A DNA stretch of 64,000 nucleotides, from assembly GCF_023161665.1 (NCBI RefSeq), contig NZ_JALNTW010000020.1:1-64000 (forward strand). Reading direction: 5' to 3'. Positions 1 through 64,000 of this stretch are shown one piece after another. Source of the stretch: Shewanella sp. 1CM18E (GTDB lineage Bacteria; Pseudomonadota; Gammaproteobacteria; Enterobacterales; Shewanellaceae). A program made the translations under genes and the position numbers. The stretch's first letter is position 1. Each line of letters begins with the position of its first letter. The notes below the pieces were generated by a model. That model did no database searches and was not told the origin of the DNA. It saw nothing but the letters and a program-made list of their open reading frames with translations.

Positions 1-7
1 TGCGGTA

Positions 8-67
8 CAAGCTTCTAAATCAGGGATGATTTAGTAGAGCCTATAGGGATATATTTACGGCGTCTTG
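8..67. repeat. Dispersed 60-bp repeat, copy 1
   Basis: This 60-bp stretch recurs in inverted orientation at 42271-42330 with 58 of 60 bases identical by my hand alignment. It contains the core GGATATATTTACGGCGTCTT. From memory, closely related strings are scattered through Shewanella intergenic regions. It carries no coding potential, and its function is unknown. Confidence 0.85.
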
Positions 68-125
68 TTAACGCACGCTAGGAAAGCTCCCTTTTAGGGA
101 GTCCGCTTCATAAGGGCTAGCAAAG

Positions 126-145
126 CCACCTTCTTCAGAAGGTGG
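126..145. terminator. Hairpin downstream of msrA
   Basis: A perfect 8-bp stem (CCACCTTC, loop TTCA, GAAGGTGG) lies 24 bp past the msrA stop. On the minus strand it is followed only by a short weak T stretch, so termination is plausible but not certain. A second small hairpin (CTCCC, TTTT-type loop, GGGAG) lies just beyond it. Confidence 0.45.
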
Positions 146-168
146 ATCTTTTACTGGTCGCGTTATGC

Positions 169-648
169 TTAGTAGCTAATATGGCAGCTTGGTAGGTTAT
201 TTTTAGCCAAATAATCTTGATGATAGTCTTCTGCTTGATGAAATTGTTGGCAGGGAACGATTTCAGTAACTATTGCTCGGCTTCCCCATTTTTGGCTTTT
301 AATTAGCTCAAGCTTTGACGTTTCCGCTTGCTGCTTTTGAGTTTTATCGTGAAAAAAGATAGTACTGCGATACTGACTACCAATATCGCCACCTTGCTGA
401 TTTAAGGTGGTGGGATTATGATTTTGCCAAAAAATAGCTAATAAATCGTCAAAGGATACAACGGCGGGATCGAACTCGACCTGCACAACTTCAGCATGTC
501 CGGTGATGCCTTGTTTGACATCTTGGTAGCGGGTAAATTGATCTTTTCCTCCCATATAGCCACAAGTGCAATCATTTACACCGTTAACTTTACGGAAAAA
601 ATACTCAACTCCCCAAAAACACCCTGCGCCAAATGTTGCTAATGCCAT
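169..648 (-). CDS. msrA: Peptide-methionine (S)-S-oxide reductase MsrA
   Basis: This enzyme reduces methionine-S-sulfoxide, free or in proteins, back to methionine and so repairs oxidative damage in the cytoplasm. The 159-residue product has the GCFWG active-site motif at residues 9-13 with catalytic Cys10, and a second Cys near the C-terminus that may resolve the disulfide. An upstream in-frame start exists, but I chose the ATG at 648 because AAGGAG lies directly upstream and the protein then begins immediately before the conserved core, as is usual for MsrA. It is transcribed alone and diverges from astE. Confidence 0.95.
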   Translation of the reverse strand: MALATFGAGCFWGVEYFFRKVNGVNDCTCGYMGGKDQFTRYQDVKQGITGHAEVVQVEFDPAVVSFDDLLAIFWQNHNPTTLNQQGGDIGSQYRSTIFFHDKTQKQQAETSKLELIKSQKWGSRAIVTEIVPCQQFHQAEDYHQDYLAKNNLPSCHISY

Positions 649-951
649 TGCTGTTCTCCTTAAAACCAAAACTACATAGTTAACTGCTAACGAATTGTTG
701 CTATCTGCTAACTATATTCAGCCGTTTGGATGGCTAGACGGCTTAATCTTGTTTTATTTTGACGAACAATGCAAGCATAAATTGGTTTACCTGAGTAATT
801 GTTATACAAAGCTTGGTAAATCCTTAGCAGAATTGGTGCGCAATTATGCTACTATTCCACGCAGAATTAGTGACTGTCACCAACGAGATAGCTAGTTTTT
901 ACTGGATCTTGCGTGACGTTAAGCTGACAAACCAATAATAAGGAGTAGTTT
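649..951. other. Intergenic region between msrA and astE
   Basis: This 303-bp divergent spacer should hold the promoters of both flanking genes. A 66-codon open frame on the plus strand (695-895) has no convincing ribosome binding site or recognisable family, so I do not call it. I see no other signal beyond AAGGAG at 940-945, which serves astE. Confidence 0.5.
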
Positions 952-1989
952 GTGTTTCACGAATTGAAACAGTCTAAGGACTTTTTAGCGCTGACTCTGG
1001 CACACCCTCAACACATTGCAGAGCCCTTTGAGTTTACACTTGATAATCAAATTCATGTTCAGGTTTGGGATACCGGTGTAATAGTATTTGAACCACTCAA
1101 TGTGGAGCACACGAAGGATATTGTCCTTTCTTGTGCGGTTCACGGTAATGAAACCGCCCCCATTGAGCTGTGCAATGAGTTAATGACTCAGTTACTCAGT
1201 GAAGAAATCGCCTTAACCGAGCGAGTGCTGTTTTTAATTGGTAACCCTGCCGCAATTCACAATGGCACCCGCTTTATTGAAGAAAACCTGAATCGATTAT
1301 TTAATGGAGCGCACTCAGCAGGAGAAGGATTAGTTAACGCTGAGCGTTTAAGGGCTAAGAATTTAGAGCAATATGTTGATAAGTTCTTTATGTCGCAAGA
1401 GGGAGAGCGTCAACGAATTCATTATGATTTACATACTGCTATTCGAGGCTCGAAACATGAGAAATTTGCCATTTATCCCTACCGTGGGGAGCGTAAATAT
1501 AGCCGCCAACAGATCATGTTTCTCGAGTCTTGCGGTGTAAACACCATCTTATTTCACCACGAACCAACTACTACCTTTAGTTACTTTTCTTCTCAAAATT
1601 ATCAAGCCGACGCATTTACCATTGAACTCGGTAAAGTTTTCCCTATGGGGCAAAACGATATGACTCGCTTTATCGCAATGAAAGAGATGCTGACTTTGCT
1701 GCTTAGCGGCAAAGATCTGCAACTGCCGAAATTCGATTTAAAACGTCTTAACCTTTACCAAGTATGCCGTTCGGTGAATAAACGTTTCGATGATTTTGAA
1801 TTTACTTTCGCTAACGATGTCGAAAATTTCACAGCCTTTCCACAAGGGTATATTTTAGCTAAAGAGGGCGGACAAGAGGTAAAGATTGAACATGAGTTTG
1901 AAGCCATTGTGTTCCCCAATGCCAAAGTGCCCGTAGGGCAACGCACTGTACTTATGTTAAAGGCTGCGGACGATAGCAATATCGATTAG
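952..1989 (+). CDS. astE: Succinylglutamate desuccinylase AstE
   Basis: AstE is a zinc carboxypeptidase-like enzyme that hydrolyses N-succinylglutamate to succinate and glutamate, the last step of the arginine succinyltransferase pathway. The 345-aa product shows the expected metal ligands: His64 and Glu67 in a HGNE motif and His161 in [10 protein letters not shown], plus an acidic TIELGK segment typical of the family's catalytic Glu. The start is GTG, preceded by AAGGAG at 940-945. The rest of the ast pathway is not in this window, so the gene stands alone. Aspartoacylase-like proteins are the nearest alternative, but the length and motifs fit AstE better. Confidence 0.88.
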
Positions 1990-2081
1990 CTGCTGAATGA
2001 ATAACTGTGCATGTAAACCAATATATACATGCAATGAGCTGCTAAGTTGTCGTTTGAATGATGGGAAGTATTGAGAGTTAG

Positions 2082-2096
2082 TTTACGTTAACGTAA
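2082..2096. promoter_or_regulatory. LiuR-like operator upstream of bkdA1
   Basis: The string TTTACGTTAACGTAA contains a perfect 14-bp palindrome (2083-2096) located 77 bp before the bkdA1 start. From memory it resembles the motif described for LiuR, a MerR-family regulator of branched-chain amino-acid degradation in proteobacteria including Shewanella. That would fit the downstream operon. The assignment is by motif memory and context only. Confidence 0.6.
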
Positions 2097-2172
2097 TGTT
2101 CTTCCCGCGTATCAAAATAGAAAGGCGTTGCTGCAAGTCATAAAGCGACGCCATCAATAACAAGAGCACATT

Positions 2173-3351
2173 ATGAGCAACGCAACAACGAATGCTGAAA
2201 CAGTCCATCGCGTGAGCTTTCTTGATAAAGACTCATTAGCGATCCCAATTTTAAAAGTGTTACAAGCAGACGGCACCGCCTATGAAAATGCGGTTTTACC
2301 TGTTATCGACGAGACCTTAGCCAAAAAAATTCATGATACCTGCGTGTTTACTCGCGTACTAGACGAGCGTATGTTGGGTGCGCAGCGTCAAGGTCGTATT
2401 AGTTTTTACATGACCTGTACCGGTGAAGAGGCCTCTATTATTGGTAGTACTGCCGCGTTAGATGATGGCGATGTTATTTTGGCTCAATACCGTGAGCATG
2501 CAGCGCTACGTTATCGTGGTTTCACCACTGAGCAGTTTATGAATCAGATGTTCAGTAATGAGAAAGATTTTGGTAAAGGCCGTCAAATGCCAATTCATTA
2601 CGGCAGCCAAGCATTAAATTATCAAACAATTTCATCACCGCTAGCCACTCAAATTCCCCAAGCAACGGGCGTTGCATATAGTCTAAAACGTCAAGGTAAG
2701 CGCAATATCGCTATCTGTTATTTTGGAGAGGGGGCTGCATCTGAAGGTGATTTCCACGCCGGCTTAAATATGGCCGCAGTGCTGAACACACCAGTTATTT
2801 TCTTCTGCCGTAACAATGGTTACGCCATTTCAACGCCAACTGATGAGCAGTTTAAAGGCAACGGTATTGCAAGCCGCGGTGTGGGTTATGGCATGCACAC
2901 TATTCGTGTCGATGGTAACGATATGCTGGCAGTACTTGCTGCAACTCAGCAAGCGCGTGCTTATGCACTTGAGCATAATGCGCCAGTGTTAATTGAAGCA
3001 ATGACATACCGCCTTGGCGCACATTCTTCATCGGACGATCCTTCAGGGTACCGCTCTAAAGAGGAAGAGGCTAAATGGCAGCAACATGATCCGGTTAAAC
3101 GTTTTAAGTTGTGGATGGTAAACAAAGGCTGGATGGACGAGCAAACTGACAGCGAGCTTTACGTTAAATATCGTGAAGAAGTGTTAGCTGAGCTAAAAGT
3201 CGCTGAAAAAGTGCCGACGCCGCATATCGATGAAATCATTACTGATGTCTACGATAAGCCGACACCTATTTTACAAAAGCAGTTAGCTGAACTTAAAAAA
3301 CATATTAAGAAATATCCAGAATCCTATCCAAAAAGCGCAGGGAGAGTATAA
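2173..3351 (+). CDS. bkdA1: Branched-chain 2-oxoacid dehydrogenase E1 alpha subunit
   Basis: This is the E1 alpha subunit of the branched-chain alpha-keto acid dehydrogenase complex, which decarboxylates the 2-oxoacids of Val, Leu and Ile using thiamine diphosphate. The 392-aa product has the ThDP/Mg-binding signature near residues 184-216, beginning GEGAASEGDFH and ending in the RNN segment. A phosphorylation-loop-like stretch with HSSSDDPSGYR lies near residues 280-292. It is the first gene of a three-gene operon; only 3 bp separate it from bkdA2. A LiuR-like palindrome lies upstream. Confidence 0.95.
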   Translation: MSNATTNAETVHRVSFLDKDSLAIPILKVLQADGTAYENAVLPVIDETLAKKIHDTCVFTRVLDERMLGAQRQGRISFYMTCTGEEASIIGSTAALDDGDVILAQYREHAALRYRGFTTEQFMNQMFSNEKDFGKGRQMPIHYGSQALNYQTISSPLATQIPQATGVAYSLKRQGKRNIAICYFGEGAASEGDFHAGLNMAAVLNTPVIFFCRNNGYAISTPTDEQFKGNGIASRGVGYGMHTIRVDGNDMLAVLAATQQARAYALEHNAPVLIEAMTYRLGAHSSSDDPSGYRSKEEEAKWQQHDPVKRFKLWMVNKGWMDEQTDSELYVKYREEVLAELKVAEKVPTPHIDEIITDVYDKPTPILQKQLAELKKHIKKYPESYPKSAGRV

Positions 3352-3354
3352 GCC

Positions 3355-4332
3355 GTGGCTCAAATGAATATGTTGCAAGCCATTAACGAAGCCCTAAGCT
3401 CGGAAATGGAAGCGGATCAAACAATGACGGTGTTTGGCGAAGATGTCGGACATTTTGGTGGGGTATTTAGAGCTACATCAGGTCTGCAAGAGAAGTTTGG
3501 TCGTGATCGTTGTTTCAATACGCCTCTTACTGAACAAGGTATTGCGGGTTTTGCCAATGGTTTAGCCTCAAATGGCATGACAGCGGTGGCTGAAATTCAA
3601 TTCGCCGATTATATTTTTCCTGCAATCGATCAAATCGTCAATGAAAGCGCCAAGTTTAGATACCGCAGCGGTAACGAATTTGATGTTGGCGGTTTGGTAT
3701 TTAGAACACCTTATGGCGGTGGTATTGCAGGCGGTCATTATCATTCACAATCGCCAGAGGCCTACTTTACGCAGACTCCGGGATTAAAAGTGGTTGTGCC
3801 ACGTAACCCAGAGCAAGCTAAAGGACTACTTATTGCGTCCATCCGCGATAAAAACCCAGTGATATTTTTTGAGCCAAAACGTCTTTATCGTGCCTCTGTT
3901 GGTGAAGTGCCTGAAGGCGATCACGTTATTGAATTGGGTAAGGCTGAAGTGGTTCAAGAAGGTAGTGATATTACCTTATTGGGTTGGGGCGCGCAGATGG
4001 AAATCCTTGAGCATGCTGCTGAAAAAGCAGCGAAAAAAGGTATTTCATGCGAAATTATCGACCTAAGAACGCTATCACCTTGGGATGTTGACACGGTAGC
4101 TGAATCAGTTAAAAAGACTGGCCGCTTACTTATCAACCATGAAGCGCCATTAACCGGTGGTTTTGCTGGCGAAATTGCAGCAACAATTCAAGAAGAATGT
4201 TTCTTATATCTTGAGTCGCCAATTGCGCGTGTATGTGGACTGGATACACCGTATCCGTTGATCCATGAAAAAGAATATATGCCAGACGCATTAAAGACGT
4301 ATGAAGCGATCTTAGCTTCGGTCAATTTTTAG
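3355..4332 (+). CDS. bkdA2: Branched-chain 2-oxoacid dehydrogenase E1 beta subunit
   Basis: This E1 beta subunit forms the alpha2-beta2 E1 heterotetramer with the preceding gene product. The 325-aa length is normal. The transketolase pyrimidine-binding domain fills the N-terminal half ([18 protein letters not shown]) and the C-terminal transketolase domain follows ([12 protein letters not shown]). The start is GTG, with GGGAG a few bases upstream inside the end of bkdA1, which indicates translational coupling. bkdB follows after 9 bp. Confidence 0.95.
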
Positions 4333-4341
4333 GAGCCGGCC

Positions 4342-5952
4342 ATGATTAAAGATTTTATCCTACCGGATATCGGCGAAGGCGTCGTTGAATGTGAGCTGGT
4401 TGAATGGTTAGTTGAAGAAGGTGATAGTGTGGTTGAAGATCAGCCTATTGCCGATGTAATGACAGATAAAGCATTAGTGCAGATCCCTGCGCCAAATGCT
4501 GGGGTGATCACTAAGCTGTTTTACGGCAAAGGTGAGATCGCAAAAGTGCATGCACCTTTGTATTCCGTTGATGTCGCGGAAGAGGGTGAAAGCACCCCTG
4601 AAACACAAGCAGCGAATGTAGCCGTTGAACAAGAAGATGCTGTAAGCGTACAGAATAATGCTGCCACAGGTGTCATTATTGAAGAGTTCCTATTGCCGGA
4701 TATCGGTGAAGGGATAGTTGAGTGTGAACTCGTTGAATGGTTAGTCGAAGAAGGTGATTCTGTAGTTGAAGATCAACCTATTGCCGATGTAATGACTGAC
4801 AAAGCACTCGTACAAATCCCGGCGATTAAAAACGGTAAAATTACTAAGTTACATTACCGTAAAGGCCAACTTGCAAAGGTACACGCGCCGTTATTTGCCA
4901 TTGAAGTGTCAAATGAAGCGCCAGTCATTACTAGTACACAAAGTAATGCCACAGCTGATAGTGCTCAAGAGCTACCAGTACAAAACGCTGAACCTGTTGC
5001 ACAGGGTAAGGCGTTAGCTAGCCCAGCTGTACGACGCTTAGCACGTAGTTTAGATCTTGATATTGCAACAGTTACTGGCAGTGGTAAGAACGGACGCGTG
5101 TATAAAGAAGATATTGAGCGTCACCAATCAGGTCAAACAACTGCGCCTAAAGCTCAAAGTGCTCAGCTTACTAGCAATGCTGTAAATACTAGTTCTGCTA
5201 ATAATGCTTCTGTCGCTAACAACACAGCAGTAGCAAGCAGCAATAGTGCAGATAGAGTTGAGCCTATTAAAGGCGTTCGCGCAGTAATGGCGAAGATGAT
5301 GACTGAATCTGTTTCAACTATTCCTCACTTTACTTACTGTGAAGAATTTGATTTAACAGAATTGGTTGCACTACGCGAAAGCATGAAGAAGAAGTACTCA
5401 ACAGATGAGCTAAAGCTCACTATGATGCCGTTCTTTATGAAGTCAATGTCTCTGGCGTTAGCGCAATTTCCGGATATGAACAGCCAGGTGAATGCAGACT
5501 GCACTGAGCAAACGTTCTTAGCGAGCCATAATATCGGTATGGCCGTTGACTCAAAAGTGGGTTTACTGGTGCCTAACGTTAAAAACGTACAAGACAAAAC
5601 CATTTTGGAAGTTGCTGTTGAAATCACTCGTTTAACTAACGCTGCTCGCAGCGGTCGTGTATCTCCAGCAGATCTTAAAGGTGGCAGCATCTCTATTTCA
5701 AACATTGGTGCGCTTGGCGGCACAGTCGCTACGCCAATAATTAATAAGCCAGAGGTTGCAATTGTGGCTTTAGGTAAGCTGCAGGTGTTACCAAGGTTTA
5801 ATGATAAAGGCGAAGTCGAAGCGCGCAAGATCATGCAAGTGAGTTGGTCTGGCGATCACCGAGTTATAGATGGCGGTACGATTGCTCGTTTCTGCAATTT
5901 ATGGAAACTTTATCTAGAGCAACCACAAGAAATGCTATTAGCGATGCAATAA
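4342..5952 (+). CDS. bkdB: Branched-chain 2-oxoacid dehydrogenase E2 (two lipoyl domains)
   Basis: This is the dihydrolipoyl transacylase core of the complex; it passes the acyl group from E1 to CoA. The 536-aa protein contains two lipoyl domains, at about residues 1-80 and 113-190, with lipoyl lysines K43 and K154 in identical TDKALVQIP contexts. A linker rich in Ala, Asn, Ser and Gln follows, then the E1/E3-binding domain (about 225-260), a second Ala/Ser/Asn linker and the catalytic domain with HRVIDGG (His506, Asp510). Most BCKDH E2 proteins have one lipoyl domain, so the duplication is notable: residues 15-50 and 126-161 are identical. No E3 gene is present, so a shared Lpd probably serves the complex. 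RBS AGGAG precedes the ATG. Confidence 0.95.
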   Translation: MIKDFILPDIGEGVVECELVEWLVEEGDSVVEDQPIADVMTDKALVQIPAPNAGVITKLFYGKGEIAKVHAPLYSVDVAEEGESTPETQAANVAVEQEDAVSVQNNAATGVIIEEFLLPDIGEGIVECELVEWLVEEGDSVVEDQPIADVMTDKALVQIPAIKNGKITKLHYRKGQLAKVHAPLFAIEVSNEAPVITSTQSNATADSAQELPVQNAEPVAQGKALASPAVRRLARSLDLDIATVTGSGKNGRVYKEDIERHQSGQTTAPKAQSAQLTSNAVNTSSANNASVANNTAVASSNSADRVEPIKGVRAVMAKMMTESVSTIPHFTYCEEFDLTELVALRESMKKKYSTDELKLTMMPFFMKSMSLALAQFPDMNSQVNADCTEQTFLASHNIGMAVDSKVGLLVPNVKNVQDKTILEVAVEITRLTNAARSGRVSPADLKGGSISISNIGALGGTVATPIINKPEVAIVALGKLQVLPRFNDKGEVEARKIMQVSWSGDHRVIDGGTIARFCNLWKLYLEQPQEMLLAMQ

Positions 5953-5994
5953 GCACAGTAGTATAGTTCGTTATACTAAAGTATTTCAACAGGT

Positions 5995-6024
5995 TAAAAG
6001 GCGCTTATTTGAGCGCCTTTTTTT
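5995..6024 (+). terminator. Rho-independent terminator after bkdB
   Basis: AGGCGCT pairs with AGCGCCT across a short loop and is followed by a run of seven T. It ends the bkd operon. Confidence 0.9.
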
Positions 6025-6108
6025 ATGCTCAATATCGCTATAAGAGTTTTAAAATTGTGAACTATTCCGTATAATTCCGCTAATCTGTTATTGCCCTTTG
6101 GTTGTACT

Positions 6109-7176
6109 ATGAGCGCGTTTGCCCCAATTATCGAAAATATTGATTATCCTTTCCCGGCCAAACCTATTCCTTTATCTGATGAAGCAAAAGCTGAATCGAA
6201 AGCCAAAATTAAGCAGCTTTTAAAAGATAAAGATGCGGTACTCGTTGCCCATTATTATACAGATCCTGAAATTCAAGCTTTAGCTGAAGAGACGGGCGGT
6301 TGTGTATCTGATTCGTTAGAAATGGCGCGTTTTGGCCGTGATCACCCAGCAAAAACCTTGATTGTTGCTGGCGTTAAGTTTATGGGGGAAACCTCTAAAA
6401 TCTTAAGCCCTGATAAAACAATTCTAATGCCGACATTAGAAGCAACATGCTCGCTTGATCTCGGTTGCCCGATTGATACATTCAGCGAATTTTGTGATGC
6501 TCATCCAGACCATACCGTTGTTGTCTATGCCAATACCTCTGCAGCTGTAAAAGCGCGCGCTGATTGGGTTGTTACATCAAGTATCGCGTTAGAAATTGTT
6601 GAGCACTTAGATAGCCAGGATAAAAAGATTATCTGGGGGCCTGATCGTCACTTAGGCAGCTATATTGCCAAGCAAACTGGTGCCGATATGTTGATGTGGC
6701 AGGGCGAGTGTATTGTTCACGATGAGTTTCAAGCTAAAGCACTGCGTGAACTTAAAAAGATTCATCCAAATGCAGCGGTATTGGTGCATCCAGAGTCTCC
6801 AGCAAGCGTTGTGGAACTTGCCGATGCTGTTGGTTCGACAAGTCAGCTTATTAAAGCAGCCCAAACGATGGATAACGACACGTTTATCGTTGCAACCGAC
6901 AAAGGGATCTTCTATAAGATGCAGCAAGCTGCACCTGATAAGAACTTAATTGCGGCGCCGACAGGCGGTAACGGAGCAACTTGTAAGAGCTGTGCACATT
7001 GCCCGTGGATGGCAATGAATGGCCTTAAAGCAATTGAAAGTGCCTTGGAAAATAAAGATCCAAGTCAGCATGAGATCTTCGTTGATGACACATTACGTTT
7101 AGATGCACTAAAGCCACTAGACAGAATGTTAGACTTTGCAGCGACCTTGAACATGAAAGTAAAAGGTAACGCTTAA
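6109..7176 (+). CDS. nadA: Quinolinate synthase NadA
   Basis: NadA condenses iminoaspartate with dihydroxyacetone phosphate to quinolinate in de novo NAD synthesis and carries a catalytic 4Fe-4S cluster. In this 355-aa product C114, C201 and C298 align with the cluster ligands known in E. coli (113, 200, 297). C292 and C295 complete the CKSCAHC motif. I start at the ATG at 6109; an in-frame TTG at 6091 adds six poorly conserved residues. It is monocistronic, between two terminators. I saw no clear NAD-responsive operator. Confidence 0.96.
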
Positions 7177-7198
7177 GCTTCAATAGTTATTGAATAAA

Positions 7199-7224
7199 AT
7201 AGCCCGTTTTAACGGGCTTTTTTG
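7199..7224 (+). terminator. Terminator after nadA
   Basis: AGCCCGTT and AACGGGCT form the stem around a short loop, followed by six T. Confidence 0.9.
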
Positions 7225-7442
7225 TGTCCTAAATGCACCTAATGCGGAGATAATTACAGCAACCCATTACATTGATTGGTATTATTGATTAGCAATTATG
7301 CAAACGTTTGTGAATAAGCTTATTTGTCTTGACGCAATTAGGCGATTTCAGTAAAGTAGCGCTCCGTTGCTAAGCAAATAACTGTTTGTCAGATATTAAG
7401 ATTTAGCGACCGTGGTGCTAAACACGTAAAAGATATTGCATC

Positions 7443-7532
7443 GGTGAGCTGGCTGAGTGGCTGAAGGCGCACGCCTGGAAAGTGTGTTTAGGTTAACCCC
7501 TAACGAGAGTTCGAATCTCTCGCTCACCGCCA
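7443..7532 (+). tRNA. tRNA-Ser (anticodon GGA)
   Basis: A complete 90-nt class II tRNA. The acceptor stem GGTGAGC (7443-7449) pairs with GCTCACC (7522-7528), followed by discriminator G and an encoded CCA. The anticodon GGA is at 7477-7479 in the loop CTGGAAA. A long variable arm follows, and the T loop reads TTCGAAT. It closely resembles E. coli tRNA-Ser(GGA) as I remember it. It has its own terminator. Confidence 0.97.
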
Positions 7533-7538
7533 TACAAT

Positions 7539-7572
7539 AAAAATCCCGTTATCGAAAGATAACGGGATTTTT
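7539..7572. terminator. Terminator after tRNA-Ser
   Basis: A perfect 13-bp stem (AAATCCCGTTATC with GATAACGGGATTT) is closed by a GAAA loop and extends into T residues. It can act on either strand. Confidence 0.92.
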
Positions 7573-7965
7573 GCTATTTGCAGCCTTGTATGACCAATGA
7601 GCCTGAATTTATCTATTCCTACTGCTAAGGTTAGCTCTTTAAGCTCTAATACTTAGCTCTTATCTTTGGCTCTAATGTTTAAGTTTTATGCTTAGCCATT
7701 ACGTGCTGTAAACTTCAGCCGATACCCGAGTGACTGATAGCTCATTAGAGAGCTATCAATATAATTCTTGCTAAAAAGACTCTGTCGGGAATTATTAGCG
7801 GCTATCCTGTTAAAAGTCTTTATATTAGTTAAATTAAGGCCTATCAAATATTTTGATGCAAAGTTCTATATGTAAGCTCTATATGTAAGCTCTATATGTA
7901 AGCTCAAGATGTAAGCTCAAGATGTAAGTTCCATGCGTAGTTCTATGGTTAGGTATACTTTGATC
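7573..7965. other. Intergenic region with hairpin and tandem repeats
   Basis: This 393-bp spacer between the tRNA and the minus-strand sulfotransferase has no credible gene. It holds a perfect 9-bp hairpin at 7735-7758 (TGATAGCTC, loop ATTAGA, GAGCTATCA) and a 13-bp tandem array at 7861-7938. The first part (about 7620-7705) contains looser AAGCTCT/TTAGCTC-like words that may be decayed copies of the same unit. Confidence 0.6.
7861..7938. repeat. 13-bp tandem repeat, six units
   Basis: Six consecutive 13-bp units. The first differs from the next two (AAGCTCTATATGT) at one base, two read AAGCTCAAGATGT, and the sixth is diverged (AAGTTCCATGCGT). The array lies just past the 3' end of the sulfotransferase gene. 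The grouping of identical neighbours suggests recent slippage. Confidence 0.9.
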
Positions 7966-8607
7966 TTACTTACGCTTATTGGCGTACTCAAAGAACTTGC
8001 GATGCTCAGGTCCTGCGCTATTGGCGTTGACTTTATTTGGATGCTTATGCTCCTTCCAGCATGCCACCTTCCTGCCAATATTAAGGTGCGGAAAAATAGG
8101 CGTTCCGTCGAACTCTACCTCTAGAAATTGCAGCAGTCTGCTAAGGCTACTGCTTTCGCTAATGTCGATGCGAAGTAAATCATCGCGACCATTAAAGTAA
8201 TCTAAAACTTCGCTTTGATGATGTAAATAGCAGGCTTTAAGGTGCTCAGCATCATCAGGGATAGCAGTTGTGGCAAGTTCAAAGGTTTGATTAAAAGTAC
8301 GTTTTAAAATTGGATTAAAGGTACCTGTTGTTAGGTCGAGTTCTGCTTTCATCTTGTTCACTAGCATTTGCATAGAAGGTACCCAGAGCGATAAATCACG
8401 CTCTAGGTATACAAATTTGGAGCCTGGAAATAAACTATCAAGCTCTTTGTAATCGCAAAAGCAAGGTGAGTCTGAAACTATATCAGCTAATGTAAAAGCA
8501 TGTTTAGTGTAAGCTGTATGCGCTACTTTAAAGCCGTAATCTAACATAGCGACACTGATACTGGTTGTGCCGGTACGGGGTAGGCCAATAATAAAAACTT
8601 TATTCAT
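7966..8607 (-). CDS. Sulfotransferase family protein
   Basis: This 213-aa protein belongs to the P-loop sulfotransferase superfamily, which moves sulfate from PAPS to hydroxyl or amino groups; the acceptor is not predictable. The N-terminal GLPRTGTTS (about residues 8-16) is the 5'-phosphosulfate loop, and KFVYLERDLSLW near residues 84-95 matches the 3'-phosphate-binding strand region. The C-terminal segment is short, so this is a minimal version. It has no PAPS-synthesis or glycan neighbours and sits alone between repeats and cls. Confidence 0.75.
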   Translation of the reverse strand: MNKVFIIGLPRTGTTSISVAMLDYGFKVAHTAYTKHAFTLADIVSDSPCFCDYKELDSLFPGSKFVYLERDLSLWVPSMQMLVNKMKAELDLTTGTFNPILKRTFNQTFELATTAIPDDAEHLKACYLHHQSEVLDYFNGRDDLLRIDISESSSLSRLLQFLEVEFDGTPIFPHLNIGRKVACWKEHKHPNKVNANSAGPEHRKFFEYANKRK

Positions 8608-8708
8608 ATCATTCCAAATAACGCATATTGCGATAACAACCTGGTGTGCAGTTGCAGATTATTTTGATTGTTAACTGCTTTTAAAAACAGATTAATGCTG
8701 TGTGAAAG

Positions 8709-10166
8709 CTATAACAAAGGGCTAAAGAGATAAAAGATTCGCTCTGCTGTGCGGCTAGCAATCGAGCGCTTTTCCCATTCAATTTGTGAAACCAAGTCTG
8801 CATCAGCTAAATAGCCTTGCTGAACACGCTCTAGCTTTTCGGTGAATTCGAGATTATCGACCGCGAGGGTTACTTCAAAATTAAGCCACAAGCTGCGCAT
8901 ATCCCAATTAACGGTACCAATCAAACAGTGGTTACTGTCTATTACTACACTCTTGGTATGTAATAGCCCACCTTTAAAGCGATGAATATTAACCCCAGCT
9001 TCAAGTAATTCACTAAAAAAAGCGCGGCTAGCCCATTCAACCATAATAGAGTCGTTTTTATCAGGAATGATGATATCGACTTGCACATTTCGCTGCGCGG
9101 CAATAACAAGTGCCATATGCAGATTGTCGCTTGGCACGAAGTAGGGCGTAGTGATCACGATACTTTTTTGCGCTTGATAGATACTTTGCAGCAATACTCG
9201 ATGAATCACCTCTTCACGCATGCCTGGTCCAGATGGGATCACCTGAACTAAATCGGTAATTTCACTGTCTTCGTGTGTAAGGCATTTAGGTTGCTCAGGT
9301 AAAAAACGTTCGTTGGTTTCTACTTCCCAGTCCCAAGCATGGATACTGTTTAATACCGGCACAGATGGGCCGGTGATCCGCACCATGACATCAATCCATT
9401 GGCCAACGCCGGCATCTTGGTTGAAGTATTTAGGGTCAACAAGATTCATTGAACCTGTGTAGCCAATTAAGTTGTCAATCACCACAATTTTACGGTGTAA
9501 GCGCAGATCTAAGCGTCTAAAGAACATTCGAAAAGGCGATACTTCAAGTGCACTTATCACTTGTATGCCGTGGCTTTTCATTAATTTTGGCCATTTGCTT
9601 TTAAAAAAGTGTCGGCTGCCAGCAGCATCGAGTAACAAACGAACTTCAACACCTCTTGCAGCACTCTCGATTAGCGCATTGGCCACATCGTCGGCGCGTC
9701 CACCAGGATGCCAAATGTAAAACTCTAATAAAATGGTTTGCTTTGCTTGTTCAATATCGGCAATAAGCTGATCTAATATTTCATAGGTTTCGCTGCATAG
9801 GGAGAGGTTGTTATCTGCTAAGGCGGGAATGCCGACTTGTTTTTCACAGATCGCACTAATAGATTGGCCATAAAGGCTGGCGACATGAGGTCGGTATTGA
9901 CGATATTCATAGAGTTTTTTAAACCATTCACCATAAGGCTTAAACATTAGCTCTGCACGTAAGGCTCTTTTTTTACCTAAATTGAGTTCGCCAAATAATA
10001 AATAAGCAAAAGCACCACCCAAAGGCACGATATAAATAATCATTAGCCAAGCAAGGGAAACGCCAATAGAACGCCTTTTAGCTACGACGCGAATGCTGAT
10101 CCCGGCAATCACCAGCCAATACAGAAATACCCCTGCTATGGTTAGTAGCTGGTAAAACTCATACAT
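8709..10166 (-). CDS. cls: Cardiolipin synthase ClsA-type
   Basis: Cls joins two phosphatidylglycerol molecules into cardiolipin at the inner membrane. The 485-aa length matches ClsA. Two transmembrane segments occupy about residues 5-25 and 38-58. Two phospholipase D HKD motifs follow: HRKIVVID near residue 224 and HTKSVVID near residue 404, each with the downstream Gly/Asn context (TGSMN, GTVNWD). It is transcribed towards the sulfotransferase gene with a 101-bp gap and diverges from the YafD-like gene. Confidence 0.93.
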   Translation of the reverse strand: MYEFYQLLTIAGVFLYWLVIAGISIRVVAKRRSIGVSLAWLMIIYIVPLGGAFAYLLFGELNLGKKRALRAELMFKPYGEWFKKLYEYRQYRPHVASLYGQSISAICEKQVGIPALADNNLSLCSETYEILDQLIADIEQAKQTILLEFYIWHPGGRADDVANALIESAARGVEVRLLLDAAGSRHFFKSKWPKLMKSHGIQVISALEVSPFRMFFRRLDLRLHRKIVVIDNLIGYTGSMNLVDPKYFNQDAGVGQWIDVMVRITGPSVPVLNSIHAWDWEVETNERFLPEQPKCLTHEDSEITDLVQVIPSGPGMREEVIHRVLLQSIYQAQKSIVITTPYFVPSDNLHMALVIAAQRNVQVDIIIPDKNDSIMVEWASRAFFSELLEAGVNIHRFKGGLLHTKSVVIDSNHCLIGTVNWDMRSLWLNFEVTLAVDNLEFTEKLERVQQGYLADADLVSQIEWEKRSIASRTAERIFYLFSPLL

Positions 10167-10325
10167 ATTGTGCTTGATAGTATTTTCCTCAGGCGCGTTG
10201 CTAACAAGGTTAAGTTGGAGCTAAGTAACCTAAAATTTATGTAGAAAGATTATGTGACTAAACTAATGAGCTATTATAATGAAAAGATTACTTTAAATCT
10301 AAGTACAGAGTTGAATTAGCCCACT

Positions 10326-11219
10326 ATGGCAAAAATTATTCGCAAACTTATTTTTCTATCTCTTATCGCAATCGTCGCGGTGGTTTTCTACATTTATGAC
10401 GCTGCGGTGATCCCAGCTGAAGATGTATTGCTTACGAATGAGCAAGGCCAAAGCCAGGTGACTCAATGTATCACACAAACGAGCAATGCACCTCTGGATA
10501 GACACGGCAATTTAGACGTCACCACCTGGAACCTATATAAGCAGCAAAGTGATGGTTGGGATCAAACATTAAAACAACTTGTTGAACGTACAGATTTATT
10601 GCTTCTACAAGAGGCGCAACTATCTGATGAACTCCAATCTTTTGTAGAAACACAAGAACTTTATATGTTGCTGGCGCGAGCATTTAATTTTGCTGATGAA
10701 CCCATAGGTGTGATGAATCTAACGCGTGATAAAGCCCTCAGTAGTTGTGTATTTAGAAAGGCTGAGCCTTACATTAACTTCCCCAAGTCTATGCTGGTAT
10801 CATATTACTTACTTAGTGATGCAAGCCAGCTGTTAGTGGTTAATATTCATAGCATCAACTTTACCTTTGGTATTGATGAATATTTGGCGCAGTTAAGCGT
10901 GGTAAAACAGGCAATGAAAGACCACCAGGGACCAATAGTGTTTGCTGGAGATATGAACACTTGGAGTGATCAGCGTAGCGCGGCAATTGATGAAATAGTA
11001 AAGGCTGCAGGTTTAGTTGAGGCAATACCGGAAAATGATTCGCGTACGACATTTTTTGGTCATAATTTAGATCATATTTTTTATCGGGGTTTAGAACTGG
11101 TTAATGCCGAGTCGATTATTACTGCAAGTTCAGATCACAATCCGGTTAAAGCTTACTTTAGACTTGAAAAAAAATACCCCGTTAAAGCGCAAAGTCAGCA
11201 GCAAGACAGCGCGAACTAA
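10326..11219 (+). CDS. YafD-like endonuclease/exonuclease/phosphatase protein
   Basis: This 297-aa member of the EEP metal-dependent phosphodiesterase superfamily has one N-terminal membrane segment (about residues 8-26). Family motifs are visible: TTWNLYKQQ, LLLQEAQ with the metal-binding Glu, NIHSINF, AGDMNTW and the final SDHNP. The overall pattern is that of the E. coli YafD/UPF0294 family, whose substrate is unknown. It starts at ATG with a weak ribosome site. The basic, Gln-rich tail is not conserved in my memory of YafD. The RecQ-family gene lies downstream on the same strand. Confidence 0.85.
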   Translation: MAKIIRKLIFLSLIAIVAVVFYIYDAAVIPAEDVLLTNEQGQSQVTQCITQTSNAPLDRHGNLDVTTWNLYKQQSDGWDQTLKQLVERTDLLLLQEAQLSDELQSFVETQELYMLLARAFNFADEPIGVMNLTRDKALSSCVFRKAEPYINFPKSMLVSYYLLSDASQLLVVNIHSINFTFGIDEYLAQLSVVKQAMKDHQGPIVFAGDMNTWSDQRSAAIDEIVKAAGLVEAIPENDSRTTFFGHNLDHIFYRGLELVNAESIITASSDHNPVKAYFRLEKKYPVKAQSQQQDSAN

Positions 11220-11366
11220 CTGCACTAGGGTAAATTAATAAAGGCTTAAAGCTGCGTAATGTTGAATTTGATATGGCTCGGTTCTCAAACAAACACAGCG
11301 ATTACGCTTTCCCGTCATTTTAGCCAGTTATTAAGCTGGCTTTTTAATATAAAAACAGGGTTATAT

Positions 11367-13298
11367 ATGGAAAACGCTCACGCGTTACTTGCGCAGTATT
11401 TTGGTTTTAATCAGTTTCGCCCTGGACAGGGTGAGGTGGTTGAAAATGTATTAAACGGTAACAGTGCTGCCGCAATTTTCCCTACTGGTTCAGGTAAGTC
11501 TCTTTGTTATCAGCTTCCAGCTTTATCCTTACCACACTTAACTTTAGTGGTGTCACCTTTATTGGCATTGATGGATGACCAATTACAATTTTTAAACAGT
11601 AAAGGGATTGCTGCTGCCTCTATTGATTCGACCCAAACTAACGAACAAAGTAGCGCTGTCATTCAAGGTGTCACAGACGGCACAATTAAAATTTTGATGA
11701 TTTCAGTAGAGCGCCTTAATAATGAGCGCTTCAGACGTTTTATTGCATCAGTTCCTATTTCATTATTGGTTATCGATGAAGCCCACTGTATTTCTGAGTG
11801 GGGCCATAACTTTCGCCCTGATTACTTAAAATTACCGGCATATCAAAAGCAGTTAAATATTCCACAGGTACTGTTGTTAACTGCAACAGCTACGCCTCAA
11901 GTTATTAAAGATATGGGAAGTAAGTTTTCCATACAAAAAGAGTGCGTAACGCTTACCGGTTTTTATCGCTCAAATTTAAACCTGCAAGCTGTCGGCATTC
12001 GCTCTGTAGATAAAATGGCTTATTTAAAAGATTGGTTGGCAAACCATAATGGCAAAAGTGGCATTGTTTATGTCACTTTGCAGCAAACCGCAGAGACGGT
12101 AGCTAAGGCCTTGGCTGGGGCAGGGCTCAATGCTACTGCATACCATGCCGGTATGGATAGCGACAAAAGAAAACAGATTCAAAATCAGTTTATGGCCGGT
12201 GAGGTCCCGATTATTGTCGCGACAATCGCTTTTGGCATGGGTATAGATAAAAGTGATATTCGCTTTGTGGCGCATTTCGACCTACCTAAGTCGATTGAAA
12301 ACTATGCTCAAGAAATTGGCCGTGCAGGTCGAGATGGATTTAGCTCAGACTGTTTGGTGCTAGCTAATCGCGATAATTTAAGTGTGTTAGAAAATTTTGT
12401 CTATGGCGATACCCCCGAAGCCAGTGGTATTGAATTTGTATTGCAAGAGATTAAACAAGCTGCAGTTGATGGTGGGCAATGGGAGGTACTGTTAACGCCA
12501 TTATCAAATGCGTCGAATATACGCCAGCTGAGTTTAAAAACGTTATTGGTTTATTTAGAGATGCTGAGGGTGATTAAGCCTAAATACAGTTATTTTGCTG
12601 ACTATCGTTTTAAATTGTTGTGCCCGTTGGCTGAGCTGTTGGCAAAATTCGACCCGCAAAGGCAAGAGTTTATTAATGCGCTGCTAGATAGCTCTGATAA
12701 AGCCAAAATTTGGTACAGCGCAAATTTCACATCATTAGAGCAAACTTTGCCTAATAGCCGGGACCGCGCAATTAAAGCGCTAGACTATTTACATCAAAAA
12801 CAACTTATTGAGCTTGAAAGTAAACAATTAACCCAAGTTTACGATGTATACAGTGGCAATATTAATGATTCTATCGCAACACGTTTATTTGAACGCTTTA
12901 GTATGAAAGAGCAAAGCGAGATCAATCGTATCAACCAATTGGTCGATTTTTTTGATAGTGAATCATGTTTGAGTTTACAGTTAGCACAGTATTTCGCCGA
13001 TCCATTTTTAACTGAGCCTTGCGGTCATTGCAGCGTATGTGCTGGGCAAAGTGCCCATCTGCCAGCGCCCGCGCCATTATCGCCTTTAACTGAGTTAGAT
13101 TTTACCAGCACTTGCGGCGATGCTATGACAAAACTGGGCAGTAAAGCTACTCCAATTCTGTTAAGTCGCTTTTTATGCGGACTTACTACGCCCATTTTTA
13201 CCAAATTGAAAATGCGCCAAGTACGTGGTTTTGCCCAGCTCGAAAATTATCGATTTAAAGACGTGTTAAATTGGGTAGAGCTGAACATAAATCGCTAA
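11367..13298 (+). CDS. RecQ-family ATP-dependent DNA helicase
   Basis: A superfamily 2 3'-5' DNA helicase of 643 aa. Visible motifs are Walker A FPTGSGKSLCYQ, the DEAH box in VIDEAHCISEWGHNFRPDY, motif III LLTATATP and motif VI with QEIGRAGRDG. A C-terminal set of four cysteines (ESC, PCGHCSVC) fits the RecQ zinc-binding subdomain. I start at the ATG at 11367 because the 36 residues upstream are unlike the family and the next residues (ALLAQYFGFNQFRPGQ) are the classic RecQ N-terminus. No obvious HRDC domain follows, so this is probably a second RecQ-like paralogue rather than RecQ itself. Confidence 0.9.
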   Translation: MENAHALLAQYFGFNQFRPGQGEVVENVLNGNSAAAIFPTGSGKSLCYQLPALSLPHLTLVVSPLLALMDDQLQFLNSKGIAAASIDSTQTNEQSSAVIQGVTDGTIKILMISVERLNNERFRRFIASVPISLLVIDEAHCISEWGHNFRPDYLKLPAYQKQLNIPQVLLLTATATPQVIKDMGSKFSIQKECVTLTGFYRSNLNLQAVGIRSVDKMAYLKDWLANHNGKSGIVYVTLQQTAETVAKALAGAGLNATAYHAGMDSDKRKQIQNQFMAGEVPIIVATIAFGMGIDKSDIRFVAHFDLPKSIENYAQEIGRAGRDGFSSDCLVLANRDNLSVLENFVYGDTPEASGIEFVLQEIKQAAVDGGQWEVLLTPLSNASNIRQLSLKTLLVYLEMLRVIKPKYSYFADYRFKLLCPLAELLAKFDPQRQEFINALLDSSDKAKIWYSANFTSLEQTLPNSRDRAIKALDYLHQKQLIELESKQLTQVYDVYSGNINDSIATRLFERFSMKEQSEINRINQLVDFFDSESCLSLQLAQYFADPFLTEPCGHCSVCAGQSAHLPAPAPLSPLTELDFTSTCGDAMTKLGSKATPILLSRFLCGLTTPIFTKLKMRQVRGFAQLENYRFKDVLNWVELNINR

Positions 13299-13675
13299 TC
13301 ATGAAAATAGGTAAGCATTGCTCTAGCGATACCATCGTTAGAGCAATTTTCTGCCAAAAAGTCGTTTTAGTAAAACCAACGCCTAATAGGCTCTAGCAAT
13401 ATAACTTCACTGAGCCCAAATCCCGGTTTTTTTATAAGCCGACTCATAAATGAGAGTTGGCTGCTCCTGAATTAGCTAGAGCCTTTGTCAGCCTAAATAA
13501 TGCTAACTTTTAGATACAAATATAATGGCAAAAAGCAGCTTGTTAAAGGTTTGAGTTATGTAACAAAGGTTGTCTAATTTGGTTTAATTACTGAAAAATT
13601 AAACAGAACATGATTTACTTGGGGCGATTATAAAAAGTGGCAAAGACCACGAACTCTCAAATTAAGGGAATCACC
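13299..13675. other. Intergenic region after the RecQ-like gene
   Basis: This 377-bp spacer begins with the terminator at 13317-13350. It has a second near-perfect hairpin at about 13437-13462 (AGCCGACTC with GAGTTGGCT), then AT-rich sequence that should carry the promoter of the DUF885 gene. I see no gene in it. Confidence 0.5.
13317..13350 (+). terminator. Terminator after the RecQ-like gene
   Basis: ATTGCTCTAGCGAT pairs with ATCGTTAGAGCAAT over 14 bp with one wobble pair and a 3-nt loop, then TTT. Confidence 0.8.
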
Positions 13676-15448
13676 ATGAAAAAAGCCGTATTGCCGTTGG
13701 CTATCGCCTTATCTCTAGTTGGCTTAACTGCCTGTCAGACCCAATCAACGACTGATGTTGCTGCTGTCGAAATTTCAGATCAAAAACTCGCATTTGAGCA
13801 ATTTAGCCAAAGCTTTATCGATTCACTTTGGATTGAGTCACCGACATGGGCACTGTATAGCGGCTTTCATAAATATGATGGTGTTTTAAAAGTTCCTAAT
13901 GCTGCCACTCGTGCAGCAAGTCTGGCTTTTATTGATGCTCAGCAAAGTGCATTGAGTAAGTTTGACCCAAGTATGATGAGTCCTGCGATGTTAACGGACT
14001 ATCGACTTATCGAGAACCTATTGGCGGAAATGAAATGGGATCTAGAAACATTTAAATCATGGCAGTGGAACCCATCAAGCTATAACGTTTCTGGTGGTTT
14101 TGCGCAAATCATCAATGAAGATTTTGCACCGTTAGATGAACGCTTACGTTCAGTCTTAGCGCGTATGGAGAACGTACCCGCATATTATGCCGCCGCACGA
14201 GAAAATATAGTTAAGCCAACTTTAGAGCACACGCAGTTAGCGATTATGCAAAACCAAGGTGCTTTCTCAGTTTTTTCGAGTGAGTTACTTGATAAAGCAA
14301 TTACCTCTGATTTAACCAATGAAGAAAAGGCATTATTTGCCACGAGATTCAATAAAGTTTCAATGGCAATTAATGAGCACATTGATTGGTTAAAGGCATT
14401 AGAAGTTGATTTAGCTAAAAATGGCGCTAAAAGTTTCCGCATTGGTGAAGAACTTTATGAGCAAAAATTTGCTTATGATATTCAGGCTGGTATGACGGGT
14501 AAAACACTCTATGAGAAAGCCGTTGCTGATAAAAATCGTGTTCAAGCTGAAATGGCAAAGATCACTCATAAGATTTGGAGCAAGTATTTTGATACGCCAA
14601 TTCCTGCCGATGATAATGTTGCTATTAAACAACTGATCGACAAATTATCAGCAAAGCATGTTAAGCGAGAGGACTTTGTGGATGAGGTTCGCGCGCAGAT
14701 CCCAGAATTAGTTGAGTTTGTTAAGGCTAAAGATCTCGTCACTTTAGATCCAAATAAGCCACTTGTTGTGCGTGAAACGCCTGCTTATATGCGCGGTTAT
14801 GCTGGGGCATCAATTAGTGCGCCTGGACCGTACGAAAAATCAGGCAACACTTATTATAATGTCACACCACTTGATGGTATGAGCGATGAGTCTGCAGAAA
14901 GCTACCTACGTGAATATAACCATTGGATTTTGCAGGTGCTTAATATCCATGAAGCGATTCCTGGGCACTACACTCAACTCGTTTATTCAAATGAATCGCC
15001 AAGCTTGATTAAAAGCTTATTTGGTAATGGCGCGATGGTAGAAGGTTGGGCTGTTTATACCGAGCGTATGATGCTAGAAGAAGGCTATGGCGACTTCGAA
15101 CCTGAAATGTGGTTGATGTATTACAAATGGAACTTACGAGTCATTTGTAACACAATTTTAGATTACAGCATTCAAGTTAAGGGAATGACTGAAGAACAAG
15201 CATTAGATTTGATGATGAACGAAGCGTTCCAGCAACAAGCAGAAGCAGAAGGTAAGTGGCGTCGAGCGACATTGAGTCAGGTGCAGCTAACCAGCTATTA
15301 CTCTGGTTATCGTGAGATCTACGACTTCAGAGAAGAGTATAAAGCGCTTAAGGGAGATGATTTTGATCTAAAAGCGTTCCACGAAGAGTTTTTAAGTTAC
15401 GGCAGTGCACCAGTAAAATATATTCGTGAGCTGATGCTTAACAAGTAA
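13676..15448 (+). CDS. DUF885-family lipoprotein (putative metallopeptidase)
   Basis: A 590-aa predicted lipoprotein. The signal peptide ends in the lipobox GLTAC, so Cys20 is probably acylated after signal peptidase II cleavage. The DUF885 family is thought to contain zinc peptidases. The motif HEAIPGH (residues 425-431) and the downstream EGWAVYTERM (about residue 460) supply candidate zinc ligands and catalytic Glu. The ATG at 13676 is preceded by AAGGGA; an in-frame GTG further upstream would spoil the signal peptide. It is probably anchored in the outer or inner membrane facing the periplasm. The substrate is unknown. Confidence 0.88.
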   Translation: MKKAVLPLAIALSLVGLTACQTQSTTDVAAVEISDQKLAFEQFSQSFIDSLWIESPTWALYSGFHKYDGVLKVPNAATRAASLAFIDAQQSALSKFDPSMMSPAMLTDYRLIENLLAEMKWDLETFKSWQWNPSSYNVSGGFAQIINEDFAPLDERLRSVLARMENVPAYYAAARENIVKPTLEHTQLAIMQNQGAFSVFSSELLDKAITSDLTNEEKALFATRFNKVSMAINEHIDWLKALEVDLAKNGAKSFRIGEELYEQKFAYDIQAGMTGKTLYEKAVADKNRVQAEMAKITHKIWSKYFDTPIPADDNVAIKQLIDKLSAKHVKREDFVDEVRAQIPELVEFVKAKDLVTLDPNKPLVVRETPAYMRGYAGASISAPGPYEKSGNTYYNVTPLDGMSDESAESYLREYNHWILQVLNIHEAIPGHYTQLVYSNESPSLIKSLFGNGAMVEGWAVYTERMMLEEGYGDFEPEMWLMYYKWNLRVICNTILDYSIQVKGMTEEQALDLMMNEAFQQQAEAEGKWRRATLSQVQLTSYYSGYREIYDFREEYKALKGDDFDLKAFHEEFLSYGSAPVKYIRELMLNK

Positions 15449-15489
15449 TTCGAATTTTTTATACTTTATATTCAATCATAAAATTGGAA

Positions 15490-15519
15490 GGCCAGTAGCT
15501 TTTGCTGCTGGTCTTTTCT
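15490..15519 (+). terminator. Terminator after the DUF885 gene
   Basis: GGCCAGTAGC pairs with GCTGCTGGTC across a TTTT loop, followed by TTTT. Confidence 0.8.
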
Positions 15520-15629
15520 ATTTGGTAGAAAAAAATAACAAAATATGGTGCTTGTTAAGTTAAACAGACTAGTCAAAGCGATTCTTTTATTGTAATCTAA
15601 ATGATAACAATTCGCATTAAGTTTAAAAG

Positions 15630-16310
15630 ATGAAACACGTATTATTGGTAGATGATGATCTTGTATTTCAAAGCGCGCTAACGCCGGTTTTGGAAAGGGA
15701 AGGCTTTATTGTCACTGTTGCAAATAACGGTGTAGAAGCACTAGATAAACTCAAATCAACCACTCAGGATCTAATTTTGTTAGATCTCAACATGCCTGAG
15801 CTGAGTGGAATTGAGCTGCTTAAGCTTCGAGTTGATAAAACGCCGGTAATTGTAATTTCCGCCTTAGATGCAGAAGAAGAGCGAATAAAAGTCTATGAAC
15901 TCGGTGCAGATGACTTTTTAAGTAAGCCTTTTAGCTATCGTGAGCTTACGGTTCGCATCCATGCGCTATTAAGAAGAATCGCTGTTGTTAGGGCACAGTC
16001 TGAATTAACGGAGCCTGTACAAGACATTCTGTTTGACGATAGTCGTTTTGTTATTTCAATCTCTGAAAGACCCGTTTCTTTTACTCAAACAGAATTTAAA
16101 TTGTTTAAGTATCTTTTTGAAAGAAAAGGCCAAGTGATAACCAAGCAAGAACTTCAGCGACGTGTACTACAAAAAGAATTGGGCCAATTTGACCGTAATT
16201 TAGATATGCACATTAGTAATACGCGGCGTAAGCTATCTGAAAAACAACTACCAAAAAGCTTGATCAACACCGTAAGAGGCAAAGGGTATAGTTTTGCATT
16301 AGCGAGTTAG
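15630..16310 (+). CDS. OmpR/PhoB-type response regulator (orphan)
   Basis: A 226-aa two-component transcription factor. The receiver domain covers residues 1-115 with the acidic pocket VDDD (8-10), phospho-acceptor Asp52 in LLDLNMPELSG, and KPF near residue 101. The winged-helix DNA-binding domain covers about 125-225 (FTQTEFKLFKYLFE, DMHISNTRRKL, IRTVRGKGY-like ending). No histidine kinase gene lies beside it, so its partner must be elsewhere. It is monocistronic. Its targets cannot be inferred from the sequence. Confidence 0.92.
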   Translation: MKHVLLVDDDLVFQSALTPVLEREGFIVTVANNGVEALDKLKSTTQDLILLDLNMPELSGIELLKLRVDKTPVIVISALDAEEERIKVYELGADDFLSKPFSYRELTVRIHALLRRIAVVRAQSELTEPVQDILFDDSRFVISISERPVSFTQTEFKLFKYLFERKGQVITKQELQRRVLQKELGQFDRNLDMHISNTRRKLSEKQLPKSLINTVRGKGYSFALAS

Positions 16311-16368
16311 TAACCTAATCGACTTTTTGATTAGGGCTATTTTTCTAAAGCATACCTTTAAAAGTGAC

Positions 16369-16703
16369 TTATACCAATCAGTATAAACATTTAGTTACTC
16401 AGCGAGAGTTTAGCGGTTTTGAGGCAAGGTCATTAAGTGCTCCTGCTGTAATGACATTCGCAGCATCCATGCAGCTCGCAACGAGTGAAGAGCATAGTTG
16501 AACTAGGTTCAAGCTCCCTCTTTGTTTATTAAGAGCCACAGCATCAGAATCGCTAAAACTCGCCATTTTGGAGCGTTTTTGGCTGCCTACTTCTGCGTTG
16601 ATTAGCTTTATAAGGGAATAACCATTATTGCAGCTATTCGCCTTGAATTAGTTTGCCAAAAATCGTTCTGAGATGATCAAATTCTTATTCTGATTGGTAT
16701 TAA
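16369..16703. mobile_element. MITE-like non-autonomous element
   Basis: A 335-bp non-coding block bounded by TTATACCAATCAGTATAA at the left and the inverted TTATTCTGATTGGTATTAA at the right. Just inside lies a second pair of arms (GCGAGAGTTTAGCGG at 16400 and the inverse of CGCTAAAACTCGC at about 16553). Internal text such as AATGGTTATTCCCTTAT (inverse strand) matches, from memory, a repeat family common in Shewanella. It encodes no transposase, and target-site duplications are not obvious. Confidence 0.75.
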
Positions 16704-16712
16704 AGCATTACA

Positions 16713-16735
16713 TAAAAAGGGAGCCATCGGCTCCC
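16713..16735 (-). terminator. Terminator after ald
   Basis: On the minus strand GGGAGCC, loop GAT, GGCTCCC is followed by five T. It lies 118 bp past the ald stop. Confidence 0.85.
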
Positions 16736-16852
16736 GTGTACATTGTAAGTATTTTAATCGTTAAAAGCTTTTAGATAACAACACTAAGACAACAACTCTG
16801 ATTTGTGAGTTGCTATCTTAGTCTGAGCGTTGTTTTAACGATAAATAGTTGC

Positions 16853-17968
16853 TTATTTTAGCAAAATAGTTGGATCAACAAATTCCATATCTAAAGCTTC
16901 AGCAACTTCTGCACAAGTGATTTTACCGTGCATAACATTTAGGCCGTTTAGCAAGTGCTTGTCTTGTAGTAGCGCTTCTCTATAACCAAGTTGCGCTAAC
17001 TTAATGATATAAGGCAGTGTTGCATTGTTTAGTGCAAATGTAGATGTACGTGCAACAGCACCTGGCATGTTTGCTACACAATAATGTACTACGTCATCAA
17101 CAATATAAGTTGGATCTTGGTGTGTTGTCGCATGTGAGGTCTCAATACAACCGCCTTGGTCAATTGCAACATCCACAATTGCAGAACCCGGCTTCATACG
17201 CTTGATGTGTTCTTTAGTCACAAGTTTTGGCGCCGCAGCACCTGGAACTAATACACCACCAATAACAAGATCTGCTTCAAGTACATGTTTTTCAATGGCA
17301 TCTGCAGTTGAATAGATAGCTTTTACTTTATTGTCGAACTGAGCGTTAAGACGACGTAATGCATCGATACTGCGATCAAGAATAACAACATCTGCGCCCA
17401 GTCCAACGGCCATTTGTGCAGCGTTAGTACCAACCATGCCGCCACCAATAATAACGACTTTAGCTGGCTCAACACCAGGCACGCCGCCTAACAACATACC
17501 GCGGCCACCCATAGACTTCTCTAGTGCCATAGCACCCGCTTGGATAGACATACGGCCAGCTACTTCTGACATTGGCGCAAGTAGTGGTAGGGTACCGCGA
17601 TCGTCAGTAACAGTTTCATAAGCGATACAAACTGAACCGCTTTTAACAAGATCTTCAGTTTGAGGAAGGTCTGGTGCAAGGTGAAGGTAAGTAAAGAGAA
17701 GTTGATCTTGGCGTAGCATTGCACGCTCAATAGCTTGTGGCTCTTTTACTTTTACAATCATTTCTGATTGAGCAAATACTTCTGCAGCTGTGTCGAGAAT
17801 TTTTGCGCCTACAGCAATATAGTCTTGATCATCAAAACCAATTCCTGAACCAGCATTTGTTTCAATAAAAACCTCATGACCACGTGAAGTTAGTTCGCGA
17901 ACGCTTGATGGAACCATACCTACACGATATTCGTGATTTTTGATTTCTTTTGGAACACCTATAATCAT
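16853..17968 (-). CDS. ald: Alanine dehydrogenase
   Basis: Ald catalyses the NAD-dependent oxidative deamination of L-alanine to pyruvate and ammonia. The 371-aa product starts MIIGVPKEIKNHEYRV, typical of the family. It has substrate-binding residues in RVG and VKVKEP (Lys about 75), the catalytic His in YLHLAPD (about 96), and the NAD-binding fold with VIIGGGMVGTNAA near residues 172-184. It diverges from an Lrp-family regulator across 180 bp, an arrangement that suggests alanine- or leucine-responsive control by that regulator. Confidence 0.96.
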   Translation of the reverse strand: MIIGVPKEIKNHEYRVGMVPSSVRELTSRGHEVFIETNAGSGIGFDDQDYIAVGAKILDTAAEVFAQSEMIVKVKEPQAIERAMLRQDQLLFTYLHLAPDLPQTEDLVKSGSVCIAYETVTDDRGTLPLLAPMSEVAGRMSIQAGAMALEKSMGGRGMLLGGVPGVEPAKVVIIGGGMVGTNAAQMAVGLGADVVILDRSIDALRRLNAQFDNKVKAIYSTADAIEKHVLEADLVIGGVLVPGAAAPKLVTKEHIKRMKPGSAIVDVAIDQGGCIETSHATTHQDPTYIVDDVVHYCVANMPGAVARTSTFALNNATLPYIIKLAQLGYREALLQDKHLLNGLNVMHGKITCAEVAEALDMEFVDPTILLK

Positions 17969-18148
17969 CTTCGAGCCTCAATTTCGCATAAAAACCCATT
18001 TAATATGGGTGTAATTGTTATTTTATATTGCCTGAACGTGAATGTTTCAGGGAAATCTAGTATAGTATTCATTCCGTAGTTTATGCTGCTGAAGTTTTTG
18101 CTTAAGCAGTTAATAATATCGTTGTTAACGACAACCAGGGTTATAAAT

Positions 18149-18652
18149 ATGGTTAATAATAAAAAGAGTCCTATAAAAGACTTAGATCGTATAGATAGAA
18201 ATATACTTAATGAATTACAAATTGATGGCCGAATTTCGAACGTAGAGTTATCTAAACGTGTAGGATTAAGTCCAACCCCTTGTCTGGAACGAGTAAAAAG
18301 ACTTGAAAAACAGGGGTATATCAAAGGATATACAGCTTTAGTTAACCCACATTACTTGGGCGCATCTTTATTGGTATTCGTTGAGATCACTTTGAATCGT
18401 GATACTGCTGAAGTGTTTGATAAGTTTAACAAAGCAGTTCAATTACTAGATGATATTCAAGAATGTCACCTGGTATCTGGTGATTTCGACTACTTACTTA
18501 AAACACGAGTATCAGATATGTCTGCATATCGCCGTCTTTTAGGTGAAACACTACTTAAATTGCCAGCGGTTTCAGACACTCGTACTTATGTTGTAATGGA
18601 AGAAGTTAAGCAAACTAATCGTGTTGCGATTAATACAGTTACTGAACTGTAA
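18149..18652 (+). CDS. lrp: Leucine-responsive regulatory protein Lrp
   Basis: A 167-aa feast/famine transcription factor. The N-terminal HTH covers about residues 12-60 (DRIDRNILNELQIDGRIS, LSKRVGLSPTPCLERV). The C-terminal RAM domain covers about 75-155 with the GDFDYLLK segment. I start at the ATG at 18149, matching the usual Lrp length; the 22 residues upstream in frame are not Lrp-like. It is divergent from ald and followed by a strong terminator. It is close to E. coli Lrp in the HTH and probably the global Lrp rather than a local paralogue. Confidence 0.93.
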   Translation: MVNNKKSPIKDLDRIDRNILNELQIDGRISNVELSKRVGLSPTPCLERVKRLEKQGYIKGYTALVNPHYLGASLLVFVEITLNRDTAEVFDKFNKAVQLLDDIQECHLVSGDFDYLLKTRVSDMSAYRRLLGETLLKLPAVSDTRTYVVMEEVKQTNRVAINTVTEL

Positions 18653-18670
18653 ATATTAGTCTTTGCTGGT

Positions 18671-18697
18671 AAAAGGGGCCTTTCAGGCCCTTTTTTT
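18671..18697 (+). terminator. Terminator after lrp
   Basis: GGGCCT and AGGCCC form the stem, with four A upstream and seven T downstream. Confidence 0.9.
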
Positions 18698-18841
18698 ATC
18701 GAAAACGATGAATGATACAAAGTGTTGCAAAATCCCCTAGTGAATAGTTATGCAACCATAAGTGAAAGTAGCAAACGCTGCAAAAAGTCTTAAATTCTGG
18801 TATCTTGTCCCTAATTAACATTTTTTAGTGTAGGTTTTCCA

Positions 18842-21445
18842 TTGTCCAAGGGAAATAGCGTTAAAACCCTATCTGGTATTCAACGATTACTGGAAGGTAG
18901 TCTTATTATTTGTTGCATGTTAGCAACCTACGTCTTAATCGCATTAAGCAGTTTTCACTCATCTGATCCAGGTTGGAGTCAGTCGCATTTTGACGGTGAA
19001 ATTCAAAACCTAACCGGCGCAGTAGGGGCATGGCTTGCTGATGTGCTGTTTTATTTCTTTGGTTATTGTGCCTATATCATTCCCATTATTATCGCCCTAA
19101 CAGGCTGGTTGTTATTTAAGCGAACGCATAAGTTGCTGGAAATAGACTACTTTTCAGTTGGACTTCGATTAATTGGTTTTTTATTAATCGTACTAAGCCT
19201 TGCTGCACTAGGAAGTATGAATGCTAATGGCATTTATGGATTTTCTGCAGGCGGAGTCGCTGGTGATGTCATAGCTGAGGCGATGCTACCGTACTTTAAT
19301 AAACTAGGTACCACACTACTTTTACTGTGTTTTGTCGGTGCAGGTTTTACATTATTAACTGGCATTAGTTGGTTGACTGTTATTGATATGACAGGCTATG
19401 CAACTATATGGCTATTTAAAGCAATTAAGAATTTACCTAGTCGCTTTAAACCAGATATCGGTGACACTGAAGATACTCGTGGTTTTTTATCAGTTGTAGA
19501 ACGATTTAAAGAACGTCGCAATGCCCAGCATGAAGAGGCTGACGATGATGAATATGACGATGAAGAAGACCATGATGACAAACAGCGCGCTTCTATTGTT
19601 GAAACCAAAGCTAAGCAAACAAGTGTTAATCGAGTTGAACCTAAGTTAGCGTCAACAGGCGAGGCAAGAGTTGAGCCTAAGATAGTTAATAGTATTTTGC
19701 CTATTGAGAGTGAGCAAGAAGCGGAAGTCCCTGCGCCATGGGTTGCCCACACTGCAGAGCATCAATCTGATGTAGAAATTATCGATTTTGATAACACAAC
19801 TTCAGTTGGCTCGGCCAGCATACCTGCAGCTACAAGTCATTCTGCCCCGGCAGCGTCTAGCGCTAATGCAAATGATAAAGTAAAGATTGTTGATGGTATT
19901 GTTGTACTTCCTGGTCAAGAGGAAGAGCAACAACGTGCGCCATTAACACCGTTACCTTGTATTTCATTACTTGATATACCTGATCGTAAGAAAAATCCAA
20001 TTAGCGAAGAAGAACTCGAACAAATCGGTAAACTGGTAGAAGTAAAGCTGGCTGACTTTAACATTACTGCTAACGTAGTTGGAGTATATCCAGGCCCAGT
20101 TGTAACACGCTTCGAGCTAGAATTAGCACCGGGTATTAAAGCGTCGAAAATTACCAACCTTTCAAAAGATTTGGCGCGCTCCCTGTTAGCTGAAAACGTA
20201 CGTGTTGTTGAAGTTATCCCTGGTAAAGCATATGTGGGTCTCGAGTTACCTAATAAGTTCCGTGAAACCGTATTCATGCGTGATGTGCTCGATTGCGCTG
20301 AGTTTAGGGACGATCCATCACATTTAAGTATGGTGCTAGGCGCAGATATCGGCGGCAAACCCGTTATTGTTGACCTTGGTAAAATGCCACACTTACTGGT
20401 AGCGGGTACAACAGGTTCTGGTAAATCAGTAGGTGTAAACGTAATGATCACCAGCCTGCTTTATAAGTCAGGCCCTGATGACGTGCGCTTTATTATGATT
20501 GACCCTAAGATGCTTGAATTATCCGTTTATGAAGGGATCCCGCACTTATTATGTGAGGTAGTAACCGACATGAAAGAAGCGTCTAACGCATTAAGATGGT
20601 GCGTTGGGGAGATGGAGCGTCGCTATAAATTGATGTCTGCGCTTGGCGTGCGTAACTTAAAAGGTTACAACGCAAAAATTAAAGAAGCAAAAGCTGCTGG
20701 ACAACCAATTGTCGACCCACTTTGGAAAGCCTCTGACAGTATGGACGCAGAAGCACCAGAGCTTGATAAACTGCCTTCAATTGTTGTTGTCGTTGACGAA
20801 TTTGCTGACATGATGATGATTGTCGGTAAAAAAGTAGAAGAGCTCATTGCACGTATTGCCCAGAAAGCACGTGCTGCAGGTATCCATTTGATTTTGGCAA
20901 CACAAAGACCATCGGTTGATGTTATCACTGGTTTGATTAAAGCAAACATTCCAACTCGTATGGCGTTCCAAGTTTCTTCTCGCATAGACTCAAGAACCAT
21001 TTTGGATCAGCAAGGTGCTGAAACGTTACTCGGTATGGGTGACATGCTTTATCTACCTCCAGGCACAAGCGTACCTAACCGAGTACATGGTGCATTTATC
21101 GATGATCATGAAGTTCATAAAGTAGTTGCCGATTGGCATGCTCGTGGCAAGCCACAGTATATAGATGAAATTTTACAAGGCTCTGCGGAAGGAGAGCAAG
21201 TCTTGCTGCCGGGTGAAGCAAGTGAGTCTGAAGAAGACGTTGATGCTTTATATGATGAAGCTGTGGCATTTGTAACCCAAACTCGTCGCGGCTCGATTTC
21301 AAGTGTACAACGTAAATTTAAGATTGGTTATAACCGTGCTGCACGTATTATTGAGCAGATGGAACTTCAAGGCGTGGTAAGTGCCCAAGGTCATAATGGT
21401 AATCGTGAAGTACTTGCGCCACCACCACCAAAAGATTACGTATAG
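18842..21445 (+). CDS. ftsK: DNA translocase FtsK
   Basis: FtsK anchors at the division septum, pumps DNA towards dif and activates XerCD to resolve chromosome dimers. The 867-aa protein has four N-terminal membrane segments (about residues 18-185), a short acidic and Ala/Ser-rich linker (about 215-370) and the RecA-like motor. The motor shows Walker [11 protein letters not shown] near residue 521 and Walker [12 protein letters not shown] near 646. The C-terminal gamma winged helix follows (about 795-860, with [19 protein letters not shown]). The linker is much shorter than in E. coli FtsK (1329 aa). The start is TTG at 18842. Its target site dif is in this same window at 48049-48076. Confidence 0.96.
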
Positions 21446-21515
21446 TTACATTGAGAATATCACCAAAGAATTATTTCAGTGTTAACCCCAAAAAGGGGTT
21501 AACTCGGAGACTAAA

Positions 21516-22142
21516 ATGAAAAAAATACTAACTATTGCAATGCTAAGCCTGCCTATGTTTTGCCAAACTTCAGCATTTGCATCTGCGTCGGACGATTTAA
21601 AACTTAAGTTGGCCGAAATTAGCAGTTTAAAAGCTAACTTCAACCAAAAAGTAACTGACATTAATGACAAAGTGATTCAAACAGGTGAGGGAGTATTTGC
21701 GCTTTCACAACCAAATCAATTCTACTGGCATTTAACCGCGCCAGATGAATCACTTATTGTCGCCGACGGTACTGATGTTTGGGTTTATAACCCTTTTGCA
21801 GAAGAAGTATCTGTGATGGACATAAATCAAGCAATTAATGCATCTCCTATCGCATTGCTAGTTCATTCTGATGATTCAACTTGGTCACAATATAATGTTA
21901 CTCAAAGCAATAATTGTTTTGATATTAGCCCTAAGGACACAGATAGCGGCGTGTCTGAAGTACAAGTCTGCTTCAATGGTACTGAACTGACCCAAATGGT
22001 CTTAACCGATCAGCAAGGCAATATCAGTGACTTTACACTGACGGATCAGCATGTGATTGCCGAGCAAGATAAAGATCTATTTAAGTTTATTGTTCCAGAT
22101 GACGTTGATATTGACGATCAACGCTTAAAATTAACTAATTAA
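21516..22142 (+). CDS. lolA: Outer-membrane lipoprotein carrier protein LolA
   Basis: LolA is the periplasmic chaperone that carries lipoproteins from LolCDE to LolB. The 208-aa precursor has a signal peptide ending in SAFASA (about residue 24). Family features follow: the early FNQKVTD strand, [19 protein letters not shown] and [11 protein letters not shown]. It lies 70 bp after ftsK and 9 bp before rarA, an arrangement conserved in gammaproteobacteria. RBS GGAG precedes the ATG. A small hairpin (AACCCC, CAAAAA-type loop, GGGGTT) sits in the ftsK-lolA gap. Confidence 0.95.
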
Positions 22143-22151
22143 GAGTTCAAA

Positions 22152-23483
22152 GTGTCTAGTTTTAGCTTCGATTTTGCACCGGATTTTAGACCATTGGCCG
22201 CGCGTATGCGGCCTGAAAAGTTAGAGCAATATATTGGTCAGGCGCACCTCTTAGGTGAGGGCAAGCCATTGCGCCAAGCCCTAGAGGCAGGTCGTGCTCA
22301 CTCTATGATGTTTTGGGGGCCGCCAGGTACAGGTAAAACGACACTTGCAGAGCTCGTCGCGCATTATGCTAATGCACATGTAGAGCGGATTTCAGCGGTA
22401 ACCTCGGGCGTTAAAGAGATCCGTAGCGCTATTGAGCACGCTAAAAGTGTCGCCCAATCTCGGGGGCAACGTACACTGCTATTCGTTGATGAAGTGCATA
22501 GATTCAATAAAAGCCAGCAAGATGCCTTCTTGCCATTTATTGAAGATGGCACGGTTATTTTTATCGGAGCGACCACTGAAAACCCGTCATTTGAAATCAA
22601 TAACGCACTGCTGTCTCGAGCTCGAGTTTATTTAATCAAGCAGCTCGAGCCACAAGAGATCACCCAAATAGTGCAGCAAGCGCTTGAAGATGAAGAGCGC
22701 GGCTTAGGTAAACGCAAGTTATTAATGCCACCCGATGTGGCAATTAAGCTTGCACAAACCTGTGACGGTGATGCTCGAAAAGCACTTAATTTAGTCGAGT
22801 TGATGAGCGATATGCTCAAAGATGGTGAAGCATTCACCGAGCAAATGATTATTGAAGTCGCTGGGCAACAGCTTGCGGGTTTTGATAAAAACGGCGATCA
22901 GTATTACGACTTAATTTCCGCAGTACATAAATCCATTCGTGGTTCAGCGCCTGATGCAGCGCTTTATTGGTATTGCCGTATGTTAGAAGGCGGTTGCGAC
23001 CCTTTATATATCGGCAGGCGTTTACTGGCTATCGCATCGGAAGATATTGGTAACGCAGATCCTATGGCGATGACAGTTGCCGTTAATGCTTGGGAGTGTT
23101 TTCACCGAGTCGGGCCATCAGAAGGCGAGCGAGCGATTGCACAAGCAGTGCTATATTTAGCAAGTGCACCAAAAAGTAACGCGGTTTATACCGCATTTGC
23201 TCAGGCTCGGCAGCTTGCTCGAGAAACAGGGCATGAACCAGTACCCGAGCACCTGCGTAATGCGCCAACTAAACTGATGAAAGAAATTGGCTATGGACAA
23301 GGTTATCGTTATGCCCACGACGAGCCTAATGCATACGCCAGCGGTGAAAAATACTTGCCAGCTGCGCTAGGTGAACAGCGTTTTTACTATCCAACCGAAC
23401 GTGGATTTGAAAAGCGTATTAAAGATAAGTTGGCGCAACTAAAGCATTTAGATGAACAAAGTGAGGTCAAAAGATATGAATAA
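22152..23483 (+). CDS. rarA: Replication-associated recombination protein RarA (MgsA)
   Basis: RarA is a clamp-loader-like AAA+ ATPase acting at stalled replication forks and interacting with SSB. The 443-aa product has Walker [10 protein letters not shown] near residue 58, Walker [13 protein letters not shown] near 115, sensor 1 [10 protein letters not shown] and the C-terminal MgsA tetramerisation domain. The start is GTG, 9 bp after lolA. Its stop overlaps the crcB start by 8 bp, so the two are translationally coupled. Confidence 0.95.
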
Positions 23484-23850
23484 TGTTCTTTTTGTCGCCT
23501 TAGGCGGATCAATTGGTGCAGTTTTTCGTTATCTTATCTCATTATTGATGCTTCAGGTATTTGGTAGTGGATTTCCTTTTGGTACACTGATGGTCAATAT
23601 CTTAGGTTCGTTTCTAATGGGGGTGATTTTTGCCCTTGGCCAAGTAAGCGAACTTAGCCCAGAGATTAAGGCGTTTATTGGTGTGGGTATGCTAGGTGCT
23701 CTCACTACGTTTTCAACTTTTTCCAATGAAACTTTATTGCTGATGCAAGAAGGTTATTTGGTAAAAGCCATATTGAATGTTGTTGTTAATGTTGGCGTGT
23801 GTATATTCGTCGTGTATCTCGGACAACAATTAGTGTTTTCTCGTTTTTAA
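23476..23850 (+). CDS. crcB: Fluoride ion channel CrcB/Fluc
   Basis: CrcB exports fluoride as a dual-topology dimer in the inner membrane. The 124-aa product has four membrane segments, the family motif [10 protein letters not shown] and the pore segment [12 protein letters not shown] with the Phe and Thr residues that line the fluoride path. I start at the ATG at 23476, inside the end of rarA with AGGTCAAAAG just upstream. The longer in-frame start at 23452 would lie further inside rarA. There is no room for a fluoride riboswitch before it. Confidence 0.94.
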
Positions 23851-23865
23851 CTATTAAGATAATAA

Positions 23866-25155
<1,290 letters not shown>

Positions 25156-25184
25156 TCGATTTTTAGCGATCCCAACGAAATATT

Positions 25185-25216
25185 AAAAGCCTTCAACGAA
25201 TGTTGAAGGCTTTTTT
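25185..25216 (+). terminator. Terminator after serS
   Basis: AAAAGCCTTCAAC pairs with GTTGAAGGCTTTT around a 4-nt loop. Confidence 0.92.
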
Positions 25217-25486
25217 ATTGTTTATTTATAATATTGATAACGTTTAAGTTTAATTTCAAACTAGCTGTGTTTTTACTTAAAATTTATTCACTTTGATGAA
25301 TTTACACATTTGTCGATATTGCTCGATATTATTGATAAATAGCCAGTTAAGTAGGGGATATATTAAGGAACCTTTGCCTAAGCCGCATTTATTACTATTA
25401 GTCTTAAATGCCTCTTTCTCCGAAAAGGCTTCAATGTTATAACTACACGCGAAAACCCTACACTTCTAATATTTAGGAAAGCCGTC

Positions 25487-26680
25487 ATGATATTTTCCCA
25501 GGTTGAACTGGCCCCAGCCGATCCAATTTTAGGCTTAACAGATGCATTTAAAGCTGACGTTCGCGAAGAAAAAGTGAACTTAGGTGTTGGTATTTATAAA
25601 GATGAATCCGGCCAGACGCCTATCCTAAAATCAGTTAAGTTTGCTGAAGAAAAATTATTAGCGACTGAAAAAAGCAAAAGTTACTTAGGCATGGAAGGTG
25701 TTGAAGCTTACAACCGTGCTGTTCAGAGTTTATTGTTTGGTGCTGAGCATAGTGTTGTTACAGATAGCCGTGCATTAACTGCTCAAGCACCGGGCGGTAC
25801 AGGTTCTTTACGCGTTGCAGCTGAATTTTTAGTCCGTCACACTGATTCTAAAAAGATCTGGATCAGTAATCCAACTTGGGCAAACCATAACAATATTTTT
25901 AGCACCGCAGGCTTAGAAATCGCTGAATACACCTATTATAAGGCCGAAACTCATTCTCTTGATTTCGATGCTATGGTTAGCGATTTAGAAACGGCGCAAC
26001 AAGGTGATTTGGTGCTGCTACATGGTTGTTGTCATAACCCAACAGGTATCGACTTAAATAACCAGCAATGGCAACAAATAGCTGAACTTTGTTTAGCTAA
26101 GGGCTTAGTGCCACTATTTGATTTTGCATACCAAGGTTTTGGTGCTGGCGTTGAAGAAGATGCACAAGGCTTACGAATTGTTGCCAATACAGTACCAGAG
26201 CTAATAGTTGCAAACTCATTCTCGAAAAACTTCGGTTTGTATAATGAGCGTATTGGAGCAGTAACGGTAGTTGGCTCAACTAGCCAAGAAACGGTTAACG
26301 CATTTAGTCAAATTAAGAGCACTATTCGCGCGTCATATTCAAACCCACCAGCGCACGGTGCGTTAATTGTTAGCACCATCCTAGAAGATGCGGCGCTTAA
26401 ACAATTATGGCATGACGAGCTGCAAGAGATGCGTGAGCGTATTGCTGAAATGCGTACACTGTTTGTTGAGTCACTAAAAGCTGCTGGTGTTACCCAGAAC
26501 TTTGATTTTATTTCTAATCAAAACGGTATGTTTAGTTTTTCAGGCTTAAGCAAAGAGCAAGTAAACCGTCTACGTGATGAGTTTGCTGTTTATATTGTTG
26601 GCTCAGGTCGTATCAGTGTTGCAGGTATGACTAAGACTAATATGCCAGTGATTTGCGCAGCAATTGCCAAAGTGCTGTAA
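25487..26680 (+). CDS. Aromatic/aspartate aminotransferase (TyrB/AspC type)
   Basis: A 397-aa PLP-dependent class I aminotransferase of the AspC/TyrB subgroup, moving amino groups between aspartate or aromatic amino acids and 2-oxoglutarate. Visible features are GVGIYKDE, QAPGGTGSLR, the cofactor region HGCCHNPTG, LFDFAYQGFG, and the PLP lysine in ANSFSKNFGLYNER. The C-terminal arginine in GSGRISVAG binds the substrate carboxylate. Sequence alone does not separate TyrB from AspC; I lean to TyrB. It has its own promoter region and a terminator shared with the convergent YvcK-like gene. Confidence 0.92.
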   Translation: MIFSQVELAPADPILGLTDAFKADVREEKVNLGVGIYKDESGQTPILKSVKFAEEKLLATEKSKSYLGMEGVEAYNRAVQSLLFGAEHSVVTDSRALTAQAPGGTGSLRVAAEFLVRHTDSKKIWISNPTWANHNNIFSTAGLEIAEYTYYKAETHSLDFDAMVSDLETAQQGDLVLLHGCCHNPTGIDLNNQQWQQIAELCLAKGLVPLFDFAYQGFGAGVEEDAQGLRIVANTVPELIVANSFSKNFGLYNERIGAVTVVGSTSQETVNAFSQIKSTIRASYSNPPAHGALIVSTILEDAALKQLWHDELQEMRERIAEMRTLFVESLKAAGVTQNFDFISNQNGMFSFSGLSKEQVNRLRDEFAVYIVGSGRISVAGMTKTNMPVICAAIAKVL

Positions 26681-26696
26681 GTTACTCGCTAAACTC

Positions 26697-26721
26697 AAAA
26701 AGGACCTAAGGGTCCTTTTTT
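26697..26721. terminator. Bidirectional terminator
   Basis: AAAAAGGACC and GGTCCTTTTT surround CTAAG, between two convergent genes. Confidence 0.9.
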
Positions 26722-26759
26722 GTCATTTGTAACCTCAACGATTGTTGCTTCAGCGTAAG

Positions 26760-27686
26760 TTAAGCTGATTCAATATTCGCGTCGGCTAAGCAAGCATTCT
26801 GACTAACCATATAAGATAAAGCGTCAGCGAGTGCTTGTCGGTCGTGTAAGCCTATATGATGGCTGCTTCTTAACGGATAGTAGCTGACATTTCCATCTTG
26901 GTAAGAGTGCTCACCATGACACAAAATTTGGTCAATTATCTTGAGACCAAGCACTTGATGGCACCAACTGATTTTTTGCGCCAAACTGCAATCTGCGATA
27001 GGAGAGGGTTCTTTTGTTAAGTTGTCGATTAAAATGACTTCGGCGTTAGACTGCGCCAATGCATTAGCTATTCTAGGTAATAGTAGTGGCGGCATGACAC
27101 TCGTTAAGAAGCTACCAGGCCCCAATATAATGAGCTCTGCTGATTTTATCGCTTCGCAGGCTTCATTAGTGGCTTCGACTTGAGGATCGAGCGAAAGCGC
27201 AATAGGTGTATCCTGCATTTTATCAACGTTGGTCTCGCCAAATACGCTTTTACCACAGGCTTGCATTGCTACAAGATGGGTTGGCTCCTCAGACATAGGG
27301 ATAAGGCGCGTATCAATATTTAAAAAGGTTCTTACCAAGTTAACTGCATCTAAAGGACGAACGCATAGCTCGTCGAGCGCCATTAACATTAAATTGCCAA
27401 GGTTATGGCCGGTTAATTCACTTTCACCGTTAAAGCGGTATTCAAATAGCAGCGAGCCAATCGATGGTCGTCTTGCTAACTGAGTTAAGCAGTTACGTAG
27501 GTCTCCCCATGCGATACAATCTTTTTCCGCACGAAGACGACCAGTAGAGCCACCGTTATCTGTAGTCGTTACTATCCCTGTAAGCTTTGGGCCTAAAAAT
27601 GATAATGCTGAGAGAACTCGGCCAAGACCATGTCCGCCACCTATGGCTACCACATGATTGTATTGATTCAGCCTATTTGATTTCAT
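26760..27686 (-). CDS. YvcK/CofD-family gluconeogenesis-factor-like protein
   Basis: A 308-aa member of the YvcK (E. coli YbhK) family. In Bacillus and mycobacteria it binds UDP-sugars and affects cell-wall precursor allocation; its role in gammaproteobacteria is unclear. The N-terminal Rossmann-like start VVAIGGGHGLGRVL, TTDNGGSTGRLR and GHNLGNLML are family signatures. I start at the ATG at 27686 (AAGGAG upstream), which places that glycine motif about 15 residues in. The longer open frame adds 30 unrelated residues. It diverges from bax. Confidence 0.85.
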   Translation of the reverse strand: MKSNRLNQYNHVVAIGGGHGLGRVLSALSFLGPKLTGIVTTTDNGGSTGRLRAEKDCIAWGDLRNCLTQLARRPSIGSLLFEYRFNGESELTGHNLGNLMLMALDELCVRPLDAVNLVRTFLNIDTRLIPMSEEPTHLVAMQACGKSVFGETNVDKMQDTPIALSLDPQVEATNEACEAIKSAELIILGPGSFLTSVMPPLLLPRIANALAQSNAEVILIDNLTKEPSPIADCSLAQKISWCHQVLGLKIIDQILCHGEHSYQDGNVSYYPLRSSHHIGLHDRQALADALSYMVSQNACLADANIESA

Positions 27687-27845
27687 TGCAGGGGGTCTCC
27701 TTCCTGAATACCCAAAATAATGAGTTAAAAACGAATTATACATAAATTCGCAAATATTTTCGCGATGTATTATCAAGGCTAGCTAGCATATAATGGCAAA
27801 AAGCTTTAAATCACGTATTGCATTCAATTCGATAAAGGAGAATGA

Positions 27846-28673
27846 GTGAAAACAGGCAAAATTGGTCTATTTACCATCGCAATAGGGCTAGTCATTGTGC
27901 TATTCCTTTGGATCAAAATAGTTTTTATTCCGTCAGAAGACGAAAAGGTGCAACAGTTAGGTAAAGCAGTAAAAAATACTGCCGTGGCTAATGTTGTTCC
28001 TGACTTTGCTGCAATTAAAGTCGTTAGCGAAAAAAAGGCCGCTTTTTTTGATTTTTTAAGACCATCAATTAGACACCAAAATGCGGTTATTCAGGACGAA
28101 CGCGACTTTCTAATCAACATTCGCAATCAAATTGTTAACGCAAAAGAATTGACCGATGCAGATGAGTTCCGTTTACAGCAGATCTCAGAGAAGTATCAAT
28201 ACACATTAAGAAGTTTAACCTTGGCTAACATAGATACATTGCTTGTTCGGGTTGATGTTATTCCTGAAGAAATGGTGCTTATCCAGGCAGCAAATGAAAC
28301 GGGTTGGGGCACGTCACGATTTGCACGAGAAGGACTTAACTTTTTTGGCCAATGGTGCTTTAGAAAAGGTTGTGGTTTAGTACCGCAATCCCGAACTCAA
28401 GGGTTATCTCACGAAGTCGCCTTATTTAAGACTGTTGAAGACTCAGTAGCTTCATATATGCGCAACTTAAATTCAAATGCTGCTTACTCGTTATTACGTT
28501 CAATTCGAGCTGATTTACGTGCACAAAACAAAACGCCACGAGCACAAGATCTCGTATACGGACTAATTAATTACTCTGAGCGTCAAGAAGCTTACATTGA
28601 TGAGCTACTTGAAATGCTACGCCAAAACCAACGATTTTTAGTGGATAACAATGAAAAAACAACTGCTGTTTAG
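27846..28673 (+). CDS. bax: Bax-like glucosaminidase-domain protein
   Basis: A 275-aa homologue of E. coli Bax, a predicted peptidoglycan N-acetylglucosaminidase-type hydrolase. It has an N-terminal membrane anchor (about residues 5-24) and a C-terminal lysozyme-like domain. The latter includes the likely catalytic Glu in AANETGWGTSRFA and the FFGQWCF and CGLVP segments. The start is GTG with AAGGAG upstream; an overlapping ATG four bases earlier is out of frame. Its 3' end overlaps the next gene by 23 bp, implying coupled expression. Confidence 0.88.
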   Translation: MKTGKIGLFTIAIGLVIVLFLWIKIVFIPSEDEKVQQLGKAVKNTAVANVVPDFAAIKVVSEKKAAFFDFLRPSIRHQNAVIQDERDFLINIRNQIVNAKELTDADEFRLQQISEKYQYTLRSLTLANIDTLLVRVDVIPEEMVLIQAANETGWGTSRFAREGLNFFGQWCFRKGCGLVPQSRTQGLSHEVALFKTVEDSVASYMRNLNSNAAYSLLRSIRADLRAQNKTPRAQDLVYGLINYSERQEAYIDELLEMLRQNQRFLVDNNEKTTAV

Positions 28674-29274
28674 CTGTATTTTATTAGGCTTTGCTAGTGC
28701 AAGCCAAGCTGCGCCTATATCTCTTGAGTATCAAGGTTTTTATCAGCGCCTGAAACAAGTGAATAAAGGAAACTATCAACTGGTTGAACTTGCCTTTTCG
28801 GTTTCAAAAGCCAATGGCTGCCATGTCAACAGTGGCACTATTACAACGGAAAAGGATTCATTTCCGTTAACGATCACCAAAGATCAGCGTCTATTCTTAC
28901 CTTACGACAGCCAGCTTAAATCTGATCGCGCGCTCATTAACCTAGATGTGCAAGGGAGTGCTGATACCTGCGCTATTGCTATGCAGGTTCGAGCTAAAAA
29001 TACTAAGCAGGAATATAGCCAAAGTGAGCTACAGCAGGTCGCTGCTGAAATGAATGCCTTACTTGACCGTATGCAAGGTTTTCCAATGCGTTATTTTGCT
29101 GCTGACATAGCAGGGTTAAATCTCGAGTTTGATGGCGATGCAACTGTATATATCGATGATAAAGCGATCCCAGTTACGGGTACCTACCGCCTAACAACCA
29201 GTGAGTTAAACGGTTTATCACGCTTAAAAACATCGGTACCTCCTAAGGTTATTAGCCCTTGGACTGCAAAGTAA
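28651..29274 (+). CDS. DUF2987-family exported protein
   Basis: A 207-aa precursor with a signal peptide (MKKQLLFSCILLGFASASQAA). The mature part fits the DUF2987 family of uncharacterised periplasmic proteins found in Shewanella and Vibrio. Two cysteines in the mature region (in GCHVNSG and ADTCAIA) could form a disulfide. It starts inside the 3' end of bax, so a role in envelope maintenance with Bax is a reasonable guess. No function is known. Confidence 0.75.
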   Translation: MKKQLLFSCILLGFASASQAAPISLEYQGFYQRLKQVNKGNYQLVELAFSVSKANGCHVNSGTITTEKDSFPLTITKDQRLFLPYDSQLKSDRALINLDVQGSADTCAIAMQVRAKNTKQEYSQSELQQVAAEMNALLDRMQGFPMRYFAADIAGLNLEFDGDATVYIDDKAIPVTGTYRLTTSELNGLSRLKTSVPPKVISPWTAK

Positions 29275-29300
29275 TTTTTCAGTTCTAATCGTGAGTTAAC

Positions 29301-29340
29301 AAAAAGCCCTGTAAGGCATATAGCTTTGCAGGGCTTTTTT
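29301..29340. terminator. Bidirectional terminator
   Basis: AAAAAGCCCTG and CAGGGCTTTTTT form the stem with a 17-nt internal loop, between the convergent DUF2987 gene and ttcA. Confidence 0.88.
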
Positions 29341-29425
29341 ATTATTTGAGTTAGTGCAATTAAACAGGTATCTGTTAGATTTCAAACGCTAAAATATGAA
29401 ACACATACTCAATTAAAAGTAGCGC

Positions 29426-30361
29426 TTAGTCTGGCGTATAAGTGCTGACTACATCAATGCGTGAAGCCGCATCTAAGTTAATGTGGCCATTGTTGGCTAC
29501 ATCGACAAAATCAAAAGCAGGCAAGTCTGATTCTGCTACATCACCACGCATAGGCGCATCAGGATCGCGTTGCAATGCTAAGAAGTCAAATTGCTCGCGG
29601 TCAACACCTTGTGACGGTGAGGTATTCTGCATTGCGGTAAAGATGGTTTCAATACGACCTGGGTGCTGCCTATCCCACTGCACAAGCATATCTTTAACTG
29701 CAGCACGTTTTAGGTTTTCTTGAGAACCACATAAGTTACACGGAATAATAGGGAAGCCTTTTAAACCTGCGTATTCAGCAATATCTTTTTCGCGGCAATA
29801 AGCTAATGGACGGATCACCATGTTTGCGCCATCATCAGACAATAGCTTAGGAGGCATTGCTTTCATTTTGCCAGCGAAAAACATGTTGAGGAACATGGTT
29901 TCGATAATGTCGTCTCTATGGTGGCCTAATGCAATTTTAGTGGCGCCAATTTTTTGTGCGAAACCATAAAGCGTACCACGACGTAGACGTGAGCATAATG
30001 AACAAGTCGTTTTGCCTTCAGGGATCTTCTCTTTAACGATAGAGTAAGTATCTTTTTCAAGAATATGGTATGCAACGCCTAGTGTGTCTAAGTATGCAGG
30101 CAAAATGTCTTCAGGAAAACCAGGTTGCTTTTGATCTAGGTTAACCGCAACAATTTCAAATTGGATTGGTGCACGTTTCTGAAGATTCAACAGAATATCA
30201 AGCATGGCGTAACTATCTTTACCGCCTGACAGACAGCACATAACACGATCGCCATTTTCAATCATGTTGTAATCACCAATTGCACGACCCACTTCAGCGC
30301 GTAAACGCTTCTGTAGTTTTGACATGCGGGTTACTTGTTTTGGAGTTAATTCTTCGGACAT
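29426..30361 (-). CDS. ttcA: tRNA 2-thiocytidine synthase TtcA
   Basis: TtcA thiolates cytidine 32 of certain tRNAs using ATP and an iron-sulfur cluster. The 311-aa product has the PP-loop [10 protein letters not shown] and two CxxC motifs ([10 protein letters not shown] and CNLCGSQ) that hold the cluster. The chosen ATG aligns with the E. coli N-terminus. However, the seven bases before it are all T, with no Shine-Dalgarno sequence, because a terminator-like hairpin abuts the start codon. It lies downstream of uspE. Confidence 0.95.
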
Positions 30362-30399
30362 AAAAAAACGCGCCTAGTACACAATAGTTCAGGGCGCGT
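30362..30399 (-). terminator. Terminator-like hairpin between uspE and ttcA
   Basis: On the minus strand GGGCGCGT-type pairing (ACGCGCC with GGCGCGT) closes an 18-nt loop and runs into seven T. The last T touches the ttcA ATG. It probably terminates uspE and may also form the 5' leader of ttcA. Confidence 0.7.
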
Positions 30400-30441
30400 A
30401 TTATTCCAGCTTAATGGGCTTTGGTAAAGCCTAGAAAGTGG

Positions 30442-31374
30442 TTATAGCTCTTCTAATGGCGATTTATAGCCATCTGGCTTTATCGCAAGTAGGTCGCAGT
30501 TAATGCTATCAATTACATGTTCAGCTGTATTGCCGATTAATGCTGCTGAAAGGCCTGTGCGACCAATCGTACCTAAAATCACTAATTCAGCATCGAGCTT
30601 AGCGGCGAGATCGGGAATGACATCTTCAGGTAAACCTTCTTTCACATGGCAATTTTCAACGGCAATGCCATAAGCATTAGCAAGGTAGTTAATCCTTTCT
30701 TCATGCTGTAAGCGAATGGTTTCACTATAAGTGTGTGCGTCGAAATCTGGTAGTTCGATAGCTAAATTAACCGGAGTACCAGGATAGCCATTAACGAGGT
30801 GAACTTGAGCATCGAATTGTTTGGCAAGTTTAAGCGCATGTGCAACGATTTTGCCATTGAGGGATTCGTTTGCGTCATCTTCAGCACTAACATTGACGGC
30901 ACAAACAATTTTACCTGCTACAGGCCAGTCGTGCTCTTTAACTAACAACACTGGGATAGGAGCTTTGCGCATAAGATGCCAATCGGTTGGCGTAAAGATC
31001 ACTGATTTAAGTTTGTCGTGTTCATGGGTGCTTTTAACAATAAGGTCAAACTCATTGTCTATGGCAAACTTAATGATGCTTTCGAAAGGGCGGTTATGCC
31101 AAATAACCTCAAGATTTATGACTACACCGTCTTTGGTATAGGGTTTTACAATGTCTGCAAGCCAAGCTTTACGTTGATTAACCACGCCTTCGCGCATGGC
31201 TTCACGCTCTTGACCAGACAGAATTGACGTCATTTCATATGAGAAATCAAAAATGGATAGAAAGACCGTGATTTGGGCTTGGCTTTCAGTCGCCAATTCA
31301 ACGGCTCTAGCAAGAGCCGCTTGTTTTTCTGTCGTAGGATCGACAACCACAAGGAGTTTTTGATAATCCATCAT
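30442..31374 (-). CDS. uspE: Universal stress protein UspE
   Basis: A 310-aa tandem Usp protein with two adenine-nucleotide-binding-like domains (about residues 1-150 and 155-305). The second contains the ATP-binding signature GTIGRTGLSAALIGNTAEHV. UspE is associated with stress and DNA-damage resistance in E. coli. Its position beside fnr is conserved between E. coli and this sequence. Two ATGs in a row (31374 and 31371) follow AAGGACC; the exact start is uncertain by one codon. A near-consensus FNR box lies about 65 bp upstream. Confidence 0.93.
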   Translation of the reverse strand: MMDYQKLLVVVDPTTEKQAALARAVELATESQAQITVFLSIFDFSYEMTSILSGQEREAMREGVVNQRKAWLADIVKPYTKDGVVINLEVIWHNRPFESIIKFAIDNEFDLIVKSTHEHDKLKSVIFTPTDWHLMRKAPIPVLLVKEHDWPVAGKIVCAVNVSAEDDANESLNGKIVAHALKLAKQFDAQVHLVNGYPGTPVNLAIELPDFDAHTYSETIRLQHEERINYLANAYGIAVENCHVKEGLPEDVIPDLAAKLDAELVILGTIGRTGLSAALIGNTAEHVIDSINCDLLAIKPDGYKSPLEEL

Positions 31375-31432
31375 AACGGGTCCTTATCTAATATCGTCTA
31401 GTTTCATCTTGCACCAATAAGATGAATTTGTA

Positions 31433-31446
31433 TTGTTTTAGATCAA
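31433..31446. promoter_or_regulatory. Candidate FNR/CRP-type box upstream of uspE
   Basis: TTGTTTTAGATCAA matches the FNR consensus TTGAT-N4-ATCAA in 9 of 10 defined positions (TTGTT, then a perfect ATCAA). Its centre is about 65 bp before the uspE start. The neighbouring gene encodes the FNR-type regulator. Confidence 0.4.
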
Positions 31447-31465
31447 GCGGTTGGCCGAATAATTT

Positions 31466-32218
31466 CTATCTTGCGATATTGCTGTTACCAGATAGTTCGC
31501 TTAAGGCGTCAATATCTAAAATGGTGATATATTTACCTTTAACTTCAATTAGTTCAGCTTTTTGAAAGCGGCCGAGTAAACGACTAATGGTTTCAACTGT
31601 AAGGCCTAGATAATTACCGATATCACCACGAGTCATAGTCAGTCTAAACTCTCTTGGTGAAAAACCGCGGCTACCGAATCGCTTAGCGAGATTGCTAATA
31701 AATGCGGCAAGTCTTTCTTCTGCATTCTTTTTACTGAGTAATAAAATCATCTCTTGATCACTTTGGATCTCGTTACTCATTAAACGCATTATTTGTTGTC
31801 TAAGCTTAGGCATTTTACCTGTAAGCTCATCTAACGTAGTGTAAGGAATTTCGCATACCATTGAGGTTTCAAGCGCTTGTGCAAAGCTTTGGTGAAACTG
31901 TGAATGAATGCCGTCAAAACCGATAACATCACCAGCTAAATGAAAACCTGTGATTTGTTCATCGCCTTGTTCGGTAATGGTATAGCTTTTGATTGTGCCA
32001 GAACGAATAGCAAACAAAGACTTAAGTGGGTCGCCAGATTTGAAAATAGGCTCGCCTTTTTGAACGGGTTTTTTACGCTCAATGATCTCGTCAAGCTGAT
32101 CTAATTCATTAGAGTTCAGCGTAAACGGAATACAAAGTGTACCCATACTGCAATCATGACAATGAATCGCGCATCCTGAAGCCATTTGGCGACGATTCTT
32201 GTTGTTATCTGCTGACAT
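31466..32218 (-). CDS. fnr: FNR-family anaerobic regulator (EtrA)
   Basis: A 250-aa oxygen-sensing transcription activator, called EtrA in Shewanella. N-terminal cysteines C16, C20, C23 and C29 match the E. coli FNR arrangement, and the fourth cluster ligand is in SMVCEIPY (about residue 122). The cyclic-nucleotide-binding-like sensory domain follows, then the HTH with [22 protein letters not shown]; its E..SR contacts specify TTGAT half sites. I chose the ATG at 32218 because this gives C20/C23/C29 the same numbering as E. coli. The gene lies downstream of the cbb3 assembly genes it probably helps regulate. Confidence 0.95.
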
Positions 32219-32275
32219 TGTCTCTCTCAATTTTGACTGTTCATCTACTATGGTAAACTAATTTGATATTTGGAG

Positions 32276-32968
32276 CTAGCTAAGCTGGCCGATAGCAACG
32301 TACAAGGTTTGTATGCCAAATGCGATAAGAGCAAGACCGCTTATCATTCGTACTGCTTTTTTCTGCACTAAACGGCTAAAGCTGCTCGCTGCAATACCAG
32401 CACTTAGTAGTGCTGGTAAAGTACCTACACCAAAGGCCAACATAATAAGCGCGCCATCTGTAGCATTTCCAGCCGCAACAGACCAGGTTAACATGCTATA
32501 AACCAGCCCACAGGGTAACCAGCCCCATAAACCGCCAGCGATAAAAGCATGGCTGCGATTTTTTATCGGTATAAAACGATTTGCGATTGGCGATATAAAG
32601 CGCCAAAGCCATTTGCCTGCGCGTTCTATCTGTACAACGCCGGCCCAGATTTGTGCAATATAAAGCCCGGTGATTATCATCATTACGCCGGCAAAAACGC
32701 GCAGCACAAGCAGATAAATATCAGCATTAAACATCAAACCTAATGCACTGGTGCTTGCACCGACTAAGGCGCCGGCTGCTGTATAACTTAATATACGGCC
32801 GCTGTTATAACTCAGTAAGTAGCCCAGTTGATTGACTAACGCATTGCCGGTTTGCTGCTTTGGCAGGTTTGCTGACAGCGCCCCAACTAAACCGCCGCAC
32901 ATACCAATACAATGGCCAGCGCCCATCAAGCCAACGATTAGTGCACCAATTAAACTGTAATCATCCAC
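32276..32968 (-). CDS. TauE/SafE-type membrane protein of the cco cluster
   Basis: A 230-aa inner-membrane protein with about six hydrophobic segments and the N-terminal motif GAGHCIGMCGG, whose His-Cys and Met-Cys pairs suggest copper or thiol chemistry. This family (sometimes annotated as sulfite exporter TauE/SafE or HupE-like) is often found beside ccoI and ccoS. Its start codon overlaps the ccoS stop (TTAGTGG-type junction at 32968), so it is part of the same operon. A role in copper handling for cbb3 oxidase is inference from location. Confidence 0.82.
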   Translation of the reverse strand: MDDYSLIGALIVGLMGAGHCIGMCGGLVGALSANLPKQQTGNALVNQLGYLLSYNSGRILSYTAAGALVGASTSALGLMFNADIYLLVLRVFAGVMMIITGLYIAQIWAGVVQIERAGKWLWRFISPIANRFIPIKNRSHAFIAGGLWGWLPCGLVYSMLTWSVAAGNATDGALIMLAFGVGTLPALLSAGIAASSFSRLVQKKAVRMISGLALIAFGIQTLYVAIGQLS

Positions 32969-33204
32969 TAATCGTTACTCGGGCTTGATGGATTATTGTT
33001 GTTATCTTTTGTTTGGGCCGCGTTTGATGCTGAGTTTTTAGCCCCGGCTATATCGCTACCGGCTTTATCATCTTCAAACAAAATAGAAACACTTTGCTTT
33101 TCAAGATCATCAAACTGATCTGATTTTACCGCCCAGAAGAAAATGCCCACAGCGACCAACACAAAAATCATCGCGATTGGGATTAGTACATAGATAATGC
33201 TCAT
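32968..33204 (-). CDS. ccoS: cbb3 oxidase maturation protein CcoS
   Basis: A 78-aa protein with one N-terminal membrane segment (about residues 3-25) and the family motif WAVKSDQFDDLE. CcoS is required for incorporation of heme b and copper into the CcoN subunit in other bacteria. The start overlaps the ccoI stop by 4 bp. The C-terminal tail is Asn/Ala/Ser-rich and longer than in many homologues. Confidence 0.93.
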   Translation of the reverse strand: MSIIYVLIPIAMIFVLVAVGIFFWAVKSDQFDDLEKQSVSILFEDDKAGSDIAGAKNSASNAAQTKDNNNNPSSPSND

Positions 33205-35585
33205 AAACGAACCTTAAGAAGTCGAAGACTATTGCTGACAACGATCAATGAACTTGCAGACATGCCAATTGCCGCAATATATGGCGCTACGTGACCTGTT
33301 ACCGCCAAAGGAATAATAAATAGATTATACCCTAGCGCCCAGAATAAGTTTTGTTTGATAATGCGCCCGGTGAGCTTAGCAACGTTAACCGCATCAGCAA
33401 AACGAGACAGATTATCGCCTAATAGAATAATGTCAGCACTATTTTTTGATATAGCTGCGCCGCTACCCATAGCAATAGAAAGGTTGGCACCGGCAAGAAC
33501 TGGCGCGTCATTGATGCCATCGCCGAACATAGCAACTTGGCCATGCTGCTGGAACTGGTCTATCAGTTCTAGTTTACCTTGAGGCGATAGGCCTTGATGG
33601 GTATCACTGATCCCAAGACGTTTGCCTAAAGCAACAACTTCTGTCGAATTATCGCCACTAGCGATACTAAGCTTACAACCAATCTGTTTTAGTTGCTTAA
33701 CAGCAAGCTCTGTTTCTGGTCGCACTTCATCATTTAAACTGACTTTAGCTTGGAGCACGCCGTCACAGCTTAACCAAATGGTAGTGCTATCTTCTACGTC
33801 ACTACTGCCATTTACAAACTGTTGGCTACCCACTTTGCAAAAGCGGCCATTCACATAACCTGATAGGCCATTGCCGACAATGCTTTGTCTGTCGCTAACG
33901 TTATCGCTTTTATCAAAAAATGGCGTAAACGCTTTAGCTATCGGGTGTAAAGAGCCTGCCTCTAGTGCGGCGATATAAGTTAGTGCTTCTTTCTTTGAAA
34001 GCTCGCCGCTAAGCTCGACCTCGGCAATGGACAGTGAACCTAATGTTAGCGTGCCGGTTTTGTCAAAAACCACATGTTGAATTTTTGGTAGGCGCTCAAA
34101 CACACCAGAGCGGCGGGTGATAATACCAAGTCGAGTCATAATCGCGGTGCCGCAGGTAACCGCTGTCGGCGTTGCTAAAGCAAGGGCACAAGGGCAGGTT
34201 GCAACAAGCACAGACAAGGTGATCCAAAACGCATCTTCAGGTGAGTAAAAATACCAAAATAGATAAGTGAGTGTTGCGATAAGTAAAATTGCTGCTGTAA
34301 AGTAGTTCGAAAACCGATCGGCGTATAACGCAATTTTGGGTTTATTGTTAGACGCTATTTCTTGCAGACGAATGATCTCGGAAACCAGTTGATCTTGTCC
34401 AAGGGCTGTTACCTTAACCAGTATGGGCTGCTCAATATTAATGGTGCCAGCAAAAACTTCAGCATCAAGCTCTTTAGTAAGCGGCATTTGCTCACCGGTC
34501 AACATAGCCTCATTAACTGCAGTCGTGCCTTCAACCACCACACCATCGGCTGCGATGACTTCACCTGGTTTAACTAAGATTACATCGCCAATCGCTAAAC
34601 GCTTTGCTGGCACTTCTTCAAAACCATCGGTTGTTTTTAACTGAGCAGTTAACGGTACTAATTTATGTAGATTACTCGAACTGACAGATGCCTTTTGACG
34701 TGCGTTTTGCTCAAAGAAACGGCCTAACAACAAGAAGAAAGTAAACATGGACACAGATTCAAAATAGACTTCACCTGTGCCATTAATTGTTTCGATACAA
34801 CTTGCGATATAAGCGCCGCAAATCGCGATACTGACAGAAACGTCCATATTGAGTCTGCCCATTAGCATTGAGCGAACTGCACTAAAATAAAACGGCTGAG
34901 CTGAATAGAATACGACTGGTGCGGCAAACAGCATGCTGACCCAGCGGAAATAGTCGCGGTACTCAGTATCAAGATCGTTGAAATAACCAGAATAGAGGGC
35001 GAGGGCAAACATCATCACCTGCATGGTGGCAAAGCCCGCAAGGCCGAGTCTTAATAAGAATTTACGGCTGTCTTTCTTACTTTTGGTTTCTTGCTCATCT
35101 ACCTGAAAAGGTGCCGCTTGATAACCAATTTGGCTAATTTGGTTAAGAATTTCACTTAACTTAATGGTTTCGCTGTCCCAAGCAATCAACGCGCGTTGGG
35201 TTGTAGAATTAACTTGAATTTTGGCGACACCTTCAAGTTTATTGATTTTATGTTCAATCAACCATGCACAAGCAGCGCAGGTAATACCGTCGACTGTCAG
35301 TGACACTTCACTTAAGGAGTCGCGCTGTTGAATAAAGTCTTGTTGTACTTCAGGGAGATCATAAGCGCTAAAGTTAGACAATTCCTCAGGGACCAATGCA
35401 GTTTGCTTGCTGCCAGGTTCTGTGCGGAACTTATAATAGTTGGTTAGTCCGGCATCGATAATTGCCTGCGAAACAGCTTGGCAGCCTGGACAACACATTA
35501 ACTGCTCAACATCATTAATGCGGGTGGTAAATTGCTGTCCTGTTAAAACAGGTTCATTACAATGAAAGCAGTTTGCTTGACTCAT
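33201..35585 (-). CDS. ccoI: Copper-translocating P1B-type ATPase CcoI
   Basis: CcoI (FixI) moves copper for cbb3 oxidase assembly. The 794-aa protein starts with a cysteine-rich segment (CFHCNEPV and CCPGCQA) typical of CcoI. A heavy-metal-associated domain with GITCAAC follows, then membrane segments with the CPCALALATP ion pathway, DKTGTLTLG with the phosphorylated Asp, and the hinge GDGINDAP. It overlaps ccoS by 4 bp. It is separated from ccoP by fixH and a terminator. Confidence 0.95.
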   Translation of the reverse strand: MSQANCFHCNEPVLTGQQFTTRINDVEQLMCCPGCQAVSQAIIDAGLTNYYKFRTEPGSKQTALVPEELSNFSAYDLPEVQQDFIQQRDSLSEVSLTVDGITCAACAWLIEHKINKLEGVAKIQVNSTTQRALIAWDSETIKLSEILNQISQIGYQAAPFQVDEQETKSKKDSRKFLLRLGLAGFATMQVMMFALALYSGYFNDLDTEYRDYFRWVSMLFAAPVVFYSAQPFYFSAVRSMLMGRLNMDVSVSIAICGAYIASCIETINGTGEVYFESVSMFTFFLLLGRFFEQNARQKASVSSSNLHKLVPLTAQLKTTDGFEEVPAKRLAIGDVILVKPGEVIAADGVVVEGTTAVNEAMLTGEQMPLTKELDAEVFAGTINIEQPILVKVTALGQDQLVSEIIRLQEIASNNKPKIALYADRFSNYFTAAILLIATLTYLFWYFYSPEDAFWITLSVLVATCPCALALATPTAVTCGTAIMTRLGIITRRSGVFERLPKIQHVVFDKTGTLTLGSLSIAEVELSGELSKKEALTYIAALEAGSLHPIAKAFTPFFDKSDNVSDRQSIVGNGLSGYVNGRFCKVGSQQFVNGSSDVEDSTTIWLSCDGVLQAKVSLNDEVRPETELAVKQLKQIGCKLSIASGDNSTEVVALGKRLGISDTHQGLSPQGKLELIDQFQQHGQVAMFGDGINDAPVLAGANLSIAMGSGAAISKNSADIILLGDNLSRFADAVNVAKLTGRIIKQNLFWALGYNLFIIPLAVTGHVAPYIAAIGMSASSLIVVSNSLRLLKVRL

Positions 35586-35650
35586 GAAATGTGATTCTTT
35601 TTATAAGATTGAAACCCGCTGCGATAGCAACGGGTTAGGGCGAAAGCGGT

Positions 35651-36130
35651 TTAGTTTAACCAGTACTCTTGATCATCTTTTAATGCAACGCGCTGCTGAA
35701 TGCGCCAGGTTTGATCATAACCTTCAATTCTGACTTCCCAAGGACCTGAAATAGGCTGCGCTAAATCGATTCGATAAACCCCATTTGCATCGGCCGTGAC
35801 GATTTGAGAGAAATCACGTTCAGCTAGTGTTGGGTGGAAAAAGCTAATACTTAATGCAGCAAGGTAAGTGTCGCCGCCATGCTGTGAGATCTCAACATAC
35901 TTGTCGTCAAACTCAAGTAGGTAGTTCATGCCTAGTTGCTTTGCTTGCTTGATCTTACGAAGGTCAATATTAATTCCTTTACCTTCTTTGTAATAATCTT
36001 CAGTCACTAATGGATCTTGATTATCAATAGCAACGATTAATAAGTTGATACTGGCAACAACGGCACATAACGGCAATATGATAAGAAACCAAGGCCAAAA
36101 CTGCTTATACCAGGGTTGTGGAGTAGACAT
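35651..36130 (-). CDS. ccoH: FixH/CcoH family protein
   Basis: A 159-aa protein with one N-terminal membrane segment (about residues 12-35) and a periplasmic FixH domain. The family motif begins VTEDYYKEGKGIN and the end has GPWEVRIEG. FixH/CcoH is needed for cbb3 oxidase assembly or stability. It lies between ccoP and ccoI, preceded by a terminator at 36217-36249. A CcoG/RdxA gene, often found here in other bacteria, is absent from the cluster. Confidence 0.88.
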   Translation of the reverse strand: MSTPQPWYKQFWPWFLIILPLCAVVASINLLIVAIDNQDPLVTEDYYKEGKGINIDLRKIKQAKQLGMNYLLEFDDKYVEISQHGGDTYLAALSISFFHPTLAERDFSQIVTADANGVYRIDLAQPISGPWEVRIEGYDQTWRIQQRVALKDDQEYWLN

Positions 36131-36216
36131 TATTTACCACCTTTACTTATTAGAATAGTTGTTAAACTCTGGGAAAAAAGAAACGTCATTTTACCCATAA
36201 AAGTGTGAGTTATCAC

Positions 36217-36249
36217 TTAAAAAAAAGGCCTCGTTTGTGACGAGGCCTT
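36217..36249 (-). terminator. Terminator between ccoP and fixH
   Basis: On the minus strand AAGGCCTCG, loop TCACAAA and CGAGGCCTT are followed by a run of six or more T. It should reduce transcription from the structural genes into the assembly genes. Confidence 0.88.
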
Positions 36250-36279
36250 GATATTACACTCGGTGTTAACCTGGTGTGA

Positions 36280-37239
36280 TTACTTGTTAGACAAGCTGTA
36301 AACGTAAGCTGTAATTACGTGAACTTTTTCTTCACCTAATACATCTTTCCAAGCTGGCATTACACCTGTACGGCCATTCTTAACAGACTGGATAATTGCG
36401 CCACGACTACCGCCGTAAACCCAAGCATTATCAGTTAAGTTAGGTGCACCCATAAACTTGTTACCAGTGCCGTCCATACCATGACAAGCGAAACAGCCTT
36501 TCATGAATGAACCTTGGCCTTGTGCTGCAAGCGCTGCATCGTGTTCACGACCAGATAGCTTAACAACATACTCAGCTAGACCTTCAAGCTCACTGTCTTC
36601 AATCGGTAAACCGCCTTTTGGTGGCATCATACCGTGACGACCGTCCATGATAGAGGTTTTGATCGTCGCTAGCTCACCACCATATAACCAAGCATCGTCA
36701 GTTAGGTTAGGGAAGCCTTTGCTACCACGAGCATCACTACCATGACACATTGCACAGTTTTGTAAGAATAAACGACCGCCAACTTTCAGCGCTTCTTCAT
36801 TCTTAACCAACTCTTCAAGTGGGGTGTCAGCATAAGCCTTAAAGATAGGGCCATACTTTTCATCAGCATGTTTTACTTCTTGGTCATACTGAACCCAGCG
36901 GCCTTCGGCTTGAGCATCAATAACCGCTTGCTTCGATTCTTCAATCGTACGCACGCTTTGGTTTGAGCTTGTCCAACCTAAAAAGCCTTTAAAGCTACCA
37001 AGACCTGGGTAAAGTGCTAAATAAATCACACTGAACACGATGGTAATGTAGAACATGTAACTCCACCACTTAGGCAGTGGATTGTTGAGTTCTTCAATAC
37101 CGTCAAAGGTGTGACCCATTGACTCGCCTTCTTCTATGCCAGTGTCGTTCTTAGAACAAGCACGCAGTAAAACAACACAGCCAATGATTACAATTACCGT
37201 AAGAACGATAATCCATAAACTCCAGAAGTCACTCATCAC
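36280..37239 (-). CDS. ccoP: cbb3 cytochrome c oxidase subunit CcoP (diheme)
   Basis: CcoP is the diheme c-type subunit that passes electrons to CcoO. The 319-aa product has two membrane segments (about residues 7-27 and 56-80) and two heme motifs, CAMCH and CFACH, in the periplasmic part, each followed by an axial Met region (MMPPKG, GVMPAW). The start is GTG at 37239, overlapping the ccoQ stop, or the ATG next to it at 37236. Confidence 0.96.
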   Translation of the reverse strand: MMSDFWSLWIIVLTVIVIIGCVVLLRACSKNDTGIEEGESMGHTFDGIEELNNPLPKWWSYMFYITIVFSVIYLALYPGLGSFKGFLGWTSSNQSVRTIEESKQAVIDAQAEGRWVQYDQEVKHADEKYGPIFKAYADTPLEELVKNEEALKVGGRLFLQNCAMCHGSDARGSKGFPNLTDDAWLYGGELATIKTSIMDGRHGMMPPKGGLPIEDSELEGLAEYVVKLSGREHDAALAAQGQGSFMKGCFACHGMDGTGNKFMGAPNLTDNAWVYGGSRGAIIQSVKNGRTGVMPAWKDVLGEEKVHVITAYVYSLSNK

Positions 37240-37412
37240 TTTTTGTCTCCTGAGCCGTTCGATACAGTATTAATTTCCTCATCAGAGAAAACCAAGTTAG
37301 CTGCATCGTCAAATTGCTTTTTTCGGCTCGAGCTATATGCCCAAGCAAATATACCGACGAAGGTCACCATTACTACTATGGTTATCACTCCACGTAATGT
37401 GCCGTAATCCAT
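37236..37412 (-). CDS. ccoQ: cbb3 oxidase subunit CcoQ
   Basis: A 58-aa single-span subunit that stabilises the cbb3 complex. Translation gives MDYGTLRGVITIVVMVTF as the start, with a membrane segment at about residues 8-26 followed by a hydrophilic tail ending SGDKK. The TGA stop overlaps the ccoP start. It lies 10 bp after ccoO, whose stop is at the other side of a GGAGG ribosome site. Order ccoN-O-Q-P is canonical. Confidence 0.93.
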   Translation of the reverse strand: MDYGTLRGVITIVVMVTFVGIFAWAYSSSRKKQFDDAANLVFSDEEINTVSNGSGDKK

Positions 37413-37422
37413 ATTTGCCTCC

Positions 37423-38037
37423 TTATTTTAGCGCGTGGCCAAGTGATTGTAGATAAGCAATCAAAGCTTCAAGCTCTGTCTTATCTTTCACTGCGTCTTT
37501 AGCGCCAGCAATCTCTTCATCCGTGTACAAGTCGTGAGTTGGGTGAAGTTTACGCAAGATATCCATCTTCTCACCGGTAAGATCACCAGTCAGTTTGTTA
37601 TCAGCTAACCAAGGATATGCAGGCATGTTTGATTGCGGTACAACAGCGCGCGGATCAATTAAGTGAACCTCATGCCATTTATCGCTATAACGACCACCAA
37701 CACGAGCCAAATCTGGACCTGTACGCTTAGAACCCCACTGGAATGGGTGATCCCAAACTGATTCACCCGCTACAGAGTAGTGGCCGTAACGTTCAGTTTC
37801 AGCACGTAAAGGACGGATCATTTGGCTGTGACAGTTATAACAACCCTCACGAACGTAAATATCGCGACCTTCAATCTGTAGCGCCGTATAAGGGATTTGA
37901 CCTTCTAGCGGCTCAGTTGTGTCTTCTTGGAATAAAAGGGGAGTGATCTCAACCAAGCTACCAAAGCTGATTGCGATAACAGTAAAGATCCCTAATAGAC
38001 CGATGTTTTTCTCAACTATCTCGTGATTAAATTTCAT
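37423..38037 (-). CDS. ccoO: cbb3 cytochrome c oxidase subunit CcoO (monoheme)
   Basis: The 204-aa monoheme c-type subunit. It has an N-terminal membrane anchor (about residues 10-30), the heme motif CYNCH near residue 67 and the downstream axial Met in SNMPAYPWL. It forms the electron route from CcoP to the CcoN active site. It is 12 bp downstream of ccoN with AAGGAG before the ATG. Confidence 0.96.
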
Positions 38038-38049
38038 CGAATCTACTCC

Positions 38050-39486
38050 TTAAGCTGCTTTTGCTTCAGCAATTGCTGGCAAAGAATCTTTAGGGGCCTT
38101 AACAGTACGGATCACGTTGTATGCCATTAAGAACATACCTGTAAGGAAGAATACACCACCTAGGAAACGAACAAAGTAGAATGGGTAAGAGGCTTCTAAG
38201 CTTTCTACGAAGCTATAAGTCAATGTACCGTCAGAGTTAACTGCGCGCCACATCAGACCTTGCATTACACCAGAGATCCACATTGAAACGATATAAAGAA
38301 CAGTACCGATTGTTGCCAACCAGAAATGAACGTTAATCAGGTTAGTGCTGTACATACGGCCGTGGCCAAATAGAACAGGGATCAAGTGGTATAGCGAACC
38401 AATTGACACCATAGCAACCCAGCCCAATGCACCAGAGTGAACGTGTCCAACAGTCCAGTCAGTGTAGTGAGATAGTGCGTTAACTGTTTTGATTGCCATC
38501 ATTGGGCCTTCAAAGGTAGACATACCGTAGAAAGACAATGAAACAACTAAGAAGCGCAAGATTGGGTCTGTACGAAGCTTATGCCATGCACCAGATAGGG
38601 TCATGATACCGTTAATCATACCACCCCAAGATGGAGCGAATAGGATCAGTGACATCACCATACCAAGTGACTGAGTCCAGTCTGGCAGTGCAGTGTAATG
38701 AAGGTGGTGAGGACCAGCCCAAATGTACAATGCAATTAGTGCCCAGAAGTGAACAATAGAAAGACGGTACGAATAAACAGGGCGACCAGCTTGCTTAGGT
38801 ACAAAGTAGTACATCATACCAAGGAAGCCTGCTGTAAGCAGGAAGCCTACCGCGTTGTGACCATACCACCACTGAACCATAGCATCTACAGCACCACTAT
38901 AAAGTGAGTAAGACTTGGTCATGGTTAGCGGCACAGCCATAGAGTTAACTATGTGAAGTACAGCAACGGTAATAATAAAGGCACCGAAGAACCAGTTTGC
39001 CACGTAGATGTGGGAAGTAGTTCGTTTGACGATAGTACCGAAGAACACCACAGCATAGGAGACCCATACAATGGTAATTGCGATATCAATTGGCCACTCT
39101 AGTTCAGCGTATTCTTTACCACTGGTAATACCAAGCGGTAAGCTGATAGCTGCCGATAGAATGATGGCTTGCCAACCCCAGAACGTAAATGCAGCTAACT
39201 TAGGTGCAAATAGTCGAGTTTGACAGGTGCGTTGAACGATATAATAGGATGTGGCGAAAAGGGCTGAAGTACCAAACGCGAAAATCACGGCGTTCGTATG
39301 TAGAGGTCGTAGACGACTATACGTTAACCATGGGGTTTCAAAGTTTAGCTGCGGCCAGATTAACTGAGCTGCGATTAGTACACCTACTGCCATACCAACA
39401 ATTCCCCACAAAACTGTGGTTAACGCGAATTGACGTACGACGGTGTAGTTGTAATCAGCGCCTTGAGGCTGGGAATGGTTCATCAT
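38050..39486 (-). CDS. ccoN: cbb3 cytochrome c oxidase catalytic subunit CcoN
   Basis: The 478-aa heme-copper oxidase subunit I of the high-affinity C-type oxidase used at low oxygen. About twelve membrane segments are visible. Histidine ligands appear in [35 protein letters not shown] and [10 protein letters not shown]. It opens the ccoNOQP operon. The start is one of two adjacent ATGs (39486, 39483). An FNR-type palindrome lies about 160 bp upstream, consistent with oxygen-controlled expression. Confidence 0.97.
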
Positions 39487-39643
39487 ATTGCTTCCACTGC
39501 TTATTACTTATACTTATTGTTGTAGAGAAAAACTCTACCCGATTAAATGACAAATAAACCTCAGCCTCCTATCGGAAACAAGGGTATTCTGTCAATATGT
39601 AACCCTGCATTTATTGAAGTAAAGCAAGGCAACGTCATGATAC

Positions 39644-39657
39644 TTGAGCTATATCAA
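39644..39657. promoter_or_regulatory. FNR-type box, ccoN side
   Basis: TTGAGCTATATCAA matches TTGAT-N4-ATCAA in 9 of 10 defined positions. It lies 158 bp before the ccoN start and 43 bp from a second box. The spacing fits activation of ccoN only if transcription starts near 39609. Confidence 0.6.
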
Positions 39658-39686
39658 AAAAGATAGGATTTAAGGGATGTGATAAG

Positions 39687-39700
39687 TTGATCTAGATCAA
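39687..39700. promoter_or_regulatory. FNR-type box, perfect palindrome
   Basis: TTGATCTAGATCAA is a perfect match to the FNR/EtrA consensus and a perfect palindrome. Its centre is 53 bp before the GTG start of the divergent lipoprotein gene, so a class II position relative to that promoter is plausible. Confidence 0.75.
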
Positions 39701-39746
39701 GGTTATCCATAGAATGTTAAAACAATTGATATAAAGGTTAATTATC

Positions 39747-40211
39747 GTGCAAGTTACTCACAAATCAGCAGTATTAGGATTTTTAGTAGCAGGTTTTTCT
39801 CTGTTGTTTCTACAAGGCTGCGAGCCTAATAACCCGCAGTTTACAGCGCCAAAGCCTATAGATACGAGTCTTTGTAGTTTTAAAACTGACGTTTGCGCCA
39901 AAACTGTTGCTGATGTTGATATTCAGTTAAGCGTCAACCCATGGCAAGCCCCAAGCGAAAAGCCATTGACGCTAACACTTAACACTTCTAAGCCTGTTGA
40001 AAATCTAAAAGTAAAACTACAAGGCCGAGATATGTTTATGGGCATTATCCCGGTGAATTTAACCCAAACCGATAAAACTGTTTATCAAGGTGAGTTAGTG
40101 TACGGTTCATGCAGCAGTGGTTATATGGTTTGGAGCACTGTAGTGAGTTTTACAAGTGGTGGAGAGGAGGTGTTCACGACCTTTGACTTCCTTGCCGATC
40201 ATCCGGGTTAA
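39747..40211 (+). CDS. Conserved hypothetical lipoprotein divergent from ccoN
   Basis: A 154-aa predicted lipoprotein with a signal peptide ending in the lipobox LQGC (Cys at about residue 25). The mature part has three further Cys (CSFKTDVC and GSCSSG) and a beta-rich pattern. I do not recognise a named family. The start is GTG at 39747, the only one that keeps the signal peptide intact. It is divergent from ccoN and shares its FNR-box region, so co-regulation with the oxidase and a role in redox metal handling are reasonable inferences, no more. Confidence 0.7.
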   Translation: MQVTHKSAVLGFLVAGFSLLFLQGCEPNNPQFTAPKPIDTSLCSFKTDVCAKTVADVDIQLSVNPWQAPSEKPLTLTLNTSKPVENLKVKLQGRDMFMGIIPVNLTQTDKTVYQGELVYGSCSSGYMVWSTVVSFTSGGEEVFTTFDFLADHPG

Positions 40212-40288
40212 AGCCTAACCAAGGCGCCAATAAATAAGCAGTTAGCAACAAAACCTAAAAGGGCAGCAGCGATTCAGCAAAAGAGTTG

Positions 40289-40316
40289 TTGATAATCATT
40301 ATCATTTAGGTATATT
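40289..40316 (+). promoter_or_regulatory. Fur box overlapping a sigma-70 promoter
   Basis: TGATAAT-C-ATTATCA (40290-40304) is a perfect 7-1-7 Fur inverted repeat. It covers a -35 TTGATA (40289-40294) and most of the 16-bp spacer before a -10 TATATT (40311-40316). Iron-loaded Fur would block this promoter directly. Confidence 0.85.
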
Positions 40317-40356
40317 GAACTTAATTCTTGCCCTTAATGCCCTTGGAGATAACATT

Positions 40357-40629
40357 ATGGCAACGCCAACTCGTCGGTTAAATATTAGTCTTCCTGAAGA
40401 CAAAATCGCCCAGTTGATCCAACAAGGTGTGCTCTGCGCAGCCGATTTTAAATGCTTAGACTCAGAAACCAAGCAAGCCGTATGGCAGCTTTGCCTTTGG
40501 AGCTGTGAAAAACGAATTCATTGTGACAAGCAGTGCCAGGAAAGCTGCAAGTCACTATGTGGCGAATCCCTAAATAGGGAATCACAGTGTAGTGAATCAA
40601 TGAATATTCTTACCTCTAAAATCGTATAA
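40357..40629 (+). CDS. Cysteine-rich 90-aa protein under Fur control
   Basis: A small protein starting MATPTRRLNISLPEDKIAQL, whose first part resembles a ribbon-helix-helix or short helical segment. A segment with nine cysteines follows (VLC, FKC, QLC, WSC, IHC, KQC, ESC, SLC, SQC). The ATG at 40357 has TTGGAG upstream; an earlier in-frame ATG lies inside the promoter region and is unlikely. I recognise no family with certainty. The Fur box and the number of Cys suggest iron, iron-sulfur or heme chemistry, but this is inference. It is monocistronic, followed by a strong hairpin. Confidence 0.75.
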   Translation: MATPTRRLNISLPEDKIAQLIQQGVLCAADFKCLDSETKQAVWQLCLWSCEKRIHCDKQCQESCKSLCGESLNRESQCSESMNILTSKIV

Positions 40630-40709
40630 GTTAAAGGCTTTTATCACTAGGGGCTTAATTCGTCACACAAGCCTATAAAACAAGCGTCACTTATCTAACG
40701 GGTAAAAAA

Positions 40710-40740
40710 GTGCTTTTACTTTGCTGTAAAGTAAAAGCAC
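40710..40740 (-). terminator. Perfect 13-bp hairpin after the cysteine-rich gene
   Basis: GTGCTTTTACTTT, loop GCTGT, AAAGTAAAAGCAC. Six T follow on the minus strand, none on the plus strand. It thus looks like a minus-strand terminator, although no minus-strand gene precedes it; it may stabilise the plus-strand mRNA end. Confidence 0.6.
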
Positions 40741-40824
40741 ATTATTGATATTGTTTTAAAAATTCCTGATTATCGCCAATCAGTATAAAATGAGCTTATA
40801 GCTAATTTTATATGACGCCGTTTT

Positions 40825-42117
40825 ATGCAACTACCACCTGTTATCCCGCTTTTTGATTCCATCGATTATATTCAGCTTGGTAATCCAATCGTCAATCAAC
40901 ACATCACCCAATTGAGCCTAGCCAAGCTTGATGAAGCTGGTTTGGTTTTTGAGCTGGCAACCGATTGGTTGTTCGAACAGAAATACAATGAAAATAACTA
41001 CAAGGCTTATCGCAGTGAATTAACCACGTTTTTACATTGGTGTTTTGATGTCGCCCAGCTCAACGTCAGCCAAGTCGGCCGCAAAGAAGTCGGCTTATAC
41101 GTGGACTATTGCCAGCATCCGCCGCAAGCGCTGATCGCTTATTTTAACGTGGCGCAATTTAAGCAAGATAAAGACAGCGGTGAAAGGGCGCCTAATCCTG
41201 TGTGGCTACCATTTCGTGGCAGTAAAACCGATGGCAAGACCAATCCTTATGTTCTCAGTGACAGTGCACTTAAAACCAAAGTGGCGATCTTATCCAGTTT
41301 CTTTAGTTATTTGATGAGCGAAGATTACTGCGAAAAAAACCCAGCGCAAATGTGGCTTAATAAAAGTCGGTTCTCTTCAAGCAGAAAGTATCGATTAAAT
41401 AGCGACGATGACAATCAACTGGCGTTCACTGAGTTGCAATGGTCTTACATTATGGCAACCGTTGAAAAGCTTGCCAAAGAGCAGCCCGATTTACATCAGC
41501 GAAGCTTGTTTTTAATTAAGCTTATTTACTCATGTTACTTACGCGTTTCAGAAGTGTCGGCAAGGGCGGGCTATTCACCGGTGATGAGCCAATTTAAACA
41601 CAACAGCCAAACCGGTATTTGGCGATTCCATATCCCTAAAAGTAAAGGCGGTAAGAGTAGAAGTGTGGCGATCTCTAAAGCATTGTTAGCAGCACTTGTT
41701 GATTACAGGCGTTACTTAAAGCTAAGTGATTACCCATCAGCAACTGAGCAACATCCGTTAATCGTCAGACAAAAAGCCGCAGGGCGCGGGCGCGATGCAG
41801 GCTTGATTAACGCTAACCTGGGAATACGTCAAATTCGCGAAGAAGTCGACAAAATCATTGAAAATGCAGCTAATGGTATCGAACGTGACGGCTTTGTGAG
41901 TGATGCCGAGCAAATGCGCAGCCTAAGTATTCATAATATTCGCCATACAGGCATTACCCATGACATCAATATTAATGGTAGACCGTTATCGCATGTGCAA
42001 GCCGATGCAGGCCATGAAAGTATCGATACCACCTCACAATATTTACACACCTCGCAAATCGAGCGGCATGAAAGTGCACAGAATAAGTCTTTTGATAGAT
42101 TGCAGGGGATTGAATGA
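40825..42117 (+). CDS. Tyrosine-type site-specific recombinase (lone)
   Basis: A 430-aa phage-integrase-family recombinase. The N-terminal core-binding domain spans about residues 35-170. The catalytic domain shows Arg in SCYLRVSEVSAR, Lys in KSKGGKSRSVAI, HNIRHTG with the HxxR pair, GHESIDTT and the nucleophilic Tyr in QYLHTS near the C-terminus. All catalytic residues are present, so it could be active. No excisionase, tRNA target or phage structural genes sit beside it. It marks the left side of the accessory region, 7 kb from dif. It is too long and divergent to be XerC or XerD. Confidence 0.9.
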   Translation: MQLPPVIPLFDSIDYIQLGNPIVNQHITQLSLAKLDEAGLVFELATDWLFEQKYNENNYKAYRSELTTFLHWCFDVAQLNVSQVGRKEVGLYVDYCQHPPQALIAYFNVAQFKQDKDSGERAPNPVWLPFRGSKTDGKTNPYVLSDSALKTKVAILSSFFSYLMSEDYCEKNPAQMWLNKSRFSSSRKYRLNSDDDNQLAFTELQWSYIMATVEKLAKEQPDLHQRSLFLIKLIYSCYLRVSEVSARAGYSPVMSQFKHNSQTGIWRFHIPKSKGGKSRSVAISKALLAALVDYRRYLKLSDYPSATEQHPLIVRQKAAGRGRDAGLINANLGIRQIREEVDKIIENAANGIERDGFVSDAEQMRSLSIHNIRHTGITHDININGRPLSHVQADAGHESIDTTSQYLHTSQIERHESAQNKSFDRLQGIE

Positions 42118-42270
42118 GAGTTTGATAGCTTTTATTCAAACATTGAATTGAACATAGCAATAAATACAAATTAGCACTGTGACATAGTCATAAAGCTTCT
42201 TCCCATGAAAAGATGCTCATGCAGGTTAAAGTCTGGCTGTCTATTGGTCAGCTTTGCTTCCGTGCTTTAG

Positions 42271-42330
42271 CAAGACGCCGTAAATATATCCCTATAGGCT
42301 CTACAAAATCGTCCCTGATTTAGAAGCTTG
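42271..42330. repeat. Dispersed 60-bp repeat, copy 2 (inverted)
   Basis: Inverse of bases 8-67 with two mismatches. It lies in the relic-rich spacer after the recombinase gene. Confidence 0.85.
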
Positions 42331-42357
42331 AACAGCACTTCTAGCAAAGCTTAAGTT

Positions 42358-42474
42358 TCACACTGTACTAGCGTGGGTATGTGTAATTACTCTTAAAAGC
42401 CGGCTATCAGCAATGCGATATACGATCTCTCCCATGTAAAGTCGGCGCGTTATGCTTTCGATAGCTTTAATGCC
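42358..42474 (-). pseudogene. Possible RelE/YoeB-type toxin fragment
   Basis: The minus strand encodes a 38-residue open segment ending at a stop, containing TRRLYMGEIVYRIADSRLL and then RVITHTH. This resembles the last strands of YoeB/RelE toxins (SRRI...HRLVYxIxDxxLLIxxCRxHY). No start, upstream toxin part or antitoxin is present. The similarity is by eye and short, so it may be chance. Confidence 0.3.
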
Positions 42475-42964
42475 TCCGTAGTTGCAGAAGAAACCGCAGA
42501 CGTAACCAACCCCAGTAAAGATCCACATTGATGAAAGCTACTGATCCGTAAAGGTCGCGCCCGTGGTTATTACCCATTTTTGCCTTAACGCAACGCCCTG
42601 CGGAATCGGATAAAACCGCCATGGCTATTAGTTAAGAGTTAATGCGACCTTATTCAGAACAGGGCGACTCAAACGTCTAATGAACAATAGAAAGTAAAAG
42701 AAGCCAGAAATATAAGTGAAAGATGGTCGCGAAAGAGCTAGATGCGCATGTGTCAGAGGTAACAGGACTCAAGCCGTTGGACTATGTTGAACGGGATAAT
42801 GTGACGGGGTAAGTTAGGAGGGGGGAATTAAAGCACTAAAAGTCAAATGGATTTAATGTAATACTAACTGTGATTAAAGTCTCACATTTTTCAACTTAAT
42901 CAGTGATTTAAGGTAAAACAATGCATACTCAAGTTGTATGATTTCACCTAACGTGAGGCTAAGA

Positions 42965-45046
42965 ATGATAAATATAACAATAGAGAATTGCAACAGCATT
43001 GACAGTGGCGAAATTAGTATCCGCCGAAACGCCTTGAATGTTAAATACGGAATAAATGGTACAGGGAAAAGTACCATAGCAAAAGCAATTCAATATAAAG
43101 TTAACTCCCCTGAGCAATTGATTAATCTGAAGCCTTTTAAACATGCTGATAGTAAGGAACAAGCGATATTGCCATCTGTAGATGGACTTGATGAAATTAA
43201 ATCTATTATGATTTTTGATGAAGACTTTATTAATAACTTCACTTTTAAAAAAGACGAAATAATTCAAAATAGTTTTTAGATCTTTATAAAGGATGATGAG
43301 TTTGAATTGCAGCCGAATAAAATTGAAGACTTTGTTAAAGGTATAAAAGCAGAGTTTGAACAAAATGAAGAACTTAAGACCGTAACTAGTGATTTGAGGA
43401 AATTAAGCGAAACCTTTGGTAAAAAACCTACTAAGCGCGGTATATCAAAAGCTAGTAAATTCTTTAAGTCACTATCGGAGGGAAATAAATTAAATAACAT
43501 TCCTGATGATGTATCACAATATACTAGTTTCATTACAAGCGAATCTAACACCCAATGGATAACATGGCAGGCAAAAGGGAATGACTTTTTAGATATTGAT
43601 GAATGTTGTCCATTTTGTGCGACTGAAATTATCGATAAAAAGGAAGACGTAAAAAAAATTGCAAGTACATATGAGCCTAAGCTATTCGAACATTTAGTTG
43701 GTATATTGGATACGATTGAAGTCTTAGGTGATTACTTCTCTGAACAATCACGGCAACAAATTATTTCTATAGTTCAAAATAAAACTGGGATTTCTAAAGA
43801 AGAAGAACTAACTTTAAAGCAAGTAAAGGAACAAATTGATTTATTATTGGATAAGTTGGCAGATTTGAACTCATTAAATTACATGAGCTTTACTGACAAT
43901 ATAAAGGTTATAGATAAAATATCAGAACTTGAAATAAACCTTGAACTAATTCCACATTTGAAGTCAGATAAAACACTTGGTGTAACAAGTGGGATAAATC
44001 AAGCTCTAAAAGATATAAAACAAGAAGTAATGAACCTTCAGATAAATGTTGGGAAGCAACGTAGTTATATTAATAAGTTAATGAATAGGTACAAAACTGA
44101 AATAAATCAGTTTCTTGAAAAAGCCGGTTATAGATATCAGGTGTTTTTCGATAGTGAAAACGAAAACTTCCCTATGAAGCTCAAGCATAAGGATTTAGAA
44201 ATTGGTATTCCCGAAGGTAGGCAACATTTAAGCTATGGTGAAAAAAATGCTTTCGCAATGCTTTTGTTTATGTATCAGTGCTTATCGCAAAAGCCTGACT
44301 TAATTGTACTAGATGACCCAATATCATCCTTTGATAAGAATAAGAAATACGCAATTATGAGAAAGTTGTTTGTGGAAAGTAACTCATTGAAAAACGCCAC
44401 AGTACTTATGCTTACTCATGATTTCGACCCAATAATTGACTTTTTCAAGATTATTCCGCTTGATGATAAAAATAAAGCACATCATATTTATAGTAAAGAA
44501 GGTCACTTAAAAGAGTTGTCAATCGAAAAGTCTGATGTACTTACTTTTATTGAGGTTTGTGATAAGAATATACAAAGAGACGTGAGCCCAATAATTAAGC
44601 TTATTTATCTTCGAAGAAAGCTAGATGCTATTAATGATAAAACTTCCGCCTATCATTTGATTTCAAATATTGCTCACAGGCGAAATGAACCGTTATATAA
44701 AGATTTGTCCCCAATGTCTGCTGAGGATGTGCAAGAGGGGATTAAACGAATATCATCAATAATAATAGATTTTGATTATCAGGCGTGTGTTAATATTGTG
44801 ACATCTGATGAGTTAATGATTGAACTATATGAGTTAGCTACTAACGATTATGAAAAGCTTCAAATATTTAGAATATTAACGGATGGTGTGAACCTAGATA
44901 ATAATTACCTTCAGAAATATATAAATGAAGTTTTCCATATAGAGAATGACAATATATCTCAACTGGATCCTAATAAGTATCATTTAGTTCCAGAGTTTGT
45001 AAATGAGGAATGTAATAAATATATAGAAGCACTAAAAACTCGTTAA
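42965..45046 (+). pseudogene. AAA_13/SMC-like ATPase interrupted by an in-frame amber codon
   Basis: A 694-codon frame, open throughout except for TAG at 43277-43279 (codon 105). Before the stop lies Walker A (GINGTGKSTIAKAI, residues about 29-42). After it come a long helical region containing a zinc-hook-like CCPFCATEI (about 211-219), the signature-like LSYGEKNAF (about 421) and Walker B LIVLDDPISSFDKN (about 444). The layout fits the AAA_13 group that includes RloC/PrrC-type and other defence-island ATPases. Apart from the TAG I see no other disruption. The ATG at 42965 follows GTGAGG. It is either a very recent pseudogene, a readthrough gene or a sequencing error. Its neighbours are a recombinase and relics. 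Confidence 0.75.
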
Positions 45047-45088
45047 CGGGTACATCTTCCTAAAAGACTTCATATCTTATATCAGACC

Positions 45089-45135
45089 ACGCCGTGAGGC
45101 GTCGTCTACTTAAAATGAAGCACGCTGTGAAGCGT
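45089..45135 (+). other. Two covarying GNRA-loop hairpins
   Basis: ACGCC-GTGA-GGCGT (45089-45102) and ACGCT-GTGA-AGCGT (45122-45135) share the loop and four of five base pairs. The fifth pair changes from C-G to T-A, keeping the pairing. They lie 25-70 bp before a small ORF. This looks like a structured RNA leader or a protein-binding array. Confidence 0.55.
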
Positions 45136-45159
45136 TAACCATCCTTTAGAGGAAACAAT

Positions 45160-45327
45160 ATGCTTAAAAATTATCTTCCAATCGTGGCAATCGCTGCGGG
45201 TGTTGTATATGCCGCCAATCGTATTCCATCGGTTGGCGTGTGCTCTAGGGGTTATACAATGGCTGGTGCTTTTCCGAATTCTAATTTTTCGGAACTCATT
45301 TTCCGAAACTCTTTTTCTTATGACTAA
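45160..45327 (+). CDS. Small hydrophobic protein (55 aa), possibly truncated
   Basis: A 55-codon ORF with a good ribosome site (AGAGGA, 7 bp before ATG) starting MLKNYLPIVAIAAGVVYAAN, which forms one membrane segment (about residues 5-20). The second half (from about residue 27) is Ser/Phe-rich and unlike a membrane protein, so the original gene may be cut there. I do not recognise it. Small membrane proteins of this shape occur in phages and mobile elements. Confidence 0.45.
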   Translation: MLKNYLPIVAIAAGVVYAANRIPSVGVCSRGYTMAGAFPNSNFSELIFRNSFSYD

Positions 45328-45509
45328 ACAGTTGTTTACTATTTCTGCAGTATGACATTCAGCTTAGCGGTGCTTTTCAAGCTAGTTAGCGATAATTACT
45401 TGTAATTCTTGTTTAGGTTTATGTTCAAAATCAGGTTCAGATTGTGGTAGCGTGTTTATGCTACAGGCAAGGGCATTTTGTTCAGCCTTTTACGTTTTGG
45501 AGTTCAGTA

Positions 45510-45790
45510 TTGGCAAAGGTTATATTGCAAGGTTTTATCATCGTAGCTGATTCAGACCTTGAGATAGTCAGTCGCGAATTGGTACCCATAAAAGCCTCAC
45601 CTTAAAGGAGGTTGGATGTATAACTTTTAGTGTGACACCTGACGAATCTAATCCTAATACGTTTAATGTTTACGAGGAATATGTAAATCAAACTGCTTTT
45701 GATAATCATCAAGCGAGAGTGAAATCATCTCAATGGGGCAAAATCACTAAAAATGTACAAAGACACTATAAAATTACACATTCTGACTAA
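45510..45790 (+). pseudogene. Frameshifted ABM-domain (antibiotic biosynthesis monooxygenase-like) gene
   Basis: The frame starting at TTG 45510 encodes AKVILQGFIIVADSDLEIV and breaks at about 45600. A second frame then continues EVGCITFSVTPDESNPNTF and ends at a TAA at 45788. Together they give the length and pattern of a small ABM-domain protein of about 95 aa (GCITF, YEEY, FDNHQ). The total length is not a multiple of three, consistent with one indel. It is probably a dead gene. Confidence 0.65.
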
Positions 45791-45838
45791 CCCCGCGTCT
45801 TAAAAGGGCGCTAGAAAGCCGTAATCAAAAGGAGTGAT

Positions 45839-46381
45839 ATGGACATAAGACAAGCAACTCAAAGTGATTTAGAACATTTTTTTACTTACCTTAATGATCA
45901 TTTGTCAGACAATGGTGTTGGCGATACCCACCTTTTTCAACCTATGTCTAAATCAGAATCATCTGTGAATGAAGCAATGAAATCACGTTTTTCTGAAGGC
46001 ATTAACACTGCAATGTACCAACAAGGCTGGCGACGTCTTTGGCTAGCATTCGATGAAAACAAAAAGATAGTAGGGCACATCGATATTAGAGCGCATGCAG
46101 AAAACCATACAACCCATAGAGTATTACTGGGAATGGGCGTTGATCGTTCAGTTCGAAAACGAGGGCTCGGCAAGCAATTAATCAACAAAATGCTAGAGTG
46201 GGTGGCTGCTCAACCTGTAATCGAGTTTGTTGATCTTTGGGTGCTTTCAAATAATATCGCGGCGCAAAAACTGTATATAAGCAGCGGATTTGAGAAGTGT
46301 GGTGAGATAAAAGACATGTTTAAAATAGACGGTAAGTCTTTATCTTATACTGTTATGTCCCGAGCATCTGTACTCGATTAA
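45839..46381 (+). CDS. GNAT-family N-acetyltransferase
   Basis: A 180-aa acetyl-CoA-dependent acetyltransferase of the RimI/GNAT fold. The acetyl-CoA-binding motif A is visible as MGVDRSVRKRGLGKQLINKM (residues about 99-118), with a preceding strand in KIVGHIDIRAH. The C-terminal segment has ALKLY-like AAQKLYISSGFEKCG. The substrate cannot be predicted. A ribosome site (AAAGGAG) lies before the ATG. It is the only intact gene between the ATPase pseudogene and dif. Confidence 0.88.
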   Translation: MDIRQATQSDLEHFFTYLNDHLSDNGVGDTHLFQPMSKSESSVNEAMKSRFSEGINTAMYQQGWRRLWLAFDENKKIVGHIDIRAHAENHTTHRVLLGMGVDRSVRKRGLGKQLINKMLEWVAAQPVIEFVDLWVLSNNIAAQKLYISSGFEKCGEIKDMFKIDGKSLSYTVMSRASVLD

Positions 46382-46836
46382 AGTTTATAAATGGCGATTA
46401 AAATGGAGTAGGGAACAGCAAGGTATACGGAGTTGATGAGTTAAGAGGTAAGAAGAACTATCGATACAAACTAATGAAAACAAGGTGAGCAGGGTGGTCA
46501 GATAGCCCCGAAACCTAGGGCATGGAGCAGATAGTTAACGTTCATAATGTTCGATACATATGCTCGCAATAAACAAAGATTATACCTTGTTGGTGTACAT
46601 AACTGACTGTTTATATGGGAATAGTTAAGATGGTTTTCAACTCCACCTCAGAATCTGAATCCTTAACCTTTTTCCAAATTAACCATCCTGTTTTAATCTT
46701 TTTTCTAAACTCAATACCTTAATCTAAGTAAGTAGCTACCTATATAAACTCAGTTTGTTGCTGTATAGATTGCTACTGGCTTCGGCTTTGACCTTGATTT
46801 TGTCTTTGCTCTGGTTATGGTTTTTGGATACCAGTT

Positions 46837-46864
46837 AATGCCGATAAGTGACATTATCGGCATT
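46837..46864. other. Perfect 11-6-11 palindrome
   Basis: AATGCCGATAA, centre GTGACA, TTATCGGCATT. The two 11-bp arms are perfect inverse copies. There is no T run on the plus strand, so it is not a normal terminator for the GNAT gene 456 bp upstream. The 11-6-11 geometry is that of Xer recombination sites, but the arms match dif only partly. Confidence 0.5.
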
Positions 46865-48048
46865 TGACTAAAAAGGGCTTTTTCAACCACGTATGCTTTG
46901 ACATTATTGTTTCGTAGCTATGTTGTTTGCTCATGTGCTTATGCATGATAATCACAGTTTTTATAACTATTTTTAGTAGTGTTTTTTGAGTTGGAACTGC
47001 ATTTAGACGCGGTATAAAGTCTATTAAAGTTAGATTGGATGGCGGCAGAACCGCCAGATTGTCGGCGTTTTCCTATATAAAATGTAAGCTCCTGAATTAA
47101 AGCCGGGCTTACTCACAATAGAAACAGCAACGACGCTAATCTTGACTCTAGTTATGTCGATAACTATTGCCAAGTTTACCTTGATACTGAATTGGCTTAG
47201 TTGGGTTTATGTTTGTTCCTGCAAATTGAGCCAATCGGAACGGTCCGACTAAGTCTGTGTTCCGCATCTAGAGCACTTTGACTAACACTTAGTATGATCA
47301 CTTAGAATGACCAATTAGAGCAAGCTAAGACCTAAAGGCTTGATAACGCATTCAACAAATTACAACTCTAGCTATTCTAGTTATCGAGCTTTAGCTACCG
47401 ACAAAAGACTAATAATCGAAGTTAATAAGATTCCAAGCTGATTTTGAAGAAATGATATGGCGCGCTGTGTGGCTACTTTTAAAGTTTGCCGAGCTTAGCT
47501 CATCAGATTTCACGTAGCGGACAGTTTAAATATTGGGTTTGGTGGTTGTTTTTGGGTGTTTTGACTTAAGTTAACTAATCACTGTGAACTTGAGTTATCA
47601 GGTCAAGTCTGCCTGTAAAACAGAGTTCGCCATTAAGTCGCATCATTTTAGGATGGTACCAGCTTGAAGACTTAAATTCGTACCATCAAAAATTCTACGT
47701 GCAACTGAATACGCCACGGATATTTGCTTAGCTCAGAATTGCATATTTAAACCTAGATAAAACTTCGATAGCGTTAATGAAAGCTTTGTATCGATGTACG
47801 TAACCAAACTCCGGTGACTCAGATTCTCAATTTGAATGACAGTTACCATATATAATGTTGAGCAACAAAACACTTAGCAACAAGGTTAAAGTGTTTGTTA
47901 GGATTGATAAGCAACTAACTCAATGAAGCGCAGCGACTGGATATTTACCAAGCTAGTGGCGAGTTTGGTAATAATCGATAAAGCGTTAATTGTTCAGAAA
48001 ACAAGTCAGCATATCCACTTATCGATGATTCAGATACTGTGCCATAGT

Positions 48049-48076
48049 TATGCGTACAATGTATATTATGTTAAAT
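48049..48076. other. dif: Chromosomal dif site (XerCD recombination site)
   Basis: XerC arm TATGCGTACAA, 6-bp centre TGTATA and XerD arm TTATGTTAAAT. The XerD arm and the centre are identical to E. coli dif, and the XerC arm matches at 7 of 11 positions (GGTGCGCATAA). This is the site where XerCD, activated by FtsK, resolves chromosome dimers at division. It places this window in the replication terminus. Confidence 0.9.
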
Positions 48077-48087
48077 ATGGTGTTTTA

Positions 48088-48122
48088 TAAAAAAGGCGCA
48101 GCTTATAATAAATAACTGCGCC
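48088..48122 (-). terminator. Terminator after the lipoprotein gene, next to dif
   Basis: On the minus strand GGCGCAG pairs with CTGCGCC around a 14-nt AT-rich loop, followed by six T. It lies 12 bp from dif. Confidence 0.85.
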
Positions 48123-48147
48123 TATATTGCATTGTATTCGATATATA

Positions 48148-49230
48148 TTATTTTATTCCGTGATTTTCAAAGCCTTTACCGACGCTTCTTATTGCATCGT
48201 TAACGGCATCAATTTTTTCACTTTCTTTACTTCCGTGTGCCTCGATAGCTTTTGTTTCGGCTTCTACTCTTCGATATTTATGCTCTTTTTCAAGCTCATT
48301 ATCGGCAAGGACTTTAGCCTTTTGCGTGGCTATTTTATTTCTCTCTTGTTCAAGCTCTGATGTCGATTTAGGTATAACTGAAGACTTATCATCCTTAATT
48401 ATAACTCCTGCTGATAAAGCGATACGTTCACCTGCTGCGGTTATTGCATAAGAAGATACTTCGGAACCAAAACAAACGAAAGCTTCGATATTAACTAAGT
48501 TATTGTTTTTCAGGATTTTTGCGTGATATCTAGGACAGTCATTGCCAATCGTAGCTTCATCAACGGTAAATACGAGGTTTTGCCCTGATTCCTCAATATA
48601 ATGTGATATAGTCCTGTTCGATGGTGAGACAAAAGCTCGCTCTGTAACACCTGTATCCCAAGCAAGGGTCGAGTTGTACATAGCCTCAGCTTTTCCACTA
48701 ATTCTATTTTGAGTTGAGCTTTTAGCTTTTTTGGGACTAATGTTAAAACCTGAGTCTGTTATATATTCACCGGACGCTTTAACCCCATTAGAGCTATAAA
48801 ATAATACTTCAGAACCATAACAAAACTTAAGTGATAGATTATTAGAGTTTATAGTTGCAACATATTCCAAACAGTCCGCACCAATTGTTGATTCATTAAT
48901 GGTTAAGATTACTGTGTCTTCATTAATAAAAATTGTTACAGCTCTGTGTGAAGGAGAGAAATATATTCTTTCAGTCGTTCCATCTGGCCATTTTAGTAAC
49001 CCATTAGTCATCAATTTAGGCTTTGCTTCTTCAACTGGATTTTCTAAGCTAGAATCTGGATTATACTTAGTATAAATATCAACCTTACATTTTTCTACTA
49101 GCTTATTGGTAGGTAAAAGATCGCAGGATTCCATTTCTGACTGCATTAATCCACGATTCCAACCTTCATTAAATGCAGAGCAACCCGAGAGTGACGTGAA
49201 AATTATTGTGAGTATAATTAAGTTTTTCAT
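48148..49230 (-). CDS. Hypothetical lipoprotein with internal duplication
   Basis: A 360-aa predicted lipoprotein (lipobox LSGC, Cys17). Two related units lie at about residues 78-162 and 188-275. Each shows TER-x-(Y/F)-x-SPS-(H/N)R, then (E/D)-x-TIG-x-DC, then F-x-CFGSEV or FCYGSEV. The last 75 residues (about 287-345) are charged and probably helical or coiled-coil. I recognise no named family. The ATG overlaps the upstream small gene's stop by ATGA, so both are in one operon. It ends beside dif. Confidence 0.7.
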   Translation of the reverse strand: MKNLIILTIIFTSLSGCSAFNEGWNRGLMQSEMESCDLLPTNKLVEKCKVDIYTKYNPDSSLENPVEEAKPKLMTNGLLKWPDGTTERIYFSPSHRAVTIFINEDTVILTINESTIGADCLEYVATINSNNLSLKFCYGSEVLFYSSNGVKASGEYITDSGFNISPKKAKSSTQNRISGKAEAMYNSTLAWDTGVTERAFVSPSNRTISHYIEESGQNLVFTVDEATIGNDCPRYHAKILKNNNLVNIEAFVCFGSEVSSYAITAAGERIALSAGVIIKDDKSSVIPKSTSELEQERNKIATQKAKVLADNELEKEHKYRRVEAETKAIEAHGSKESEKIDAVNDAIRSVGKGFENHGIK

Positions 49231-49448
49231 TTACTTATTACCTCCCCCCTTACACATTTTTTACCATCTATATTTACCGCCCAATATCGCAGGCACACAT
49301 TTTTTGTCTGGGCAGCCTCAGGAGTTTTTGATGGTTCTTGACTCAACTGTTTACCGGGTTTTATTGCGCTTTCAAGTATTGAACCTGATGCTATAGAAGT
49401 AATTGAGATGCTTGCTACTGCTACGATTACTACAAGTTTTTTATTCAT
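49227..49448 (-). CDS. Small exported protein, first gene of the lipoprotein operon
   Basis: A 73-aa precursor with a signal peptide (MKN-like start MNKKLVVIVAVASISITSIA). The short mature part holds two Cys, in NVCLRYWAVNIDGKKCVRG, which may form a disulfide. The stop overlaps the start of the lipoprotein gene (ATGA), indicating translational coupling. No family recognised. The pair is probably an accessory envelope module. Confidence 0.65.
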   Translation of the reverse strand: MNKKLVVIVAVASISITSIASGSILESAIKPGKQLSQEPSKTPEAAQTKNVCLRYWAVNIDGKKCVRGEVISK

Positions 49449-49786
49449 GTTACCCTTTCAAGATATTCATAGTTTTTACAAAAACAAAACTACTTTTACA
49501 CTAGCCCCACATTGATTTATTTTTAGACTATACGGTTAACCTGTTAGTAAGTTTAATTTAGCATGTCGCCATTGAACCTTACATCGATGAATTAGTGCAA
49601 TGTATTAGAAGCTGAAATTTATGTACCAAAAATAAGAAAATATGAAGGCGAGAAATCAGTATTTTTGCGGCGGCAGAAGATATCATAACTTAAAATATAT
49701 TGCTCAATATTTTTTAAGTTATGAATTTTAAGCTTTTTACATCTACTTTGAATACAAATACTACTGCGAATAAAAGAGTTTAGAGA
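49449..49786. other. Intergenic region with long AT-rich hairpin
   Basis: This 338-bp spacer holds the presumed promoter of the small exported protein operon and a long hairpin at 49684-49723. I see no gene. Confidence 0.5.
49684..49723. terminator. Long AT-rich hairpin after the PP2C gene
   Basis: An 18-bp stem with one mismatch: CATAACTTAAAATATATT and AATATTTTTTAAGTTATG around a 4-nt loop. It lies 64 bp past the PP2C stop and may stop its transcript, though it lacks a GC-rich stem. Confidence 0.5.
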
Positions 49787-50668
49787 TTAAATTGCAATAG
49801 CGAGTATTAATTCAGCTTCACCAAATGCATCGGTTAGTTTAACTGTGCCTATCGGGATGGCTGTTTCTTCAGTATTGGCGAATATCTTTAATACATCATT
49901 AGCGATTAGAATCGAGGTATTATCAAAGCCACCGCACCATTTAGAGACATCAATCATTCTTTTGCACAGCTCGGCTGCTGATGTTCGTTGATTCAGAATT
50001 TGCTTAAAGGTGCTGTCTTCAATGTAATGAGCACCGTCAGAGGTTAAAATAAGGCGTTTGATTTGGCGGATCTTAGGAAACGTAACCAATTGTGGTTTTA
50101 TGTCAGGCCCAACACCCACAAATTGCAATAAGCCTTTGCTTAAATGCACGCCAGCAGCATCAGCATTTTGCCCTGCAAAAGTATCATCCTTTGAATACTG
50201 TTTAATTCCATGGGCTAAATTGGCATAAATACGGCTATCGCCCACATTGATCGCTTCAAACTGGCCATCGCTATCAAAAATAAACGCTGATAACGTTGCG
50301 CCGCCATTACCGTTATAAAGAGTGTAAACGTCATTATTGGCGTCTTCGACAGCAGTAATTAACCGCTGGTCAATAGGCATTAATTGGTTTTTGATACAGC
50401 TACTTAAAAATGTGGCGATACTTAGGCTTGCGCAGTTAGCACCAGACGCCATTCCGCCCATGCCGTCACACAATACACCTATAATAAATGACTTAGATGC
50501 TGAAACTTGAACTTGTACACAGACAACCCGATCTTGATTTTCTGGTCTTATATTGCCGATATCAGATGCCATGGCCACCGATGCGTTAAGTAACTCGCGT
50601 ACTGCGCCAGTCTCAATGGGCCTATTTAACCAAAGCTGAATATGTTCTTTTAAAGCATCTTGTTGCAT
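49787..50668 (-). CDS. PP2C-family serine/threonine phosphatase (lone)
   Basis: A 293-aa metal-dependent protein phosphatase. Family motifs are in order: PENQDR (about residue 43), LCDGMGG (about 66), the acidic GDSR (about 142), LTSDGAHY (about 210) and FDNTSILI (about 249). The metal-binding aspartates are present. No partner kinase, FHA protein or type VI genes lie nearby, so its substrate is unknown. The start is ATG. A PP2C alone in a gene-poor region may be an accessory signalling or defence part, but nothing here shows this. Confidence 0.85.
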   Translation of the reverse strand: MQQDALKEHIQLWLNRPIETGAVRELLNASVAMASDIGNIRPENQDRVVCVQVQVSASKSFIIGVLCDGMGGMASGANCASLSIATFLSSCIKNQLMPIDQRLITAVEDANNDVYTLYNGNGGATLSAFIFDSDGQFEAINVGDSRIYANLAHGIKQYSKDDTFAGQNADAAGVHLSKGLLQFVGVGPDIKPQLVTFPKIRQIKRLILTSDGAHYIEDSTFKQILNQRTSAAELCKRMIDVSKWCGGFDNTSILIANDVLKIFANTEETAIPIGTVKLTDAFGEAELILAIAI

Positions 50669-51137
50669 AGCGTAGTCTTAGATTATCTGAAGGTATGTCT
50701 GTTGTTTTCAATATAACGTAAGCAAGCTGTTTATGGTATCTCGCTGCGTGTTTAAGCTGCATTTTATCGGGTAAAAATGGCTTGAATTTTGAGCTAACGG
50801 GGCTGAAGCATAAATTAGAACTAGTAATTTGAGCCTTGATACTTATTGCAACATCTGTGGCGTAGTTTGATTGTTTCGGCTTTCCAACTTACAAACTAGC
50901 CTTACCATCAACAGTTACTGCACTATGATGGCAACGTAAATGCAGCTTAGTATTTACGTGATACTTACGTACATCTTTATTTAGTAAATTAGCATGTTTA
51001 ATAGCTTGACTCGTTTTTGTTTATGACTAAACTACGCGCCGTTTGCCTGACGAGTAACTGCTGTAGCCCAGTATTGCTGGTGTTTGTGCGTTGTCAGGTA
51101 AGCCGTGTATTTTCTTTATTTAATCCAAGGACAATAA
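50669..51137. other. Long leader/promoter region before codB
   Basis: This 469-bp divergent spacer contains a structured segment at 51043-51101 (9-bp outer stem, small inner hairpin) within 40-100 bp of the codB start. It should also hold the PP2C promoter. No gene is visible. Confidence 0.5.
51043..51101 (+). promoter_or_regulatory. Candidate structured 5' leader of codB
   Basis: TTGCCTGAC (51043-51051) pairs with GTCAGGTAA (51093-51101) over 9 bp with one G-U. Inside is a small hairpin CCAG, TATTG, CTGG (51068-51080). The segment ends 36 bp before the codB start. It does not match riboswitch consensuses I know (TPP, purine, guanidine). Confidence 0.4.
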
Positions 51138-52346
51138 ATGGCAAGCGATAATAATTACAGTTTAAGCCCGGTGCCTATTTCGGCACGTAAAGGTGTTTTA
51201 TCCCTAACGATGGTGATGTTGGGACTGACCTTTTTTTCAGCGAGTATGTGGACAGGTGGCACACTCGGTACTGGTCTCTCTTTTAATGATTTTGTTCTTG
51301 CGGTTCTCATTGGTAATTTAATTCTCGGTATTTACACTTCGTTTCTCGGTTATATTGGCGCTCAAACAGGGCTTTCAACTCACCTCCTCGCTCGTTACTC
51401 TTTCGGTTTAAAAGGTTCTTGGTTACCCTCGCTACTTCTTGGTGGCACTCAAGTTGGTTGGTTTGGAGTTGGCGTGGCAATGTTTGCTATTCCGGTTCAA
51501 AAAGCTACTGGCATCGATACAAATCTCCTCATTATCATCTCTGGTCTACTCATGACCTTCACTGTTTACTTCGGCATTGGCGCCATTATGATCCTATCAG
51601 CCATTGCTGTTCCTGCAATTGCGCTTTTTGGTGGTTTCTCTGTTATTCAAGCCGTTGACACTATGGGCGGCATGCAAGGCTTAATGGCGGTTGAACCAGA
51701 AAACCCTATCGATTTTAATACCGCGCTAGTGTTAGTTGTCGGCTCGTTCATTTCAGCCGGTACTTTAACCGCAGACTTTGTACGCTTTGGTAAGAACCCT
51801 AAAACCGCAGTGTTTGTCACTATGTTCGCTTTCTTTATTGGCAACTCTTTAATGTTTGTCTTTGGCGCAGCAGGTGCAGCGGCAACAGGCCAAGCGGATA
51901 TCTCGGAAGTAATGATTGCTCAGGGCTTATTAATCCCAGCGATTATCATCTTAGGTCTTAATATTTGGACCACTAACGACAATGCGCTTTATGCCTCTGG
52001 TCTTGGTTTTTCAAATATTACCGGCTTACCAAGTAAGTACCTGTCTATTTTTAACGGCATTATCGGCACCTTATGTGCACTATGGTTATATAATAACTTC
52101 GTTGGCTGGTTGACCTTTTTGTCAGCCGCCATTCCTCCTATCGGCGGGATCATCATTGCGGATTACTTGCGTAACCGTGAAAAATATAAAGACTTTACTA
52201 GCGCTAAATTCTCAACTGTTAATTGGGCGGCAATTAGCGGTGTGATGATTGGCGTGCTTGCAGGTCACTTATTACCGGGCATAGTACCAATCAATGCGGT
52301 ATTAGCTGGTGCAATCAGCTACTTATTGATTGATGAAGTACTATAA
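51138..52346 (+). CDS. codB: Cytosine permease CodB (NCS1 family)
   Basis: A 402-aa inner-membrane transporter of the nucleobase:cation symporter-1 family, with about twelve membrane segments. CodB-like features are the N-terminal start before LTMVMLGLTFFSASMWTGG, the LLARYSFG segment, and WTTNDNALYASGLGFSN in the middle. AAGGAC lies before the ATG. It forms an operon with codA 67 bp downstream. Substrate is called by similarity and by the adjacent cytosine deaminase. Confidence 0.92.
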   Translation: MASDNNYSLSPVPISARKGVLSLTMVMLGLTFFSASMWTGGTLGTGLSFNDFVLAVLIGNLILGIYTSFLGYIGAQTGLSTHLLARYSFGLKGSWLPSLLLGGTQVGWFGVGVAMFAIPVQKATGIDTNLLIIISGLLMTFTVYFGIGAIMILSAIAVPAIALFGGFSVIQAVDTMGGMQGLMAVEPENPIDFNTALVLVVGSFISAGTLTADFVRFGKNPKTAVFVTMFAFFIGNSLMFVFGAAGAAATGQADISEVMIAQGLLIPAIIILGLNIWTTNDNALYASGLGFSNITGLPSKYLSIFNGIIGTLCALWLYNNFVGWLTFLSAAIPPIGGIIIADYLRNREKYKDFTSAKFSTVNWAAISGVMIGVLAGHLLPGIVPINAVLAGAISYLLIDEVL

Positions 52347-52413
52347 CGTGTGACTGGGCAACAGCCAGTTAAATCAGATTGTAACAATGCAACCAATGCA
52401 TAAGGAAAACACC

Positions 52414-53703
52414 ATGTCATCAGCAAGTATGTTGATTAAAAATGTGACGCTTAAAGGTCACGAAGGCCTGCAACAATTGTTGATTGAAGACGGCAAGTTC
52501 AAAGCGATTAGTCCTATGATTGAAGCGCTGCAATACGATGCTTCAACCCAGGTTATTGACGGTGAAGGCGGAATGGCGGTTGCTCCATTTTGTGAGCCAC
52601 ACGTTCACTTAGACACGACGCAAACCGCGGGCGAGCCGAGCTGGAATATTTCAGGCACCTTATTCGAAGGTATTGAGCGCTGGGCCGAGCGTAAGTCTAT
52701 GTTGTCTATCGAAGATGTTAAGGCTCGCGCAAAACAAACTCTTAAATGGCAAATAGCTAATGGTATTCAACACGTTCGTACTCATGTTGACGTGTCGGAT
52801 CCAACTCTTATTGCACTAAAAGCCATGCTTGAAGTTAAAGAAGAGATGAAAGATTGGGTCGATATTCAGATTGTGGCATTCCCACAAGAAGGTATTTTAT
52901 CTTACCCAAATGGTAAAGAGTTACTTGAAGAAGCAGTACAACTAGGCGCTGATGTGATTGGTGCCATCCCACACTTTGAATTTACCCGCGAATACGGTGT
53001 CGAGTCGCTGCATTATGTGTTTGAGCTTGCGCGCAAGTATGACCGTTTGATTGACGTACATTGTGATGAAATTGATGATGAGCAGTCACGCTTTGTTGAA
53101 ACCGTAGCTGCCCTCGCCCATAAATACAATATGGGAGAGCGCGTAACGGCGAGTCACACTACAGCAATGCATTCATACAATGGTGCTTACGCCTCGCGAT
53201 TGTTCCGTTTGCTTGGTATGTCAGGTATTAACTTTGTGGCAAATCCGCTAGTGAATATCCATCTTCAAGGTCGTTTTGATGATTACCCTAAGCGCCGTGG
53301 TATCACTCGCGTTAAAGAGATGCTAGCTGCTGACATTAATGTGTGCTTTGGTCACGATGACATTTTTGATCCTTGGTATCCGCTTGGCACAGCTAATATG
53401 CTGCAGGTATTGCACATGGGCTTACATGTTTGCCAAATCATGGGTTACGATCAAATCAACAACTCTTTAGAGCTAATCACTAATAAGTCTGCTCGTACTT
53501 TAAATATTCAAGACAACTACGGTATTGAACTTGGCAAGCCTGGCAACCTATTGGTATTGCCAGCTGAAAACGGTTTCGATGCGGTTCGTCGTCAAGTACC
53601 AGTACGTTACTCTGTGCGCCAGGGTAAAGTGTTAGCCCAAACCCAAATAGCGCAAACACAAATTCACTTAGCTGAGACTGAAGACGTCACTTTCCGCCGC
53701 TAA
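52414..53703 (+). CDS. codA: Cytosine deaminase CodA
   Basis: CodA hydrolyses cytosine to uracil and ammonia, feeding pyrimidine salvage. The 429-aa product has amidohydrolase metal ligands: FCEPHVHLD near residue 58, [10 protein letters not shown] near 212-220, SHTTAMHSY and GHDDIFDPW with the final metal Asp. I start at the ATG at 52414 (AAGGA upstream), giving a length close to E. coli CodA (427 aa). It is the second gene of the codBA operon, ended by a long-loop terminator. Confidence 0.95.
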
Positions 53704-53765
53704 TTGCGTTAACTTTTGTGCTTATATCCGCTTCACTGATGATGTTAGTGATTGTATAAGCATTA

Positions 53766-53838
53766 AAGGTCCATTGAGTTGTTTGACTAAACCGCGCATC
53801 TGCGTAAATGGTCGATACCACTTAATGGACCTTTTTTT
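53766..53838 (+). terminator. Long-loop terminator after codA
   Basis: AAAGGTCCATTGAGT pairs with ACTTAATGGACCTTT, followed by more T. The loop is about 40 nt and contains TGACTAAAC then CGCGC, also found near the codB leader. Confidence 0.75.
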
Positions 53839-53961
53839 ATTGGCTGGTTACTAGATATTTGTTATTTGATGCGTGTCATTAGACGCTTATCACTAGAAGC
53901 TGTGCAAAATGCCTAGTTATCAATTTATACACGATGAATTTGGCTACTTCATACTCTTAGG

Positions 53962-54381
53962 CTAATGCTCATCGCCTGAGTAAACCCACATAGGTACGGT
54001 TTGCCCCGCTCGCTCAAATCCTAATGATTGATAAAAAGCCGTAGAGTCACCATCGGCGGTTAGCATCTGCTGGTGAAAACCATGGTAATGAGCTTGCATT
54101 AATTCCATCACTTGACGGCCTATACCTTGACGCTGAAAATCTGGATGAATCAACAGATGTGGGTAATAAACCACTAGATGCCCGTCAGAAATCGCATTAC
54201 CTAAACCGACTAACTTGCCATCCACCCTTGCGGTGACCAATGTGTCTGAATTTAATAGTGCTGCGAGCAGTTTTTCAGGAACCTCTGCTGATGACCACGC
54301 ATTGGCTTTATAAAGTGCAACGACCTCTTGCTCGTTTACCTGCTTGCTGACTTCAACGACTAAATTAATGTTTACGCTCAT
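53962..54381 (-). CDS. GNAT-family N-acetyltransferase
   Basis: A 139-aa single-domain acetyltransferase. The acetyl-CoA motif lies in HPDFQRQGIGRQVMELM (about residues 78-94), preceded by a strand (LVVYYPHLLI) and followed by FYQSLGFERAG. It resembles small GNAT proteins that acetylate amines or tRNA-linked amino acids; no specific substrate can be named. The ATG follows a weak ribosome site (TTAACC-side). It is a single gene, convergent with codA. Confidence 0.88.
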   Translation of the reverse strand: MSVNINLVVEVSKQVNEQEVVALYKANAWSSAEVPEKLLAALLNSDTLVTARVDGKLVGLGNAISDGHLVVYYPHLLIHPDFQRQGIGRQVMELMQAHYHGFHQQMLTADGDSTAFYQSLGFERAGQTVPMWVYSGDEH

Positions 54382-54924
54382 GAGTGGTTAATCCTTTATG
54401 CATCATTGTTTATCTGTAGCTAGTAGCAGTTTTTGTAAGTTTTTAGGTATTGGCTTTAATGGATCAACGCTAGACCCGCTAGTGTTGCCAATTGTATGGT
54501 TCAAAGGATGTTTTTTATATTAACCCCAATAACCAAATTTTTTGCTTAGAGCCGTTTGAGCGCGAGTAAAAGTAATCTTGGCCGCCAAAACGTAACAAGT
54601 CTACCGTTGAGTAGAAATGCACCCAAAATGACTACAGAAAAGTATAACCTCGAGATATTTTTAACTTTCATTCAATTAATTGCATACTAATTCACGCGAG
54701 CCAGCATAAGCTCCCCTGGATTTACTGTCAAACAAAGTAAAAAATAGATTCATCGTTAATTGGTTCTAATCCGTTGTCGTTATTTGCGCACTAGGTGATT
54801 TAAATTTACAGCTTGCTGTGAGAAAATCCGCGGCCGCATATTTTAGTACTCTTTAACCGGTGGCTTTCTAAGTGAGGCACAGCCGGGAAAAGCAATAGCC
54901 AATATATAACCAAAGAAGACTGCA
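54382..54924. other. Intergenic region before the CmoM-like gene
   Basis: 543 bp with no gene. One partial hairpin (CAACGCTAG with CTAGTGTTG, about 54466-54490) is visible. The promoter of the methyltransferase is expected near the right end. Confidence 0.4.
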
Positions 54925-55755
54925 GTGAAACAAGATAGAAATTTTGACGATTTAGCACATAAGTTTGCAGCAAGTATTTACGGCACTGCAAAAGGTGAAA
55001 TAAGGCAGACTGTCGTTTGGCAAGATATTGAGCTTATTTTGCAAGAGCTCGCCGTTGGCAGTCAGCAAGAGCTGCCACATCAAGAGCCAGCACTGCGAGA
55101 GTTAAAGGCTAAACCTACTTTTAGTGTGCTTGATGCTGGTGGTGGCTTGGCACAGCTTTCACAAAAAATTGCGGCTTTAGGCCACAATGTCAACTTGTGT
55201 GATTTGTCGAGCGAAATGTTGTCGTTAGCCAAGGAGGATATTACTGATAATAACTTGCTTGAACGATATCGATTTATTCATAGTCCAGTGCAGTATGTTT
55301 CAGATCACCTAAACCAGCCTGTCGACTTGGTTTTGTTTCATGCGGTAATGGAGTGGCTAGCAGAACCTATTCCGGCATTGACATCCTTATGTGAGCAGGT
55401 CAAACCGGGCGGGATTATTTCAGTTATGTTTTACAACTATAACGGCCTGCTATTTAAGAATCTTATTTGTGGCAATCTTAAACATATTGAGCAAGGTATG
55501 CCGCATCGAAAAAGGTTTAAACTGCAACCCCAGCAAGGCATTAAGCCTGAATTAGTCTATCAATGCTTGCAGCAAGCCGGTTTTGAGATCTTAGGTAAAA
55601 CGGGCGTGCGCACTTTCCATGACTATATGCAAAATCATGATATGGGACATTTTAGTTTTGATGAAATAGTGGCAATGGAGCAAAAACTTTGTCGTCAGGA
55701 ACCATTCCTTTCCTTAGGTCGCTATATCCATGTTTATGCGAAGAAAAACTCTTAA
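54925..55755 (+). CDS. cmoM: tRNA 5-carboxymethoxyuridine methyltransferase CmoM-like
   Basis: A 276-aa class I SAM-dependent methyltransferase of the SmtA/CmoM group, which methylates 5-carboxymethoxyuridine at the wobble position of tRNAs. Visible features are the N-terminal FDDLAHKFAASIYGTAKG, the SAM motif FSVLDAGGGLAQLSQKIA (about residues 68-85), DLSSEML and LFHAVMEWLAEP. The C-terminal LIFKNLICGNLKHI and RVRTFHDYM-like segments also match CmoM. The start is GTG at 54925. The insertion after residue 48 (a Gln/Glu-rich stretch) is longer than I expect. Confidence 0.85.
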   Translation: MKQDRNFDDLAHKFAASIYGTAKGEIRQTVVWQDIELILQELAVGSQQELPHQEPALRELKAKPTFSVLDAGGGLAQLSQKIAALGHNVNLCDLSSEMLSLAKEDITDNNLLERYRFIHSPVQYVSDHLNQPVDLVLFHAVMEWLAEPIPALTSLCEQVKPGGIISVMFYNYNGLLFKNLICGNLKHIEQGMPHRKRFKLQPQQGIKPELVYQCLQQAGFEILGKTGVRTFHDYMQNHDMGHFSFDEIVAMEQKLCRQEPFLSLGRYIHVYAKKNS

Positions 55756-55889
55756 TATTTTTTGATTAGATATCAATTAAATTCAGCTCAGATTAACCTT
55801 TATTTGCTATACTAAACCTGTCTGAAAAGACATGAATATTTGGCTAGTTAATAAGGGTTATACACTGGCATTTTAGAGTCGCTATTGAG

Positions 55890-55907
55890 TTATACCAATC
55901 AGTATAA
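55890..55907. repeat. Solo copy of the 18-bp MITE terminal motif
   Basis: TTATACCAATCAGTATAA, identical to the left end of the element at 16369-16703. No matching right end follows within 1 kb. A partial copy (CCAATCAGTATAA) is at about 40777-40789. Confidence 0.8.
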
Positions 55908-56020
55908 GATTAACCCCAAAACTAGTTTGCGATACGTTCGGCTAAAGGCTGTTAGCCTAAATTTTTACTTAGCCTTGAACAATGACAAAGTGGGATTAAT
56001 GGTAACTGAGGAGTAACTGT

Positions 56021-56104
56021 ATGCTAGAGAGTCTATTAGTTTTGAAGTGGTTTTGTTTGGTGATGTTTTACATTGCGTTAGTCAGGCTTTGCTATAACAA
56101 CTAG
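56021..56104 (+). CDS. Possible 27-aa hydrophobic small protein
   Basis: ATG with a good ribosome site (GAGGAG, 7 bp upstream) encodes 27 residues starting MLESLLVLKWFCLVMFYIAL and ending LCYNN, forming a single membrane helix. It is too short to judge by similarity. A hairpin at 56146-56173 lies just downstream. It may be a real small membrane protein or chance. Confidence 0.35.
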   Translation: MLESLLVLKWFCLVMFYIALVRLCYNN

Positions 56105-56278
56105 CAATAATCACCAGTCTTACCGATCAAAATATTTCACAGCAGAATAACCTTGAATAATCCCAAGGTTATTCCCATCACCTACGCTACAAACGCCTTT
56201 GCTTAAAGCGATTTTAATACAAGGGCTTTTACTACTAGAGCCTAACCAAGTAGCACTTCTAGCACAAGAGCTACCGAG

Positions 56279-56914
56279 TTATGCTAACGCAGCGAGTTCT
56301 TCACGTACTGCAGCTACAACGCCCTCTGGAGCGGCTAGGTGCTCCGAGTGATCGATAAAGATTGCTTGATCGCCAGATGTCATTACTAATACTGGGAATG
56401 CATTGGTTCCAATTGCTTCACCTATCTCAGCAATACCTGCTAATACACTTTCGGCTTCATGGCTTAGTGCATCTTTAAATACTTTGTTTGATGGTGAAAG
56501 CTTGTATTGATTAATGAGCTTGTCGAAATTATCACGAGTCTCAAAAGGATTCGCGTCAACAAAGTGTTGCTTTTGTATCGCTTGCAACAACTCAAACTCT
56601 TTATCTGCTTGTTTTGATTGTACCCAAGACATGAAGTTAGCAACTTTAACAGAAGACGCTTTCTTCTTACTCTGTGCCAAATAACTATCACCAAACTCTA
56701 TATTGCTTAATGCACTAACCTGCTCTATTTGCGCCTGTTTCGGTGCATCTGAGCCATTAAAGTGAGCACAGTGCAATAAATGTAGATCTGAAAAGTCAAA
56801 AGCGTTAATCAGCTCAGCAACAACAGGTGTGGCGGCATAACTCCAAGGGCAATGAGAGTCATAAATAAAGTAAAGTGTTAACGGGTCTTGATGTTTTGTC
56901 TGATTAGCTGGCAT
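56279..56914 (-). CDS. DsbA-family thioredoxin-fold protein
   Basis: A 211-aa cytoplasmic DsbA/FrnE-like protein without a signal peptide. The active-site motif is HCPWS (about residues 20-25) in FIYDSHCPWSYAATP, with one Cys only, so it is a DsbA-like reductase or isomerase variant rather than a dithiol oxidase. The cis-Pro loop appears as GTNAFPVLV. It is similar to uncharacterised proteins of the 2-hydroxychromene-2-carboxylate isomerase/DsbA superfamily. Single gene. Confidence 0.82.
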   Translation of the reverse strand: MPANQTKHQDPLTLYFIYDSHCPWSYAATPVVAELINAFDFSDLHLLHCAHFNGSDAPKQAQIEQVSALSNIEFGDSYLAQSKKKASSVKVANFMSWVQSKQADKEFELLQAIQKQHFVDANPFETRDNFDKLINQYKLSPSNKVFKDALSHEAESVLAGIAEIGEAIGTNAFPVLVMTSGDQAIFIDHSEHLAAPEGVVAAVREELAALA

Positions 56915-57021
56915 TAACTGGGATCTTGTTGATATTTACGATGCCCAGATCCTAAGGGCTTTAGGGAATTTATTCAAATATCAATTTAGTTGTAGCGCTT
57001 ACTTTTAAGACAAAGAAGCAT

Positions 57022-57057
57022 AAAAAAAGGAAGCTAAATTCATTAGCTTCCTTTTTC
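57022..57057. terminator. Terminator after the coiled-coil membrane protein gene
   Basis: AAAAAGGAAGCTAA and TTAGCTTCCTTTTT around ATTCA, functional on either strand; on the minus strand seven T follow the stem. Confidence 0.9.
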
Positions 57058-57083
57058 GTATCGTTAATTAAGTGGTAAACGAC

Positions 57084-58136
57084 TTAGGCAGGCTCTGCCT
57101 CCGCGTTGATTTCCGCTTGCACACCATGCCACTGATAGTGGTTGTTTGGCTTTTTACTCACGACACCGGCGGCGAACATTTTTGCAAAAATTTCATCAAC
57201 CTCTTCAGTTGAAATATTTAAATATTGGCTAACAGCACGTTTAGTACAGTTAACACGCTTTTCAGCCAATACATCAATTACTTGCTCATACATTGACTTT
57301 GGCTCAGCTTCTGGCAATTGCTTTGGCTCAAAGTGTGGAATAAAGTCTGAGTCGTCGCTATGTAAACGACGATATGCATCAAGGGTGATTGGCTCAAGCT
57401 GCTGTGATTGTGCTTTAAATCGTTGTCTAAAGCGATTTTCCTCACCAATTAAACCAACAAAGAAGGCTGCAAAAAAGTCTAATAGAATCGATAAGAATAC
57501 AACTAGGCCTAACTGGGCTGTTTCAGCTTTGATATTTAAAGACTGGGCTAAGCTTTCAATCAATCCAACAATTGAACCTTGGCTAACAACAGGTACGCTA
57601 TCACGTTGCATAGCCAACTTTTGCTGCTGTTCCCGTAAAATGTTGTTTTCTTTTTGAATACGAGTCACACCAGTAGCGATACGCTCCATTTGGATATACT
57701 TTTCTGCTGCGACATTATTAAGCTCAATTTGCTTATCAATAGCAGCAATTTGCATATTAAACGCGTTTACCTTGCTTTGCTGTACTTGCACATGTTCTTG
57801 GGCTTTATTGGTTGCACTATTAATACCGCCAATTGAACCACCAATAGAAATTGCTGCTAATACGGCATAAAAACCAAGAGCTGAAAACATACCAAAGAAG
57901 TTTTTACGTGCATAACGCTCACCTACTTCATACCAGGCAAAGAATTTACCTAATTCGAAAATTACCGCTAAGCCACCAAACAAAAGCTGCATGACAGGGT
58001 CGTCATCAATAGACAGGAATAACAATAACGAGAAAATAATTGAAGCTAAAATAGATGCGCCAGTGAAGCTGTAAACGCTCCACATTGCAAACCTACCTTT
58101 TGGAAAACGTTCAGCGAGATTTTGATTGTAAAGCAT
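57084..58136 (-). CDS. Membrane protein with coiled coil and C-terminal winged helix
   Basis: A 350-aa protein of unknown function with an unusual layout. Three membrane segments (about residues 21-42, 48-70, 83-104) precede a coiled coil (about 108-180). A fourth membrane segment (about 208-231) follows, then an acidic linker and a C-terminal helix-turn-helix-like domain (about 282-336, AVSQYLNISTEEVDEIFAKM). The helices and turn resemble a winged-helix DNA- or protein-binding module. I recognise no named family. It is transcribed alone, with a terminator behind it and 500 bp of spacer before it. Confidence 0.75.
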   Translation of the reverse strand: MLYNQNLAERFPKGRFAMWSVYSFTGASILASIIFSLLLFLSIDDDPVMQLLFGGLAVIFELGKFFAWYEVGERYARKNFFGMFSALGFYAVLAAISIGGSIGGINSATNKAQEHVQVQQSKVNAFNMQIAAIDKQIELNNVAAEKYIQMERIATGVTRIQKENNILREQQQKLAMQRDSVPVVSQGSIVGLIESLAQSLNIKAETAQLGLVVFLSILLDFFAAFFVGLIGEENRFRQRFKAQSQQLEPITLDAYRRLHSDDSDFIPHFEPKQLPEAEPKSMYEQVIDVLAEKRVNCTKRAVSQYLNISTEEVDEIFAKMFAAGVVSKKPNNHYQWHGVQAEINAEAEPA

Positions 58137-58640
58137 AGTGGACTTCTAATAGTAGACTTTGAATGAAAGCGGATTAATTCTGAATTACTTGAGAACAAGA
58201 ACATTTAGCTTACACTAAACCAGAGTAATACTCTTTAAAAAAACTAATGCATAGGATCTTATGCATATAATTGCAGCATAAATTGTATTAATGCTAACCA
58301 ATCTCTGATTACTGCTAATTTAAATCACTATTATCTGCAACTATTGATAGTTAAAGCCCTAGTTTTTTGCTTAGTCACAATGACATCTGCGTTAACGCTG
58401 ATAAGTAATAGATTCGATAAACTAATGGAAAACTGTTCTTCAGTTTTCAGGTGATGAGCTCATTTGGACACGATCCGCGTCATAGTTTAGGAAAATAGAT
58501 TTTACTGACATAGATCCGTTTAAGGCTAACTCATACAATGGCCGGCTTATCTTGATAAAGTCTCACACGAAATTGCTTTTTTTGGCGTTGTTACCAAATA
58601 AATTAATGCCTAAATGTATGAGCAATTAACTAGGAATACC
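58137..58640. other. Intergenic region before the U32 gene
   Basis: 504 bp of divergent spacer without a gene or clear palindromic operator. It must hold promoters of both flanking genes. Confidence 0.4.
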
Positions 58641-61115
58641 ATGAGAAAACTTGAATTACTCGCACCCGGTGGTGACATAGAGTCGATTAAAGCGGCGATT
58701 GTTGCTGGTGCTGACGCGGTATATTGCGGCTTAAATAGTTTTAATGCCCGTACCCGCGCCGAAAATTTAAGTTTCGAAGACTTACATGGTTTACTTAGAA
58801 TCGCCCACAAGCATGACTGTCAGTTATTTTTAACACTTAATATCATAGTGTTAGAAAGCGAACTGCCTGCACTGCTCAAATTGTTGAATCAGCTGGTAAA
58901 CACCGCAATTGATGGCGTTATCGTTCAAGATCTCGGTTTGTTTTATCTATTAAAACAACATTATCCGACTCTTGATATTCACGCATCAACTCAGGTAACG
59001 ACCCATAACACCGGTCAATTGACCTTTTTAGGTCACCTTGGAGCGTCGCGGGCAAACTTATCTCGCGAACTCAGTCTTACCGAAATCAGGTTGATGTCAG
59101 ATAAAGCTCATAGCATCGATATGCTAACCGAAGTTTTTGTGCATGGCTCAAATTGTATTGGTTTCTCTGGCCTTTGCTACTTTAGTTCGGCCCATGGTGG
59201 TAACTCTGGTAATCGTGGCCGCTGCAGCCAGCCTTGTCGCGATCAATACCAAACCACAAATGCGGGTGCTGAGTATCCGCTTAACTTAAAAGACAACTCT
59301 GCATTTGCAGACTTAGATGCACTATATGCGGCGGGCGCAGATTCACTAAAAGTCGAAGGCAGAATTAAAAAGTCTCACTATGTGTTTCGCGTTATTGAAA
59401 CTTGGCGTAAACAAATTAGTCGTTTAGAGCAAAATCTCGCGACTAGTTTAGATAAAACACCGCTATACACTGTATTTAATCGTGACTTTTCCAATGGCTA
59501 CCTACATGGCGCAATTGGTAAGAACATGTATATCGATAATCCACGTGACAATGCGGTGCAGCACTTTAGTCATATCGCGTCTTTAACGCCAATTACTTCG
59601 TTAACTAAGGATGACGCAGCTACTAACGTTAAAAAAGCGCTTTATGATGAAAAAACCGAAATTATAACTACCGTTGGCGACAAGATTAGTCAGCTAAGCC
59701 TTGATAAGCCGCTGATCACCCTATCGATTAGTGGCCTGAGTGGGCAAGTATTGTCGATTAAGGTACAAGTCAGCGAGCAACAATATAGCCAGTTTGAAGC
59801 GCCAGAGCACCGCGAGTTTACAGTAAGCTCGGTGTCAAACTTGATGACTTCTGATAAATACGGCTTAACTCACGAAGAACTATCAAAACGCTTTCAAAGC
59901 TTTAATAACATTGAATATCAGCTAAGCACTATTTGTTTTGATGACTTAGGCGACAACCTGTTTGTACCTTTTAAAGAACTAACAGAGATGAAACGTCAGA
60001 TCAGCATAGGCTTGAATAGAGGTCGTGAACCTGTTGAGCCAGTAACTTTACAACAAGTGCGTCAGCAGCTCGCTGCACTGGATAAGCAAAAAGTCTCAGC
60101 AGATATAGTTATCAATGCTGATAAGGCATCGAACAGTTACCAAGCATCAGCTAAAACATCGCTATCGATTTTAATCGCTAACCGCCGTGATCTCGCCTTG
60201 TATCGTGAGCTTAAACAGCAAAATGTTTTATTGGCCAACAATGCTAAGCAGATAAACGCCTATTATTTAGTGCCTGATGCTATTGCAACACAACTAGATA
60301 AACTAGTTTGGCTGTTTAAGCAGGAACCTGAGTTAACCCCGTGGTTTGGCGCGGTTATTATGGAAAGCGATTTAATTGCAGCTCAAAGCTTATTGCAGCA
60401 AGTTAAGCCTAAGCACATTGTGACCAACAATAGTGGTGTTGGCGTAATCGCCAACCAATTGAATATTAGCTGGATTGCTGGGCCTTATTTGAATACCAGT
60501 AACTCAATAAGTTTATATTGTTTGCAGCAACAGGGCTGTAGCGGCGCGTTTTTATCAAATGAGCTTAATAAAAAGCAACTTAAAGCAATAAAAGCCCCTC
60601 GTAATTTCAGTCTGCATTACAGTATTTATCACCCGATTATGTTGATGAGCAGTCGTCAGTGCTTGTTTTTACAATCATCTGGCTGTGACAAAGCAGTAAT
60701 GGATGATGAATGCTTAACGGTTTGTAAAAAATCGACCAGCCTGACCAATATTAAAGGCGTTGACTTTGTTATCGACAAAAAACGTAGCGAGCATAATGCT
60801 CTTTATGGCAATGAGCATTTTTATAATCCGCAAGTTTTAGATGACCTTAAAGGCAAATTTGATTCGGTTTTATTTGATCTGCGCGCGATTGACACAAACA
60901 GCCACTGGCAAAGCAGCGGGTTAGAGACTTTACTACAAACCAATAAACAGCTCTGCTTTCAAGCTGTAGTTTCTTCGGCTACAGGCTCAATGGATAATAG
61001 TGTTGGTGTTGAATCTAGTCTTAACGTTGAAGCGGGCTTTGAGTCTGGTAGTGAAGTTGATTTGGCGAGTTTGGTCTGCAACACAACACGAGTTCAATAT
61101 CTAAAAGGGCTTTAG
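58641..61115 (+). CDS. rlhA: RlhA-type U32 peptidase family protein (23S rRNA hydroxylation)
   Basis: An 824-aa U32-family protein similar to E. coli RlhA (YdcP), which makes 5-hydroxycytidine in 23S rRNA using prephenate and an iron-sulfur centre. The N-terminal ELLAPGGDIESIKAAI and the Cys cluster CIGFSGLC, GRCSQPCRDQY (about 170-204) are the U32 signature. A DUF3656-like domain follows. E. coli RlhA is about 653 aa, so this product has about 170 extra residues, mainly in the C-terminal half with more Cys (QQGC, SRQC, SSGC, CLTVC). I start at the ATG at 58641 (AGGAA upstream). Confidence 0.85.
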   Translation: MRKLELLAPGGDIESIKAAIVAGADAVYCGLNSFNARTRAENLSFEDLHGLLRIAHKHDCQLFLTLNIIVLESELPALLKLLNQLVNTAIDGVIVQDLGLFYLLKQHYPTLDIHASTQVTTHNTGQLTFLGHLGASRANLSRELSLTEIRLMSDKAHSIDMLTEVFVHGSNCIGFSGLCYFSSAHGGNSGNRGRCSQPCRDQYQTTNAGAEYPLNLKDNSAFADLDALYAAGADSLKVEGRIKKSHYVFRVIETWRKQISRLEQNLATSLDKTPLYTVFNRDFSNGYLHGAIGKNMYIDNPRDNAVQHFSHIASLTPITSLTKDDAATNVKKALYDEKTEIITTVGDKISQLSLDKPLITLSISGLSGQVLSIKVQVSEQQYSQFEAPEHREFTVSSVSNLMTSDKYGLTHEELSKRFQSFNNIEYQLSTICFDDLGDNLFVPFKELTEMKRQISIGLNRGREPVEPVTLQQVRQQLAALDKQKVSADIVINADKASNSYQASAKTSLSILIANRRDLALYRELKQQNVLLANNAKQINAYYLVPDAIATQLDKLVWLFKQEPELTPWFGAVIMESDLIAAQSLLQQVKPKHIVTNNSGVGVIANQLNISWIAGPYLNTSNSISLYCLQQQGCSGAFLSNELNKKQLKAIKAPRNFSLHYSIYHPIMLMSSRQCLFLQSSGCDKAVMDDECLTVCKKSTSLTNIKGVDFVIDKKRSEHNALYGNEHFYNPQVLDDLKGKFDSVLFDLRAIDTNSHWQSSGLETLLQTNKQLCFQAVVSSATGSMDNSVGVESSLNVEAGFESGSEVDLASLVCNTTRVQYLKGL

Positions 61116-61211
61116 TTTGCTAGCTTACTAGGCTGTGCAAACAACTTATTAGAAGTAAAAGTCTAGCGACTTTGGCTATTTAGCACTTTGACTATTTAAC
61201 CTTAGCCATGG

Positions 61212-61260
61212 ATCCCTCAGTTTGTTCTTTTACAGGAGAACGCTGAGGGATTTTTGTTTT
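61212..61260 (+). terminator. Terminator after rlhA
   Basis: ATCCCTCAG pairs with CTGAGGGAT and the inner GTTCT with AGAAC; five T follow. Confidence 0.9.
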
Positions 61261-61387
61261 GCGATTAATAATTAACCACTTAAGTGGTTTGTTCGCTTAA
61301 AAAGTCTACTTTTGGTAAAAAAATAGCGAAATCTTGGTGTTAACTGTTATAGAGTGAATTTATTGACAGTCATCAGGAGGATGTATT

Positions 61388-63775
61388 ATGCCAATAAAAC
61401 CTCTCAACAGCACCAAGCTGTACCGCGCATCTGCGCTTAAAAAATTATCTTCAGACTGTAAGTCAACCAAACACCTCGAGCCACTGGATGAAATCGTAGG
61501 CCAAGCCCGGGCGCAGCAAGCTGTAGAGTTTGCCCTATCAATGAAAGAGAAGGGCTACAACATCTATGCACTTGGCCGTAATGGTCTTGGTAAGCGCACT
61601 ATGGTGCTGCGCCATTTAAATAGACAGGCGCCTAACTCAAACGGCCGCACCCTTTATGACTGGTGTTACGTGGTTAACTTTGATGACACCCGTAGCCCTA
61701 AAGTGCTTAAGCTGCCTGCTGGCATGGGACTCACCTTTAAAAAAGATATCGAAAAATTAATGGGCAAGCTGCTTAAGTCGCTGCCATTAGCTTTCGATAA
61801 CGAAATGTATTACACCCGCGCCGATAAACTCAAAAATCAGCTAGCTGCTAAGCAAGAAGAAGCGCTTTTGTTACTAACAGAAGAAGCAAAGCGTCATAGT
61901 GTTGGTTTGTCTATTTCACCTCAAGGTAATTATGAGCTTGTTGCGTTAAATGGTGAAGAGGCTCATAGCGAAGAAAGCTATTTAGCATTGTCTACAAAAG
62001 AGCAAGACGATATGCAAGAATCGATTTCTAAGTTTGAAGCCCAGCTGCGCGGCATCGTTCGCCAAATCACCGTATGGGAAGAAGACTACGCTGAAAAGCA
62101 GCAAAAGCATGATGAGCAAGTAGCCGATGGTGTGCTCGCCCATGTACTCGATGCGTTAAAAGAACAATATAAAGAACATCCCAATGTTAAGGCTTATATC
62201 AAAGCCATGCATAAGGACATTCTTGATAATCTGGATATCTTCCTAGAAGAAAGTGAAGAGCAAGCTGCCCTTGCCTACGCCTCTATGAGCAAGAAGATGC
62301 CAAGGCGTTATCAAATTAATGTGCTGGTGTCACAAGCATCACAAATGCAGCCCATTATTGTAGAAGAAACACCTAACTATCACACCATTTTTGGTTACGT
62401 AGAAAATGCCACCTATAAAGGCACAGTATTTACTGATTTTTCATTAATTCGTCCAGGTAGTCTGCATAAAGCAAACGGCGGAGTATTAATGATTGATGCG
62501 GTAAAAGTGCTAGAGCATCCGTACGTATGGGATGGATTAAAGCGTGCTTTACGTTCTCGCAAGTTAAGTGTGACTTCACTTGAACGTGAAGTCACATTGT
62601 CGGGCACAATTTCACTGGACCCTGAGCCGATTCCGCTTGATGTGAAGATCATTTTGTTTGGTGATTTCGCAACTTATAAACTCCTACAACAGTATGACGC
62701 TGAGTTTACTGAGCTGTTTCGAGTGACTGCGGATTTTGAAGACAGAATGCCTAGAACGGATAAATCTGAAGTGCAATATGCCCAGTTTATCTCAAGTATT
62801 GTGCATAGCAACAAGATGCTGCATTGCGATAAAAAGGCGATAGCTCGGGTGATTGAATTTAGTTCGCGCCAGGCTGATGATCAAAACATGCTTTCATTGC
62901 ATTCGGTTGATATTGCCAACTTGCTGCGAGAAGCCAATTACTGTGCTCGTTCAGTTAATGCCAACATGATCCGAGTCAGTCACGTAGAGCAAGCGCTAGC
63001 TAATAAAGAGAAACGTATTTGCCGTGCTAAAGATGACTTTATGCAAAGCTTCGTTAATGGCACAACGCTGATCAGTACCGCAGGCTTAACCGTTGGCCAA
63101 GTTAACGCGTTATCGGTGATGTCGACCACGGATTATCAGTTCGGTGCGCCAAGCAGGATCACCGCGACTACCGCGTTTGGTGAAGGTCGAGTGTTTGATA
63201 TTGAGCGTAATGTAGAGCTGAGCGGCAGCATTCACTCTAAGGGCGTGATGATTTTAACTGCGTATATCGCTTCGATTTTGGGTAAAACCGACAAGATCCC
63301 ATTATCGACTCACCTCACCTTTGAGCAATCGTATGGCGGTGTTGATGGTGACAGCGCCACTATGGCTGAGCTTTGTGCCATGTTGTCATCTTTTGCGGGT
63401 GTTGGATTAAGACAGGATATTGCGATTACTGGCTCAATGAACCAGTTTGGTGAGGCGCAGCCGATTGGCGGGGTTAATGAGAAAATCGAAGGTTTCTTTG
63501 ATGTTTGTAAGATCCGTGGGCGCAAAGACAGCCAAGGCGTGATTATTCCGCAATCGAATGTGCATAATCTGATGTTACGTAAAGACATTGTCGATGCTGT
63601 AGACAAAGGTAAATTCCACATTTGGGCGATTAGCCATGTGGATCAAGCCATCGAGCTATTGACCGATCTCAAGGTTGGCAGTTTAAATGCTAAAGAGCAG
63701 TACCCTAAGAACAGCATTTTAGGCTTAGCTCAGGCAAGGTTAAACAGTTTACGAAAAACTGACACTAAAGATTAA
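61388..63775 (+). CDS. Lon-like ATP-dependent protease (LonB/YcbZ type)
   Basis: A 795-aa AAA+ protease. The N-terminal ATPase part shows a Walker A-like GRNGLGKRTMV (about residue 58), where one loop position differs from the usual GxxGxGKT/S. Later parts include VLMIDAVKVL, FEDRMPR and the Lon protease domain with catalytic Ser656 in VDGDSATMAEL and Lys699 in GGVNEKIEGF, 43 residues apart as in E. coli Lon (S679/K722). Strong AGGAGG lies 8 bp before the ATG. Together these fit the non-canonical LonB/YcbZ-type family, not housekeeping Lon. It is a single gene with a terminator 80 bp beyond its stop. Confidence 0.9.
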   Translation: MPIKPLNSTKLYRASALKKLSSDCKSTKHLEPLDEIVGQARAQQAVEFALSMKEKGYNIYALGRNGLGKRTMVLRHLNRQAPNSNGRTLYDWCYVVNFDDTRSPKVLKLPAGMGLTFKKDIEKLMGKLLKSLPLAFDNEMYYTRADKLKNQLAAKQEEALLLLTEEAKRHSVGLSISPQGNYELVALNGEEAHSEESYLALSTKEQDDMQESISKFEAQLRGIVRQITVWEEDYAEKQQKHDEQVADGVLAHVLDALKEQYKEHPNVKAYIKAMHKDILDNLDIFLEESEEQAALAYASMSKKMPRRYQINVLVSQASQMQPIIVEETPNYHTIFGYVENATYKGTVFTDFSLIRPGSLHKANGGVLMIDAVKVLEHPYVWDGLKRALRSRKLSVTSLEREVTLSGTISLDPEPIPLDVKIILFGDFATYKLLQQYDAEFTELFRVTADFEDRMPRTDKSEVQYAQFISSIVHSNKMLHCDKKAIARVIEFSSRQADDQNMLSLHSVDIANLLREANYCARSVNANMIRVSHVEQALANKEKRICRAKDDFMQSFVNGTTLISTAGLTVGQVNALSVMSTTDYQFGAPSRITATTAFGEGRVFDIERNVELSGSIHSKGVMILTAYIASILGKTDKIPLSTHLTFEQSYGGVDGDSATMAELCAMLSSFAGVGLRQDIAITGSMNQFGEAQPIGGVNEKIEGFFDVCKIRGRKDSQGVIIPQSNVHNLMLRKDIVDAVDKGKFHIWAISHVDQAIELLTDLKVGSLNAKEQYPKNSILGLAQARLNSLRKTDTKD

Positions 63776-63857
63776 AATTGAGCTCCTCGCTTATAGCGTT
63801 GTTTTAGTAAGCTTTTGTAATTACCGTATTTAAATACGAAACGTTTTAACAAGTAAC

Positions 63858-63888
63858 AAAAAGGCCGAACATTATGTTCGGCCTTTTT
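63858..63888. terminator. Bidirectional terminator
   Basis: AAAAGGCCGAAC and GTTCGGCCTTTT around ATTAT, between the Lon-like gene and the convergent partial gene. Confidence 0.92.
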
Positions 63889-63910
63889 CAACTGCTAGAT
63901 TTGCTTAGAG

Positions 63911-64000
63911 TTAAGCGAAAACGTCTTGTAGTGGCGGTACAACTTGCTTTTTACGGCTTAGTACACCATCTAACCATACTTTGTTGTTTTCAGACTTGCA
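63911..64000 (-). CDS. 3' end of an unidentified gene
   Basis: The last 29 codons and the TAA of a minus-strand gene cut by the window edge. They encode a tail reading VWLDGVLSRKKQVVPPL and then QDVFA. I do not recognise the family from this piece. The frame is open to the edge, and the terminator at 63858-63888 supports a real gene end. Confidence 0.6.
   Translation of the reverse strand, partial: CKSENNKVWLDGVLSRKKQVVPPLQDVFA

Follow-up and report, generated by a model that had tools for sequence, protein, structure and literature searches.

The dif site of Shewanella oneidensis MR-1, with the same layout as the site considered here and lying 13 kb from the maximum of GC skew, is tabulated by Carnoy and Roten (2009, PMC2731167). 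The same paper deals with XerS/difSL and XerH/difH, each of them a tyrosine recombinase gene paired with an adjacent 28-bp site at the terminus. Two other kinds of element will be compared with the locus below: IMEX such as CTXphi-like prophages, which are reviewed in PMC5357621, and the tyrosine recombinases of plasmids that are labelled "site-specific integrase" (PLSDB). By an extra recombinase I will mean one present besides XerC and XerD. No account of such a recombinase at dif, or of the palindrome that I will call rs, was found among the papers listed in searches of the open-licence PMC literature.

The window, that is, the whole stretch of 64,000 nt that was analysed, lies on an 80-kb contig of a Shewanella genome assembly of 4.94 Mb in 41 contigs. 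Its features are listed in Table 1.

Table 1. Features of the window in order of position, numbered from the first nucleotide of the 64,000-nt stretch.
Feature	Coordinates	Strand	Remarks
Sole KOPS of the 80-kb contig	12118-12125	+	GGGCAGGG; points to dif
ftsK	18842-21445	+	4TM, alpha, motor and gamma domains
ccoN	38050-39486	-	Left marker of the conserved neighbourhood
dif-side tyrosine recombinase gene	40825-42117	+	430 aa, PF00589; not XerC or XerD; points to dif
AAA ATPase gene	42938-45046	+	In-frame TAG at 43277-43279
GNAT acetyltransferase gene	45839-46381	+	Between recombinase and rs
rs	46837-46864		AATGCCGATAA-GTGACA-TTATCGGCATT; perfect 11-6-11 palindrome; between recombinase and dif
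dif	48049-48076	+	XerC arm TATGCGTACAA, centre TGTATA, XerD arm TTATGTTAAAT
Variable segment	48077-49816		Begins at the right edge of dif, where the alignment with the nearest relative ends
360-aa lipoprotein-like ORF	48148-49230		Inside the variable segment; no family found
LonB-like protease gene	61388-63775	+	Right marker; 13 kb from dif

The initial annotation took positions 48049-48076 to be a dif site. An exact string search finds the 28-base string TATGCGTACAATGTATATTATGTTAAAT there on the + strand, and its XerD arm and TGTATA centre are, exactly as claimed, identical to those of E. coli dif. The string thus has the 11-6-11 layout and the canonical centre and XerD arm of a chromosomal dif. 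The XerC arm had been called a plausible variant, and so it proves: TGCGTACAA recurs in 11 of the 91 Shewanella genomes that have a dif match (its own genome included) and also in eight named genome contigs, those that match the exact 26-mer of the window's dif, all of them Shewanella. Its three letters of difference from the XerC arm of MR-1 (TATGCGTACAA here, ACTGCGCACAA in the table of PMC2731167) are those of a natural variant within the genus and do not mark the site as degenerate or derived from a phage.

Scored against a dif consensus derived from the genus Shewanella, positions 48049-48076 match at 28 of 28 letters. The runner-up in the window reaches 20, and the best score in each of 20 sequences of 64 kb simulated at similar composition was 19-21; by this measure the window holds no second dif-like site above chance. 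Over all 41 contigs the 15-base XerD-side core has one exact occurrence (the next best, on contig C31, has one mismatch), and the full-site pattern, with up to three mismatches allowed, has a single match; neither search turned up a second, better dif in the genome.

With the same tolerance of three mismatches, a matching dif is found in 91 of 97 Shewanella genomes, exactly one in each. Under a slightly different pattern, G034 shows two sites among the matches listed. The six genomes without a match are all drafts, of 30-1060 contigs. In four of these (G050, G071, G088 and G096) a contig stops 0.1-4.4 kb past ccoN on the side of dif, as if the dif region breaks assemblies; for the other two (G001 and G078) no explanation was found. 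In an alignment of 56 dif sequences, which includes at least two duplicates, the 26-bp core is nearly invariant, with one C/T position, in the XerC arm, and the flanks differ. Some letters outside the site are partly conserved in the same 56 sequences: CACAYA at -8 to -3 and, in the stretch from +29 to +37 on the right, G at 29 and 31 and T at 32 and 34.

The polarity of KOPS (pattern GGGNAGGG) was examined along the 80-kb contig and, in each of four relatives, along a stretch of 400 kb. The motifs converge on dif in 14 of 14 cases in the nearest relative and in 13/15, 8/9 and 59/62 in the other three, so that 94 of the pooled 100 fit a split at dif. Three control motifs of like composition, counted in the same four stretches, fit the split in 42/58, 46/63 and 51/87 cases (59-73%), and the polarity of KOPS therefore exceeds what mere G-richness would give. 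A switch of KOPS polarity close to the site had been predicted, and in the relatives it is there: in G085 it is bracketed to within 0.9 kb on one side of dif and 2.0 kb on the other. Shorter KOPS-like 7-mers give a less clean picture in the nearest relative (39/47 and 35/40 at the best split). The window's own genome contains 92 KOPS, with longest runs in one orientation of 10/10 (contig C22) and 9/9 (contig C11). As for GC skew, the cumulative curve of the 80-kb contig does not flip and is still rising weakly at the contig end, 32 kb to the right of dif, and in the four relatives, read at a resolution of 1 kb, the maxima are 2, 12, 14 and 34 kb distant from dif, the last in the nearest relative. 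The skew is thus less clean than the polarity of KOPS and, so far as it goes, speaks against the site.

The genome encodes XerD (384 bits, above the curated cut-off) and, at 272.6 bits, another full-length recombinase of Xer type, which I take to be XerC; the XerD profile matches 11 places in all. The window's own ftsK had been brought in as support, and it is indeed present with all its domains, but the presence of the gene is no evidence for a dif site. The interpretation of 48049-48076 as dif stands, since the site is unique in its genome and conserved in the genus, KOPS converge on it in the relatives, and XerD, a second Xer-type recombinase and FtsK are encoded; it is almost certainly the dif of this Shewanella chromosome. 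There is nothing unusual about it as a dif, and the kind is known, having been published for Shewanella in 2009. The 28-bp length, the centre, the XerD arm, the single copy at the KOPS junction and the presence of Xer and FtsK genes agree with the dif/XerCD/FtsK system of gammaproteobacteria, and the differences are the XerC arm, as compared with MR-1, and a skew maximum that lies away from the site. By what is known of that system, XerC and XerD would bind the two arms; FtsK, guided by the converging KOPS, would bring together the two dif copies of a chromosome dimer and would then activate XerD; and exchange within the central 6 bp would give back two monomers. Dimers would in this way be resolved at 48049-48076.

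The surroundings of dif are conserved in outline and highly variable close to the site. ccoN lies to the left of dif, oriented as in the window, in 60 of the 75 Shewanella genomes in which a single contig holds the two. In the 15 deviating genomes the orientation of dif relative to ccoN differs from the window's; seven of them were checked, and in these dif is still between ccoN and lonB. A comparison of G058 with G074 finds about 165 bp around dif inverted, with no rs at the breakpoints of the inversion and no mechanism found for it. As the convergence of KOPS is symmetric, a flip of dif may be neutral. The interval from dif to codB ranges from 2.9 to 44.9 kb in eight genomes (G087 has no codB match in the stretch examined), and G087 has about 7.7 kb inserted directly to the left of dif as compared to G054.

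In the window, the 3.2 kb from 42202 to 45439, which hold the AAA ATPase gene, are missing from the nearest relative. The portion of the ATPase after the TAG matches the candidate defence family PDC-S06 (E 1.7e-204). The left side of dif had been described as relic-rich, in keeping with a region where phages insert. The relics are real, since a stop codon interrupts the AAA gene in frame and some 1.7 kb contain no ORF of 100 aa, but a phage origin is not borne out. No Zot was found among the ORFs near dif that were given to Pfam (a subset of the ORFs), and Rfam has no match in 39400-51200. To the right of dif, in the region 48148-49448, a 73-aa ORF without a family accompanies the 360-aa ORF, and a PP2C-like phosphatase at 49787-50668 matches phrog_17277 (E 4.7e-82).

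Less expected than dif itself are the recombinase and the palindrome beside it, which accompany dif in several bacterial families. The XerD model gives the dif-side recombinase 36 bits, as against 384 for XerD itself, and the XerS model gives it 20.7 bits against a cut-off of 267; it is far under the cut-offs for XerC and XerD as well. Close relatives are present in 77 of 97 Shewanella genomes (a 78th, G073, was dropped for a distant match of 29% identity), and in two of the 77, G003 and G061, the gene is broken by stops. In all 67 genomes with recombinase and dif on one contig the gene points to dif; dif itself is on the opposite strand in eight of them. The gap between the two in these 67, taken from the edge of the match and not from an annotated start codon, runs from 16 bp to 28 kb with a median of 1159 bp (no more than 250 bp in 20 genomes and no more than 10 kb in 60); in the window it is 5936 bp. 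Seventeen Shewanella genomes have dif without the recombinase.

At the level of the order, the recombinase is found in 55 of 247 genomes at E 1e-40, 44 of them outside the genus Shewanella. Among the matches listed, dif is on the same contig in 29 of these 44, the other 15 having it elsewhere or not listed. In three other families, at about 54-59% identity, the gene points to dif in 24 of 24 genomes and lies within 10 kb of it in 21, with a gap of 43-101 bp in 11 (again among the matches listed). In five genomes among the matches listed, where identity is 31-38%, it lies within 10 kb of dif yet points away. One of the three families is very likely Aeromonas, to judge from its dif and from a named A. 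caviae record, in which the order is rs, recombinase, dif and LonB gene.

Comparison of the coding sequences argues that the recombinase is under strong purifying selection, with dN/dS of 0.019-0.044 in eight pairs in which dS is partly saturated. Seven residues (R240, K274, K277, H370, R373, H397 and Y406), which I take to be the catalytic Arg, Lys, His-x-x-Arg, His and Tyr of tyrosine recombinases, are the same in all 16 rows of an alignment that includes two pairs of identical or almost identical rows. A phmmer search with the recombinase found no solved relative, and a profile of the 16 sequences gave six weak matches to structures, of Xer-type recombinases and integrases. The top row of that profile search is a chain labelled ribosome-associated inhibitor RaiA. 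The structure model has a mean pLDDT of 68.7, which is moderate, and falls below 50 in residues 374-430. Foldseek places Cre, XerA and XerH on top, but the TM-scores of its 15 matches with E up to 0.001 are 0.17-0.33, so low that they confirm the superfamily alone.

The palindrome rs is the putative site of this recombinase. It is unique in its own genome within two mismatches, and the exact rs occurs once in each of the four 400-kb stretches of relatives. A search of the genus in which the arms had to match exactly and the centre had to end in C plus purine found it in 75 of 97 genomes, that is, in 74 of the 77 that have the recombinase and in one of the 20 that do not (Fisher 4e-16, a value that ignores relatedness). 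One of the three genomes with recombinase and without rs is G088, in which no more than 0.6 kb separate the recombinase from the end of its contig. The arms are constant and the centres vary, both within Shewanella (GTGACA, GTATCA, GTGTCA, ATAACG and others) and by genus (e.g., CCCCAT, TGCTAT). Because of these constant arms around a variable 6-bp centre, the joint presence and absence of site and gene, and an intact and constrained recombinase, a recombination site appears the likeliest reading of rs, and recombinase and rs together would amount to a second site-specific recombination system at the terminus.

Such a system would resemble XerS/difSL and XerH/difH in that the gene stands beside the terminus site, as it does in 67 of 67 genomes here (60 within 10 kb). 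It differs from a single-recombinase module of that kind, as described in PMC2731167, in being neither the sole Xer system nor, by the XerS model, an XerS orthologue: it comes in addition to XerD and the second Xer-type gene, it scores far below the XerS cut-off, and a palindrome of its own accompanies it besides dif.

On plasmids the recombinase has mostly distant relatives. A homologue is present in 356 of 72,556 plasmid records (PLSDB), matched over at least 80% of the length in 343, but the gene of the window belongs to the chromosome, next to dif, and the plasmid copies are less than 60% identical to it in 355 of the 356 cases. A spread sample of 60 plasmids has the homologue at one place in 58, 58 of the plasmids are longer than 100 kb (some of them chromosome-sized), and three homologues reach 45% identity or more. 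Nine plasmid loci were read with 3-4 kb on either side, and exact rs is near the recombinase in two of them, both Alteromonas; there is no rs-like site in the other seven. Apart from these nine, pSbal01 of S. baltica OS155 (117 kb) carries ccoN, neighbouring genes, the recombinase and rs, and so contains a piece of the chromosomal terminus.

I would put forward, as a bold and tentative proposal that is less likely than not, that Shewanella, Aeromonas and further families carry two systems side by side, XerCD with dif and a resident recombinase with rs, a site of the same 11-6-11 layout. The second would be related to the recombinases of large plasmids and would resolve dimers, in reserve or for special purposes, at the point to which FtsK draws the sister chromosomes, and filamentous phages would have taken up rs as well as dif.

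It is also conceivable, though I am doubtful of it, that recombinase and rs are the integrase module of a mobile element that has come to lie beside dif by chance, and that phages or islands attach at rs. The palindrome does occur in 65 viral-contig stretches, of which 26 have a relative of the recombinase on the same stretch and 42 have an ORF that is Zot-like by motif (six of six tested are Zot). Two genomes carry rs more than once: at G221:C1:2207156-2239979, which is Aeromonas-like, five rs precede dif among the matches listed, two of the spacings being exactly 7726 bp, an array that is probably one of tandem prophages, and in G234 two rs with the same centre are 11 kb apart. Attachment at rs does not sit well, however, with the nine viral stretches that have two rs, since the two centres differ in all nine, nor with the 50,697 phage records, none of which has a homologue of the gene at E 1e-10, nor with the strong purifying selection on the gene in its host. 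Moreover, where a filamentous prophage lies between recombinase and dif in Aeromonas-like loci, two cases (L207 and L210) have a degenerate dif on the recombinase side, from which it follows that those phages enter at dif by way of XerCD and carry rs along. An intact dif follows rs at 740-741 bp in 13 of the 19 Aeromonas-like stretches examined.

These prophages at dif, with rs on board, are the point of likeness to IMEX such as the CTXphi-like prophages treated in PMC5357621. The window differs from them in that no such element is recognised in it: it has no second dif-like site above chance, there is no Zot among the ORFs scanned, and its recombinase lacks a homologue in the phage records searched. 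A viral contig of a different sort, L158 (IMGVR_UViG_640069330_000004), has two ORFs, next to a dif of Shewanella type, that resemble Zot on visual inspection. A recombinase orthologue lies about 0.3 kb from that dif, and its row in the alignment is identical to that of pSbal01.

The proposal of a resident system can be doubted on a different ground, which is that the recombinase may be near dif through joint inheritance of the terminus neighbourhood and have no functional tie to dif; this too I consider a possibility on the unlikely side. ccoN also keeps its place within Shewanella (60/75), and the LonB gene lies near dif both in the window, at 13 kb, and in A. caviae, where it comes after dif, so that the linkage may in part be inherited synteny. 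What joint inheritance leaves unexplained is the tie between recombinase and rs and, among the matches listed, the short distance from gene to dif, at most 101 bp, that 11 of the 24 genomes of the three other families show.

Somewhat less probable is that rs is an operator or some other palindrome bound by a protein, for example at the recombinase's own promoter. Of 85 Shewanella rs sites, 29 are at 50-79 bp upstream of the recombinase, where an operator might be looked for, and in the 24 genomes of other families rs is 38-84 bp upstream in 15, among the matches listed; on the two Alteromonas plasmids it is upstream of the gene that precedes the recombinase. Yet 48 of the 85 sites, the window's own included, lie on the downstream side of the gene (at no more than 300 bp in 28 cases), which is an odd place for an operator. 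(For the remaining eight, the recombinase is either on a different contig or absent from the genome.) Among the matches listed for the other families, rs is downstream only in five of the 24 genomes and is not listed in four, all belonging to f15.

Last, it is very improbable that the string at 48049-48076 is itself the place where a filamentous phage or another element using Xer attaches, or a remnant of one, with the working dif elsewhere: six viral stretches do share the same 21-base dif core, filamentous prophages do lie at dif in related loci and the flanks are highly variable, but this is the single dif of its genome, nothing else in the window resembles one above chance, KOPS converge on the orthologous site in the relatives and the ORFs scanned near it include no Zot.

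The dif site itself only fixes the terminus of one more genome. The recombinase gene and rs are both small, occur in harmless strains and could readily be deleted. If the resident recombinase acts on rs, then several bacterial families keep two systems of the resolution type at one point of the chromosome. That would be relevant to dimer resolution while phages are engaging or blocking XerCD, to the cause of the great variability around dif, and to the benefit that filamentous phages may draw from rs.
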